Shown here: in pieces, positions 1 through 43,301 of the stretch
Position numbering within the stretch: the stretch's first letter is position 1
Layout of the letters: every line of letters starts with the position of its first letter
IMG/VR virus record: IMGVR_UViG_3300049830_000049
Location: 1-43,301 of that record
Length of the DNA: 43,301 nucleotides
Strand: one strand, 5' to 3'
DNA from: a virus
The notes under the pieces: generated by a model
The model's database searches: none
Told to the model about the DNA's origin: nothing
Seen by the model: only the letters and a program-made list of their open reading frames with translations
Made by a program: the position numbers and the translations under genes

Positions 1-144
1 ATGCAATCACGAATTGTCGTGACCATCAAACTAGATTCTATAGGTACCTCAAATGTCGAATGTTTCCACATCCCACAATGTCAATCCGTTTGTTGCTGGC
101 AAGTCGGCTGCGCTGACTGGTCAACGGTTGGCTCGGGTTATTTA
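1..144. repeat. Terminal direct repeat, left copy
   Basis: These 144 bases recur at 43158-43301 with only two differences (C67 versus T43224 and A70 versus T43227). Both fall in third codon positions of the first gene (Ser5 and Thr6) and are silent. The repeat holds a 6-bp inverted repeat, TCACGA-ATTG-TCGTGA (7-22), the leader of the first gene and its first 30 codons. A circular map, a short terminal repeat, or an assembly overlap carrying strain variation would all give this picture. Confidence 0.9.
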
Positions 145-718
145 TAAGACAACAAAGAATCAGAAGGCTAAGTTTCCTGCTGTCTGTGTTTCGGTGCCGG
201 TGATTGAAGAACAAACTATTCTTGATTCCGCGCATCGTTTGATTCCGTATATCCGCGGGCTGATGGAATCCGCGCAGGATGGGATTATTCGGAGCTTGTA
301 CGAAACCAAGAATGGTAGTTTGTCTTCGGTGCACGATGATGAAATCGGTGTAGATGCAATTGTCGGCTATCTGGTAGCTGAAGCGTCCGGGAACAGGTTG
401 ACAAAAGAACTCATTGAGAGCTGGTTCGATACTGCTGTCGCAGATAATCTGACTGTTGTGGTGGCTGAAAAGCTCGGTTTCGAAGAGTTGAATGATGAAC
501 AAATGCTGACAGTGCAAAAGCAATTGAATGGATTTAAGGGATTGGTCAGCAGTTTGGCAGGTGGAAAAACCATTCTGTCGGCTGTACAGATTACTGGTTG
601 CAGGAAAGTTATCGCACTGGCATCAGTTGACGGTGACGAAGTCAGTGAGCGGCTGACTGCTCGACTGGATGCGATGGAGCGGAAGGAAACGAAACTGGAA
701 GAACTGCTGGAGCTGTAA
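53..718 (+). CDS. Early phage protein, distant paralog of the 6450-7082 product
   Basis: A 221-aa protein of unknown function. It looks soluble, with no membrane segment or signal peptide. Codon use is strongly biased (CTG, GAA, GGT, AAG), unlike most neighbouring small genes, which suggests high expression. A pattern of P-x-V-x-V-x-V-P-V near residue 45, then an L-M-E helix, an N-G-S turn, a D-D-E triplet and an E-L-I-E helix reappears in the same order in the 6450-7082 protein. I infer that the two are distant paralogs. The first 30 codons lie inside the terminal repeat and are started again at 43210. The ATG at 53 follows the sequence TAGGTACCTCAA, so the ribosome site is only moderate. 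It is the second gene of the early operon if the map is circular. Confidence 0.85.
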   Translation: MSNVSTSHNVNPFVAGKSAALTGQRLARVIYKTTKNQKAKFPAVCVSVPVIEEQTILDSAHRLIPYIRGLMESAQDGIIRSLYETKNGSLSSVHDDEIGVDAIVGYLVAEASGNRLTKELIESWFDTAVADNLTVVVAEKLGFEELNDEQMLTVQKQLNGFKGLVSSLAGGKTILSAVQITGCRKVIALASVDGDEVSERLTARLDAMERKETKLEELLEL

Positions 719-861
719 TCTGGTGTAGTTTACTAACTGAGTGCATACTAGATTGCAGTGTCGGTCTAGTTGTGTACTCGAATTAGTAAATTAAAATCCT
801 GTAAGTAGACCGGTAGACTGACAGACCAAGACTGCCTCACCCCGGTCTAGCCGATGCTCTC

Positions 862-895
862 TGCACTAACTTCCACACTCTAGTTAGTTAGTGCA
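862..895. repeat. 9-bp perfect inverted repeat
   Basis: TGCACTAAC (862-870) and GTTAGTGCA (887-895) are exact complements separated by 16 bases. No T-run follows, so a terminator is unlikely. A protein-binding site or origin hairpin fits better. It borders the most AT-rich part of the region. Confidence 0.6.
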
Positions 896-1106
896 CCTAT
901 AATCTACACTACACTCTAATATACTAATATATCCCCCTATTAATAATTAAATAATTGTTTATATACAAATTTTTAGACGCCTAAATATTTACCCAATGAC
1001 GATAGGGTATAGAGCTATAGAGTGTAAAGGAGTAGATTAGGGCGTAGATTAATTATTATGTACGGATTAGTTATGAGGTATGAATGTATTAGTACACTGT
1101 TAGTTA

Positions 1107-1151
1107 GCCTATAGGCATGCCCTTGACACCCTATGGGTGTAGTGTTAGTCT
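1107..1151 (+). promoter_or_regulatory. Early promoter with two operator-like palindromes
   Basis: A perfect -35 box TTGACA (1123-1128) is followed after 17 bases by TAGTCT (1146-1151), preceded by TG at 1143-1144, so an extended -10 promoter. The perfect palindrome GCCTATAGGC lies 6 bases upstream of the -35. A second inverted repeat, ACACCC-TAT-GGGTGT (1126-1140), overlaps the -35 and the spacer. Both share the core CCTATRGG, about two helical turns apart, so a repressor may bind here. It would drive the small-gene cluster starting at 1205. Confidence 0.6.
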
Positions 1152-1204
1152 AGAGGTCTAGCAGTCTACTTACAGACTTTTATTTTAGTTTTCAAAGGTG
1201 AAAC

Positions 1205-1483
1205 ATGGGTGAAAATTCTTTATATTCTGTCACTAGCGGAGTAACCACAGTTCCATATCATTGGCACAATTGTAAAAGGTATTCAGAGCCAGAGATAAAG
1301 AAATTGATTAAGATAGTAGAAGAGCATGATTATAGAAAACATCTAAATGTTCCTCATTTGTTTTCTCTGTACCGACAGAAAATAACAGATGCAGGAGAAA
1401 CTAATGTTCAGTATGCTAGCTATCTAGCACTAAAACGGATTGTTGTTATACTGGTTAAAATGGAAGAGTTAACGAAAGTTTAG
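1205..1483 (+). CDS. Hypothetical small early protein
   Basis: A 92-aa protein that I do not recognise. The start follows AAAGGTGAAAC, a good ribosome site. The middle is charged and helical, rich in Lys, Glu and Tyr. The C-terminal part carries an R-I-V-V-I-L-V-K stretch that is amphipathic rather than membrane-spanning. It is the first gene downstream of the strong -35 promoter with palindromic operators, so it is probably made early. It could be a host-takeover or regulatory protein, but nothing in the sequence proves that. Confidence 0.7.
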   Translation: MGENSLYSVTSGVTTVPYHWHNCKRYSEPEIKKLIKIVEEHDYRKHLNVPHLFSLYRQKITDAGETNVQYASYLALKRIVVILVKMEELTKV

Positions 1484-1562
1484 CCAGATCTAGAACACTT
1501 TACAGAAGCATACTACAATGTGTTTCTGTGAGGCCGTTTTGAGCCGAACTAGGAGTATTATT

Positions 1563-2006
1563 ATGGGAACCTGCGATAAACACGGACAATTTAGTACACT
1601 TTGCCGTGCCTGTGATTTTGACACTATTGAAAAGGAAACTGAAATGAACACCGAGACCGAAACCAAACCCAATCAACCTGTACCCCATCGCTGGGCTGAA
1701 GTAATTAAAGCCTGGGCTGAGGGTAAAGAGATTGAATACAAGTGTGCTCCACGGCCCTGGAAAACCTACGATCAAAACGGCTCTGATGACAACGGCTTTT
1801 CTCCGGCATTTAATGAGCCAATCCTAGAATGGCGCATCAAGCCAGAAACTAAAACTGGCTGGATAAATCTCTATAATTCATACCGTGCTGGCATCTATGC
1901 AGGTAGTACTATCTATAAAACAAGAGAAGCCGCATTGGCCGGCGAAATGACTGTAATGCGTATCGCCTGTATCCAAATCACCTACACTGAAGGCGAAGGA
2001 CTCTAA
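1563..2006 (+). CDS. Hypothetical protein with N-terminal zinc-knuckle-like module
   Basis: A 147-aa protein. ATG 1563 is chosen because TAGGAG lies about 7 bases upstream; an earlier in-frame ATG at 1518 has none. Residues 3-19 contain C-x2-H and C-x2-C, like a small zinc-binding knuckle. The rest has the H-R-W-A-E-V-I-K-A-W segment and ends its core with E-W-R-I-K-P, a pattern I associate with small phage proteins of unknown role. A second in-frame ATG at 1644 follows AAGGAAACTGAA, identical to the ribosome site of the gene at 6450. A short form without the Cys module (120 aa) may therefore also be made. Confidence 0.75.
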   Translation: MGTCDKHGQFSTLCRACDFDTIEKETEMNTETETKPNQPVPHRWAEVIKAWAEGKEIEYKCAPRPWKTYDQNGSDDNGFSPAFNEPILEWRIKPETKTGWINLYNSYRAGIYAGSTIYKTREAALAGEMTVMRIACIQITYTEGEGL

Positions 2007-2008
2007 TC

Positions 2009-2314
2009 ATGTCTCAAACACCTTACACTTTCGATCGTCATCCTTACTGTAAATCTCCTAACTGTGCCTCAGATTGCGAATGTAAAAGCGAGTGCGCAGC
2101 AAAGGACGAGCAGCCCCAAAACTCTACTAAAACATTCTATGTAATAGTTGCCAAACATGACCCAGAACTGCCAAGTAAACTTTGCTATTTTGGATCAAAA
2201 CCTTTTGAAACAACAGACAAAACCTACGCACAATCAAAAGCTGAATCACTACAAGCTGATTTTGGGCGCGCATTTCCAGGGATTGAATATGTTGTAGGTA
2301 CAGTCACCTACTAG
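2009..2314 (+). CDS. Cys-rich N-terminal hypothetical protein
   Basis: A 101-aa protein starting two bases after the previous stop, so the two are probably translated together. Residues 14-30 hold six cysteines, counting closely spaced C-x4-C, C-x3-C-x-C and C-x3-C patterns, which suggests metal binding. A K-T-F-Y-V-I-V-A strand starts the C-terminal half, which is a compact alpha/beta-like segment of about 60 residues. Function unknown. The Cys-rich start echoes the Cys module of the gene before it. Confidence 0.7.
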   Translation: MSQTPYTFDRHPYCKSPNCASDCECKSECAAKDEQPQNSTKTFYVIVAKHDPELPSKLCYFGSKPFETTDKTYAQSKAESLQADFGRAFPGIEYVVGTVTY

Positions 2315-2324
2315 AGTCTCGCTA

Positions 2325-2352
2325 GTTAGCAGATACCTAAATGTCTGCTAAC
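2325..2352 (+). promoter_or_regulatory. Intergenic hairpin
   Basis: GTTAGCAGA (2325-2333) pairs exactly with TCTGCTAAC (2344-2352) around a 10-base loop. A short T-rich stretch, TATTTT, comes about 7 bases later, so this might be a weak terminator, attenuator or processing site between two small genes. It lies 35 bases upstream of the next start. Confidence 0.55.
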
Positions 2353-2387
2353 AGCGGTATTTTAGCCGTAGAAAGGATCACCGCGCC

Positions 2388-2705
2388 ATGAGCACAAAAA
2401 AGTACAGACCATATCTAACTCTAGCCGAGCTGAAACATTTACATCAGCTCTCCCATCAACAATCTCAAATCTCAGCCCTCACTCGTTATCTAGGCAAATA
2501 TATCTCAGATATCGAGTCTGGTTATCGAGTTGACAATTATGCAACCAGAGTTAATCCTAACTCAATGGTAGCTAAACTAGACCTAACCGATCCAACAACA
2601 GATTCCAAAACACTATTTGACGCTGAACAAGAACGTCGCTATACAAACAATGAAATGTCACCAAAAGAGGAAGCTGAATATGAAAAGCAAATCGGATTGG
2701 TATAA
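2388..2705 (+). CDS. Hypothetical small protein
   Basis: A 105-aa hydrophilic protein that starts after AAAGGATCACCGCGCC, a good ribosome site. The N-terminal half is helical, with many Gln and His residues near 18-30. The C-terminal third is very acidic and charged (E-Q-E-R-R, P-K-E-E-A-E). No known domain seen. It sits in the early cluster between two hairpin-bearing gaps. Confidence 0.7.
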   Translation: MSTKKYRPYLTLAELKHLHQLSHQQSQISALTRYLGKYISDIESGYRVDNYATRVNPNSMVAKLDLTDPTTDSKTLFDAEQERRYTNNEMSPKEEAEYEKQIGLV

Positions 2706-2802
2706 TCAACTATCCACACACTGGCAGCGATTTTGTTGGTACTACATCATTGTAGTCTCAACGTGCGCAGCTTATTATCTCAGTGCAAACTAGGAGATCT
2801 AA

Positions 2803-3039
2803 ATGTCTCTAATCTATCGAGTCCTTAACAATGGAAAACCCGCTGTAATTGAAGGCTCCAAAATTTGGATCAATTCGGACTTTCCAACTCTAGAAGAAGC
2901 AGCCAATTATCTAAGAAATTGGCTAGGTTGCTATGCCGAGGGTCTCACAAACGACTATATCATAGACAATATGATATTGAAGCCGTATGATTACGACGGC
3001 TACGGAGACACAGTTCAAATTGTTCGTGTAAATGTTTAA
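2803..3039 (+). CDS. Hypothetical small protein
   Basis: A 78-aa protein with ribosome site TAGGAGATCTAA. It begins like a small beta protein (Y-R-V-L-N-N-G-K-P) and contains a helix around E-E-A-A-N-Y-L-R-N-W. It is not recognised. The following gene begins after an almost identical leader, GGAGATCTAAATGTCT. That suggests copying or shared control of the two starts, not homology of the proteins. Confidence 0.7.
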   Translation: MSLIYRVLNNGKPAVIEGSKIWINSDFPTLEEAANYLRNWLGCYAEGLTNDYIIDNMILKPYDYDGYGDTVQIVRVNV

Positions 3040-3051
3040 CTGGAGATCTAA

Positions 3052-3264
3052 ATGTCTATCCTTCACACTTTCCCTCTCACAGTTCTTTCTGACATCACCG
3101 GCGAAAGACTGCATGAAACTCCTCATTTCAAAGGTTACATTCCTCAGCGTGGAGAATGTTTTAAAGTAGGCTCAAACCTGCAATACTGTGTTCAACGCCG
3201 CGAGTTCTATTACAACGAAGACATGGAAGTTATTGCTGTAGAATTGTATGTAGTAACTGTTTGA
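3052..3264 (+). CDS. Hypothetical small protein
   Basis: A 70-aa protein in the same operon, starting 12 bases after the previous stop behind TGGAGATCTAA. The composition suggests a small all-beta fold: alternating hydrophobic residues, several Tyr, and the end E-V-I-A-V-E-L-Y-V-V. No function can be assigned. Confidence 0.68.
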   Translation: MSILHTFPLTVLSDITGERLHETPHFKGYIPQRGECFKVGSNLQYCVQRREFYYNEDMEVIAVELYVVTV

Positions 3265-3305
3265 TATACGGCCTAAAAACTATCTCATCGTAAAGGATTC
3301 TAACC

Positions 3306-4316
3306 ATGCACTGTCTATGTGCCTACTCTTCAGTAGAGTTTGAAGTAACTCACTTCCCAGGCTACCTAACTTCCCGAGAAGTAGCTCATCCAATCTTCTC
3401 TCTGCCTCAGAAGAAACTGCTTTCCTATCTCGGTCGCTGGGCTACAGGTACAGCATTTACTCCAACAGATAACTATCTCTTATTTCTCTCAATCCTGCAT
3501 TCTTCTGATCTAGTTGAGTTCCGTGTCCCTGCAATCAGAACAGAATCCACCCCACAAATCATTGCACAGAATATGGAAGCTCTGTGTAAATCTATCTCCC
3601 GTCTCAACACAGTCGTAAATCCTGCAGTAGTTTTCCCTCGATACGTAATCTCTCCAGAAACTAAAGATCTCTCAAATGTAGCTTACTGGATTCATAACTG
3701 GAACCAAGCCTACCAAGATTTCACTGACGGCTATCGCTCAGCTCATGATTCATCTAAACTAATCCAGCGTGAACATGCTCTCGAAAGACTAATCAAAAAT
3801 CCGCATCGTCCAGTTAGCTCTTATGCAGGACAAATAGCTGATTGGGCCGCAGAAGCCGGAAACTTCCCGACAGCTATAACTGTCTCACGGCTAACCGGAC
3901 AACGCTGTTCTATCTCAGACTACTGGAAACAAATCATTTCCAAGTGTGCTCACGAAGATAGCCTGTTTGCAATCAATCGACAGGATCTGGAAGAACTATT
4001 GGAACACTGCGAAACAGAGATTCCAATTGGCTCAATCTTCTCTAATGCACTCTTCTCAGTTCTACGCCATGCAATCAAACGTCAGCGTAATTTCCTAGAC
4101 ATAGCTGATCTAGAAACTGGCACATCTAATTTCGGTACAGGCTATCGAATTCTATCCCCTACAGATTCTGTAGAGTCAGCAAATATGCAAGCCCTAATCA
4201 TGTCTGCACCTGCAGATAAGCCGAAAGAGAAAGATTACCCAAGTAAGATGGCATACCTCAAAGCCAAAATGCGCTGGGAAATGGCACAGAAGTATGCACC
4301 TGGAGACCAATCATGA
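3306..4316 (+). CDS. Hypothetical protein preceding the helicase
   Basis: A 336-aa protein with ribosome site AAAGGATTC. It has no Walker motif, zinc cluster or membrane segment. It looks mostly helical, with several Trp-containing helices at residues 125-215 and a lysine-rich C-terminus containing K-E-K-D-Y-P-S-K-M-A-Y. The stop overlaps the next start (ATGA), and the helicase follows one gene later, so a role beside the helicase (loader, primase-like or recruitment factor) is possible. That is inference from position only. I do not recognise the family. Confidence 0.8.
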   Translation: MHCLCAYSSVEFEVTHFPGYLTSREVAHPIFSLPQKKLLSYLGRWATGTAFTPTDNYLLFLSILHSSDLVEFRVPAIRTESTPQIIAQNMEALCKSISRLNTVVNPAVVFPRYVISPETKDLSNVAYWIHNWNQAYQDFTDGYRSAHDSSKLIQREHALERLIKNPHRPVSSYAGQIADWAAEAGNFPTAITVSRLTGQRCSISDYWKQIISKCAHEDSLFAINRQDLEELLEHCETEIPIGSIFSNALFSVLRHAIKRQRNFLDIADLETGTSNFGTGYRILSPTDSVESANMQALIMSAPADKPKEKDYPSKMAYLKAKMRWEMAQKYAPGDQS

Positions 4317-4621
4317 GCACTAAAATCATTGTCCCCGGATATTTGCAATCTAATTTCTACCTAACTTCAGCTCAACGAGAATCTTGTGATCGCTACTATC
4401 TTCTCTACTGGGCGACATCTTATTATCTCGGCGCACTAAAGCTTTATCCTGAAACAATCACACGACAGGATATAGATTATCGTGTACATTATCTTTCCCA
4501 GTTGAGTACAACGGAATTGAGAACTAAACTAGATGGAACAATAAAACTATCTTTCCGCCGTCAGCGCGGATCAGATGTAGGCATTGTATTGGTAGATGAG
4601 ATTTACAACACAAGGAACTAG
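4313..4621 (+). CDS. Hypothetical small protein, coupled to helicase
   Basis: A 102-aa basic protein whose ATG overlaps the stop of the preceding gene by four bases, indicating coupled translation. It is rich in Tyr and Arg, with a tyrosine-rich segment (Y-Y-L-L-Y-W-A-T-S-Y-Y) and a basic S-F-R-R-Q-R-G patch near residue 85. The helicase starts 8 bases after its stop. It could bind nucleic acid, but no known domain is visible. Confidence 0.72.
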   Translation: MSTKIIVPGYLQSNFYLTSAQRESCDRYYLLYWATSYYLGALKLYPETITRQDIDYRVHYLSQLSTTELRTKLDGTIKLSFRRQRGSDVGIVLVDEIYNTRN

Positions 4622-4629
4622 AGGATACT

Positions 4630-6291
4630 ATGAGCACACTAACTAAATCCCATTTGAACGAACTATTGGCAAAACTGAAAGCCGAGCGCGAAGCGAACAG
4701 CGAGGCAGATAAAGCCCCGGAATCTAAAAGTTCGCCAAACTCTCTTGCATCCAACCAAGTTGTAGACAAATACGGCAAACTAATTACTCTAAACTCTCAG
4801 CAATCTCGTTTTGTGCAACTGGCAGGACACGAAGGCCAATCAGCAGTTCTAATTGGTCCTGCAGGTACAGGTAAAACAACTACACAATATGCCGTTACTC
4901 AAGAACTAATCCAATCTGGTTTAGCTGGAGTTCTTTCAGCCGATGGCCATAAACATCTAAAGACAGGATCACCCGGCATCGTAGTTTGCGCATATACCCG
5001 GCGAGCAGTTGCAAATATTCGTCGCAATCTGCCTCTCGATCTGCAAGATAATGCAATCACAATTCATAAGCTGCTCGAATACGAACCAGTCTATTACGAA
5101 GTAGAGGATCCTGAAACTGGCTCAACTAAATCTAAGATGTCATTTGAACCTACACGCACACGAGATAGTCCAATTCCATCTAGTGTTCGTGTTGTGATTA
5201 TAGAAGAATCTTCGATGCTCTCAGTCGATCTCTACAAACGTTTGGCTGATGCTTGCCCACATCGACCACAGTTTATTTTCCTGGGAGATATCCAACAGCT
5301 TCCGCCAATCTTTGGACCAGCTATTCTAGGTTTCAAAATCCTATCTCTCCCGCATGTAGAACTAACTGAAGTCTACCGGCAAGCTTTAGAGTCCCCGATT
5401 ATTGCACTAGCGCATAGGATTCTTTCAGGTAAAACAATCGATCAGGTAGAACTACCTAACTGGAACAAACCAGGTCAGCTCACAATCAAACCCTGGAAGA
5501 AAAAGATCTCAGCCGAGAATGCTCTTCTAACCGCAGCCGCATTCTTTAAGCAAGCTGAAACTCTCGGCGTCTACAATCCAGACGAAGACACAATTCTTAT
5601 CCCGTTCAATAAAGCATTCGGCACCGACGAACTAAACAAACATGTAGCAAATCATCTGGCCCGTAAAAGAAATTCGGTAACTTATGAAATCATTGCAGGT
5701 TTCCAGAAACATTACTTCTCAGTTGGCGATCGTGTAATGTACGATAAGGAAGATGCAGAGATTATTGAGATTGCACGAAACCCTAACTATTTTGGAGCTG
5801 AGCCGAAAGTAGAATCAGACACTCTAGATTACTGGGGCCAGCATCAAGGAGAAGTACACAAAACAGATTTCTCTGAAGATGAAGCAATGGATTTTCTTCT
5901 GGCGGCAACCGCAGCATCAGGCGAAGATAAAGTTCGCCAATGCTCTCACACAATTAAACTGCGGATGCTGAATACAGACAGTGTCGTGACTATAGATAAA
6001 GCAGGTGATTGCAATCTTCTGGCTCTAGGTTATGCTCTCACTGTGCACAAATCTCAGGGCTCAGAATGGAGAAAAGTATTTCTGTGTATCCATCAATCTC
6101 ATGCAACAATGACGTCTCGCGAACTTCTTTACACTGCTGTAACTCGTGCGCGCGAAGAGTTGTATATCATTTGTGAACCAGATACACTAGTTAAGGGTAT
6201 CAATTCTCAACGTGTAAAGGGAGACACACTAGAAGAGAAGGCGGAACACTTTAAGGGTAAAATAGAGGAAGGTTATGTCGTCAATTTCTAG
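4630..6291 (+). CDS. SF1 DNA helicase, RecD/Dda-like
   Basis: A 553-aa ATP-dependent DNA helicase that probably moves 5'-3' at the replication fork or in recombination. All major superfamily 1 motifs are visible: Walker A GPAGTGKT (76-83), Walker B I-I-E-E-S-S-M (E192, E193), motif III GDIQQLPP (219-226), motif IV E-V-Y-R-Q (R250), motif V TVHKSQGSEW (471-480) and motif VI YTAVTRAREE (501-510). The length fits the Dda/RecD2 type. The first 45 residues are charged and probably disordered. The start follows AGAGGATACT. It belongs to the early operon and lies directly upstream of a fresh promoter at 6333. Confidence 0.93.
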   Translation: MSTLTKSHLNELLAKLKAEREANSEADKAPESKSSPNSLASNQVVDKYGKLITLNSQQSRFVQLAGHEGQSAVLIGPAGTGKTTTQYAVTQELIQSGLAGVLSADGHKHLKTGSPGIVVCAYTRRAVANIRRNLPLDLQDNAITIHKLLEYEPVYYEVEDPETGSTKSKMSFEPTRTRDSPIPSSVRVVIIEESSMLSVDLYKRLADACPHRPQFIFLGDIQQLPPIFGPAILGFKILSLPHVELTEVYRQALESPIIALAHRILSGKTIDQVELPNWNKPGQLTIKPWKKKISAENALLTAAAFFKQAETLGVYNPDEDTILIPFNKAFGTDELNKHVANHLARKRNSVTYEIIAGFQKHYFSVGDRVMYDKEDAEIIEIARNPNYFGAEPKVESDTLDYWGQHQGEVHKTDFSEDEAMDFLLAATAASGEDKVRQCSHTIKLRMLNTDSVVTIDKAGDCNLLALGYALTVHKSQGSEWRKVFLCIHQSHATMTSRELLYTAVTRAREELYIICEPDTLVKGINSQRVKGDTLEEKAEHFKGKIEEGYVVNF

Positions 6292-6332
6292 TTTAGTTTC
6301 GCCCTGAGCTAACTTAGACTGTCGCGTACCCC

Positions 6333-6361
6333 TTGACAGCTAACCCCAGATCGCTTATCAT
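6333..6361 (+). promoter_or_regulatory. Strong sigma70-type promoter
   Basis: TTGACA (6333-6338), 17 bases, TATCAT (6356-6361): consensus -35 and five of six at -10. The predicted start of transcription is near 6368, leaving an 82-base leader with a GGGAT-AAC-ATCCC hairpin (6421-6433) just before the ribosome site. The heptamer AGCTAAC occurs at 6307 and 6338, 31 bases apart, and could be operator half-sites. Confidence 0.8.
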
Positions 6362-6449
6362 GCGTGCATCGGTTAGGCAAACACCGACCCAAAGTTTGCC
6401 GAATCTCAAACCATCTCAACGGGATAACATCCCATCTAAGGAAACTGAA

Positions 6450-7082
6450 ATGACTGAAGCTAACCAAACCAACCAAACCGAAATCGTCGCAAACGTTGAT
6501 CCGACTGTCACTTTTACGGACTTCAAGTTCCGTTTTAAGAAGGATAAGATGGACAATCAACGTCCGACGGTTGAACTGAAGTTGCCGGTTCCTAATGCTC
6601 AAGGTATTATTGAAATCCTGAAGGCTGGCGGTAAGCAACTTGAACTGCTGCTGGAAGTTGTTGCTGATACTGTTCGTTCTGCTGCTGGTAGTTTTGTTGC
6701 AGATGACGAACGCATTAGCCAAGATACTTTCCCGATGGAAAAGATTTCTTGGCTGGCAATTGCAACTGCCCCGCGCGCTGAACGTAAGACGATTGCTCCG
6801 GAACTCTGGGAAGCTTTTGCTAAGGATTACCTGGAAATCATGCCGGGTGTCACTAACAAGAAGCCGGAAGCTATTGCTCTTGCTGTTGAAGTCTATCAAA
6901 AGAAATTCAGCATTGTTAAGACCAACAAGGAAATCCTGGGCAAGCTGAAGGATCAACTGTCTATGTATGTTGAACATACTAAGTCTGGTGACCAGTTCGC
7001 TGAAATCCTGGAACTGCTGCTTGGCAAGCTGGACACTTACCTGAAGGCCAACGATGTGGAATTGCTGGCTGCGAATCTGTAA
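6450..7082 (+). CDS. Highly expressed early protein, distant paralog of the 53-718 product
   Basis: A 210-aa soluble protein of unknown function. ATG 6450 is chosen because AAGG lies 8 bases upstream. A longer reading from TTG 6333 would start on the promoter -35 box and cannot be right. Codon use is very biased (CTG, GTT, AAG, GAA), pointing to high expression. The protein has R-P-T-V-E-L-K-L-P-V near residue 39, then helices E-L-L-L-E-V, A-G-S, D-D-E and A-P-E-L-W-E, an order shared with the protein at 53-718. It has its own strong promoter upstream and a terminator-like hairpin downstream (7195-7242), so it forms its own transcription unit with the structured RNA between them. A DNA-binding or host-modulating role is possible but unproven. 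Confidence 0.88.
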   Translation: MTEANQTNQTEIVANVDPTVTFTDFKFRFKKDKMDNQRPTVELKLPVPNAQGIIEILKAGGKQLELLLEVVADTVRSAAGSFVADDERISQDTFPMEKISWLAIATAPRAERKTIAPELWEAFAKDYLEIMPGVTNKKPEAIALAVEVYQKKFSIVKTNKEILGKLKDQLSMYVEHTKSGDQFAEILELLLGKLDTYLKANDVELLAANL

Positions 7083-7086
7083 AAGA

Positions 7087-7176
7087 TTTTCTATCTCTTG
7101 AACACCCCGTTAGGCCCGAGGGTAAATGTCTGTAAAAGTATCGGGCAGTAAGCGATGACTAACAAGAGATAGAGAA
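7087..7176 (+). ncRNA. Candidate structured RNA with nested stems
   Basis: Starting five bases after the stop of the gene before it, the sequence can form an outer 14-bp stem (7087-7100 with 7163-7176, one G-U), a middle stem GTTAG/CTAAC (7109-7113 with 7159-7163, sharing one base with the outer stem) and an inner 6-bp stem GCCCGA/TCGGGC (7114-7119 with 7141-7146). ACCC (7104-7107) could also pair with the loop GGGT (7120-7123) as a pseudoknot. It does not match tRNA, tmRNA or a riboswitch known to me. It would be made as the 3' part of the transcript from 6333. Function unknown: it could be antitermination RNA, a regulatory RNA or a 3' stabiliser. Confidence 0.5.
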
Positions 7177-7194
7177 TGTACCTGGACACGTACT

Positions 7195-7242
7195 AAAACT
7201 GTCCACACTAACAACTGTGCATTCCGCTAGTGTACAGTTTTT
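7195..7242 (+). terminator. Rho-independent terminator-like hairpin
   Basis: AAAACTGT (7195-7202) pairs with ACAGTTTT (7234-7241). After a CC bulge, ACACTA (7205-7210) pairs with TAGTGT (7228-7233). The loop is 17 bases, and a T5 run ends the structure (7238-7242). It probably ends the transcript from 6333 after the structured RNA. The bulge and AT-rich base make it weaker than a textbook terminator. Confidence 0.6.
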
Positions 7243-7277
7243 AATGTCTACCTTCCCAATCTTCTAGGAACATTCAA

Positions 7278-7553
7278 ATGTCTTTCCACTTCTCAGATTT
7301 CATGACTCTTCTCAATGCAGTTTCTGCTGCAGTTCACACTGTTGAACAAATCATGCCAGCTTCTGCCGGTGCAGCTAAACTGGATGCAGCTATTCAACTG
7401 GTTCAAGCAACTGCACCGGCATTGAAACAAACTGCTGATGAACTTAAGCCAGTTGTGAATGTAGTTGTGGCAGCAGCTAAATCTGTTGGCGGAACTCTTA
7501 ACTCTACGCCTGTCAATCCAATTGATGCGGCATTGAGTGGCGTGAAGGTGTAA
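7278..7553 (+). CDS. Small Ala/Val-rich protein between structured RNAs
   Basis: A 91-aa protein with ribosome site TAGGAACATTCAA. More than a third of the residues are Ala or Val. It looks like two amphipathic helices, with a Val/Ala-rich stretch (P-V-V-N-V-V-V-A-A-A) near residue 58 that is short for a membrane span. No known domain. Its position is odd: a terminator-like hairpin precedes it and a 16-bp stem-loop follows it, so it sits alone in a short unit. Alternatives are a small membrane-active protein or a structural filler. Confidence 0.7.
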   Translation: MSFHFSDFMTLLNAVSAAVHTVEQIMPASAGAAKLDAAIQLVQATAPALKQTADELKPVVNVVVAAAKSVGGTLNSTPVNPIDAALSGVKV

Positions 7554-7584
7554 AAACTTCTGTAGGCCTGGAACTTTCTGGGTC

Positions 7585-7685
7585 TATTTAGCTGCACACT
7601 GGCTGGTAACTTTCACAGGTGTTTCGGTTTTGGTCGACTAAAAGCAGTGAAATGTCAAAGCAGAAATCTAGTGTGTAGCTAAATA
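7585..7685 (+). ncRNA. Candidate structured RNA with 16-bp closing stem
   Basis: Bases 7585-7600 pair with 7670-7685 over 16 bp with a single G-U. Inside, TTTCAC (7611-7616) pairs with GTGAAA (7647-7652), and TTTTGG-TCGA-CTAAAA (7628-7643) forms an end hairpin. No T-run follows, so it is not a simple terminator. It ends 26 bases before the weak GTG start of the next gene and may control it, or may be a stand-alone small RNA. Confidence 0.5.
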
Positions 7686-7711
7686 AATCCGATAACTAAA
7701 TCAGCGCAGCC

Positions 7712-7969
7712 GTGGGCATCGAAGCCAATCCTAGTGCAAGACAATACAATTCGATTTGGACTAGACTGAAACAAGATCATACTGTTTCTGTGGCAGCTCC
7801 GCGTGCACTGCATAATAGAATCTGGCGTGCTGTCCAGAAAGAGAAGTGGTTGGATCTAGGCTATAAGCTGGAACTAGAACCACGTACAGCAGTAATGACT
7901 CATGCTAGTAAGAACTCTGTGTTAACTTTCTGGCTTGAGTTTAAACCATTAAGTGTAGAAGATTTCTAG
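7712..7969 (+). CDS. Hypothetical small phage protein, GTG start
   Basis: An 85-aa protein. An in-frame stop at 7697-7699 leaves GTG 7712 as the only sensible start, and no ribosome site can be seen before it. Translation may depend on the folded RNA just upstream. The central part resembles small phage proteins of unknown role: A-A-P-R-A-L-H-N-R-I followed by a K-E-K-W helix. The C-terminus ends in V-E-D-F. The next gene follows 17 bases later. Confidence 0.65.
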   Translation: MGIEANPSARQYNSIWTRLKQDHTVSVAAPRALHNRIWRAVQKEKWLDLGYKLELEPRTAVMTHASKNSVLTFWLEFKPLSVEDF

Positions 7970-7986
7970 ACGAAAGGTAATTAATC

Positions 7987-8319
7987 ATGTCTCGACAACC
8001 AAATGTATATCGTGTACTTACAGGCTCGAAAGTTGCACGAACTGACAAAGCAATCCTATTTGCGGTCCATGAGATCTCTGGAACTAAGCTAGACAAGCCG
8101 CTAAAAGCAACTTGGTTTCCGTTGTCTCAAGTTAACAAAACATTTACCGATCCAACTGAGCCGAACAAAGATTGGATCTCAGTCACCGAATGGATCTGTA
8201 AGCAGAAAGATATTGATCTCAAAGCTTATCCTCTGACAGTAGAAGAAGATCAAGCAATTGAAGAGCCCGACGAAGAAGATTTCGATATCGATGAACTCGA
8301 CGGCCATCCGCCTTTCTAA
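7987..8319 (+). CDS. Hypothetical protein with SSB-like acidic tail
   Basis: A 110-aa protein with ribosome site AAAGGTAATTAATC. The first 75 residues look like a compact domain rich in Lys, Thr and Trp. The last 28 are extremely acidic and end E-D-F-D-I-D-E-L-D-G-H-P-P-F. Bacterial SSB proteins end in a similar acidic tip closing with Pro-Phe, which binds polymerase, helicase and nuclease partners. I infer that this protein may bind DNA or mimic the SSB tip. The body does not show an obvious OB-fold pattern, so it could also be something else with an acidic tail. Confidence 0.72.
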   Translation: MSRQPNVYRVLTGSKVARTDKAILFAVHEISGTKLDKPLKATWFPLSQVNKTFTDPTEPNKDWISVTEWICKQKDIDLKAYPLTVEEDQAIEEPDEEDFDIDELDGHPPF

Positions 8320-8337
8320 TCCTCAAGGAAACTAATC

Positions 8338-8583
8338 ATGACCAGCACTTACAAAGACTCTCAAGTAATTATTCCTACTGCAGACTTTGGAGAGGTTGAT
8401 ATTAAACTTCAAGAGACCATTAAGCTGGCAGCTGATCTTAACATTCCTTACCCGATGCTGATTGGTTTGCTTCAAACTCATTTGCATGCAATCACTCAAC
8501 AATTTATTTTGATGCAATCTCAACAGATTATGCAAGCCCAGGCACTGTATAATGTAGGAGCTGCAAATGGACAACCAATCTAA
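8338..8583 (+). CDS. Hypothetical small helical protein
   Basis: An 81-aa protein with ribosome site AAGGAAACTAATC, starting 18 bases after the previous stop. Residues 20-75 are helical and Gln-rich (Q-Q-F-I-L-M-Q-S-Q-Q-I-M-Q), suggesting a coiled coil or oligomer. The 3' end overlaps the next gene by 17 bases. Function unknown. Confidence 0.72.
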   Translation: MTSTYKDSQVIIPTADFGEVDIKLQETIKLAADLNIPYPMLIGLLQTHLHAITQQFILMQSQQIMQAQALYNVGAANGQPI

Positions 8584-8866
8584 TCCGAATGTAGGTTTTG
8601 AGCTGAAGGAAAAAGTAGCTGAGTTATCTACTCTACTTCTCTCCAAGCATCCTACAATGCCAACTCTGTTGCAACAGATCCACAAAACTCTGCGGCAGTA
8701 TCCAGAACAAGTTACGATTCTGGCACCTGAAGAGTTAGCTATTGTAGTAAACGGATTGAAGCAACAGACTAATACAATGTTTGCAGCAGCACTAACTAAG
8801 CCATCAGCATCTAAGACTAAGAGTCTGTCGAATAAAATCGCCACTCTTGGCGCCGACGCTTTCTAG
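8567..8866 (+). CDS. Hypothetical small helical protein
   Basis: A 99-aa protein. ATG 8567 lies within the end of the previous gene, with GTAGGAG as ribosome site, so the two are coupled. It is mostly helical, with two Leu-rich segments (A-E-L-S-T-L-L-L and L-L-Q-Q-I-H-K-T-L-R) and a basic, Ser/Lys-rich C-terminal region. It may partner with the preceding helical protein. No known domain. Confidence 0.72.
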   Translation: MDNQSNPNVGFELKEKVAELSTLLLSKHPTMPTLLQQIHKTLRQYPEQVTILAPEELAIVVNGLKQQTNTMFAAALTKPSASKTKSLSNKIATLGADAF

Positions 8867-8876
8867 GAGTTTGCAG

Positions 8877-9026
8877 ATGCAAAACTATATCCAATCTCGC
8901 TACCAAATCCCTGATCGTTTCAAGCGCACGCCGATTGCAAACACAACTGCATTTGTTTGTGCCTACTGGTCTCAACTCAATGCAATCTTCTTTGCACAAC
9001 AGACTCCTAATAGCCTCAATAGCTAG
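8877..9026 (+). CDS. Short hypothetical protein
   Basis: A 49-aa reading frame with ribosome site TAGGAG placed 7 bases before ATG 8877. It has basic and aromatic residues early (R-Y-Q-I-P-D-R-F-K-R) and a Trp-containing helix. A different frame stays open from 8935 to 9474 and runs on through the end of this gene, so the true gene may be longer if there is a frameshift. The gap 9027-9137 otherwise holds no clear gene. Confidence 0.5.
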   Translation: MQNYIQSRYQIPDRFKRTPIANTTAFVCAYWSQLNAIFFAQQTPNSLNS

Positions 9027-9137
9027 CGGACTTCTAGCAAAAGATTTCAGACTCTTATCTAACTGGCTCCAATGTGAGCCTTTTAGTATTTGTACAGAAC
9101 AAACACTGTATCAACCACTCATTCAGGAAATACAATC

Positions 9138-10187
9138 ATGCTTTCCCTCGAAGAGTTGCTCGACAATCCTGTATCTTCTGTGGGATTACGCAGTTCAGAT
9201 TCAGGAAACGATGACGATGACGGAACAGCAGGAGCTGACATTGTTGCTTGGCACGAATCTGGATATGAAGGAACAATTGATTACAGGATTCGCCAACTTA
9301 GCTACAGCTCACTTCTCACGCTGCATTCGTGCCCAAGAAAATTTCAACTTAACCGACTACGATCTACTCACAGAACAGAAGAAGATCTCAAGTCAACAAT
9401 CACATTCGCCTTCGGCCACGTTGTTGGAGCAGCTATCCAATCTATCCTCGCTGGAACATCTGAAGACCAAGTAATCTTTGAGATCTTTCTAGGATGGCAC
9501 ACCGATCTATTTGCAGAAGACGAGAAGAATAAGAAATCGGTTTGGTATGCCATTCTCGCGGCCCAAAGATTCCTCAGTATTCGAGCTTCAGGATTCCTAA
9601 ATGAGTACGAACTTGTATATGTGGACGATCGTCCTGCTTGTGAGCTTAGCTTCAGTATCAACTTTCCTGACGGCTTTCGTCTTCGTGGTTTCGTGGATGC
9701 TGTTCTGCGACACAAAATCACAGGTGAGATTGTTGTGCTTGAAGTTAAGACTACAGGTTCTGTTACTCTTAATCCTGCCACATATAAAAACTCTGCTCAA
9801 GCTGTCGGTTATTCTGTGGTGCTTGACAATCTCTTTCCTGATCTATCTTCATACACTGTAATCTATCTAGTCTATCAAACTAAGTCTCAAGAGTACACAC
9901 CAATCCCATTTGTTAAATCATTTCTTCAGCGCGCACTTTGGATTCGTGAGCTGTTGTTAGACATTGAGATGATTAAGCTATACGAAGAAGCTGAAGTCTA
10001 TCCGATGCACGGTGAATCCTGTCATACATTTGCAAGAGAGTGTGAATACTTTCAGACATGCACATTGAGTACGGAATATCTGACTAAGAAGTGCACGCCT
10101 GAAGAAGAAGATAAGACAGTGTACCAAGTGCAGATTGGATTGGAAGATCTATTGGATTCACAACTGAGAAAGGTAGAGGTGACTTGA
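9138..10187 (+). CDS. Cas4/RecB-like PD-(D/E)XK nuclease with Fe-S cluster motif
   Basis: A 349-aa nuclease that probably trims DNA ends for recombination or replication. ATG 9138 is chosen because of AGGAAATAC upstream. The core shows L-H-S-C-P-R-K-F (C65), a motif I His (H94), Asp in G-F-V-D-A-V-L (D187), L-E-V-K (E202, K204) and the Q-A-V-G-Y motif (Q221). Three cysteines at 295, 302 and 308 join C65 to form the four-cysteine set of Cas4/AddB-type Fe-S nucleases. Residues 15-45 are acidic and probably disordered. It lies upstream of the Sak4-like ATPase, a pairing seen in phage recombination cassettes. A 179-aa open frame overlaps its start in another frame. Confidence 0.88.
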   Translation: MLSLEELLDNPVSSVGLRSSDSGNDDDDGTAGADIVAWHESGYEGTIDYRIRQLSYSSLLTLHSCPRKFQLNRLRSTHRTEEDLKSTITFAFGHVVGAAIQSILAGTSEDQVIFEIFLGWHTDLFAEDEKNKKSVWYAILAAQRFLSIRASGFLNEYELVYVDDRPACELSFSINFPDGFRLRGFVDAVLRHKITGEIVVLEVKTTGSVTLNPATYKNSAQAVGYSVVLDNLFPDLSSYTVIYLVYQTKSQEYTPIPFVKSFLQRALWIRELLLDIEMIKLYEEAEVYPMHGESCHTFARECEYFQTCTLSTEYLTKKCTPEEEDKTVYQVQIGLEDLLDSQLRKVEVT

Positions 10188-10188
10188 T

Positions 10189-10398
10189 ATGAAATATCCT
10201 ATGCGCGAAAAATATGTAGATGAACTCACTGGAGGACCTTGGTTTAGTTTTGGAGAAACGTCCAGTGGACTTGTAGATATTGCCAATGCAAATCAAGATT
10301 GCATTCTTCCGGATATGCCTAAAGAGTTGGCTGAAAAAGTTATAGAATTGCACGGCAAGTTTATGGAAGATTTGTATAAACTAATTGCATTGAGGTAG
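10189..10398 (+). CDS. Hypothetical small protein
   Basis: A 69-aa protein one base after the nuclease stop, with ribosome site GAGGTGACTTGAT inside the end of the nuclease gene. It contains a G-G-P-W-F-S-F-G turn and a C-terminal helix rich in Glu and Lys. No function can be assigned; it is probably translated together with the nuclease. Confidence 0.68.
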   Translation: MKYPMREKYVDELTGGPWFSFGETSSGLVDIANANQDCILPDMPKELAEKVIELHGKFMEDLYKLIALR

Positions 10399-10405
10399 AA
10401 ACGGT

Positions 10406-10705
10406 ATGAAACTCAAACACATTGAGACAGGCGAAGTAATTACTTGTACTCGCCGACTATACTACAAATATTACAGAGACTGTAAACATCTTTGGTTAGA
10501 CGTAACGCCAGAGCCAACTGAAGCTCAGAAAAAAGTTCAAGAAGCTTTTGTAAAACTAGGCACACTTTACAGAACTAGAGCTAACATTCAATCGGTTATT
10601 GAAATGTGCGGATCGCATCATGGACTATTCTTTGATGCAATTAAAGGAATCAATTACTACATCAAGGAAATTCGAGATGAAATTAAGCCAAAAGACACTA
10701 ACTAA
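10406..10705 (+). CDS. Hypothetical basic protein
   Basis: A 99-aa protein rich in Lys, Tyr and Arg (Y-Y-K-Y-Y-R-D). The first 35 residues look like a small beta unit beginning M-K-L-K-H-I-E-T-G-E-V-I, and the rest is helical. The 3' end overlaps the start of the RecA-fold ATPase gene by 29 bases, indicating coupling with it. Nucleic acid binding is possible given the charge, but unproven. Confidence 0.68.
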   Translation: MKLKHIETGEVITCTRRLYYKYYRDCKHLWLDVTPEPTEAQKKVQEAFVKLGTLYRTRANIQSVIEMCGSHHGLFFDAIKGINYYIKEIRDEIKPKDTN

Positions 10706-11555
10706 TACAACTCGTATTGCAATTGTAGGTCTATCTGGTACAGGTAAATCAACTCTTGCGGCCGAGCTATCTAAAAAGTTTCACCTTCATTGGTTCACAC
10801 TCGATAACGATTCTGACATTCTTCTCAAGCTTCCTCCAGAGCAGCAACAGAATGTAGAACTTTACGACATTCCAGACTCTGCATCTTTCCCAGCGGCTGC
10901 AGATACTCTGATGAAGCTATTCAAAGCTAAGTCAGGTAAGATTTGTCACAAGCATGGAGTATTCAATTGTCCTAACTGCACAAAGAATGCTCCGGAAGAT
11001 TTCTCTCCAATTGACTTCACAGCTCTAGACCCCAAAGAAGACATTGTTGTAATCGACACTGGTTCTCAACTGTCTCATTCTATTCTAGCTAAAGCTACAC
11101 AAGGTCAGCCTGTAGATTACAAACCAGAACGAGATGACTGGGGCGCATTGCGTAAGTGGACTGAGTTCTTCTACTCAGAATTCCAGGCAGCTAGATTCAA
11201 TCTCGTAGTTATCTTTCATGCAATTGAAGCTGAGATGGAAGACGGCAAATCAAAGATTGTTCCAGCATTCGGCTCCAAAGATATGTCCTCCAAGATCTCT
11301 GGTGCCTTCTCTCATGTAGTCTACACAGATATCATTAACAAACGTCATCGCGCATTCACTCGCTCAACAGAGTTTGGTAATGTGCTAACCAAATCTCGTA
11401 CAGACTTTGATATCTCAGCCTTGGAAACTCCTAGTCTTATCCCAATTTTTACAGGAGAAATGCCTATCGTAGATGTTAAACAAGTTAATACTCCTGGAGA
11501 GAAAGCTCTTACAGGTCTGGCTGCAATCAAAGCGAATCTAAACAAAGCTAAGTAG
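10677..11555 (+). CDS. Sak4-like RecA-fold ATPase (recombination/annealing)
   Basis: A 292-aa ATPase likely to promote single-strand annealing or strand exchange. ATG 10677 is chosen because AAGGAAA lies 7 bases upstream; an earlier start at 10599 would add 26 residues out of the coupled context. Walker A GLSGTGKS spans 18-25 and Walker B V-V-I-D (D127) precedes T-G-S-Q. Between them, C90, H92, C98 and C101 look like a zinc knuckle inserted in the ATPase core. The family is known as AAA_24 or Sak4 and usually sits next to a phage SSB, here the 12222 gene. A plain phage ATPase of another role is the alternative. Confidence 0.82.
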   Translation: MKLSQKTLTNTTRIAIVGLSGTGKSTLAAELSKKFHLHWFTLDNDSDILLKLPPEQQQNVELYDIPDSASFPAAADTLMKLFKAKSGKICHKHGVFNCPNCTKNAPEDFSPIDFTALDPKEDIVVIDTGSQLSHSILAKATQGQPVDYKPERDDWGALRKWTEFFYSEFQAARFNLVVIFHAIEAEMEDGKSKIVPAFGSKDMSSKISGAFSHVVYTDIINKRHRAFTRSTEFGNVLTKSRTDFDISALETPSLIPIFTGEMPIVDVKQVNTPGEKALTGLAAIKANLNKAK

Positions 11556-11565
11556 GTACACAACC

Positions 11566-12195
11566 ATGTTCAAACCAGACTTCCCTAAACTCATCGGCAT
11601 TCATGGACACGCAGGTACAGGTAAAGATACTATTGCAAAGTTTCTACACTCAACTCGTGATAACACTTGGGCACTAGCATTTGCAGATCCTCTGAAGGAA
11701 GCCTGTGCTACAATGTTCGGATTGCCTATTAATCGTTTCTATCAGGCAGATGTTAAAGAACTACCAGATTCTTTGTGGGATGTTTCTCCTCGTGAGATTT
11801 TGCAATATGTAGGTACAGAGATCATTCGTCATTTTGATTTAGATTTCTGGGTCAATCGTATGCATCTTGAACTTACTAATCAAACTGCAGATGCACGAAA
11901 CTATAACTCAGATGATATAGTTGTAATTACTGATGTTAGATTCCAGAACGAATATGATTATGTAGTACAAAACTCTGGTATTGTGATCCACTTGACACGG
12001 CCAGGATATGATGGTAAAGTCGGTATTCCCGGTCACCAATCGGAAGCCGGAATTCAATTCACTAAACCGGAGGTAACATGGTCTATTAGTAACGACTCTA
12101 CACTTGACAATCTGTACGGCAAAGTAGATGAATGTGTAAACCATTTCGGTATCTACAAGTCTACACCAAACGTTTTTGATCCCGCTAATTTCTAA
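11566..12195 (+). CDS. Deoxynucleoside monophosphate kinase
   Basis: A 209-aa kinase that phosphorylates dNMPs to dNDPs for phage DNA synthesis. The P-loop is GHAGTGKD (14-21), preceded by L-I-G-I-H. A-F-A-D-P-L-K and the helix P-R-E-I-L-Q-Y-V-G-T-E typify T4 gp1-like dNMP kinases. V-I-T-D-V-R-F (near 121-127) matches the substrate or Mg site region, and G-H-Q-S-E follows the lid. The length fits the family. It lies between the recombination ATPase and the SSB candidate, consistent with a nucleotide-supply role. Confidence 0.88.
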   Translation: MFKPDFPKLIGIHGHAGTGKDTIAKFLHSTRDNTWALAFADPLKEACATMFGLPINRFYQADVKELPDSLWDVSPREILQYVGTEIIRHFDLDFWVNRMHLELTNQTADARNYNSDDIVVITDVRFQNEYDYVVQNSGIVIHLTRPGYDGKVGIPGHQSEAGIQFTKPEVTWSISNDSTLDNLYGKVDECVNHFGIYKSTPNVFDPANF

Positions 12196-12221
12196 ACCCA
12201 ACACACTGAAAGATCTATATC

Positions 12222-12671
12222 ATGTCTAATTCTGATTTCGACGTCAACGCAATTCTCGATGGCACTCTGGACGATCTGGCTGACATGCCGGAATTCAAGC
12301 CTTTCCCTGCAGGTACTCACAAGGTTGTTATCAATTGGGTTGATAAGACTGCAAAGGATAAGCGAGTCAATAATCATCCGGGCTTTGAACTGAAAATGAA
12401 GCTGGTAGAAACTGTAGAAGTTACCAATGCAGGTGAAGCAGTTCTGGCGCCCGGTGCAGAAACTTCTGTGCTGTATCTGCTGGATAACGAGATCGGTCAA
12501 GGTAGCTTTAAGAAGATTCTGGCCTCGCTGGCTGAACATTACGGCGCCAAATCTAATCGTGAACTGGTTGCTGAATCCAATGGCGCCGAAGTTTTGGTGA
12601 TTACTAAGCAGCGCGCCAACAAGGAAAAGACGCAAGTCTATACTGATGTTGTTGAACTGCAAGTTATTTAA
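12222..12671 (+). CDS. Probable phage ssDNA-binding protein
   Basis: A 149-aa protein. After an acidic start (D-F-D-V-N-A-I-L-D) come alternating beta-like segments, including P-A-G-T-H-K-V-V-I, F-E-L-K-M-K-L and a C-terminal V-E-L-Q-V-I, resembling DUF669-type phage proteins and an OB-like fold. Codon use is biased toward CTG, GAA and AAG, implying high expression as expected for an SSB. Position after the Sak4-like ATPase and kinase supports this reading. No acidic C-terminal tip is present, unlike bacterial SSB. Family assignment is by pattern and context, not certain. Confidence 0.65.
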   Translation: MSNSDFDVNAILDGTLDDLADMPEFKPFPAGTHKVVINWVDKTAKDKRVNNHPGFELKMKLVETVEVTNAGEAVLAPGAETSVLYLLDNEIGQGSFKKILASLAEHYGAKSNRELVAESNGAEVLVITKQRANKEKTQVYTDVVELQVI

Positions 12672-12687
12672 CCAACAGGAGAATACT

Positions 12688-12912
12688 ATGTGCAAGAATT
12701 GTGAACAAACCACTAACGCAGGTGCTGCCGTAGGTATTGTTGCAAGAGTTAATCCTAATACCGAGGCAGAAACTATTGGCGATCTTCTTAATGAGCGCAT
12801 TAAGAATGCTCGCAAACATCTTGAAGAACTTTGCATTAAGCGCGCAAAGGCTGAAGCTAGCGGTCTCGATAAGTTTCCGGCAGAAGTTGTTCACGACATG
12901 TTCTGGAACTGA
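12688..12912 (+). CDS. Hypothetical small protein with N-terminal Cys pair
   Basis: A 74-aa protein. ATG 12688 follows CAGGAGAATACT. The first residues, M-C-K-N-C-E, give a C-x2-C pair; the remainder is one long charged helix (R-I-K-N-A-R-K-H-L-E-E-L), a possible coiled coil. It ends 8 bases before the hairpin that precedes the tRNA. Role unknown. Confidence 0.7.
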   Translation: MCKNCEQTTNAGAAVGIVARVNPNTEAETIGDLLNERIKNARKHLEELCIKRAKAEASGLDKFPAEVVHDMFWN

Positions 12913-12920
12913 TCTAGAGT

Positions 12921-12971
12921 CCTAACTTCTGTACCTCAGAGTTCACAAGACTTTGGGGTATTTTAGTTAGG
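12921..12971 (+). ncRNA. Long hairpin just upstream of the tRNA
   Basis: CCTAACT (12921-12927) pairs with AGTTAGG (12965-12971). After a 4x4 internal loop, 12932-12942 pairs with 12950-12960 over 11 bp with two G-U pairs, leaving a 7-base loop. The tRNA starts 11 bases later. It may be a processing signal, a weak terminator or a separate small RNA; no long T-run follows. Confidence 0.5.
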
Positions 12972-12982
12972 TCTTTAATCCA

Positions 12983-13067
12983 GCTCCGGTGGTGAAATAG
13001 GTAGACACAGCAGACTTAAAATCTGCCAACGAAAGTTGTACCGGTTCGAGTCCGGTTCGGAGCACCA
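12983..13067 (+). tRNA. tRNA-Leu (anticodon UAA)
   Basis: An 85-base class II tRNA with encoded CCA (13065-13067). The acceptor GCTCCGG pairs with TCGGAGC (one G-U). The anticodon stem GCAGA/TCTGC holds the loop CTTAAAA, giving UAA. The variable arm is a CAAC-GAA(A)-GTTG hairpin, and the T arm ACCGG-TTCGAGT-CCGGT is complete. It reads UUA, a codon frequent in this phage, and may compensate for a host that uses it rarely. Confidence 0.95.
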
Positions 13068-13085
13068 AACATTTAGAGGTTAACT

Positions 13086-13283
13086 ATGTCTAAAAACTAT
13101 GGATGTGAACTGGTCGATGGCGTATGGTGGGAACTGACAGATACATTCTATGGTCCCATTGTATTTGACAGACTCTTACCCCAAGACTGGCCATTATATT
13201 TCCATAACGAATTCATTTTGGAAGTAGCCACAAATCCAAATCTAGATTGTGTAGGCATTTACACAAATGGATGGGAACTCTAA
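13086..13283 (+). CDS. Hypothetical small protein upstream of DNA polymerase
   Basis: A 65-aa protein starting 18 bases after the tRNA, behind AGAGGTTAACT. It is Trp- and Tyr-rich (V-W-W-E-L-T-D, D-W-P-L-Y-F) and probably folds as a small beta unit. Its stop touches the polymerase ATG, so the two are coupled. No function can be assigned. Confidence 0.7.
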   Translation: MSKNYGCELVDGVWWELTDTFYGPIVFDRLLPQDWPLYFHNEFILEVATNPNLDCVGIYTNGWEL

Positions 13284-15770
13284 ATGTCCTCTGATCTCAA
13301 ATCTAAACTCGCAGCTCTAGCAGCTCAGCATAAATCTACACAAGCTGCAAATCTTCCTGCCACTCGTAAACTGGTGGAAGGTCAAGTATGTGCAGCCTTT
13401 GTAGGAACACCGGCAGATGCCGAATACATTCCTCACCTCAAAGGAATGTTCAATGGATTGAATACTTATGTGACGACAGATAAGATCGAATCTCTGTCAC
13501 ATCTGCAGATGTATTGTTCCAAGCGAGGCGTAACTAAAGTAGTTAGCACTAGCGTTGTCCTGCTCAACCGTTGCATCGAAAAGATTAAGAATGATGTCAA
13601 GCCTGTAGAAACTATCTCAGACTATGCGGGCTCATTGTTCGATCATTGTGGAATTGAGATTGTATTTATCAATCCTCTCTCACAACTGTTCTCGGTTAGC
13701 TACGGCAAGTTCTTGGCGGCACGCTACATTTCTAAGATTGCTGCCCCGAATGTTTGGCAAGAGCCTACACCTTTCGTGTGGTGTATGGTTGATGAACACA
13801 CTGTAGAACGCCATTACCAGGAGTTCCAGAATGCGTATGCTATCTCAGCTGACATTGAAACTTTCAAAGAAAATCTTGTCATCCGTTGCATTAGTTTTAC
13901 TGCTGTCTTTGTGTGCCCTACCACTGGCAGCATTCGTACTTCTACTATTTGCATGGCCGTTGATTCTGAGTTTGCATTAGCATGGATGCGAAAGTTCTGT
14001 GCGCTACCTCAAGCTAAGATTTTTCAGAATGGTAAATACGATGTATCCTACCTTCTCCGCTACTCAAGTGCTCCCGCTAACTGGATGTGGGATACCGCAC
14101 ATTTATTTCACTCGTGGTATTCCGAACTGCCAAAAGATCTTGGTTTCCTTAATGCCTTCTTTCTTCGCAAAGTGGTATATTGGAAAGATCTTGCAGAAAC
14201 AAATGATCTGCTGGAATATTACCGCTACAATTGTCTTGACTCGTGGGCCACAGCAAATGTCTGGATTCAGCAAATGCTACAGTTGCCTGAATGGGCAAGA
14301 AGGAATTATTTTCTGGAATTTCCTCTAGTCTTTCCTTGTCTCCTGGCTGAGATGACAGGGCTAGAAAGAGACCAGGAGAGATTGTTAGAGGCGCGCCGAC
14401 AGATTGATGCGGCCGAGGAAAAGAAACTTGCACTGCTGCGAAAGATTGTGGATGTGCCAGATTTCAATCCTGGATCCCCGCCGCAAGTGAAATTGTTGCT
14501 GAAGGCTCTCGGATGTGGCGACCTCGATTCTACTGGCGCAAAGGATATTGCTAAAGCAAAGCTGCGACATCCTCTCAATGGTTACATTCTAGAGTTCATT
14601 TCTAAAGCAGCCGACGAAGCAGGAAGTGTAGAAGAGTTTAGTATTCGGGGGCTGCGCAAACTCAAAACCAACTATCTAAGGACAGATGATGACGCAGTCA
14701 AAACTGGAAAGTATGCAGGAGAGAAAGGTGCTAAAGAATTCAAAGGAAGAATCCTTTACGCACTTAATCCCCACGGAACAGACACTGGACGGCTGGCTTC
14801 TAAGTCGCATCATTTCTGGTGCGGACTGCAAGTTCAAAATATCCCTAGAGGTAAAGAAGTTAAACAAACTCTTAGAGCTTCAGGAGATTTCTACCTGGGA
14901 GAGTGCGATCTTGAACAAGCTGAGTCGAGAGATACTGCCCACATTGCAGGAGACGAATCTCTCATTCGAGCAGTTACAGGAACAGACGATTTCCATAGCG
15001 TCAACTGTTCTGCATTCTTTGGTGTTCCTTATCCAGAAATTTATGACAATCAAACTAGAAAAACTAGAAACAAAAAGCTCCGAGATCTTGCCAAACGAGT
15101 TAATCACGGCGCCAACTACAATATGGGTCCTGCAGTTCTAGTTGACACGATGGGTTTAGATAAGATTTGGGAAGCCAAAAAACTTCTGAGTCTACCTTAC
15201 ACCAGTCCGCTAGAAATCGCACAACATCTTCTGGATGCATTCCATAGAACTTACCCAGCTATTAGGAGTAACTATTATGAGTGGGTTAAGCGAGAAATTA
15301 AAATCCACAAGAGACTGGCTAGTAGGGCTTTCCATCACACTGAGTACAATCTCGCTAATTTTGATTGCGACAAGTATATATCTGAGGGTGACTGGACAAG
15401 GCACTGTTTCGGAAATCCTGACAAAAATAAACTTGATCTCAATAGTTATGTCGCTCATTGCCCTCAGTCTCTCAACGCTCGCACTCTTAATGAAGCGTTC
15501 TTGAAAGTATTTTATGAGATCGCGCTACCGAATCCAACCACATTTCGACTCCACGCACAAATCCACGATTCAATCCTTTTCAGTTATCATCCGACAGGGG
15601 GAGCCGATTTGCCCAATCGAGTGCGAGATTGCATGCAAATTCCAGTTAGTGTCCGCGATGTATCTGGGATTCAACGTACCTTCACAGTACCTGCAAGCCT
15701 TAAGTTAGGCAAGAAAGATAAAGTTACAGGTGAATTTAAACCAGCAGTTTATTGGTGCGATACCGAGTGA
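13284..15770 (+). CDS. Family A DNA polymerase with 3'-5' exonuclease domain
   Basis: An 828-aa replicative polymerase. Residues 1-180 form an extra N-terminal region that I cannot place. The proofreading domain shows D190/E192 (S-A-D-I-E), N249-x3-D253 and Y315-x3-D319. The polymerase domain has motif A D-L-E-Q-A-E-S-R (D542, E547, R549), motif B R600-x3-K604-x3-H608-G-x2-Y612, and motif C Q-I-H-D-S (D762). Two features are unusual: His608 stands where E. coli Pol I has Phe762, and N613 replaces the usual Gly after Tyr. Motif C is H-D-S rather than H-D-E. All metal-binding Asp residues are present, so it should be active. No primase is recognised; the ATPase at 16273 may act with it. Confidence 0.95.
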   Translation: MSSDLKSKLAALAAQHKSTQAANLPATRKLVEGQVCAAFVGTPADAEYIPHLKGMFNGLNTYVTTDKIESLSHLQMYCSKRGVTKVVSTSVVLLNRCIEKIKNDVKPVETISDYAGSLFDHCGIEIVFINPLSQLFSVSYGKFLAARYISKIAAPNVWQEPTPFVWCMVDEHTVERHYQEFQNAYAISADIETFKENLVIRCISFTAVFVCPTTGSIRTSTICMAVDSEFALAWMRKFCALPQAKIFQNGKYDVSYLLRYSSAPANWMWDTAHLFHSWYSELPKDLGFLNAFFLRKVVYWKDLAETNDLLEYYRYNCLDSWATANVWIQQMLQLPEWARRNYFLEFPLVFPCLLAEMTGLERDQERLLEARRQIDAAEEKKLALLRKIVDVPDFNPGSPPQVKLLLKALGCGDLDSTGAKDIAKAKLRHPLNGYILEFISKAADEAGSVEEFSIRGLRKLKTNYLRTDDDAVKTGKYAGEKGAKEFKGRILYALNPHGTDTGRLASKSHHFWCGLQVQNIPRGKEVKQTLRASGDFYLGECDLEQAESRDTAHIAGDESLIRAVTGTDDFHSVNCSAFFGVPYPEIYDNQTRKTRNKKLRDLAKRVNHGANYNMGPAVLVDTMGLDKIWEAKKLLSLPYTSPLEIAQHLLDAFHRTYPAIRSNYYEWVKREIKIHKRLASRAFHHTEYNLANFDCDKYISEGDWTRHCFGNPDKNKLDLNSYVAHCPQSLNARTLNEAFLKVFYEIALPNPTTFRLHAQIHDSILFSYHPTGGADLPNRVRDCMQIPVSVRDVSGIQRTFTVPASLKLGKKDKVTGEFKPAVYWCDTE

Positions 15771-16033
15771 TGAATAAGTTTCAACACCCTACAAATAATT
15801 CTGTTCTTGGAGCGCCTCCTGGAGTCTCTATTGAACAGTGTACAGCATTACCAATTACAAGGATTCAATATCAAGACGGCACAAACGCCTGCATTTCTTT
15901 TTGGAAACCCTCAGTAGCTGAATTAGAAAAGCTGAATCAAGGTTGGGTGGTTGCTATTGAATTGTTAGGAGTAACTCATCCGCCTTTAGCTGTTACAGTC
16001 AGCGATGAAAAAGAATTAACATTATTGGAGTAA
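15770..16033 (+). CDS. Hypothetical small protein
   Basis: An 87-aa protein whose ATG overlaps the polymerase stop by one base (TGATG), so translation is coupled. It is beta-rich, with a Trp-containing W-K-P-S-V-A-E-L turn. A short E-E-like acidic C-terminus ends the protein. No known domain. Confidence 0.7.
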   Translation: MNKFQHPTNNSVLGAPPGVSIEQCTALPITRIQYQDGTNACISFWKPSVAELEKLNQGWVVAIELLGVTHPPLAVTVSDEKELTLLE

Positions 16034-16039
16034 GTTAGA

Positions 16040-16231
16040 ATGAGTATCTATGCCAAATACGAACACCCTTCAGAAACAAATCAATTCCCAACACTGCATC
16101 TACGTGTAACAAACGCTGACATTGCGGAGTTCAAACAACTTCTCGATCGCGCACTTAACTGTGCAGACCCTCACAAATACAAAACTTGGGTGGAGCTTTC
16201 AGATAAGCTAGCCCAAAAGCTGCAATCCTAA
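16040..16231 (+). CDS. Hypothetical small protein
   Basis: A 63-aa protein, 6 bases after the previous stop, with weak ribosome site TAAGTTAGA. The C-terminal half is helical (A-E-F-K-Q-L-L-D-R-A-L). It may be a small accessory of the replication operon; no function can be assigned. Confidence 0.65.
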   Translation: MSIYAKYEHPSETNQFPTLHLRVTNADIAEFKQLLDRALNCADPHKYKTWVELSDKLAQKLQS

Positions 16232-16272
16232 CCTCACAATCCTAATCCGCAATCCCTAACCTGGGAACTTCA

Positions 16273-17535
16273 ATGGAGGTCAGCAACTCATTCATAACTC
16301 AATACTTAGCATATACTGCTAATACTGAGCCCCCGATCTTTTTTCACCGCTGGGCTGCAATTGTAGGTTTAGGTTCTTTTCTAGGCCGTCAGTATTTCTT
16401 TCAACACGGCCATTTCAATCTTCATCCAAATGTATACTCCATGCTAATTGGAGACGCAGGTACTCGAAAGGGAACTGCAATCAAGATGATGAAGATGTTG
16501 TTATCCGAAGCAGGGTTTAAAAAGTTTGCAGCTGAGCGAACATCTAAGGAGAAGTTTCTACTAGATCTGGCAGGAGAAACAGAATCAGGTTTATTATCGC
16601 CTGAGGACTTGCTAGATCAGAATATATTTGGAGACGGTAGTTCTCGCCCCGATTGTGAAATCTTTATCGCTATCGATGAGTTCAACGATTTCATTGGTAA
16701 CGGTAACATTGAATTCATTTCGATGCTGGGCAACATGTGGGACTACAATGGAGTTTATGAGAACAGAATTAAGACAGGTAAGTCAGTACAAATTAATAAT
16801 CCTACAATCTCAATTCTCGGTGGCAACACACCTACAGGATTCTCTCTAGCTTTTCCACAAGATATTCTAGGGCAAGGATTCTTCAGCCGATTGTTGCTGG
16901 TGTATGCGGATAGATCAGATCGCCGAATTACATTCCCTAAGCGTCCTGATCCTGTCGAGACCTCCAAACTTGTACACACTCTAACTCAGATCAAATCGAA
17001 AGTTTACGGTCCTGCCCAACTAACTCCAGGCGCCGAACACATGCTAGATCAAATCTATCAAGCAGGCTTTCATTCAGAAGATCCTAGATTCATATCATAT
17101 TTCAATCGCAAATTCACACATCTATTAAAGCTATGTCTAATCATTTCAGCATCATATTGCTCAACTACTATAACTGAAGAAGTAGTTCTAGAAGCTCACA
17201 CATTGTTGACTTATACTGAACAACTAATGCCAAAAGCATTAGGCGAATTTGGTAAAGCTAAGAACTCAGATATCACTCACAAGATTGTACAAGCCTTCAA
17301 TAATAGTCCAGGTCAGATTCTAACTATCAAGGATCTATGGAAATATGTAGACAAAGATTTGGAGAAGATTTCAGATCTGGTGGTATTGATGCAAAATCTG
17401 ATCCAGGCAGATAAAGTTCAGCAGGTTCCTGGGGGCAAAGGTTTCTTGCCTAAACGTAGAGTAGTAGATACAGCTGCTACTAAATTCTTTAACCCAATGT
17501 ATTTGACAGATGAAGAAAGGAATGTTGTGTTATGA
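16273..17535 (+). CDS. DUF3987-like P-loop ATPase, probable replicative helicase
   Basis: A 420-aa ATPase. The N-terminal H-R-W-A-A-I-V-G-L motif and following beta-hairpin fit the DUF3987 family of phage and plasmid replication ATPases. Walker A GDAGTRKGT spans 60-68, Walker B F-I-A-I-D-E (D135, E136), a sensor-like N185 sits in G-G-N-T-P, and R206 is a likely arginine finger in F-F-S-R-L. The C-terminal 110 residues look like a winged-helix (K-I-V-Q-A-F-N, T-I-K-D-L-W-K). It probably unwinds DNA for the polymerase. Its stop overlaps the next start (ATGA). It could instead be a primase-helicase lacking a visible primase motif. Confidence 0.8.
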   Translation: MEVSNSFITQYLAYTANTEPPIFFHRWAAIVGLGSFLGRQYFFQHGHFNLHPNVYSMLIGDAGTRKGTAIKMMKMLLSEAGFKKFAAERTSKEKFLLDLAGETESGLLSPEDLLDQNIFGDGSSRPDCEIFIAIDEFNDFIGNGNIEFISMLGNMWDYNGVYENRIKTGKSVQINNPTISILGGNTPTGFSLAFPQDILGQGFFSRLLLVYADRSDRRITFPKRPDPVETSKLVHTLTQIKSKVYGPAQLTPGAEHMLDQIYQAGFHSEDPRFISYFNRKFTHLLKLCLIISASYCSTTITEEVVLEAHTLLTYTEQLMPKALGEFGKAKNSDITHKIVQAFNNSPGQILTIKDLWKYVDKDLEKISDLVVLMQNLIQADKVQQVPGGKGFLPKRRVVDTAATKFFNPMYLTDEERNVVL

Positions 17536-17915
17536 ACAATACTATCTCTAACCGATTCGTACTCGTAGATGATACTCCAATCCGCTACGATGTGTTTGTG
17601 TACTCTCTATTCAAACAAGAATCATTTCGTCACATGGTAGATCATGCGCGAGGTGGGGTTTGTGAAGAAGCTGGCGAATTATCTACATGTCTCAAGCGGA
17701 ATGTAGTGTACGGTAAAGTGTTGGATCGAAACAATCTGCTGGAAGAATTGGGAGATTTGGAATTCTTTTGTCAAGCAATCAAGAATCTTTATGTAGTGTC
17801 TGATCAAGAAGTGTTGCAAAGGAATGCAGATAAATTGTCAGAACGGTACAAAGGTTTGAAGTACACTGATGAAGCTGCAATTGCTAGAGCCGATAAGGCA
17901 GAAGGAGAAGAGTAA
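17532..17915 (+). CDS. MazG-like nucleotide pyrophosphohydrolase
   Basis: A 127-aa protein of the MazG/all-alpha NTP-PPase type, removing pyrophosphate from NTPs or dNTPs. The metal-binding helices are visible: E45-E46-A-G-E49 and E71-E72-L-G-D75. The length fits a single-domain phage MazG. In phages these may remove unwanted nucleotides or lower ppGpp signals; which applies here is unknown. Start overlaps the previous stop, stop overlaps the next start, so it is tightly coupled. Confidence 0.82.
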   Translation: MNNTISNRFVLVDDTPIRYDVFVYSLFKQESFRHMVDHARGGVCEEAGELSTCLKRNVVYGKVLDRNNLLEELGDLEFFCQAIKNLYVVSDQEVLQRNADKLSERYKGLKYTDEAAIARADKAEGEE

Positions 17916-18265
17916 TGGCAGAAGGCACCCCATACTCTGAACTAGTTGCTCAGCTGCCTGAAACTATCTACGGCGAACAGCAAACAATCTCGACAGGTAA
18001 AGTAACTGTAGTCTATTTCCCTAAAGGCTATCAGGCACTGAACGAAGAACTTAGTTCTGGTCTTCATCCGAAACTAGAAAAGCTTTTAGCTAATCACCCG
18101 GCGGATGAGATAGATATCAAGCTCGCTGAGATTGCTAGCTATTGTCAAGTTATTCTAGATGGCACATACACAATCGCTGAGCGAGATAAGTTGTGTTATA
18201 TTCTAGCAGGTAGATTGGAAGTGTTGAGAGAGATTCCAGCCGCACAAACTATTATTCTGTCCTAG
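17915..18265 (+). CDS. Hypothetical last gene of the early arm
   Basis: A 116-aa acidic protein, overlapping the MazG stop by one base. It has alternating beta-like N-terminal strands (V-T-V-V-Y-F-P-K-G) and a helical C-terminal half. It may work with the MazG-like protein as a small operon pair, judged only from overlap. The bidirectional terminator follows 21 bases later. Confidence 0.75.
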   Translation: MAEGTPYSELVAQLPETIYGEQQTISTGKVTVVYFPKGYQALNEELSSGLHPKLEKLLANHPADEIDIKLAEIASYCQVILDGTYTIAERDKLCYILAGRLEVLREIPAAQTIILS

Positions 18266-18286
18266 TCTATAAAAACTTCAGACGTA

Positions 18287-18323
18287 ATAAAGCCCCATCG
18301 GATTTCGGTCCTTTGGGGCTTTT
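18287..18323. terminator. Bidirectional terminator between the two arms
   Basis: AAAGCCCCA (18289-18297) pairs with TGGGGCTTT (18314-18322), with A-run before and T-run after, so it works on both strands. It separates the converging early and late operons. Internal GGA/TCC pairing lengthens the stem. Confidence 0.92.
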
Positions 18324-18344
18324 GTGTTTCTGGAATTTAAATGC

Positions 18345-19838
18345 TCAGCGACCCATTGCGACCAGAGCCGCATCTACAGCCGCAACAATACGATCTTCGT
18401 GGTACACTTTTCCATTAAAAGAAGGATGAGTACCGTCAGCCCCTATATAAAAATCACTATTACCTACTCCAGTAAGTGCGCTAGTCTTGCCAGTCCCTGT
18501 AGTCCAAGAACCATTGGGATCTTGACAGATAGAAATAAATACAGAGTTTGAATCTCCCCAAGCAGCAAACTGTGCGGCTAATGCTTTGTCAGCAGCTATC
18601 CAATTTGCTCCTGGACCTGTAGCAGATGCCCACGGGCCTAAAACTACTATAACACTGCGAGGCTGTTGTTGACGCATTAAACGCCAAGATGTAATTGCAT
18701 TTGCTATTAATGTATTTACATTCGCTGCCTGGTCATTATAGCCATGGCCAAAGATACATAGATCAGCATCCCATCCAAGCTGTGAATTATTGGCAAGTAC
18801 GTCAGCAGCTGCATAATAAGTAGGCGGTCCTGCAACATAGCCGGTGCCTCCGATGTGAAGATTTCTAGCGAATGTAATTCCTAGACGCTTCATCACACGT
18901 TCTGAGAGATAGTCTTGTGTTGTAGTAGCATACGTAGAGACTGTACCGCCAAAACTGTCGCTAGCCCAGATACCTCTAGTAGCGCTTTTTAAATCTCCAG
19001 GAACGATAACAGATTGGCTATCTACTGCAATGGATTTAAAGTTATTGTTTCCAGAGCACTCAACACGATACTCTCGCATCGCGCGTCCACCTACCGCAGA
19101 CCAGTCAATAATGTAATAAGCAGGATTTCCAGTTACGCAGGGTGTAGGATCTTCTTCTAGTTTATATCCATCTACATAAACTTCAAACTGAAGCCCTACA
19201 GAGTTATGAACCCCCAAAGCAACTTTAGGTGCATCTGTTCGGAAAACTGTTACACGATTGTATCCACGAAGTCCAACACCCATACCTTGGCCATTTGCAA
19301 TTCCTCCGTCGTTAAATAGCCAAGCCTGCATTGCAGCGCCAGATCCGAAATCAATGTAATTCGGACAAGTCGGCGTTATGTAGAGAGATTGATTTGTGTA
19401 TAGTAAATAAGCAGTTAATCCTGTAATACTTGTTGAAGAAGAGATTGAAGGCACAGGATAGCCGTCAGAGTTAACTTTGTATCGTTTACTCATATTCCAC
19501 CACACCGCTGTGCCATCAGCTATGGGCTGTGCAGCATTAAATGTGGGCTCAGTTCCTCCTGTAGTTCCCCCAGTCATGCAGTATAGAATTTGCCCAGAGC
19601 TGTGTTTGACTCGTTTACCTGCTGCAACTACTGTGGTTGCTGCCCAGTTAGGTGCTCCAATAAGTGGAGCATTTGCAAACTGAGCTTGCACCGCCCGCCT
19701 GCGAGCTGTAAGATTTCCTCCGCCTGCTACTGACAGTTTGGTTGAAAAAGTTTCAGCAGCATTTAATCTATTGTAGGCGTTATTTGGATCCATGACAGTC
19801 ATAGAGTTGCTGTCATATCTTGCAAATATAGGCTCCAC
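18345..19838 (-). CDS. SGNH-type esterase, probable tail/spike protein
   Basis: A 497-aa protein starting at GTG behind AAAGGAG. The C-terminal 205 residues show SGNH hydrolase blocks: Ser295 in A-S-D-S-F-G, G-G-T-G-Y (331-335), Asn368 in G-Y-N-D, and D468-x2-H471 in D-G-T-H. Such domains deacetylate surface polysaccharide, so this may modify the host capsule or O-antigen. The N-terminal 290 residues are beta-rich with W-N-M-S and Gly-rich turns and could attach the protein to the tail. It is the last gene of the late arm. A fibre without enzyme role is unlikely because all four blocks are present. Confidence 0.82.
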   Translation of the reverse strand: MEPIFARYDSNSMTVMDPNNAYNRLNAAETFSTKLSVAGGGNLTARRRAVQAQFANAPLIGAPNWAATTVVAAGKRVKHSSGQILYCMTGGTTGGTEPTFNAAQPIADGTAVWWNMSKRYKVNSDGYPVPSISSSTSITGLTAYLLYTNQSLYITPTCPNYIDFGSGAAMQAWLFNDGGIANGQGMGVGLRGYNRVTVFRTDAPKVALGVHNSVGLQFEVYVDGYKLEEDPTPCVTGNPAYYIIDWSAVGGRAMREYRVECSGNNNFKSIAVDSQSVIVPGDLKSATRGIWASDSFGGTVSTYATTTQDYLSERVMKRLGITFARNLHIGGTGYVAGPPTYYAAADVLANNSQLGWDADLCIFGHGYNDQAANVNTLIANAITSWRLMRQQQPRSVIVVLGPWASATGPGANWIAADKALAAQFAAWGDSNSVFISICQDPNGSWTTGTGKTSALTGVGNSDFYIGADGTHPSFNGKVYHEDRIVAAVDAALVAMGR

Positions 19839-19881
19839 GATAAACTCCTTTCAGTGGATAGTAGAGTAAAACAATATTAAA

Positions 19882-20328
19882 TCAATTGTACAAAACTACA
19901 CCAAGCGTGTAAGTATAGTTACTTGCGTCTCCATGCACAACTCGTAATTGCCAGCGAGGAGGCAGAACATCCTGCTGCGCAACTTTAGTTGAAGTAGCTG
20001 CAACTGCTGCAATGGCTGGCTTAAGTTTTAGCGTAATCAAACCTGTAGCTGTATTTGCAGAAGTAATCGCCAGATTGTTTGTGGCCCCAGAGACTGGATC
20101 AATCTCGTCCAGCGCTAACTGTAGGCCACCAGTTCCTGAAGCCGCTGTAACATTCAAATACGCAATGATACCTGAACACTCTTGATTGATACCTACCTGC
20201 AATCTAGGATCAGTGTTTGCAGATTTAGGATCAATAAGTTGTGCACCATTTACAGTAACTATAGCCGTTCGCACAGCCGCAGCTAAAGCTGTATAGATGC
20301 CTTGGATTACATTCTGATAAGCACTCAT
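19882..20328 (-). CDS. Probable structural (tail or fibre accessory) protein
   Basis: A 148-aa protein with ribosome site AAGGAG. Ala/Thr/Leu-rich beta-type composition and the C-terminal R-W-Q-L-R-V-V-H-G-D-A-S resemble small virion proteins seen in many tailed phages. It sits between the giant internal protein and the SGNH protein. Likely a virion attachment or decoration component; the precise role is not known. Confidence 0.7.
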   Translation of the reverse strand: MSAYQNVIQGIYTALAAAVRTAIVTVNGAQLIDPKSANTDPRLQVGINQECSGIIAYLNVTAASGTGGLQLALDEIDPVSGATNNLAITSANTATGLITLKLKPAIAAVAATSTKVAQQDVLPPRWQLRVVHGDASNYTYTLGVVLYN

Positions 20329-20340
20329 TCCAAACTCTCC

Positions 20341-23300
20341 TTAAAACTGAGACTGATAACTAATACCATCACCATAACCAACTGCAGTATCTCCACCACC
20401 CATGAGAACTTGCAGCTTTTGTGCAAAAGGATTTTTCAACCCTGTCACAATCTTTTCAGCTTGCGAAGTATTCGCAGCCTTAAACTGTTCCATAACGAAT
20501 TTATTAAACCCAGCTTGTTTACCTCCTGAAGCTGCATACTCTTTAGCAAACTGTACAACTTGATCTTCGCTCATTGTGTTCCCTTGGATCGTAGCTGACT
20601 TAACAGCTTCTCCAAGATTCTTCATTCGATCGCGATCAAATTGTTGGTAAGCTTGAATACGATAAACTGAATCATTAATGACTGCTTCATCTAAAGGTCT
20701 ACCGCCAGCCAAACGAGTAGCAGTAGCCCAAGACATAAAGTCATTGCTAAACAAGATGCTATCTTTAGAAGTAGTTGAGTAAACTTGTCCATTTGGTCCC
20801 GCAGCCTGTAAAGTTTGAGCCAGCCCAGCTAACGGACGAGACAATCCATTATGCTCTAAGCCTTGCAACATAGATTCCCAAACATTCCCACCGACTCTAA
20901 CTTTGTCAACAGCGTCTTTAACTGAGCCAAGAAACTTACCGAACGCTCCGACGATAGGAACATCAGCTAACGAAGTTGGCACCACTGTAACTTGGCGAGG
21001 GTTGATATCTCCGCGAGAGTATAGATTGGCTTGCAGCAAGTTAGATGGCAGACCATACAGCAACAAATCGCCAGCTGATTTACCTGCAATGCCATAAGTT
21101 GCGTCATACAAATCTACATGCTTATCATTCCCGCTCAACGTACCGACTACATGTTTATTGATAAACTGAAAAGCAGGTAAACCTTGTACACCATAGAACG
21201 TGCCTTGCAATCCTAACAACATTGCAGAATCTTTTGCACTACCTTCTGCCACATAGCGAAACATCTGTTGCATCAAATTAAACTGATACGATTGGAACAA
21301 ACCGATAGCTTGTCCAATCGGGCCTTGGAACATTAGCGGTCGCTGGGAAGCAATTGTATTTCCTTCAACACGATTCACAAAAGTGTTGATATAGGCCAAC
21401 TGATCCTGCGGAGTTAACAATCCATGCTCAACTCCGAGATCAGTTAACTGACGCATAACATCTGCAGAAATGAATCTGTTAGTTTCTTCTGCCAGCTTGT
21501 TACCTGTTAACTTCTCCCCAACTTGTGTAATCTGTTTAGCCTTCTGGAAAGCTGATTGCAGCCGGCCAGATAGATCAGAAACAGACTCTGTACCTTTCAG
21601 TGTAAAATCATCCAGAATCTGCTTAAACTGTTCTACCGAGTCTTTAATAAAACCTTGTGCCTTATATTGAGCCACAAGAGTTCCATCGTCTTGGATAAGA
21701 TTCTGGAAAGCTTTAGCAACTAATTTTGTCGGAGCAGTTATAGAGCCTACGCCGCCGGGCAAATTGATTTGTGCCAGGTCAGCTAACTTGCCGCCAAGCT
21801 CAGTATTACCTGCGGTGATTGCATCAGTGATCTGTTTAAGTTCTGTGCCTCTCAGAACATTTGCACCAATAAAGTTATTCAATGCATTCAGTGGATCTAA
21901 ACCAAGCGTAAGTTTAGACATCAGTGCATTTGCGCCTCGGATAAACTTAGTCAGCTCACCTTTAGGTGCGGCATGGTCAGCTAACAATAGCGTGGCTGCA
22001 TCTTTATACCCTGTATTCATTCCATACTTATCCAGCAAACTATTGATCTGATCAACCTTTGCTGTATCTAATGGAGCTTTCCATTCATTCCAAACGTCAG
22101 AGATATTGCCAACTACTCGGCTAACTGCGCCATCCAGAAGTTTGTTAAACCCGTAAAGCCAAGGATGCTCAGATGCTTTAGAAATATCTAATGCAGTTTT
22201 GATATAGTCTAAATATGGATTCTTGCCAGCAGACTCTAGACGATCAGAATAAGAACCGAGCTTAGATGCAGACACTTTAGTATAAGCATCGCCTTGATCT
22301 TCCAGCCAGTCAAAAGTTTTCTGATACTTAGCACGCATCAGTTCTACAGCTAACGTATCATCTTCTCGCAGATGTTGCTGCAGAATATCGTTAACTATCT
22401 TTTGTGGATCTGTGTGAGTAAAGAACTCAGACATCGCACCAGTCTTTTTAAGCTGGCTGTTGATATTAGATTCATTTAAGGTGCGAGCATATTCGTACTC
22501 ACCGCGCGCACGTTTGAAATCTTCCACGTCTCGCTTAGTTACAACCTCAAATTCTCCAGGTACCTTATTAATTAACTCTTGCAGCTTAGATTCACTATTC
22601 GCAAAGATCATTGTGGTATGCCCAGTTTGGGTCACCTTTGGATCTCGAACAAAAGCAATGAATGGATAGTCTTTAAAGTTAGGTCGGATAGGCTGGAAAG
22701 TAGAAGTATCTCGCACATTCTCATACCCTTGAGTTGCACGGAGCTCTTGGTAAGATTGTGTGCGGGCACCAGTACGAGCGATGTGATTATCTACAGCGGC
22801 GACAGTTGCAGGATTCTTAATCTGGATCAGATCGTTCGGAGCTTCAGCAAATAACGAATCCCAATCAAGTTCACCGCTATCATCTACATACTTCTTAGCC
22901 GCAGTCTTTGAAATCAAATACTCTTCAACAGCATCACCGGCACCTTCAGTATGACGAACCCACTGATCTGCAGACCTAGTAATCTTTTGATTAATTGTAG
23001 ACCATTCGATTGCTGCTTCTTGATTAGATAGCAGATCATACAATGGACCCTGCATGAGGGTCTCAGTGTCTTTACGAAAAGCTACCTTAAGATCTTTAGT
23101 ACGAGAGCCTACATACTGTAATTTAGATTCCAAACTCCCATAACCGCCATTAGCAAAGCCGGCCATTGTGGCACCAGCGCCGTAACGATTTGCGTTAAGT
23201 AATTCAGCATCCGAGATTTCAGGTAGTTGAGCATAAAGATCTCCAGTGTATTTGGCAACAACTCGATCAGTGGCTTGTTTTAAAAGCTGCTGTTGAGTTT

Positions 23301-25191
23301 TGATCCATGTCATCCCATCAATAACATTACCATCTAGGTCTGTGAAATCTTTAGTTCTCCTTCCAATCTTTGCATACGTGGGTAAGAATCGAGTGTCGCC
23401 AGATTCATTGGCCGCAACTTGCAATTTCCGGGCGGCCAGGAATTGTTTATATTCTTCGTTAGCAGATTGCCAGGCGAAGAAATCTTTGCTGTCGTCTCCT
23501 ACAGTACCTTCAAGCCTAGCTAGTTTCGTGTTAACAATCTTAGCAATAGCTTGAGTTCCTTGCTCGACCGGAATGTTACCTTCAAACACATGAGTGCGCA
23601 AAAGCTCAGAAGCTGCTGTCTGCTTAGCTTCAATAATGTGAGCTTCTAACTCTCGAGTCGACATGAACCTATTCTTTAGAACTCCACCTGCATCGTCCAC
23701 AAGTTTGAACTCTAATGTCTTATCTTTCAGTGCGCGCTCAAGTACAGGAAGATCGTATTGGTTAACTAGCGTGTCTGGCTTAATTTCTTTCAGTACTTTG
23801 TCAGCCCAGATGTAGCGAGCTTCGGCCTCTAAATGAGAATTCTCACCTCGTAATGCTAAAGCGTTCCAGTTCTGACCAGGCTTGAAATTGTAGTCACGGA
23901 CCTCAGAAAGTACACGAGCCTCAGTAGTTACATCTTTTGCTGTACTTACGCGATCGGCTAAGTTAGCAATCGTCGGAGCCGAATCAGAAACAGTTCCTGC
24001 CCCTTCCCCAGTTAGTTTGAGATAGCTGACAACATTACCAGGTTCAGGAGTTTTACCTGCTTTAACTGCAGCATTGGCTTCTCGCTCAACTGCTGTCAAA
24101 GTTCCCAGCCGAGTAACTTCCTCAGCACCTAAAAGGTTCTGAAGTGCAACTGTATGATCTAAACCTTGATGCGCATCAGCAAGCATGTTGCCAAGCTCAG
24201 TATCGTTTCCTTTCACAAGCTCATGATACTGAGTACGAATGTCATTATCAATTCGGCGTAGCTTATCTGTGTATGCTTCAGTTTGAGCCGCAAAGTTTTC
24301 AGAACCTGCAACGGGGGCTTCAGACAGAGTACGATCTTCTGTCATCAGAATGATTTTATCTGCAGGAGAAGTTCCAGACTCAGCAACTACACGAGAACTA
24401 AAAGGTTTAACTTCTTTGTCTGCAATTCCAACAAGCTTCTTAATCTTTCCTAATGTACTAGCTGCAGAGAAAGCTCCACCAATTGCACCTTGAACTGCGC
24501 CACCGATAGCAATGTTCTTCAAAATGTCCCAGCCATCTTGCTGCTCTAAGATAGGAGACTTAAACATTGTGGCTTGTACGGCAGTTTCAAATGCCATACC
24601 TTCCAAGAAATTCTGGCCAACTCCAGAAGCCAGCGCTTTGATTCCGTTCTGAGAGATGGAAGAAAAAGTGGCTGCTGCAGAGCTGATATCTTTAGCTGCA
24701 GCTGCAATGTACATTTCAGTCTGCGGAACTAATAGACCTGTGGCGCGAGAGAGATTAGATCCTAAACGGCCAGTGGCAGATGCAGCTTTTAAAGCTGTCT
24801 GTCCAGCATTCAAGATCTTAATTCCTCCAAGACCTGGAATAAGCGATCCAGCAATAAACCCAACAAGATCTGCAGCTTGTCGATGTTCGCCATAATACAC
24901 TCCTAAATCATCGTCCAGATTGGAGATAAAAGATTTAGTGTCAGATAGCTCAGCATCTGCTCCAAACCAATTAGCTACAGTTACCCCGGTATTATAGAAA
25001 GAGTTGGCGCCGGAGAGGATACCTGTAGCAATAAGTTTGCCAGCACCTTCTAGTTTGTCGCCCCAGGTATCTGGTTCAAGCCAAGATCCCCCACGAGAGT
25101 TACCAATGTTATGGTTATCGGCAGCTAACAGATAGGAAGGAATCTGAGTTTCGTCAGGCAAAGTACCGTCTTCGCCAATAAAGTTAGGCAT
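20341..25191 (-). CDS. Large internal virion protein (1616 aa)
   Basis: A 1616-aa protein, the longest gene. The N-terminal 270 residues hold Gly/Ala-rich hydrophobic helices (V-G-F-I-A-G-S-L-I-P-G-L and A-I-G-G-A-V-Q-G-A) that could insert in membrane. The centre is long, charged and helical, and the C-terminal part has Q-S-Y-Q-F-N-L-M-Q-Q-M-F. Size, position near the end of the structural block and the preceding 608-aa coiled-coil protein match internal ejection proteins of short-tailed phages. I find no convincing lytic transglycosylase motif. ATG 25191 follows GGAGG and overlaps the upstream stop by one base. Confidence 0.8.
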   Translation of the reverse strand: MPNFIGEDGTLPDETQIPSYLLAADNHNIGNSRGGSWLEPDTWGDKLEGAGKLIATGILSGANSFYNTGVTVANWFGADAELSDTKSFISNLDDDLGVYYGEHRQAADLVGFIAGSLIPGLGGIKILNAGQTALKAASATGRLGSNLSRATGLLVPQTEMYIAAAAKDISSAAATFSSISQNGIKALASGVGQNFLEGMAFETAVQATMFKSPILEQQDGWDILKNIAIGGAVQGAIGGAFSAASTLGKIKKLVGIADKEVKPFSSRVVAESGTSPADKIILMTEDRTLSEAPVAGSENFAAQTEAYTDKLRRIDNDIRTQYHELVKGNDTELGNMLADAHQGLDHTVALQNLLGAEEVTRLGTLTAVEREANAAVKAGKTPEPGNVVSYLKLTGEGAGTVSDSAPTIANLADRVSTAKDVTTEARVLSEVRDYNFKPGQNWNALALRGENSHLEAEARYIWADKVLKEIKPDTLVNQYDLPVLERALKDKTLEFKLVDDAGGVLKNRFMSTRELEAHIIEAKQTAASELLRTHVFEGNIPVEQGTQAIAKIVNTKLARLEGTVGDDSKDFFAWQSANEEYKQFLAARKLQVAANESGDTRFLPTYAKIGRRTKDFTDLDGNVIDGMTWIKTQQQLLKQATDRVVAKYTGDLYAQLPEISDAELLNANRYGAGATMAGFANGGYGSLESKLQYVGSRTKDLKVAFRKDTETLMQGPLYDLLSNQEAAIEWSTINQKITRSADQWVRHTEGAGDAVEEYLISKTAAKKYVDDSGELDWDSLFAEAPNDLIQIKNPATVAAVDNHIARTGARTQSYQELRATQGYENVRDTSTFQPIRPNFKDYPFIAFVRDPKVTQTGHTTMIFANSESKLQELINKVPGEFEVVTKRDVEDFKRARGEYEYARTLNESNINSQLKKTGAMSEFFTHTDPQKIVNDILQQHLREDDTLAVELMRAKYQKTFDWLEDQGDAYTKVSASKLGSYSDRLESAGKNPYLDYIKTALDISKASEHPWLYGFNKLLDGAVSRVVGNISDVWNEWKAPLDTAKVDQINSLLDKYGMNTGYKDAATLLLADHAAPKGELTKFIRGANALMSKLTLGLDPLNALNNFIGANVLRGTELKQITDAITAGNTELGGKLADLAQINLPGGVGSITAPTKLVAKAFQNLIQDDGTLVAQYKAQGFIKDSVEQFKQILDDFTLKGTESVSDLSGRLQSAFQKAKQITQVGEKLTGNKLAEETNRFISADVMRQLTDLGVEHGLLTPQDQLAYINTFVNRVEGNTIASQRPLMFQGPIGQAIGLFQSYQFNLMQQMFRYVAEGSAKDSAMLLGLQGTFYGVQGLPAFQFINKHVVGTLSGNDKHVDLYDATYGIAGKSAGDLLLYGLPSNLLQANLYSRGDINPRQVTVVPTSLADVPIVGAFGKFLGSVKDAVDKVRVGGNVWESMLQGLEHNGLSRPLAGLAQTLQAAGPNGQVYSTTSKDSILFSNDFMSWATATRLAGGRPLDEAVINDSVYRIQAYQQFDRDRMKNLGEAVKSATIQGNTMSEDQVVQFAKEYAASGGKQAGFNKFVMEQFKAANTSQAEKIVTGLKNPFAQKLQVLMGGGDTAVGYGDGISYQSQF

Positions 25192-27017
25192 TATTTGTTA
25201 CCTCCACGAGCAGCAGCTTGAGCTTCTCGCACACGTTTCCAATACTCTGGAGAATCATTGTAGATGTTTGGAGAATTCAAATCATCTGGTAAAGGCATGT
25301 TATCTTTACGAGCCTGTCTAATGGCTTCAAGATTGAAGTTAGAATTAGGAGTATTAGGATTAGTAAACGTTCCAGGATCTGTGAACATACTGGCAGTAGA
25401 AGCAGCTGCATTGGCTAAATACTTATTAAAAGCTCTGCCAACTAAATCAGCTTTAGTCAAGTCCACAATCTCTTTACCTCCAAATGCTGCATTCGGCTGA
25501 GTCTGAATAGATGTCTTATACGAATACACAGGAGGTAAACCAAGATTAGGAAAGTTCTTTGCGGCCAGATTAGTATCTACAGCCACATGGTAAACTGTAA
25601 CCAGTTCCAGAGCTTCCTTGTAATTCAGCTGTCCAGACTTCAGTGCCTGTGCAACTGTAGCAAATACTTTATTGGGATCAGAAGTATCTAAACCTGCATC
25701 GATTGCAGGAGCAAGAACCTTCTGAACTACAGGCAAAGATTGCAGAACTGGGCTGGCTCCAATGTTGGCGCGAAGAGATCCAATGTTATAGACATTGTCA
25801 GGATCACCGGGCTTGATATTCTTAGCCTGCTCGTCAAGTAACTGCTTTACGCGGGCATTAATTAATGCGTCACGTTCTGCAGGATTCTTTAACTGAGCCA
25901 GTGTTACACCAGATCCAGGCTTGTCGGCTAATGCGTACAGCTCTGCGCCTGCAGATTTGATTAGATTCACAACAGGAATCTGAGCGGGCGAGAGATTAGT
26001 TGGCAGTGTCGAAACAATATCAAGAGCCTTTGCAGGAGAAGTGGCTAAGATTCCATTCTCGCCAGCAAAGTAATCATCCTGGAACTGCTTACCAATCGGC
26101 GAACCAGATTTAAGCAGCCCAATAACTTGAGAAGCTTTAGGAGATCCAGGCACCAAAAGATCTGCATTGGCGCCCATACGAATCTGACGGCCCTTATTAA
26201 TCTGATCGATAATAAGAGAATCAGCATCTTCGCCTTTCTTCTTCTCTTCCTTCTTCCAATCAAACTCTTGTTGGTGCAAAGCCAAATTGGCAAGCGCAAT
26301 CTCAATGTTCTGCTGCTGAGCTGCTGCTCCAAAAGCAGAGAACTTAAGACTATTGATTTCTTTGGAAGTATTCAGAGCGGCTTGAATGCCTTCAGTATTA
26401 TATTTCAGCCCAGCCAGTTTAGCTTGATCTGCTTGGATCTGAGCATTGCGAGCAATGTTATCTGTGGAAGCTGCAATACTGGATTCAGTAATCGGCTGAT
26501 CAATAGCATTCTGCACCGCAATTGTAGAAGATGTCAGAACATTAAGTTCTTGCATCTGTCTAGTTGCTGCATTCAATTGAGCATCCGCATCATTGGCACG
26601 ATCAATATCATCGTTAACTGAATAACGATTAATAATCCATTCCAGCGGATCATCTAAAAAGCTGGTCTGATGCTTACGAGCAATCTCAGCTAAAGCATCT
26701 TGCTTAATTACATACTGCTGATTAATAGTATTCGACAGCGCAGTAATCTTTTCACCTTGATCTGCAATGTTGGTGCCGAAAGTATTAGCAGCTTTCAGTC
26801 TAGCGTTCTGAGTAGCTAATGCAGCTGTCTGCTTAGCATTCTCGATTAGTGCACTATTTTGCCCAATTTTAGTTTGAGCATCCGCAACATCATTTGCAAT
26901 CTGTTCCGAACTGCTGGCATTCTTTTGTAGACTAACGGCTCCAGAAGCCAGATCAGTAATTGTGTCTGCCGTAGAAGATAGAATGGAGGCAAGATCTAAA
27001 CCTGTGGGGTTAGCCAT
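25191..27017 (-). CDS. Internal virion protein, coiled-coil type
   Basis: A 608-aa protein with ribosome site AGGAT. The first 330 residues are Ala/Gln-rich helical heptads (A-N-D-V-A-D-A-Q-T-K) interrupted by short loops; the rest is mixed. A C-terminal R-E-A-Q-A-A-A-R-G-G-N-K tail is basic. Like the 1616-aa partner, it probably travels inside the capsid and is ejected with DNA. Its stop overlaps the start of that gene, supporting a joint role. Confidence 0.75.
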   Translation of the reverse strand: MANPTGLDLASILSSTADTITDLASGAVSLQKNASSSEQIANDVADAQTKIGQNSALIENAKQTAALATQNARLKAANTFGTNIADQGEKITALSNTINQQYVIKQDALAEIARKHQTSFLDDPLEWIINRYSVNDDIDRANDADAQLNAATRQMQELNVLTSSTIAVQNAIDQPITESSIAASTDNIARNAQIQADQAKLAGLKYNTEGIQAALNTSKEINSLKFSAFGAAAQQQNIEIALANLALHQQEFDWKKEEKKKGEDADSLIIDQINKGRQIRMGANADLLVPGSPKASQVIGLLKSGSPIGKQFQDDYFAGENGILATSPAKALDIVSTLPTNLSPAQIPVVNLIKSAGAELYALADKPGSGVTLAQLKNPAERDALINARVKQLLDEQAKNIKPGDPDNVYNIGSLRANIGASPVLQSLPVVQKVLAPAIDAGLDTSDPNKVFATVAQALKSGQLNYKEALELVTVYHVAVDTNLAAKNFPNLGLPPVYSYKTSIQTQPNAAFGGKEIVDLTKADLVGRAFNKYLANAAASTASMFTDPGTFTNPNTPNSNFNLEAIRQARKDNMPLPDDLNSPNIYNDSPEYWKRVREAQAAARGGNK

Positions 27018-27053
27018 AATTTATCCTAATAGAATGCAGGAGACAAAAGCTAA

Positions 27054-27779
27054 TTAGCTCTGTCCATCATCCTCTAAAGTGTCTAAATAGTTATCCTGTT
27101 CGTCGTAACTATCTAGGTCTCCAGTATAGTCGTCACTAGTGTCTTCAGAACTAGTTTCGTCAGAAGAAGTATTTTCTCCTAACAAATCGTTCATGAATTC
27201 ATCTACTGTAGGAAGATCTCCACCTAACCCAGACAAATCTGTAGGATCAGAAAGATCATGTAATCCCATATCTTCTGGGGACTCTAATGCACGATCAATG
27301 CCATCAGAAGAGTTATCATCTTGCAAACCTTTCTCATTGACAGAATTGTCACTGCTATCAGAATTTCCTTGAGACTGTTGCTGCTGTTGCTTCTGCTTAT
27401 CTTTAGCAGATTTAAGAGCTTTTACAGCACTTAATCCAGCTAAGGCTTTGAGCGCGCTAGAGGTACTAAGTTTCGCAGGCGAAGAAGTTGTAGTGGTTGT
27501 GCCAGCTTTAGCCGCTGCAACTTTGGCTGCAGTGGAAGTAACCAAATCGTTAATCAGCAAACTATTCGTGGAAGAGTTATACAGCCCAGACAACTTTTGA
27601 CCAGAAGCCGTAGCTGCCAGTCCAGAACTGCCACGAAGAATTTGATTAACTAACTCTGTAACACCTTCTTCTGAGATATTAGAACTGGTTGTAGATGTTG
27701 AAGTAGTTCCGTTAATGAGATTCAGAATACTAGTCAGATCTGAAATAGGATCTGCTTTAGTTGCATCAGTAGCTGCCAC
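27054..27779 (-). CDS. Low-complexity Ser/Thr/Asp-rich protein
   Basis: A 241-aa protein from GTG 27779 with TAGGAG upstream. The first 60 residues are Ser/Thr-rich. A central segment is Ala/Lys-rich with a Q run (K-Q-K-Q-Q-Q-Q-Q-S-Q). The C-terminal 110 residues are strongly acidic with many Asp, Ser and Glu. It is predicted to be disordered. It lies among internal virion genes and may be a virion filler, a scaffold or a DNA mimic; the sequence does not decide. Confidence 0.68.
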   Translation of the reverse strand: MAATDATKADPISDLTSILNLINGTTSTSTTSSNISEEGVTELVNQILRGSSGLAATASGQKLSGLYNSSTNSLLINDLVTSTAAKVAAAKAGTTTTTSSPAKLSTSSALKALAGLSAVKALKSAKDKQKQQQQQSQGNSDSSDNSVNEKGLQDDNSSDGIDRALESPEDMGLHDLSDPTDLSGLGGDLPTVDEFMNDLLGENTSSDETSSEDTSDDYTGDLDSYDEQDNYLDTLEDDGQS

Positions 27780-27793
27780 AATGAGCTCCTAGA

Positions 27794-28060
27794 TTATTTA
27801 AAAAAGTTTACGAATGTAGACCAGATTTCACCAGCTTTGATGTGTGCAAATACCACACCACAGAAAGTTGCAATGGCCACAAGAGGTTTGGCCAGGCGGC
27901 CCAGAAATTCTAACACCTTCATTCCAGATCTGCCGACCTCCATAAGATCTACAAGGTCTGAAAGATTTTCATGAATCTTCTTAGTTAGCGCTGTATTAGT
28001 TGCTAAGCCGTCTTCAAGAGACTTAACAGTTTTTTCTAATCTAGCCAGTCTCTCTTCCAT
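27794..28060 (-). CDS. Small coiled-coil membrane protein, holin candidate
   Basis: An 88-aa protein with ribosome site GAGAGGAAT. Residues 1-45 form a charged coiled coil (E-E-R-L-A-R-L-E-K-T-V). Residues 58-76 are a hydrophobic segment (P-L-V-A-I-A-T-F-C-G-V-V-F) that can span a membrane once. This arrangement resembles XhlA-type phage proteins that work in lysis, and no other holin is seen. It could instead be a tail membrane component. The endolysin lies far away at 39320, so the lysis genes would be split. Confidence 0.6.
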   Translation of the reverse strand: MEERLARLEKTVKSLEDGLATNTALTKKIHENLSDLVDLMEVGRSGMKVLEFLGRLAKPLVAIATFCGVVFAHIKAGEIWSTFVNFFK

Positions 28061-28131
28061 TTTATTCCTCTCTGAGATTTAGCAGTTTGGACTATAAAAC
28101 ACAGTGCCTAGTTTATACAAGCGGGGTTAGA
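28061..28131 (-). promoter_or_regulatory. Possible weak internal promoter
   Basis: On the - strand, a TTGTAT box and, 18 bases on, TATAGT lie upstream of the 27794-28060 gene. Five of six bases fit at -10 but only three at -35. It may raise expression of the holin candidate and internal virion genes. Confidence 0.25.
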
Positions 28132-28704
28132 TTATAGTTGTGTCCAAGTCTGAGAAGGGTTAAAATAGAATCTATTGGCCCCTAAAGGATATCCAAGCTT
28201 TTGTACAATGTTTCCTACGGTTGCTGGAGCTGTAGAAGTAATTAGGCCAGAAGTAGTCGAGAGATAGTAATCTACCCCAATAGTTAATCCAGCAATAGCT
28301 GAAGATGCACCAAGAAGAATACATTCCACATAGGCGCCAATTGCTCCACCGATTGTACAAATTGCACGGGCGGGTTTGGTATTGTTGGTTGCGTTAGCTA
28401 ACTGAGCCCGTAAACCGCTAGAGTTGTAGAGATTAACAATATTCCCTGCAACTAAAGTATCTGTAGCAATTGCATAGACTTTAGTCATTCCTCCTATACG
28501 CACAGTATCCACAATATCTAATTGAGACCATAGTGTAGAATCCTGACTGAGCGCGCCAGTATACTGATCTAAAGCGTACTGTAGATTCCTGAGAGCATTT
28601 CGGATTCGAAGGCTGTCAGAATAGATTTCAGGATACTTATCTTGGGGAATCTCAGGAATAGCACTGAGGCCAAGATTGGTAGAATAGGATTGGATTGTAG
28701 ACAT
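28132..28704 (-). CDS. Structural protein, probable tail component
   Basis: A 190-aa protein. The N-terminal 60 residues are helical and contain R-I-R-N-A-L-R-N-L-Q-Y; the remainder is beta-rich with Gly and Thr, including G-V-D-Y-Y-L-S-T-T-S-G, a pattern common in phage tail or fibre assembly domains. It sits directly after the 504-aa tail protein. Ribosome site is weak (GGTAAGA), so it is probably coupled to that gene. Confidence 0.68.
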   Translation of the reverse strand: MSTIQSYSTNLGLSAIPEIPQDKYPEIYSDSLRIRNALRNLQYALDQYTGALSQDSTLWSQLDIVDTVRIGGMTKVYAIATDTLVAGNIVNLYNSSGLRAQLANATNNTKPARAICTIGGAIGAYVECILLGASSAIAGLTIGVDYYLSTTSGLITSTAPATVGNIVQKLGYPLGANRFYFNPSQTWTQL

Positions 28705-28709
28705 AGGTC

Positions 28710-30224
28710 TTACCGCTTGCCGTGAATATTAAAAGCCAGCACCAAAGACACCAGGTTAAAGGCACCTTTAAATACTAAGCTAACATTAATACCGATTGCA
28801 CGAGAGCCATATTTACGGTAGAGTCCTGAAGAAGCGAGTAAACCTAAAGACGATTTAATTTGATTCTTGCCATCAATTGCTGACAGAGCGTAGGCAGAAA
28901 AAGTTGCAGAAGGTTGAATATTCTCTACATTGACTTCGTCCAACTGAATCAATCGAGCTCGCTGGAATTGATACTTACCTAAGCAGATTACACCGCTGGA
29001 GTTTGTAGAGGCCGGAGAAAAGTCTACAGATTTAATCGAACCATCTAAGCCTAAGAATGCAATACTCTGGCGCGGGATCTCAGTAACTCCGGCGGCAGGT
29101 AACTTATACTCGAAGCATTTGACGTGTGTAATCTTTAACTTACCCCAACGCTTATCTGTTAGATCATATACAACTGCATGAGTGAGCGCAGAGATTCCAT
29201 AGGACACAACTAAATAACGATCTGCAACTAAATTAATTTGCTTTAGTAGCGTAGAGGTTAAGACAGTTACAGAGAAAGTATCTGTAGACTCGTCATAATC
29301 TTCAAACAGTTTGCCCGCAATAAAGTCTGTAGCTTCTTGCAGGATGGTTTGAGTTTGAGACGTTGAAACTAACTGAAAGCCTGATGTAGTGTAGGCGTAG
29401 TGATTTCCAGAGTTGGCATCAAAACTTACTTGAGCTGCGCTAGACAATCCGCCCGAAGCAACAATCTCTCGGAATTGGAAAGGATACTTAGCGTTAGAAG
29501 TAAATAATGCGGCAACTGCATTATCAGTGCTGTACACAATAAAGCCTAAAGTATGTGCAACGCAGCAAGTAATTGTGCCTCTCAAACTTTCCACACTGCC
29601 GCCGCCAGCTCCTGTAGTTAAGCTAGGAGTAAAGTCTGTCGGATCAATTGTAGACGACCAGGCCACAGAATTGCTAGACCAAGCAATTAAATAACCTGCA
29701 GAATATGTAATACCAAGAATTGTTGCAGTACTTAAACCTGTAAGAGTTACTGCAGTGAGTGCATTTAAACTGAAATCGTATTTATAGCAGCCAACCGTAG
29801 CTACATAAATATATGTAATCCCAGCTACATAGGCTGTGGTTACAGTTTGTGTGCCAACATTCTGAACAAACACCCAGCTGCCAGAAGACTGTCGATAGAT
29901 ATTACCTGCAGTATCTTTCATCAAGTATACTGCATTACCACTGCTATCTCTGACAATAAAAATATCTGAGGCAGGATAGGATAAAACACTGCCAGCCTGT
30001 AATGTAGTATAGCCCACAGATTGAAAACCTTGAGCTTGTGGCATTACATTATGGCAATAATAGACTTGAGGTAAGCCTACATCTTTGTCTGTATCTTCCT
30101 GAGAGGCTAACTGTCGAGAGAATGTGTTATCATACTGAGGCACAATAACAGATCGTCCCCAATTCTGAGACAGAAAAGGGAACGATTTTGCAGACAGATT
30201 AGCACGATATGTAATTTGTGCCAT
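28710..30224 (-). CDS. Tail protein (nozzle/stabilisation type)
   Basis: A 504-aa beta-rich protein with ribosome site AAGAGA. The first 60 residues contain N-W-G-R-S-V and V-Y-Y-C-H-N-V-M-P, and repeated beta strands follow, with several F-x-S-x-D or W-S-S units, as in propeller-like packaged-DNA stabilisation or nozzle proteins of podoviruses. Position between spike genes and internal virion genes supports a place in the short tail. I cannot separate nozzle from stabilisation function from sequence alone. Confidence 0.72.
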   Translation of the reverse strand: MAQITYRANLSAKSFPFLSQNWGRSVIVPQYDNTFSRQLASQEDTDKDVGLPQVYYCHNVMPQAQGFQSVGYTTLQAGSVLSYPASDIFIVRDSSGNAVYLMKDTAGNIYRQSSGSWVFVQNVGTQTVTTAYVAGITYIYVATVGCYKYDFSLNALTAVTLTGLSTATILGITYSAGYLIAWSSNSVAWSSTIDPTDFTPSLTTGAGGGSVESLRGTITCCVAHTLGFIVYSTDNAVAALFTSNAKYPFQFREIVASGGLSSAAQVSFDANSGNHYAYTTSGFQLVSTSQTQTILQEATDFIAGKLFEDYDESTDTFSVTVLTSTLLKQINLVADRYLVVSYGISALTHAVVYDLTDKRWGKLKITHVKCFEYKLPAAGVTEIPRQSIAFLGLDGSIKSVDFSPASTNSSGVICLGKYQFQRARLIQLDEVNVENIQPSATFSAYALSAIDGKNQIKSSLGLLASSGLYRKYGSRAIGINVSLVFKGAFNLVSLVLAFNIHGKR

Positions 30225-30233
30225 AGTAATCTC

Positions 30234-30917
30234 TTATTGCTTAATTACTTTGACTCGCAAAGTCCCAGAGGCTAGATCTAATGTACCTCCAGATTCATTC
30301 TGAAAGCGCACAGATACTGTGTTAGCAGTAGAAACATAAGCAGTTACTGTAATGCCTTGCAGATCCAGAGAGAAAGAGACAATCGCAAAATCTCCTAAAA
30401 CTGCTCCAGCAACTGTAACTGTTGTAGTTGTGCCCGCACCATCCACCAAACTTGGAGGATCATAAACTACAGAAGCTGTTAAATCAAAACCAGCTACGAT
30501 TCCATCGGTGTCGCTTGTAGGTACTGAGACTTTAGTTCTCAATCGACCTGTAGCATCTAACCAGATGTGATAAGTTCCAAGTACTGGATGTGCCGTATTC
30601 CAGCCGCCACCATTACCTGCTGTATCTTTGATAATAACATTGCCACTGACATTACCTAAACTGCCCACACCTGTAGTAAGTTTTACGGCTCCTCCAACAT
30701 TACCAAAGCTGCCACTAGCATTCTGTCCCGTAACATTTAGGTCTTGCGGTGCAGCAGCTATTGGTGCAGTTGCCGTAATCGGACTAATACCGTCATATGA
30801 ATATTTGTAGCTAGCATTAGAAGAAAAATCTGTTGTAGAACTAACTTCAAAATATCCATTAGTAAATCGTACATTAGACCAGACTGGTAATGTAATACCT
30901 TTAGCGCGAGTAGTCAT
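30234..30917 (-). CDS. Probable tail/fibre structural protein
   Basis: A 227-aa beta-rich protein with ribosome site AAGGAAT. Its middle is Gly/Thr/Val-rich with short N-V-x-G-N turns, typical of fibre or decoration domains, and it ends K-V-I-K-Q. It lies between the S74 spike gene and the tail protein. The exact role is unknown. Confidence 0.68.
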   Translation of the reverse strand: MTTRAKGITLPVWSNVRFTNGYFEVSSTTDFSSNASYKYSYDGISPITATAPIAAAPQDLNVTGQNASGSFGNVGGAVKLTTGVGSLGNVSGNVIIKDTAGNGGGWNTAHPVLGTYHIWLDATGRLRTKVSVPTSDTDGIVAGFDLTASVVYDPPSLVDGAGTTTTVTVAGAVLGDFAIVSFSLDLQGITVTAYVSTANTVSVRFQNESGGTLDLASGTLRVKVIKQ

Positions 30918-30937
30918 GATTAATTATTCCTTGTAAT

Positions 30938-32734
30938 TTATGGATGCGTTTTGGCATACGCTTCAAACTCTTTCTTTAGCCTATTGAGTGCTCCAATTAA
31001 GATTACGGTAATTCTTTCATACTGCAGACCTTCTACTTGCCCAGTCTCTCCATACAAAACTAGTTCTTTTAATCCTGCAGAGTCGATTTCATCAGCAATT
31101 AGTCCAAAATGGTCTTTAGTTGGATCGTCTCCAACACATAAAGATTTATACCTTACAGGTCTAAACAATTCTAAATCTATTTCTTCTAAATCTCTAATAT
31201 CTGTTTTATACTTTTTAGCAGAAGTTGACCTTTGTAATACTCCATTAGAAGCCACAAAAAGATTAGACGCTGAAGCGGTAGTATTATTGAATGGAGAGGC
31301 AGCAGCAGTTCCAGTATTTATCTGCCCATTTGTAGACTGAACTCCAAACAAACTAATTCCTAATCCTTTGTCTTGAAGATTTAATCCATTGCTGCCATTA
31401 GAAAATAAGCTAAGGCCGGTTTCAGTGAAAGAGTTAGAATAATTGTTAACACCTTTATAGGTATTAATGCCCCCATTATTTCCTGTAGAGGCAACGGTGA
31501 TTTTTGCTCCGGCCTGATTAGTATATACCATTCCTCCGATCATGTTAAGATTGAGGGAATTAGAGTCTAAGAAAAAGATAGCAGTATTTCCTGCTACCAA
31601 CATATTGACAGTTCCGCCAAACCAATTAATGCAATTATTATAATATAAGGAAGATGTTATGGCAGCAGTGCATTCAAAGTAGTACTGATAAGTCCCTCCA
31701 TTAGACTCTGTCCAGTTGCATAGTAAGTTAGTTACTCCTCCTCCATCTACATGCAGTGCTTGTCCATCATTATTTTCCCAGTCATTTCGTTCAAAAGTAT
31801 TGCTTGAGCCGTACTGAATAAAAGTGGAAGGATTGCCTGAAGTGGCTCTGTTAAATCTGTTATTTTTAAACAAATTGGCATTAACTGCAGTACCTGCAAT
31901 TGCAGATCCTGCAAGAAACAGATGCCTATGTTGGGCTCCTCTAATATTTCCAGGAGTTCCGAAAAAACAGTCTTCTACAGTGGAAAGAATGGGAGTGCCA
32001 TAAATACAGTCTGATAAGGATTGATTAAAAGCAATCCCTCTAAAAACGCATCCATTTAAATAGTAAGCAGCATTAGCATTGTAAAATGCTTTACCAGCAC
32101 CTGCGACTCCATTAAATGTTCCGCCAAAAAAGTTTAAATTACTGACAGGCCCTGTTTGAGTAAACATATTTACAGAGCCTGTAAACGTTACTCCATACAT
32201 TATATGGGTCTGCCCAGAGCTTAAAACGATAGAGTTAGCAATTAGAAATCTGGCCCCTGGGGGAGCTGTAATTACAGAAGCTCCACTATTAATTGCATTT
32301 TGGTATGCAATAGAAATGTCTAAACTTCCAGTAGGATCTGCTCCAAAGTCAGATACAATATCTACTGCCATACTTTGCAGTTTTTTACTTACATTGGTAA
32401 GTAAAGCCCCTGCAGTAGAGTTTTGAAAACTAATATTAGCAGCCATCTGTTGGGCTGCTAATGTAATTTGAGGAAACCCAATAACATCTACAAAATCTCC
32501 AGCAACACAACCTTCTACCAGTGTAAAGGAAGAGCTAGAAGTTTCTGTAAAGTCTCTACCAAGAATTTGTCGAGTACCATTTACAAACACCAATAGACTA
32601 TTAGTACCTACCGTATATGTAAATCCAGACAGATTAAATACTGTCTGTCCCGCAGTTGCTGTAAAAGATTGAGGCACCAAAGTGCCACTAACATTTACAT
32701 TAACAACTGGACTACCGCCAAATAAAGAAGTCAT
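30938..32734 (-). CDS. Tailspike with pectate-lyase-like body and S74 chaperone
   Basis: A 598-aa tailspike, ribosome site AAAGG. The first 110 residues resemble a particle-binding head (F-T-A-T-A-G-Q-T-V-F). Residues 130-480 are repetitive, with Asn- and Gly-rich turns typical of a right-handed beta-helix that binds or cuts surface glycan. Residues 505-598 form a Peptidase_S74 intramolecular chaperone, starting S-A-K-K-Y-K-T-D-I and ending in a helix. The usual start of this domain is S-D; here S-A is present, so self-cleavage may be altered. Gene composition is richer in A and T than its neighbours, a hint of exchange. Together with the SGNH protein it probably sets host range. Confidence 0.85.
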   Translation of the reverse strand: MTSLFGGSPVVNVNVSGTLVPQSFTATAGQTVFNLSGFTYTVGTNSLLVFVNGTRQILGRDFTETSSSSFTLVEGCVAGDFVDVIGFPQITLAAQQMAANISFQNSTAGALLTNVSKKLQSMAVDIVSDFGADPTGSLDISIAYQNAINSGASVITAPPGARFLIANSIVLSSGQTHIMYGVTFTGSVNMFTQTGPVSNLNFFGGTFNGVAGAGKAFYNANAAYYLNGCVFRGIAFNQSLSDCIYGTPILSTVEDCFFGTPGNIRGAQHRHLFLAGSAIAGTAVNANLFKNNRFNRATSGNPSTFIQYGSSNTFERNDWENNDGQALHVDGGGVTNLLCNWTESNGGTYQYYFECTAAITSSLYYNNCINWFGGTVNMLVAGNTAIFFLDSNSLNLNMIGGMVYTNQAGAKITVASTGNNGGINTYKGVNNYSNSFTETGLSLFSNGSNGLNLQDKGLGISLFGVQSTNGQINTGTAAASPFNNTTASASNLFVASNGVLQRSTSAKKYKTDIRDLEEIDLELFRPVRYKSLCVGDDPTKDHFGLIADEIDSAGLKELVLYGETGQVEGLQYERITVILIGALNRLKKEFEAYAKTHP

Positions 32735-32745
32735 AACAAACCTTT

Positions 32746-33336
32746 CTAGAATCCGTTTGCAACAATATTAGAAGAGGCCAACATAGCCATCTGTTCAGCA
32801 ACTAAGTTTCTATAAGCACTAGCTTCTTCATCTTTGCCAATAGCTTTAAAAACTGTAGCTGCTGCATCAAAAATAATTGCGTAAGGATGATCTAAAGCTA
32901 CCCAAGAGGTATATCCAGCATCCGTAATATCTGGATTGAGATAGCAGCCAAATAGATAATATTGTTCCTGAGTGGCTGAATTAATCTGGATGTATGCGCC
33001 AGCTACATAAAAGATATCTTGTTTCTGCACTTTGTAGGCATCGAACAAGTTCTCTGGCACAATAAGATCTAACTCTTTGCCTGGAGCATTGTTAGCCAGA
33101 TCGTACTTACGCAAGTACTTAATTGCACGATAGCGAGGGATGAGAGAGCGATAGTCTAAACTCTGTACATAGTCTGCAGAATTGAAGGCTAAACCAGTTT
33201 CAAAAATGTCTTTGTAGAAATAATTGGATTGGTGAGCCTTCAAGGTTGCAGACTTAATGGCCGAACTCGTTTCTGAAGTCCGATCAGGCCGTCCTGTTAA
33301 GTTGTAAACTTCATTAATGAGTTCGGTCAGAGTCAT
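32746..33336 (-). CDS. Head-tail adaptor (connector) protein
   Basis: A 196-aa protein with ribosome site AAGGAAT. The start T-L-T-E-L-I-N-E-V-Y-N-L-T-G-R-P is typical of adaptor-like proteins that follow capsid genes in podoviruses. Helices at 18-40 and at 150-185 would build a ring. Position after capsid and minor head genes fits a connector between portal and tail. Confidence 0.78.
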   Translation of the reverse strand: MTLTELINEVYNLTGRPDRTSETSSAIKSATLKAHQSNYFYKDIFETGLAFNSADYVQSLDYRSLIPRYRAIKYLRKYDLANNAPGKELDLIVPENLFDAYKVQKQDIFYVAGAYIQINSATQEQYYLFGCYLNPDITDAGYTSWVALDHPYAIIFDAAATVFKAIGKDEEASAYRNLVAEQMAMLASSNIVANGF

Positions 33337-33345
33337 AACTATTCC

Positions 33346-33774
33346 TTAGCTGCCAACTTTGAGATTGGCCAGATCAACCAATTTTGCTGCAGACATTTGG
33401 CCATTGCCGCCAGAAGCTGCAGGTGCAATATCTACAGAGCTTGCGGGTTTGAGAGGCTGTTGTTCAGTATTGCCGAGATCTTTGGTAGGATCGCCGGCAG
33501 CAGCTTGCATTGCCTGCTCGGCCAGAAATTCCTGATAGTAGCGAGCGCGAGTAGCTATTTCAGGATTCAGCATTTCAGAATCAATCGTGCGCTTAGATTC
33601 ATCAGCATCCTGATAAATGTGCGGATGGCCTTTAGCAATCTCATACTGCAAAGTTGCAATACGGTCAGGCTGATCAGTGTAATAAGTGCCATTAACAAAA
33701 ACAGCAGCAGTGCCGTCTCCGTAAATGTAGTTTACAGAAGGCATAGTAGAACGAAAGACGGTGAGTGTAGACAT
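33346..33774 (-). CDS. Minor structural protein
   Basis: A 142-aa protein. It begins with a small beta domain (F-V-N-G-T-Y-Y-T-D) and has a helix (A-R-Y-Y-Q-E-F-L-A-E-Q-A). The C-terminus is Ala/Gly/Pro-rich and probably disordered. Located between small head proteins and the adaptor, so a head-completion or cement role is likely, not proven. Confidence 0.68.
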   Translation of the reverse strand: MSTLTVFRSTMPSVNYIYGDGTAAVFVNGTYYTDQPDRIATLQYEIAKGHPHIYQDADESKRTIDSEMLNPEIATRARYYQEFLAEQAMQAAAGDPTKDLGNTEQQPLKPASSVDIAPAASGGNGQMSAAKLVDLANLKVGS

Positions 33775-33835
33775 GATTGTAGTTTCCAGGAAAATTGGCG
33801 GAGTTCTTATGGGATCCGCCGGATTGAAGTTTTAG

Positions 33836-34051
33836 TTAGCCAGTAACTAGTTTAATGTTTTGGCCTTGGTTTTGGCCGCCATTTCCTTGGCCACCAATTA
33901 AACGAGTCGCAGCTTGTGCAGACATAGTTACTTGGTTATTGCCATCAGGGGTCAGAACTGCAGGAGATCCAGAAGATCGAATTGTGATGGAGGAAATATA
34001 ACCTTCATCAGTAGATTGCAGACCAACTGGATTAAGTTGAATGACTGCCAT
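33836..34051 (-). CDS. Small head-associated protein
   Basis: A 71-aa protein with ribosome site AAAGGAG. It is beta-like at the start, with a Gly/Gln/Asn-rich tail (G-G-Q-G-N-G-G-Q-N-Q-G-Q) that looks flexible. A role as capsid decoration or head-completion factor fits its place after the capsid gene, but no family is recognised. Confidence 0.65.
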   Translation of the reverse strand: MAVIQLNPVGLQSTDEGYISSITIRSSGSPAVLTPDGNNQVTMSAQAATRLIGGQGNGGQNQGQNIKLVTG

Positions 34052-34054
34052 AGT

Positions 34055-34249
34055 TTACTCCTTTTTCAACGGAATTTCAGTTACCTTAAAACTGCGACAA
34101 TTTGTAAGATATGGCTGGAAACATTGACCAGGCTGCAGTTCAACTTCTTGAGCAACAACAGGATCTTTATCCCCGTATTGATCAATTACTTCCACCTTAG
34201 CGCCAAAACTTTGAGCTTGGGGAACTGAAATAGTAACCATTAAAGTCAT
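34055..34249 (-). CDS. Small head-associated protein
   Basis: A 64-aa beta-rich protein with ribosome site AAGGAG. It contains V-E-V-I-D-Q-Y-G-D-K and ends with a charged segment. It lies next to the capsid gene, so a small capsid or connector role is likely. Confidence 0.65.
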   Translation of the reverse strand: MTLMVTISVPQAQSFGAKVEVIDQYGDKDPVVAQEVELQPGQCFQPYLTNCRSFKVTEIPLKKE

Positions 34250-34262
34250 AATAGATCTCCTT

Positions 34263-35495
34263 TTAGCCAGCAGCAGCTGCAGTCAGATTGTAGACAACAG
34301 AGTTAGCCGGAGGATTCTTAACAACACAGGTAACTTCCGTGGTCAGCGTACCGCCAACCGCATCGATACCATTGTCAGTCACATCCATATCGCCAGCTTC
34401 AGGAATATTGAATTCCTTATTCTGAGTCTTACGGTCACCCAGGTATGCCAGACGGAAAGTAGACAGATCAACTGCAACTGCCATCTTAGCCCAATCCACA
34501 TTGGAATTGAACAGCGGATGTTCAATCATACGGAAAGTGCCACGAGCAGTTTTAAAGGTCGAGAACTGCAGACCGTAAGCAGTTTGGCCATCAACGATTT
34601 GGTAAGTACCATTCAGGCGACCAATGTTATTGATCACTCGCTTAGCACCGCCGCCAACAAACAGAACTCGCTCATTGGCAATCTTCGGGTCAGTGGATTG
34701 GTTGAACACCGGATCCAGGAAACCTTCTAACTGCGTGTAGTTGGTAGTTGCACCTGCAGTGTTGATATTGACTGCAGAGAAGTACGAAGGATAGTAAGAA
34801 AGATTACCAACAATGTTAATCAAACCATCCATCGTGCGGACAGGTTGACCATTGCGAATGCCTTGCGACTTTTGGCCGAAGAACAGAGCTTTCTCAATAT
34901 CGGCTGCATGGAAAGCTGCACAATCTTGGCGAGATTCTGCAACATTCGTTTCGCCAGCAATCATCATCGTGGCACGAACCGTATCGCTGATTGCCCAAGT
35001 ATTACGGAAAATCTGGGTAAGATTCGTAATACGAACAGGGTTGATAATCAGAGATTGCGGACGGATAGAAGATTCTTCAAATGCCGTACCAACTTGGTAG
35101 CAGTTAACTGCAGCAGCAATTGCTTGAGCTGCGACAGTGCCAAAACCACGAGTCACAGAAACTTGAGTGGGAGAAATCACCGAGTTGATGATAATATTCT
35201 CACCAGTAGAGGTAACTCGCATCACCATTGCCGGCAGGACATTAGTAGTCGAAGTAACCGTGAAAGTCGTATCAGCTGCAGTTTGGCCACCAGCGCCAAT
35301 AGTAAGCTGAGGGAACAACATAGTCTTGGTGAAGAATCCATGCTCAACCTGAACTGCCGTATCAGATGCAAGCATAGAAGTCATACCAAACAAAGGCGCA
35401 GTGCCATTTGGCATCAGACGCGTAATCATGGCAGCAAAAGACTTCTTTGCCAAATCTTGCGTAAGTTGACCAGTAGTGAAAATACCAGCGGACAT
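34263..35495 (-). CDS. Major capsid protein, DUF5309-like
   Basis: A 410-aa capsid subunit. The sequence carries features of the DUF5309 (SU10-type) capsid family, such as the N-terminal arm with L-M-P-N-G-T-A-P-L-F, the central R-V-T-S-T-G-E-N beta segment, the F-E-E-S-S-I-R-P-Q-S turn and the later E-K-A-L-F-F-G-Q-K helix. It lies after a scaffold-like gene and a decoration-like gene, as expected. Ribosome site AAGGAA. Codon use is biased toward common codons, fitting an abundant product. Confidence 0.87.
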   Translation of the reverse strand: MSAGIFTTGQLTQDLAKKSFAAMITRLMPNGTAPLFGMTSMLASDTAVQVEHGFFTKTMLFPQLTIGAGGQTAADTTFTVTSTTNVLPAMVMRVTSTGENIIINSVISPTQVSVTRGFGTVAAQAIAAAVNCYQVGTAFEESSIRPQSLIINPVRITNLTQIFRNTWAISDTVRATMMIAGETNVAESRQDCAAFHAADIEKALFFGQKSQGIRNGQPVRTMDGLINIVGNLSYYPSYFSAVNINTAGATTNYTQLEGFLDPVFNQSTDPKIANERVLFVGGGAKRVINNIGRLNGTYQIVDGQTAYGLQFSTFKTARGTFRMIEHPLFNSNVDWAKMAVAVDLSTFRLAYLGDRKTQNKEFNIPEAGDMDVTDNGIDAVGGTLTTEVTCVVKNPPANSVVYNLTAAAAG

Positions 35496-35533
35496 GATTA
35501 GATTTCCTTAAAAGTTAGTTAAGTTTTTGGAGA

Positions 35534-36193
35534 TTACAGCAGACCTTGACCAATGCCGTAAAGCGTGATCACCGGGGAGAAGTTGACAGCAACAGGAGTT
35601 GTGTTAGTTGCGTTAGCATTGCCAGAAAGGGTGACAGTGCCAGATGCAATGTTGATTGCAATAATCGTCTGAGCCTGCAAGTTAGCAACTGCATTAGTTA
35701 CAACCATACCGATCGACAATGCAGCACATTGCGCAGTAGTCAGACCAGAAATAACAGCGCTGCCAGAAACTGTAGTTGCTTGAACTGCAGATGCCGGAGT
35801 GCCATTGACAACAGTAACCAAATAATCCTTGCAAGAACTTGCATTAACTGTAGGATTGGTAACTGTCACGCCGGTGTTCGCAGTTGCTGTAACCGTGGTT
35901 GCAAATGCGGTGGAAACTAACCAACGAACTCGCCAAGTAGTGCCAGGAGGAACACCATTAGAACCAACACCACCAGAGATTGCAGCAATAATGTTAGCCG
36001 CAGAATCAATAGTGTCAGTGCCTGCAGCGCCATGACTACGAAGAATAAAACCAGCTGCAAGTTGCGCACCAGTAATTGTGGTAGTGGTAGTAGCAACAGT
36101 TGCAGGAATAGTTTCACGCTGAGCTAAAACATCTCCGAGAGCTAATTGCTTTTGCAACGAGCCATCGTAGACAACTGGAGTAAGAAGAGACAT
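35534..36193 (-). CDS. Probable capsid decoration protein
   Basis: A 219-aa protein with ribosome site AAAGG. Thr, Ala and Val make up much of it, and runs such as A-T-T-T-T-T-I-T-G-A and repeated beta-like segments suggest an Ig-like or decoration fold. It sits between the scaffold and capsid genes. It may trim or decorate the shell. A tail protein is less likely from its position. Confidence 0.68.
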   Translation of the reverse strand: MSLLTPVVYDGSLQKQLALGDVLAQRETIPATVATTTTTITGAQLAAGFILRSHGAAGTDTIDSAANIIAAISGGVGSNGVPPGTTWRVRWLVSTAFATTVTATANTGVTVTNPTVNASSCKDYLVTVVNGTPASAVQATTVSGSAVISGLTTAQCAALSIGMVVTNAVANLQAQTIIAINIASGTVTLSGNANATNTTPVAVNFSPVITLYGIGQGLL

Positions 36194-36230
36194 AGTAGAT
36201 ACCTTTAAAAGTTAGAGAAAGGAAGTAAAA

Positions 36231-36995
36231 TTAACCGAGAAATGCAGACCAATCCTGTTCAGATGCAGCAGCCTTTTGTTGCGGAGTTGGCTCAACTTTA
36301 GGAGCAAATTGCATACCAACTGCATTAAAGTAAGCAGAAATCTGTTGTTTAATTTCTGCCGCTGAAGCACTAGGATTCTTGCGCTGAAACTGCTGTTGCA
36401 GTCCTTGCACAATAGGCTGTAAGGCTGGATTGCTAAAGATGGGATTTTCAGTCACTAAACTTTCGTTTGCAGAAAGTCCCTTGACTAGGTTTGGAAGACG
36501 AGCGTCGTAACTTGTCTGGTACTTCGAAAGTGCCTGATCTACAATTTTGGTAGTAGCCAGAGCACTTTGAGCATACACAGTTTGTGCGACTGCATTCATT
36601 GCTTGCACAAAGGCTTTCTGAGCAGGTTCGCCACCAGCAGCAACTGCGGCTAACATTTCAGGAGTTAAAGTCTTTGCGAAGTCAACTTTCTTCGCAGATG
36701 CCATCAACTTTGCAGGATCTACATTTGCAAAGAAAGAAGGATCTTGGGATGCATCAGGAGCAGGAGTTTGCCAAATGTCCGCAAATTGTTCAAGCGGGGT
36801 TGCATTTGAGTTACCAGGATCACCGCCAGCATTAGGATCTCCAGGCAGCTGAGGAACAACACCATTAGGTGCAGTTTGCTGGCTGGCTTGAGTTCCAGGA
36901 AGCGGTTGGCCAGGATTAGCTACGCCAGTAGGATTTGTAGGAGCCGCAGGTTGAGCTGCAGGAGTTTGAAAAAGAGACATGATGTTTTGGAACAT
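36231..36995 (-). CDS. Scaffolding protein
   Basis: A 254-aa protein with ribosome site GAGG. The first 75 residues are Pro/Gly/Gln/Ala-rich and disordered; the rest is helical (A-E-I-K-Q-Q-I-S-A-Y-F). It has no globular enzyme motif. Disorder followed by helices, and place between portal and capsid genes, is typical of phage scaffolds. Confidence 0.75.
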   Translation of the reverse strand: MFQNIMSLFQTPAAQPAAPTNPTGVANPGQPLPGTQASQQTAPNGVVPQLPGDPNAGGDPGNSNATPLEQFADIWQTPAPDASQDPSFFANVDPAKLMASAKKVDFAKTLTPEMLAAVAAGGEPAQKAFVQAMNAVAQTVYAQSALATTKIVDQALSKYQTSYDARLPNLVKGLSANESLVTENPIFSNPALQPIVQGLQQQFQRKNPSASAAEIKQQISAYFNAVGMQFAPKVEPTPQQKAAASEQDWSAFLG

Positions 36996-37018
36996 TTTAG
37001 TTACCTCAAGAGTTTAAG

Positions 37019-37291
37019 TTAGGATTGTTGAAGAGACTTGAGTTGGTTTTCAGACTCTTCAGATCGGAGAAGAATGAAACGAAGAATTGCCAACTGACCT
37101 TTAAGTTCTGCATCTTGTTGCACAAACTTAAGAGGCTCAGAAGGATTGTAGGATAGTCCTAGAATCTGCTCACATACATCTGCGATCTGGTTTTGGATCA
37201 CAGCTTTTTGGTTAAAATTGAGAACTGAACCTTGTAGTGTTTCCTCCTGAGAAAGTTTGAAGGTTGTGAACTGGTTAGGGATTGCAATCAT
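37019..37291 (-). CDS. Hypothetical small protein after portal
   Basis: A 90-aa helical protein whose ATG overlaps the portal stop (ATGA), ribosome site AAGGAG. Heptad-like Leu/Ile spacing in R-F-I-L-L-R-S-E-E-S suggests a coiled coil. It may help assembly or fit the portal, but no family is recognised. Confidence 0.68.
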   Translation of the reverse strand: MIAIPNQFTTFKLSQEETLQGSVLNFNQKAVIQNQIADVCEQILGLSYNPSEPLKFVQQDAELKGQLAILRFILLRSEESENQLKSLQQS

Positions 37292-39306
37292 GATTGAGCT
37301 CCTTGGCTAAGATTGGCAGGAGCAGTGTTAGTTGAGTTTACTGCAGTTGCAGACTGGCCGGGAACATAGTTGTAATCGGCTGGTTTCGGCTGCGGCGGGA
37401 ACTTAGAAGGATCGATATTATCTCCCATCTGCTTTGCCAAGGTTTCTACAGTTTGTTGCCAAGCACTAACTGCTTGCTCATAGGCTTGTTGCTCAGGAGA
37501 TTTCTCAAACGGCGCCAATGTAACATTCCGAGTCTTCATAAGATACGAGAACATCGGACCAATATTATAGGCTGCAGAGATTTGCGGCGAGGACCCAATA
37601 GTTTGCATAGCTACAGCAAACTCATCGGCTGAGATAACTTTGTCTGTAGGAGTTAAACCATCAGTGATTTTAAATGCTACAAACGAATTACGAAGCTCAA
37701 TGGGATTAATTTTAACAACACGATTTTGAGACTGAGAATAGATTTCAGTCCCTTGCTGATACTGCACTGTGTTGATTTTAATAATCTCTTTGAGCGGAGT
37801 AAAGAGTTGGGCCTCGAGAAGCATTGCAGTAGTCTGATCTCGACCATTTGCATTTGCCATCACAGACTCATATTCGTGTTGAGTCTTATTACCTTTTACA
37901 AACTGACCTTGCTTAGCTTGGTTTTGGCCATTGACTTGATTGGCCATGTTAAACATCTGAGGCAACTCTTGGAAAGCTACAGCAGATTGGTCATCACGGA
38001 ATGGAATAGGATAATAAGCGTCAGAAGGATTCTTGTTGTAAGCTCCTGGGCGCATCGGAATCTTAGCTGTCGGGGAATCTGAATTAATGTGAGCTTCAGA
38101 AATATAGAGAGGATTATAGATTCCACGGTCAGAGATTGCACGACGCCTGGCTGCCATCGCAGAGTTTACTAATGCAGAAGCAATCTCTTGGAAAGGTTTA
38201 GCATTGGCGGCGAGAGACTTAGTTTGGTAAGCTAAACCATCTTCATTCGGCTGGCCAAATAATGTGGGAAGATAGTTATGTGCATTAGTCTGCCGTTCTG
38301 CATAGATCAGAACCTGGTGATTGACAATGATAAACTTCCACACCTGTGGAGTATTAGCTGAGGGAACTTTGAGAAGGAAATCCTGGGGAATAATACGAGC
38401 GTAAAGAGTTGTGACTTCGTACAAGTTTTTGTATGAAATCTCACCAATCGGACGCTGCAAAAGACCTGCCCAAGACATCCAATCTGTAGATCTACGCGGA
38501 TCCTTTTGCATCAGAGCATCAGGATTGATTGCAGGTAGATAGTAAGATTCGATACCTCCAACTCCGCCGGCTGCATTAGATCCGAGACCCGATTCAAAAG
38601 CTGCCACAACATTGGCAACCATTTTATCAGGCAACTCATTGATAAATTTCTTAAGATGGACCCGAGACATTAATTCAGTTGTGCCACAGAACTCACCGTT
38701 TTTATAGATTTCTGTAGGCTTGTAGCGAGAATCCCAGAAAGAGTTATAGGGATCCCAGCGCTTAACACAATTGCCTTGCCAAATAACTTCTTTTGGCTTA
38801 CCTTCAGTTCCAAAGTTTGTATCAGTTTCGATTGCTGCAGTGACTTGCCGATCCCAAGTGCATTCTACAATTCCGAGATTGTATTTAAACATGTCTCGGA
38901 ATGCTACAAGAAACTGTTGAATCCAGCCACCTCGGATAGAATTCTCTTCAACAATTGCTTGGTATTGCAGAGCTGCATCTTCTTGCTCTGGGGGCGCAAC
39001 CCAGCCAAAGATTGGTGAACCAGTTAGGAACACAGAAGCTTGGTAAGTTACAGCAGCTTCAACTTGCGGCATCACAATTGGAACTGTGACGTTTTGAAAT
39101 TTAGTGGGATCGCCGTAGCGATTAGACAGTTTTGCTCTAGCTTGTTCGGAAGTGTAATCCATCTCACGAATGTAAGCCAGATCAATCTGTCGCATCTGTT
39201 CGCGCACATTCCATTGTTGGTTGAGCATACCATAACACTGGCGCTCAAACTGGATCAGTGCTTGCTGAGACTTCTGTGGGAGAATGAGAGGAGTTGCTGT
39301 AGACAT
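37288..39306 (-). CDS. Portal protein
   Basis: A 672-aa portal, the ring at the capsid vertex through which DNA passes. Typical elements: N-terminal helical region to residue 90, a wing and stem with W-D-P-Y-N-S-F-W-D-S, a helical crown (D-Q-T-T-A-M-L-L-E-A-Q-L) and a flexible Pro/Gln/Asn-rich C-terminus. Length fits podovirus portals. No clear ribosome site is seen, so it may be coupled to the upstream endolysin gene. Confidence 0.85.
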   Translation of the reverse strand: MSTATPLILPQKSQQALIQFERQCYGMLNQQWNVREQMRQIDLAYIREMDYTSEQARAKLSNRYGDPTKFQNVTVPIVMPQVEAAVTYQASVFLTGSPIFGWVAPPEQEDAALQYQAIVEENSIRGGWIQQFLVAFRDMFKYNLGIVECTWDRQVTAAIETDTNFGTEGKPKEVIWQGNCVKRWDPYNSFWDSRYKPTEIYKNGEFCGTTELMSRVHLKKFINELPDKMVANVVAAFESGLGSNAAGGVGGIESYYLPAINPDALMQKDPRRSTDWMSWAGLLQRPIGEISYKNLYEVTTLYARIIPQDFLLKVPSANTPQVWKFIIVNHQVLIYAERQTNAHNYLPTLFGQPNEDGLAYQTKSLAANAKPFQEIASALVNSAMAARRRAISDRGIYNPLYISEAHINSDSPTAKIPMRPGAYNKNPSDAYYPIPFRDDQSAVAFQELPQMFNMANQVNGQNQAKQGQFVKGNKTQHEYESVMANANGRDQTTAMLLEAQLFTPLKEIIKINTVQYQQGTEIYSQSQNRVVKINPIELRNSFVAFKITDGLTPTDKVISADEFAVAMQTIGSSPQISAAYNIGPMFSYLMKTRNVTLAPFEKSPEQQAYEQAVSAWQQTVETLAKQMGDNIDPSKFPPQPKPADYNYVPGQSATAVNSTNTAPANLSQGAQS

Positions 39307-39319
39307 GGTATTGTGTAGG

Positions 39320-39664
39320 TTAGACTACATTGCGTTCAAAGTGTGGAGTGTCTTGGAAAGTTTTAAAGTTTCCGCCCCAGCGATTGAGAGGATGGAGAGA
39401 TTCCCAATAGTCTCCAACAGATTGGAGTTGGGGTTTGGTTGCAAAATTACCATCGAGAAAGATGTTGAGATCAATGGCTGTCTTTTTAAGATGGTTAGAG
39501 TCTAGGGTGCGAGATTTGCCTTGCTGGAGATATAATTGTTGCTGTTCTGCAGTGCGAAGCAGTTCGCCGCCAGTTACAGTAAATCCGTGATCCCAGAGAT
39601 ATTGAAGAAGTTTTGGAATATCTTTGAGGAAAGCAACTTGGTGATCGAAAAGTGGGGTAGACAT
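39320..39664 (-). CDS. M15-family peptidoglycan endopeptidase (endolysin)
   Basis: A 114-aa single-domain peptidase that probably cleaves peptide stems of peptidoglycan, like L-alanyl-D-glutamate or D-Ala-type M15_4 enzymes. The zinc site is visible: H58 in S-N-H, D65 in A-I-D-L, and H108 in P-H-F-E with E110. No cell-wall binding domain and no signal peptide. It is placed between terminase/metallopeptidase and portal genes, far from the holin candidate, which is unusual; it could double as a virion component. Ribosome site AAGGAT. Confidence 0.85.
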   Translation of the reverse strand: MSTPLFDHQVAFLKDIPKLLQYLWDHGFTVTGGELLRTAEQQQLYLQQGKSRTLDSNHLKKTAIDLNIFLDGNFATKPQLQSVGDYWESLHPLNRWGGNFKTFQDTPHFERNVV

Positions 39665-39666
39665 AA

Positions 39667-40254
39667 TTAATCCTTTTTAACTTTTTGATTCATTTGTTTT
39701 ACGCCTCTATTATACAAATCAGATAGAATTGCAAAATCTGTGGCTGCGGAGGCGTCTATGTGATCCACCGGATTTACAGGATCTTTGTTTAAAGATCTTG
39801 CAATAGTATTTCCCACACCAAATCCATAGTATTCTACATAAGAGGCCCTATATTCATCTTTTCCTGCAGCTTTTATAGCTCTACTGATTGGAGCAAATGA
39901 ACTACTATTAGAGAACTTATCAATTTGATCTCGAATGTCTTGTGGAAAATCTTTGTTTCTATATACAGTAGTCATTATTTTATCTAAAGCTGCATGTGTA
40001 AATTCATGTCCTACCGTTGCAGTTTGTTTAGAAGAATAATTACTATCGTTATGTAAATTATCATTTAATTGCCAACTAAATGCTACTTGTTTTTTAGCGG
40101 GATCATATTCTCCTAGAGTGTCAACTCCAAGCATTTGATCTGTAATACTATCTGGCATGCCGGCAGATTTTAAACTGGATATTAAAATACTTCCTGCGGG
40201 AGAAGTATTAATATTATCTAATATTGCAGGCACATCTATTACTTTTCCTGGCAT
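39667..40254 (-). CDS. Zinc metallopeptidase with HEFTH motif
   Basis: A 195-aa protein with H83-E84-F-T-H87, the HExxH zinc site; a third ligand may be the Glu in Y-V-E-Y-Y-G-F further on. The fold around it is helical. Its GC content is clearly lower than neighbours (about 22% in one sampled line near 40021), which suggests recent acquisition. It may be a virion or prohead protease, a toxin-like enzyme or a moron gene. No other phage protease is recognised. Ribosome site TAGGAG. Confidence 0.72.
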   Translation of the reverse strand: MPGKVIDVPAILDNINTSPAGSILISSLKSAGMPDSITDQMLGVDTLGEYDPAKKQVAFSWQLNDNLHNDSNYSSKQTATVGHEFTHAALDKIMTTVYRNKDFPQDIRDQIDKFSNSSSFAPISRAIKAAGKDEYRASYVEYYGFGVGNTIARSLNKDPVNPVDHIDASAATDFAILSDLYNRGVKQMNQKVKKD

Positions 40255-40263
40255 AATAAACTC

Positions 40264-41820
40264 CTAGAAACAGCTTGTTTCTTCTGCAGATCGAATCCTA
40301 ATCCTGGCTCCTTCTTGCTCGCCAATTGTAGTTTGACCCACAATCAGATGCCCGTACATTTCAATTACTTTTGGAGCATAAGTGAGACAATCTAGAATAC
40401 CGTCAGTGTTGTCTCGTTTGAGCGGATTAAAGCTGCTGATCTGTAAATTGACTTGTACTTGCTGGGTCGGGTGTACAAGTATTTCGCCAGCAAGTAGTTG
40501 TTTGAACATAGCTAGAATCCGAGAGTTTTTGGAATATGTGCCGGAGTAAACTTCTACAGCTTCAATTCCAATAATTCCCATCTGGGCACAAATAAACTGG
40601 AACCAATAGTTTAGGGTGTATTGGTAAGCATTTGATTCAATCGCAACTACTCGGCAGTTATAAGCTAACGCGATTTTAAGGGCTTCGTGAATTGTGTCAC
40701 CGGGGGATAGTCTTCCTTCTTTAATTTTTTTACAGACAGGAATTGTATCATGGACTTCAAAATACATAATTGTCACTGCATCAGCATTTGCTTTATCTGT
40801 TGCAGGATCGATGATGATGAAATTGCCTTGGTGGATTTCATCGTCTGGGATTGAATAGCGAGGCAGCTTAGATAAGTCTACGAGGTTGTTTACGCTAGCG
40901 TTTTCGTCGTTGAGAACTTCTGCAAAGAAAACTTCTGGCCGCCCCATTGCCATATCATTTTCGTATTCTCGTAATAGCTGGTGCAATGGTTGCAGATCTT
41001 CCCAAAGTGAGCGGGCTTCTCCAGTTTGCAGATCGGTTACAATGCCACCTGCAATAAACTTCATCCAGGTTGGGTTAGATTTCAGCTTGCGGAGAAGAGA
41101 ATGCTTGGTGGGATACATATTAGCAATGAAAATGAAGAGACACCCATGAGGTGACTTAGCTTTCATTGCAGTACCGACCATCCAAGTTTCGAGATTCTTG
41201 CTAACTACTTCAGAGTCTGCATCTTCTCGCGTCTGAATGTCATCAAAAATCATTACATCTGGGCGCTCGTTTTCTAATGTAATGCCTCGAATATCTGATT
41301 GTGCGCCAGCTCCCATAATAATTATGTTGCGGCCACGAAAACCAAATCTTTTCAGATCTTGCCTATCGGTTTCGGCTCCAATCTTCCAGTCACCAAACAC
41401 TTTTAGAACATTACGCTCCGAAAGCATCGACATAATATCAGTTATGATATTGTTTGCTTTGGTCTGAGTACCACAGATTATGAGGATGAAACGCTTTTTG
41501 GTGAAGAATACACAATAGATGACAAAAAGTTTGATCACCATGGTTTTTCCGAACCCGCGCGGCAAGCCAATTGCGAGTTGAGAAAAATCACGGATGCGAT
41601 GAATGTAGGAAACTAGCCAAGCCCAGATGGACTTGAAGACAATTGGAAAAAGATACTTGAAAACTGTAGGCATAACTAAGGCAGCCAAGAAATCTAATGA
41701 CTCTTTGGCTGCTTGTTCTACCTGAGATGCATCAAATGCGCCATCAGTTATTGTGTCTGGGGGGTCTAAAGCAGGTTCTGGACCAAAACCTAAACGCTCA
41801 GTGAGAGATTGCTGGCTCAT
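40264..41820 (-). CDS. terL: Terminase large subunit (ATPase and nuclease)
   Basis: A 518-aa packaging motor. Walker A GLPRGFGKT (85-93), Walker B V-M-I-F-D-D (D193, D194), and RNase H-type nuclease acids D338 (I-I-I-D-P), E395 (V-A-I-E-S) and D473/D477 (T-D-G-I-L-D) are all present. The enzyme cuts and pumps DNA into the prohead. It lacks a clear ribosome site and overlaps the previous gene by four bases, so translation is coupled. Length is normal for the family. Confidence 0.95.
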   Translation of the reverse strand: MSQQSLTERLGFGPEPALDPPDTITDGAFDASQVEQAAKESLDFLAALVMPTVFKYLFPIVFKSIWAWLVSYIHRIRDFSQLAIGLPRGFGKTMVIKLFVIYCVFFTKKRFILIICGTQTKANNIITDIMSMLSERNVLKVFGDWKIGAETDRQDLKRFGFRGRNIIIMGAGAQSDIRGITLENERPDVMIFDDIQTREDADSEVVSKNLETWMVGTAMKAKSPHGCLFIFIANMYPTKHSLLRKLKSNPTWMKFIAGGIVTDLQTGEARSLWEDLQPLHQLLREYENDMAMGRPEVFFAEVLNDENASVNNLVDLSKLPRYSIPDDEIHQGNFIIIDPATDKANADAVTIMYFEVHDTIPVCKKIKEGRLSPGDTIHEALKIALAYNCRVVAIESNAYQYTLNYWFQFICAQMGIIGIEAVEVYSGTYSKNSRILAMFKQLLAGEILVHPTQQVQVNLQISSFNPLKRDNTDGILDCLTYAPKVIEMYGHLIVGQTTIGEQEGARIRIRSAEETSCF

Positions 41821-42014
41821 TTTAGTTGGTTACGAGAAAGCTGCAGTTGAATTGCGAGCAAATGTTTGTGAGCTGCAAATTTGTTAGCTGCTTCAAGTTT
41901 TGGGCAGCCGAAAAGGATTTGCAGACGAGACACAATCTCTACCTCGTGCACAATCTTTTGTACTTCTGCAAGTTCAGCCGGGCTGGGAGGATGCGACATT
42001 TGGTTGACTTTCAT
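41817..42014 (-). CDS. Small protein between terminase subunits
   Basis: A 65-aa protein overlapping both terminase genes (41 bases with the small-subunit gene, 4 with the large). The start may be ATG 42014 or ATG 41999; neither has a clear ribosome site. It contains a helix (E-V-Q-K-I-V-H-E-V) and a basic C-terminus. It may regulate or couple the two terminase subunits. Function unknown. Confidence 0.6.
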   Translation of the reverse strand: MKVNQMSHPPSPAELAEVQKIVHEVEIVSRLQILFGCPKLEAANKFAAHKHLLAIQLQLSRNQLK

Positions 42015-42540
42015 AGGTTAATGACTTTGCGGAGCGAGCGGCACCTAAAAGCTTGTCCATATTTGCGGACTGTACAGTAATTAGGTCTTGGCCGCCAGCA
42101 TTTACAACTTGATTATGGATATTCATTGTGAGATTATTTGTTTGTGTGAACTGTTGGAGAGCTACAGAAGGCATAACTAATTGGACAATCTGTTGTTTCT
42201 GGATTGTGGAATCTGGCGCGGCTGCTCCTCTACGCTTTGCTCCATTAATTACTTGCAGGGCTCGTAAGATTTTTAGAGGATCAAACATCATTGGAAGCAC
42301 ATTCTCAAGCTTCTCTAATAATTTATCTTCTAGCTTATCATAAGCGAGATCGCGAGTATTGTGAGCTGCAAGAGATTGGAAGCGACGTTCAGTTACAGCT
42401 AGCGCAAAGTCTTCTCGGGCTAGAAGTTGACTGATTGCGGATGTTGTGACTCCTAGCGCAGATGCGACCATCTCAGGACCAATACCTTGTCCGAGAAGTT
42501 CTAGTGCGCGAGATTCTGTGGATGTGGGGCCGGTGCTCAT
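41974..42540 (-). CDS. terS: Terminase small subunit (DNA-recognition)
   Basis: A 188-aa protein. ATG 42540 is chosen because GGAG lies 8 bases upstream; an earlier TTG reading would begin inside that site. Residues 8-40 form a helix-turn-helix (M-V-A-S-A-L-G-V-T-T-S-A-I-S), which binds the packaging site. A helical oligomerisation region follows. Located before the large subunit, as is usual. No strong database-independent proof beyond pattern and order. Confidence 0.75.
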   Translation of the reverse strand: MSTGPTSTESRALELLGQGIGPEMVASALGVTTSAISQLLAREDFALAVTERRFQSLAAHNTRDLAYDKLEDKLLEKLENVLPMMFDPLKILRALQVINGAKRRGAAAPDSTIQKQQIVQLVMPSVALQQFTQTNNLTMNIHNQVVNAGGQDLITVQSANMDKLLGAARSAKSLTYESQPNVASSQPG

Positions 42541-42571
42541 AATTTTCTCCAAAATTTTTTCGACTGAGGTT

Positions 42572-42599
42572 AGTATAAACCAAGACTATAATGTTTCAA
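42572..42599 (-). promoter_or_regulatory. Late promoter for the structural operon
   Basis: Read on the - strand: TTGAAA, 16 bases, TATACT. Five of six bases fit at -35 and -10 respectively, and it lies about 30 bases upstream of the terminase small-subunit start. One GGTTAGTAWA repeat (42568) overlaps the -10 and another (42604) borders the -35, so a regulator binding these would control it. Confidence 0.6.
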
Positions 42600-42790
42600 T
42601 TGGGGTTAGTAAACTAGAGCTATTTGCAGGCGTAGCTAGGTTAGTAAAATTGGTGTGAAAGTTGTTTTGGTAGAGGCAGTTGAAAAAGTTTAGAAAAATG
42701 GATGAGTCTGTATAGGACAAAGCTGCCATCAAACCCCAAAAAAGCCTTCACCCCCTCCCAGATTTTTACTGGTTAGTAAACACTAACATT

Positions 42791-42816
42791 GAATGCGAAT
42801 GAGAATGATTCGCAGT
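42791..42816. repeat. Tandem GAATG hexamers plus inverted repeat
   Basis: GAATGC, GAATGA and GAATGA follow each other at 42791-42808, and TGCGAAT pairs with ATTCGCA across them. The nested direct and inverted symmetry suggests a protein-binding or iteron-like site. Confidence 0.5.
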
Positions 42817-42974
42817 GAGGTTTGGGACAGCAGAGAGTTTGTTACATTTGGTTGCAACTATAGGGTTTGTACTGATTGGATACAGGTTTGGGGGGACTAG
42901 ACTATCGATGTTGGTTCGGAGTTTTGAACTGACTTTAGTTAAAACTAACTCACACATACACGCAAGGATTCAAT

Positions 42975-43118
42975 ATGTCAGGCAATCAAACCATTCGTTT
43001 CTCTGATTTGTTCGCTGATACTGTCCAAACTCATGGCACAATTTGGGCTTGGAATTACTATTCAAAGCGCGGCATGAGCCAAATTGAGTTTCGTATCTGG
43101 CGCAAAGCTATGATTTGA
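42975..43118 (+). CDS. First gene of the early operon, 47-aa protein
   Basis: A 47-aa protein (too short for many gene finders) with ribosome site CAAGGATTCAAT. It is rich in aromatic and basic residues (I-W-A-W-N-Y-Y-S-K-R-G). The end, R-I-W-R-K-A-M-I, is basic and may bind nucleic acid. It precedes the paralog gene with a 5' hairpin between them, and if the map is circular it is the first early gene. Function unknown; a small DNA- or RNA-binding regulator is a guess. Confidence 0.6.
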   Translation: MSGNQTIRFSDLFADTVQTHGTIWAWNYYSKRGMSQIEFRIWRKAMI

Positions 43119-43124
43119 GATTGT

Positions 43125-43157
43125 CCTAATATGGCCTAAACTAATGGGTCATATTGG
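43125..43157 (+). promoter_or_regulatory. Leader hairpin before the repeat
   Basis: AATATG (43128-43133) pairs with CATATT (43150-43155), and CC with GG around a bulged T. No T-run follows, so an mRNA processing or stability element is more likely than a terminator. Confidence 0.35.
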
Positions 43158-43301
43158 ATGCAATCACGAATTGTCGTGACCATCAAACTAGATTCTATAG
43201 GTACCTCAAATGTCGAATGTTTCTACTTCCCACAATGTCAATCCGTTTGTTGCTGGCAAGTCGGCTGCGCTGACTGGTCAACGGTTGGCTCGGGTTATTT
43301 A
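43158..43301. repeat. Terminal direct repeat, right copy
   Basis: Same 144 bases as positions 1-144 with two silent differences at 43224 and 43227. It restarts the gene of position 53. Confidence 0.9.
43210..43301 (+). CDS. Partial start of the 53-718 gene (repeat copy)
   Basis: The first 30 codons of the 221-aa early protein, cut off by the window end. Ser5 and Thr6 codons differ silently from the left copy (TCT and ACT here). It is either the same gene met again on a circular map or, less likely, a second, near-identical gene. Confidence 0.8.
   Translation, partial: MSNVSTSHNVNPFVAGKSAALTGQRLARVI

Follow-up and report, generated by a model that had tools for sequence, protein, structure and literature searches.

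Phage translational operators are known from T4 gp32, gp43 and the MS2 coat. Folded RNAs that stop exonucleases are a strategy of eukaryotic RNA viruses. Coremin (xrRNA-C) is a proven block of Xrn1 and occurs in benyviruses, cucumoviruses, hypoviruses and chrysoviruses (PMC10520033). Its sequence, GUCCGAAGACGUUAAACUAC, can be laid out as GUC-CGAA-GACGUUAAACUAC, and it also blocks scanning ribosomes (PMC10520033). The xrRNA of flaviviruses, which is separate from coremin, stops the bacterial RNase J1 in vitro (PMC5760640); an exonuclease block is, thus, physically possible in bacteria. A search of the literature, with preprints and subscription papers mostly outside its coverage, yielded no record of a phage or bacterial xrRNA, of a conserved intergenic pseudoknot in phages, or of the elements A and C described below.

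The window, i.e., the whole stretch of 43,301 nucleotides analysed here (IMG/VR record IMGVR_UViG_3300049830_000049), is a phage genome, in which genes for a Dda-like helicase, DNA polymerase, primase, portal, capsid and terminase were identified. The gap between its genes P0002 (6450-7082) and P0003 (7712-7969), both on the plus strand, is rich in structured RNA; taken as a whole, the 629 nt (7083-7711) reach a z of -4.30 against shuffles. DNA and protein searches with the gap region and with P0002 gave no match to named phages. P0002 is an early gene of 210 amino acids; its product is mostly helical and of no known family, and a fold search gave no significant match. The original prediction had called this gene highly biased and equipped with a consensus promoter of its own, and both points held. 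Codon bias is strongest in P0002 among the 15 genes tested (Nc 34.4 versus 37.7 for the major capsid and 53.6 for the DNA polymerase gene), and the best sigma-70-like site within 1-18500, TTGACA-17-TATCAT at 6333-6361 (plus strand; 11/12, a consensus match only), lies ahead of it.

The gap had also been described as a cluster of three long-stemmed and non-random RNA folds, the first of which resembles no known class. Non-random they are, all three beating their shuffles. The absence of a known class was confirmed as well: with the covariance models of Rfam 15, tRNA was the sole match in the window, and permissive thresholds at the loci of A and C yielded nothing relevant, only chance or tRNA matches. 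The three are, however, not of one kind. Element 1 recurs in one other phage, hairpin 2 is not conserved, and the third element, here called C, is probably a leader. The most conserved of the foldable RNAs, pseudoknot A, was not even on the list; the energy fold cannot see pseudoknots and, therefore, missed it. As to the tRNA (12983-13064), a 13-bp hairpin with a T-run is found directly 5' of it (12931-13064 for both).

Via P0002, 22 related loci were collected from IMG/VR. Their stretch 3' of the P0002 stop comprises recurring motifs of the types A, C and D and no single conserved block; some relatives are devoid of one or another of them, and none was seen in L016-L018, L020 and L021. The gap of the window further contains P0001 (7278-7553, plus strand), a gene of 91 amino acids that is present only there and in the near-identical contig L001/L162. 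Since A and C adjoin with no gene between them in L003 and L012, P0001 is probably a lineage-specific insertion between two RNA elements.

Element A (7178-7204, plus strand) is an H-type pseudoknot of 27 nt. It abuts element 1, lies between elements 1 and 2 and overlaps the 5' flank of hairpin 2. In the window, its stem S1 (7178-7181 with 7190-7193) reads GTAC/GTAC, its stem S2 (7184-7188 with 7200-7204) GGACA/TGTCC, and the A-rich linker is UAAAAC (7194-7199). The consensus is nnTCCTRRRYATGAnnTAAAACTGYYY. A pattern scan of IMG/VR gave, among the matches listed, at least 127 distinct 30-mers, mostly from phages without this gene neighbourhood. Short BLAST queries detected A in named phages of Staphylococcus, Mycobacterium, Arthrobacter, Lactobacillus, Nostoc and others; with queries that short, a host group without a match is weak evidence. 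The S1 pairs left free by the pattern are formed in 126 and 109 of the 127 matches listed, versus shuffle means of 55 and 58. Those of S2 are formed in 122 to 127 of the 127 listed; here the pattern limited the letters to R/Y, which the shuffles take into account. Even base pairs prescribed by the pattern are exchanged elsewhere, to CGACC...GTCG in Lactobacillus phiEF-1.1, Staphylococcus B166 and Latilactobacillus TMW 1.1365 P1, to CAACC...GTTG in crAssphage cr7_1, and to AC/GT in the window. In a set of 23 sequences from this clade and from named phages (one row being one base short and its column gapped), 97.1% of the cells are paired versus 77.0% after shuffling and at most 44% after sliding, with 49 two-sided changes. 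Judged by these comparisons, A is a conserved, covarying H-type pseudoknot that is read on the coding strand.

The genomic position of A is equally distinctive. Among the 127 matches listed, 66 lie 0-20 nt behind a same-strand stop (ORFs of at least 60 amino acids), versus 5 for the opposite strand and 5.6 for random places, and 12 fall inside a same-strand ORF versus 86 expected by chance. The distance to the stop starts sharply at 7 nt, with 23 of the listed copies at 7, 13 at 8, 10 at 9 and none below 7. The bias in strand and position implies that A acts as RNA, not as DNA. Distances of 50-400 nt are also found; in the window it is 95 nt, because element 1 intervenes. Of 134 copies among the matches listed, 18 precede a same-strand tRNA by 2-13 nt, named examples being Nostoc NMeng1 and Arthrobacter Molivia. 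The upstream gene encodes DUF932 in 21 of 91 cases, followed by a single-stranded-DNA-binding protein (Gp2.5-type SSB), ribonucleotide reductase and Hsp20, counts that partly reflect the kinship of the phages; the genes downstream are mixed. Kinship of the IMG/VR contigs inflates such context counts, not the variety of pair types. Two copies deserve a separate remark. In crAssphage cr7_1 (L293, 601-627), the A with swapped pairs (CAAC/GTTG) overlaps an annotated tmRNA, the true 5' end of which may follow directly. In Vibrio phage D456 g1 (L289, 598-626), a complete A lies on the strand opposite to nearby annotated small genes.

A is not confined to phages. A scan of 84,980 species revealed 113 stretches, many of which are not phage-like. 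The records belong to Deltaproteobacteria, Omnitrophota, Aminicenantes, Clostridia/Peptococcaceae, Saccharibacteria, Chloroflexi, Actinobacteria and, in three cases, Euryarchaeota. In many of those that are not phage-like, A comes after a Cys-rich ORF of about 18 codons with the approximate reading M(K/R)RFM(L/I)PRVAHCxxGC, or has its stop in common with it, and next comes a terminator or a gene (Rrf2 in 4 of 63, hemerythrin, GRDB). The combination was seen in L203, L185, L240, L187, L233, L251 and others, from Deltaproteobacteria, Omnitrophota, Aminicenantes and Peptococcaceae; the stop codon of some of these ORFs is a TGA within the pseudoknot.

Element C (7585-7685, plus strand) is of a different kind. 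The segment 7554-7711 folds with a z of -3.27 (4 of 200 shuffles were as good) into an 18-bp helix P1 (7585-7602 with 7668-7685) and an inner stem (7610-7616 with 7647-7653), which enclose a core of CTGGTAA (7603-7609) and GTCAAAGCAGAAAT (7654-7667). In the relatives, CTGGTAA ... GTCAAWGCAGAAAT recurs between two variable helices. The core, CUGGUAA plus UCAAWGCAGAAA, is invariant or nearly so, most of these bases having been demanded by the search pattern itself. The flanking helices were outside that pattern, and their covariation is, therefore, independent evidence. Across 17 distinct copies, two-sided changes affect 19 of 24 pairs and number 121 versus 37.6 after shuffling; the share of paired cells is 93.6% versus 65.2% after shuffling and at most 42.5% after sliding; and the covariation score is 0.79 versus 0.21 after shuffling and at most 0.15 after sliding. 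The third fold was to be abandoned if homologous phages displayed no covariation; its 24 pairs covary strongly. The aligned copies demonstrate that C is a conserved RNA that is read on the coding strand and consists of two helices and an internal loop that does not vary.

Most copies of C are followed by a gene of the P0003 family. P0003 encodes 85 amino acids, starts with GTG and has no Shine-Dalgarno sequence. Its product is confidently modelled as a small alpha/beta protein, for which a fold search gave no significant match (best SpoVS, E 0.23). The anti-Shine-Dalgarno energy at its start is +0.3 kcal/mol, versus -3.9 to -8.8 for most other genes tested in the window, where the starts at 1518 and 12222 also lack the sequence. 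It is -1.8 or weaker in 10 of the 14 relatives found, and at least moderate (-3.0 to -4.0) in L004, L007, L022 and L159. In L002, L011, L012, L086 and L159, the start codon is found at the foot of P1, 17 nt after GCAGAA, and in several relatives P1 goes as far as the start codon or covers it. In L146 (minus strand), a gene resembling an HNH endonuclease sits between C and the P0003 homologue. C would be the leader of P0003 and govern initiation without a Shine-Dalgarno sequence, most simply as a structured operator that is possibly bound by P0003. Recruitment of ribosomes by C independently of a Shine-Dalgarno sequence would be the more novel reading.

How can these RNAs be understood together? 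We infer that the gap provides separate cis-acting RNAs on one early transcript, with A as a roadblock and C in charge of the P0003 start; this joint reading comes close to an even chance without quite reaching it. Placed just 3' of a translated gene, A would punctuate polycistronic phage RNA as a compact mechanical roadblock. It would halt an exoribonuclease, possibly also sliding ribosomes, and the transcript on one side of A would outlive that on the other. A cut downstream of A, by RNase P at an adjacent tRNA or by an endonuclease, would turn A into the nuclease-resistant 3' end of the upstream mRNA. A may, therefore, be regarded as a roadblock punctuating transcripts, in one direction or the other. 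Nuclease-resistant 3' ends had been part of the original prediction. For A this role is kept as the favoured one. Antitermination and trans-acting or decoy RNAs, proposed in the same place, found no positive evidence in the tests made here.

The roadblock might work in one direction only. As a strict 5'→3' block, a bacterial xrRNA, A would stop RNase J and leave a stable RNA downstream. The coremin-like sequence and spacing of A fit this idea, as does its location ahead of scaffold and capsid genes in staphylococcal and lactobacillar phages (phiEF-1.1, B166) and in D6E. The scarcity of clearly gammaproteobacterial carriers, two records by title among those found in the scan of 84,980 species, points the same way, and the flaviviral xrRNA sets a precedent for a halt of RNase J1 in vitro (PMC5760640). 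However, RNase J is not present in every carrier, which makes a role of A tied to this enzyme alone doubtful: it scored above the TIGR00649 cut-off in 27 of 46 A-carrying genomes, several of the others being incomplete, and by the same cut-off it was not found in the complete Aminicenantes chromosome CP070750. That weakens the idea of RNase J alone as the partner of A. Also, A is anchored to the upstream stop. Finally, RNase P strips off the RNA 5' of a tRNA and would remove A from the tRNAs; protection of downstream RNA, therefore, does not explain the copies next to tRNAs. We consider a strict 5'→3' block unlikely.

The opposite direction accounts better for the carriers without RNase J and for the tRNA cases than a pure 5'→3' role does. 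After a cut by RNase P or an endonuclease, the short-tailed pseudoknot would cap the 3' end and bar 3'→5' exonucleases from the upstream mRNA. The gap of 2-13 nt between A and the tRNA would leave a tail of a length that is often too short for RNase R or PNPase; RNase J is not required; and the anchoring behind a stop, with upstream genes such as those for DUF932, Gp2.5-type SSB and ribonucleotide reductase, is in line with a cap. Many copies of A, however, have no tRNA, an intrinsic terminator that is sometimes found about 40 nt past A in bacterial genomes would make the cap redundant, and the likeness to coremin points the opposite way. As an exclusive function, the cap too is improbable, if conceivable.

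Quite improbable is that A acts on ribosomes, be it by halting the sliding of terminated 70S particles or by insulating the next RNA from them. The sharp minimum of 7 nt between stop and A, the position of the bacterial A on the stop of the 18-codon ORF and the block of scanning ribosomes by coremin (PMC10520033) would suit such a role, yet there is no known need for it and the distances of 50-400 nt disagree. A readthrough or frameshift signal is ruled out, since its distance from the stop is not tied to any frame and tRNAs directly follow some copies. A block of Rho was set aside because of the copies in cyanophages and archaeal records; to our knowledge, the hosts of cyanophages and archaeal viruses have no Rho.

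The remaining stems of the gap are those of element 1 and hairpin 2. In element 1 (7086-7177, plus strand), two inner stems lie within a stem of 15 bp (7086-7100 with 7163-7177); the segment 7083-7180 folds with -31.6 kcal/mol (z -3.75), which none of 200 shuffles equalled. Among IMG/VR contigs, L144 is the only one in which the inner domain of element 1 (AGGCCCGAnGGTAAAT...TATCGGGCAG..AGC) was met again, behind the P0002-like gene of that contig, and two pattern scans for a wider family gave L144 and L162 only. Hairpin 2 with its T-run (7213-7242, plus strand) is not conserved as such. The region 7190-7250 forms 11 bp (7213-7223 with 7229-7239) plus a bulged extension (z -3.07; 3 of 200 shuffles were as good); terminator-like matches within 1-18500, hairpin 2 included, number 12 versus 14.0 in shuffles. 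The arms of hairpin 2, AACTGTGCATT/AGTGTACAGTT, are similar to the helix that closes the D elements in L005 and L014, and hairpin 2 may, therefore, be the remnant of a D element that lost its core.

The D type, GTGCATTGG...GTTAAAAC...GGCCAGTG, occupies the same gap in relatives (L005 from 895, L013 from 3890, L014 from 1567, L019 from 3636), and its closing helix is like that of some copies of C. This helix has 18 bp (...GTGCATTGG/CCAGTGTGCAAC...), with the GTTAAAAC motif inside, and the type is related to the CATAAA variant of C in L022. The RNA island also contains T-arm-like stretches (GGTTCGATTCC, GGGTCGAATCC; L006, 3621-4100; L013, 4000-4040) with no tRNA call by ARAGORN. Long stems of unrelated sequence stand 3' of P0002 in L010 and L017-L020, which suggests that this site favours stable stems. 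Element 1 and hairpin 2 would simply be additional 3'-UTR stems of the strongly expressed-looking P0002. A reading in which every stem is just an ordinary 3'-UTR hairpin, an RNase III site or a terminator, without any special role, is very unlikely: the poor conservation of element 1 and hairpin 2 and the unrelated stems at the same place in other relatives would agree with it, and for these two it stands, but it leaves the invariant loop bases and the covariation of A and C unexplained and is refuted for both.

If the roadblock reading of A is true, a strategy of eukaryotic RNA viruses, halting an exonuclease with a folded RNA, is also found across DNA phages. Named phages with A have hosts that can be cultured (Staphylococcus, Mycobacterium, Arthrobacter, Lactobacillus, Nostoc), so this is directly testable. 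C, in turn, offers a handle on the start of a phage gene without an ordinary ribosome-binding site. The boldest version is tentative and, in our view, doubtful: exoribonuclease-resistant pseudoknots of 27 nt would set the decay boundaries of mRNA in phages of many phyla, perhaps also in archaeal viruses, convergent with coremin and used by bacteria at the 18-codon ORF, while C would replace the Shine-Dalgarno sequence.

Among the known systems, the put RNAs of HK022 and other antitermination RNAs share with the gap that they are structured early RNAs of phages; the tests made on the gap RNAs lend antitermination no support. STAXI (PMC2864571) is, like A, a small pseudoknot of bacterial or mobile DNA, yet it forms tandem repeats near SSB or topoisomerase genes and A has no Rfam match; instead of tandem pseudoknot repeats as in STAXI or type III antitoxins, the window contains one copy of A. 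The operators of T4 gp32, gp43 and the MS2 coat resemble C in being structured RNA at the start codon of a small or nucleic-acid-binding protein, whereas the two-helix core CUGGUAA/GUCAAWGCAGAAAU is unlike any of them. Coremin comes closest to A. The A form CGTC-CTGAGCAT-GACGTTAAACTGCTC resembles GUC-CGAA-GACGUUAAACUAC, and of the 14 positions that do not vary in the phage set, we count 11 that agree. Both have a 4-bp hairpin 1 closed by UC/GA, then a UUAAACU-type spacer (in A, GA-nn-nnAAACU, one common form, GACGTTAAACT, being identical to coremin), and a loop that starts with C and ends with A-(A/U); both often lie in a 3' UTR or have a stop codon within them. The loop of A (CTRRRYAT), however, deviates from the coremin consensus YGAD/YGNNAD, the first C and the final A-U agreeing and the G of position 2 not. 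With its 8 nt it is larger than that of coremin, and it forms S2 by pairing with the 3' part of the spacer; coremin instead continues right after the spacer with a second hairpin, which A lacks. Coremin is carried by eukaryotic RNA viruses, A by DNA phages and bacteria, and coremin is one of many motifs that could come to mind, so that the likeness is suggestive only. In view of loop and second hairpin, we do not class A as a coremin, though it may work like one.
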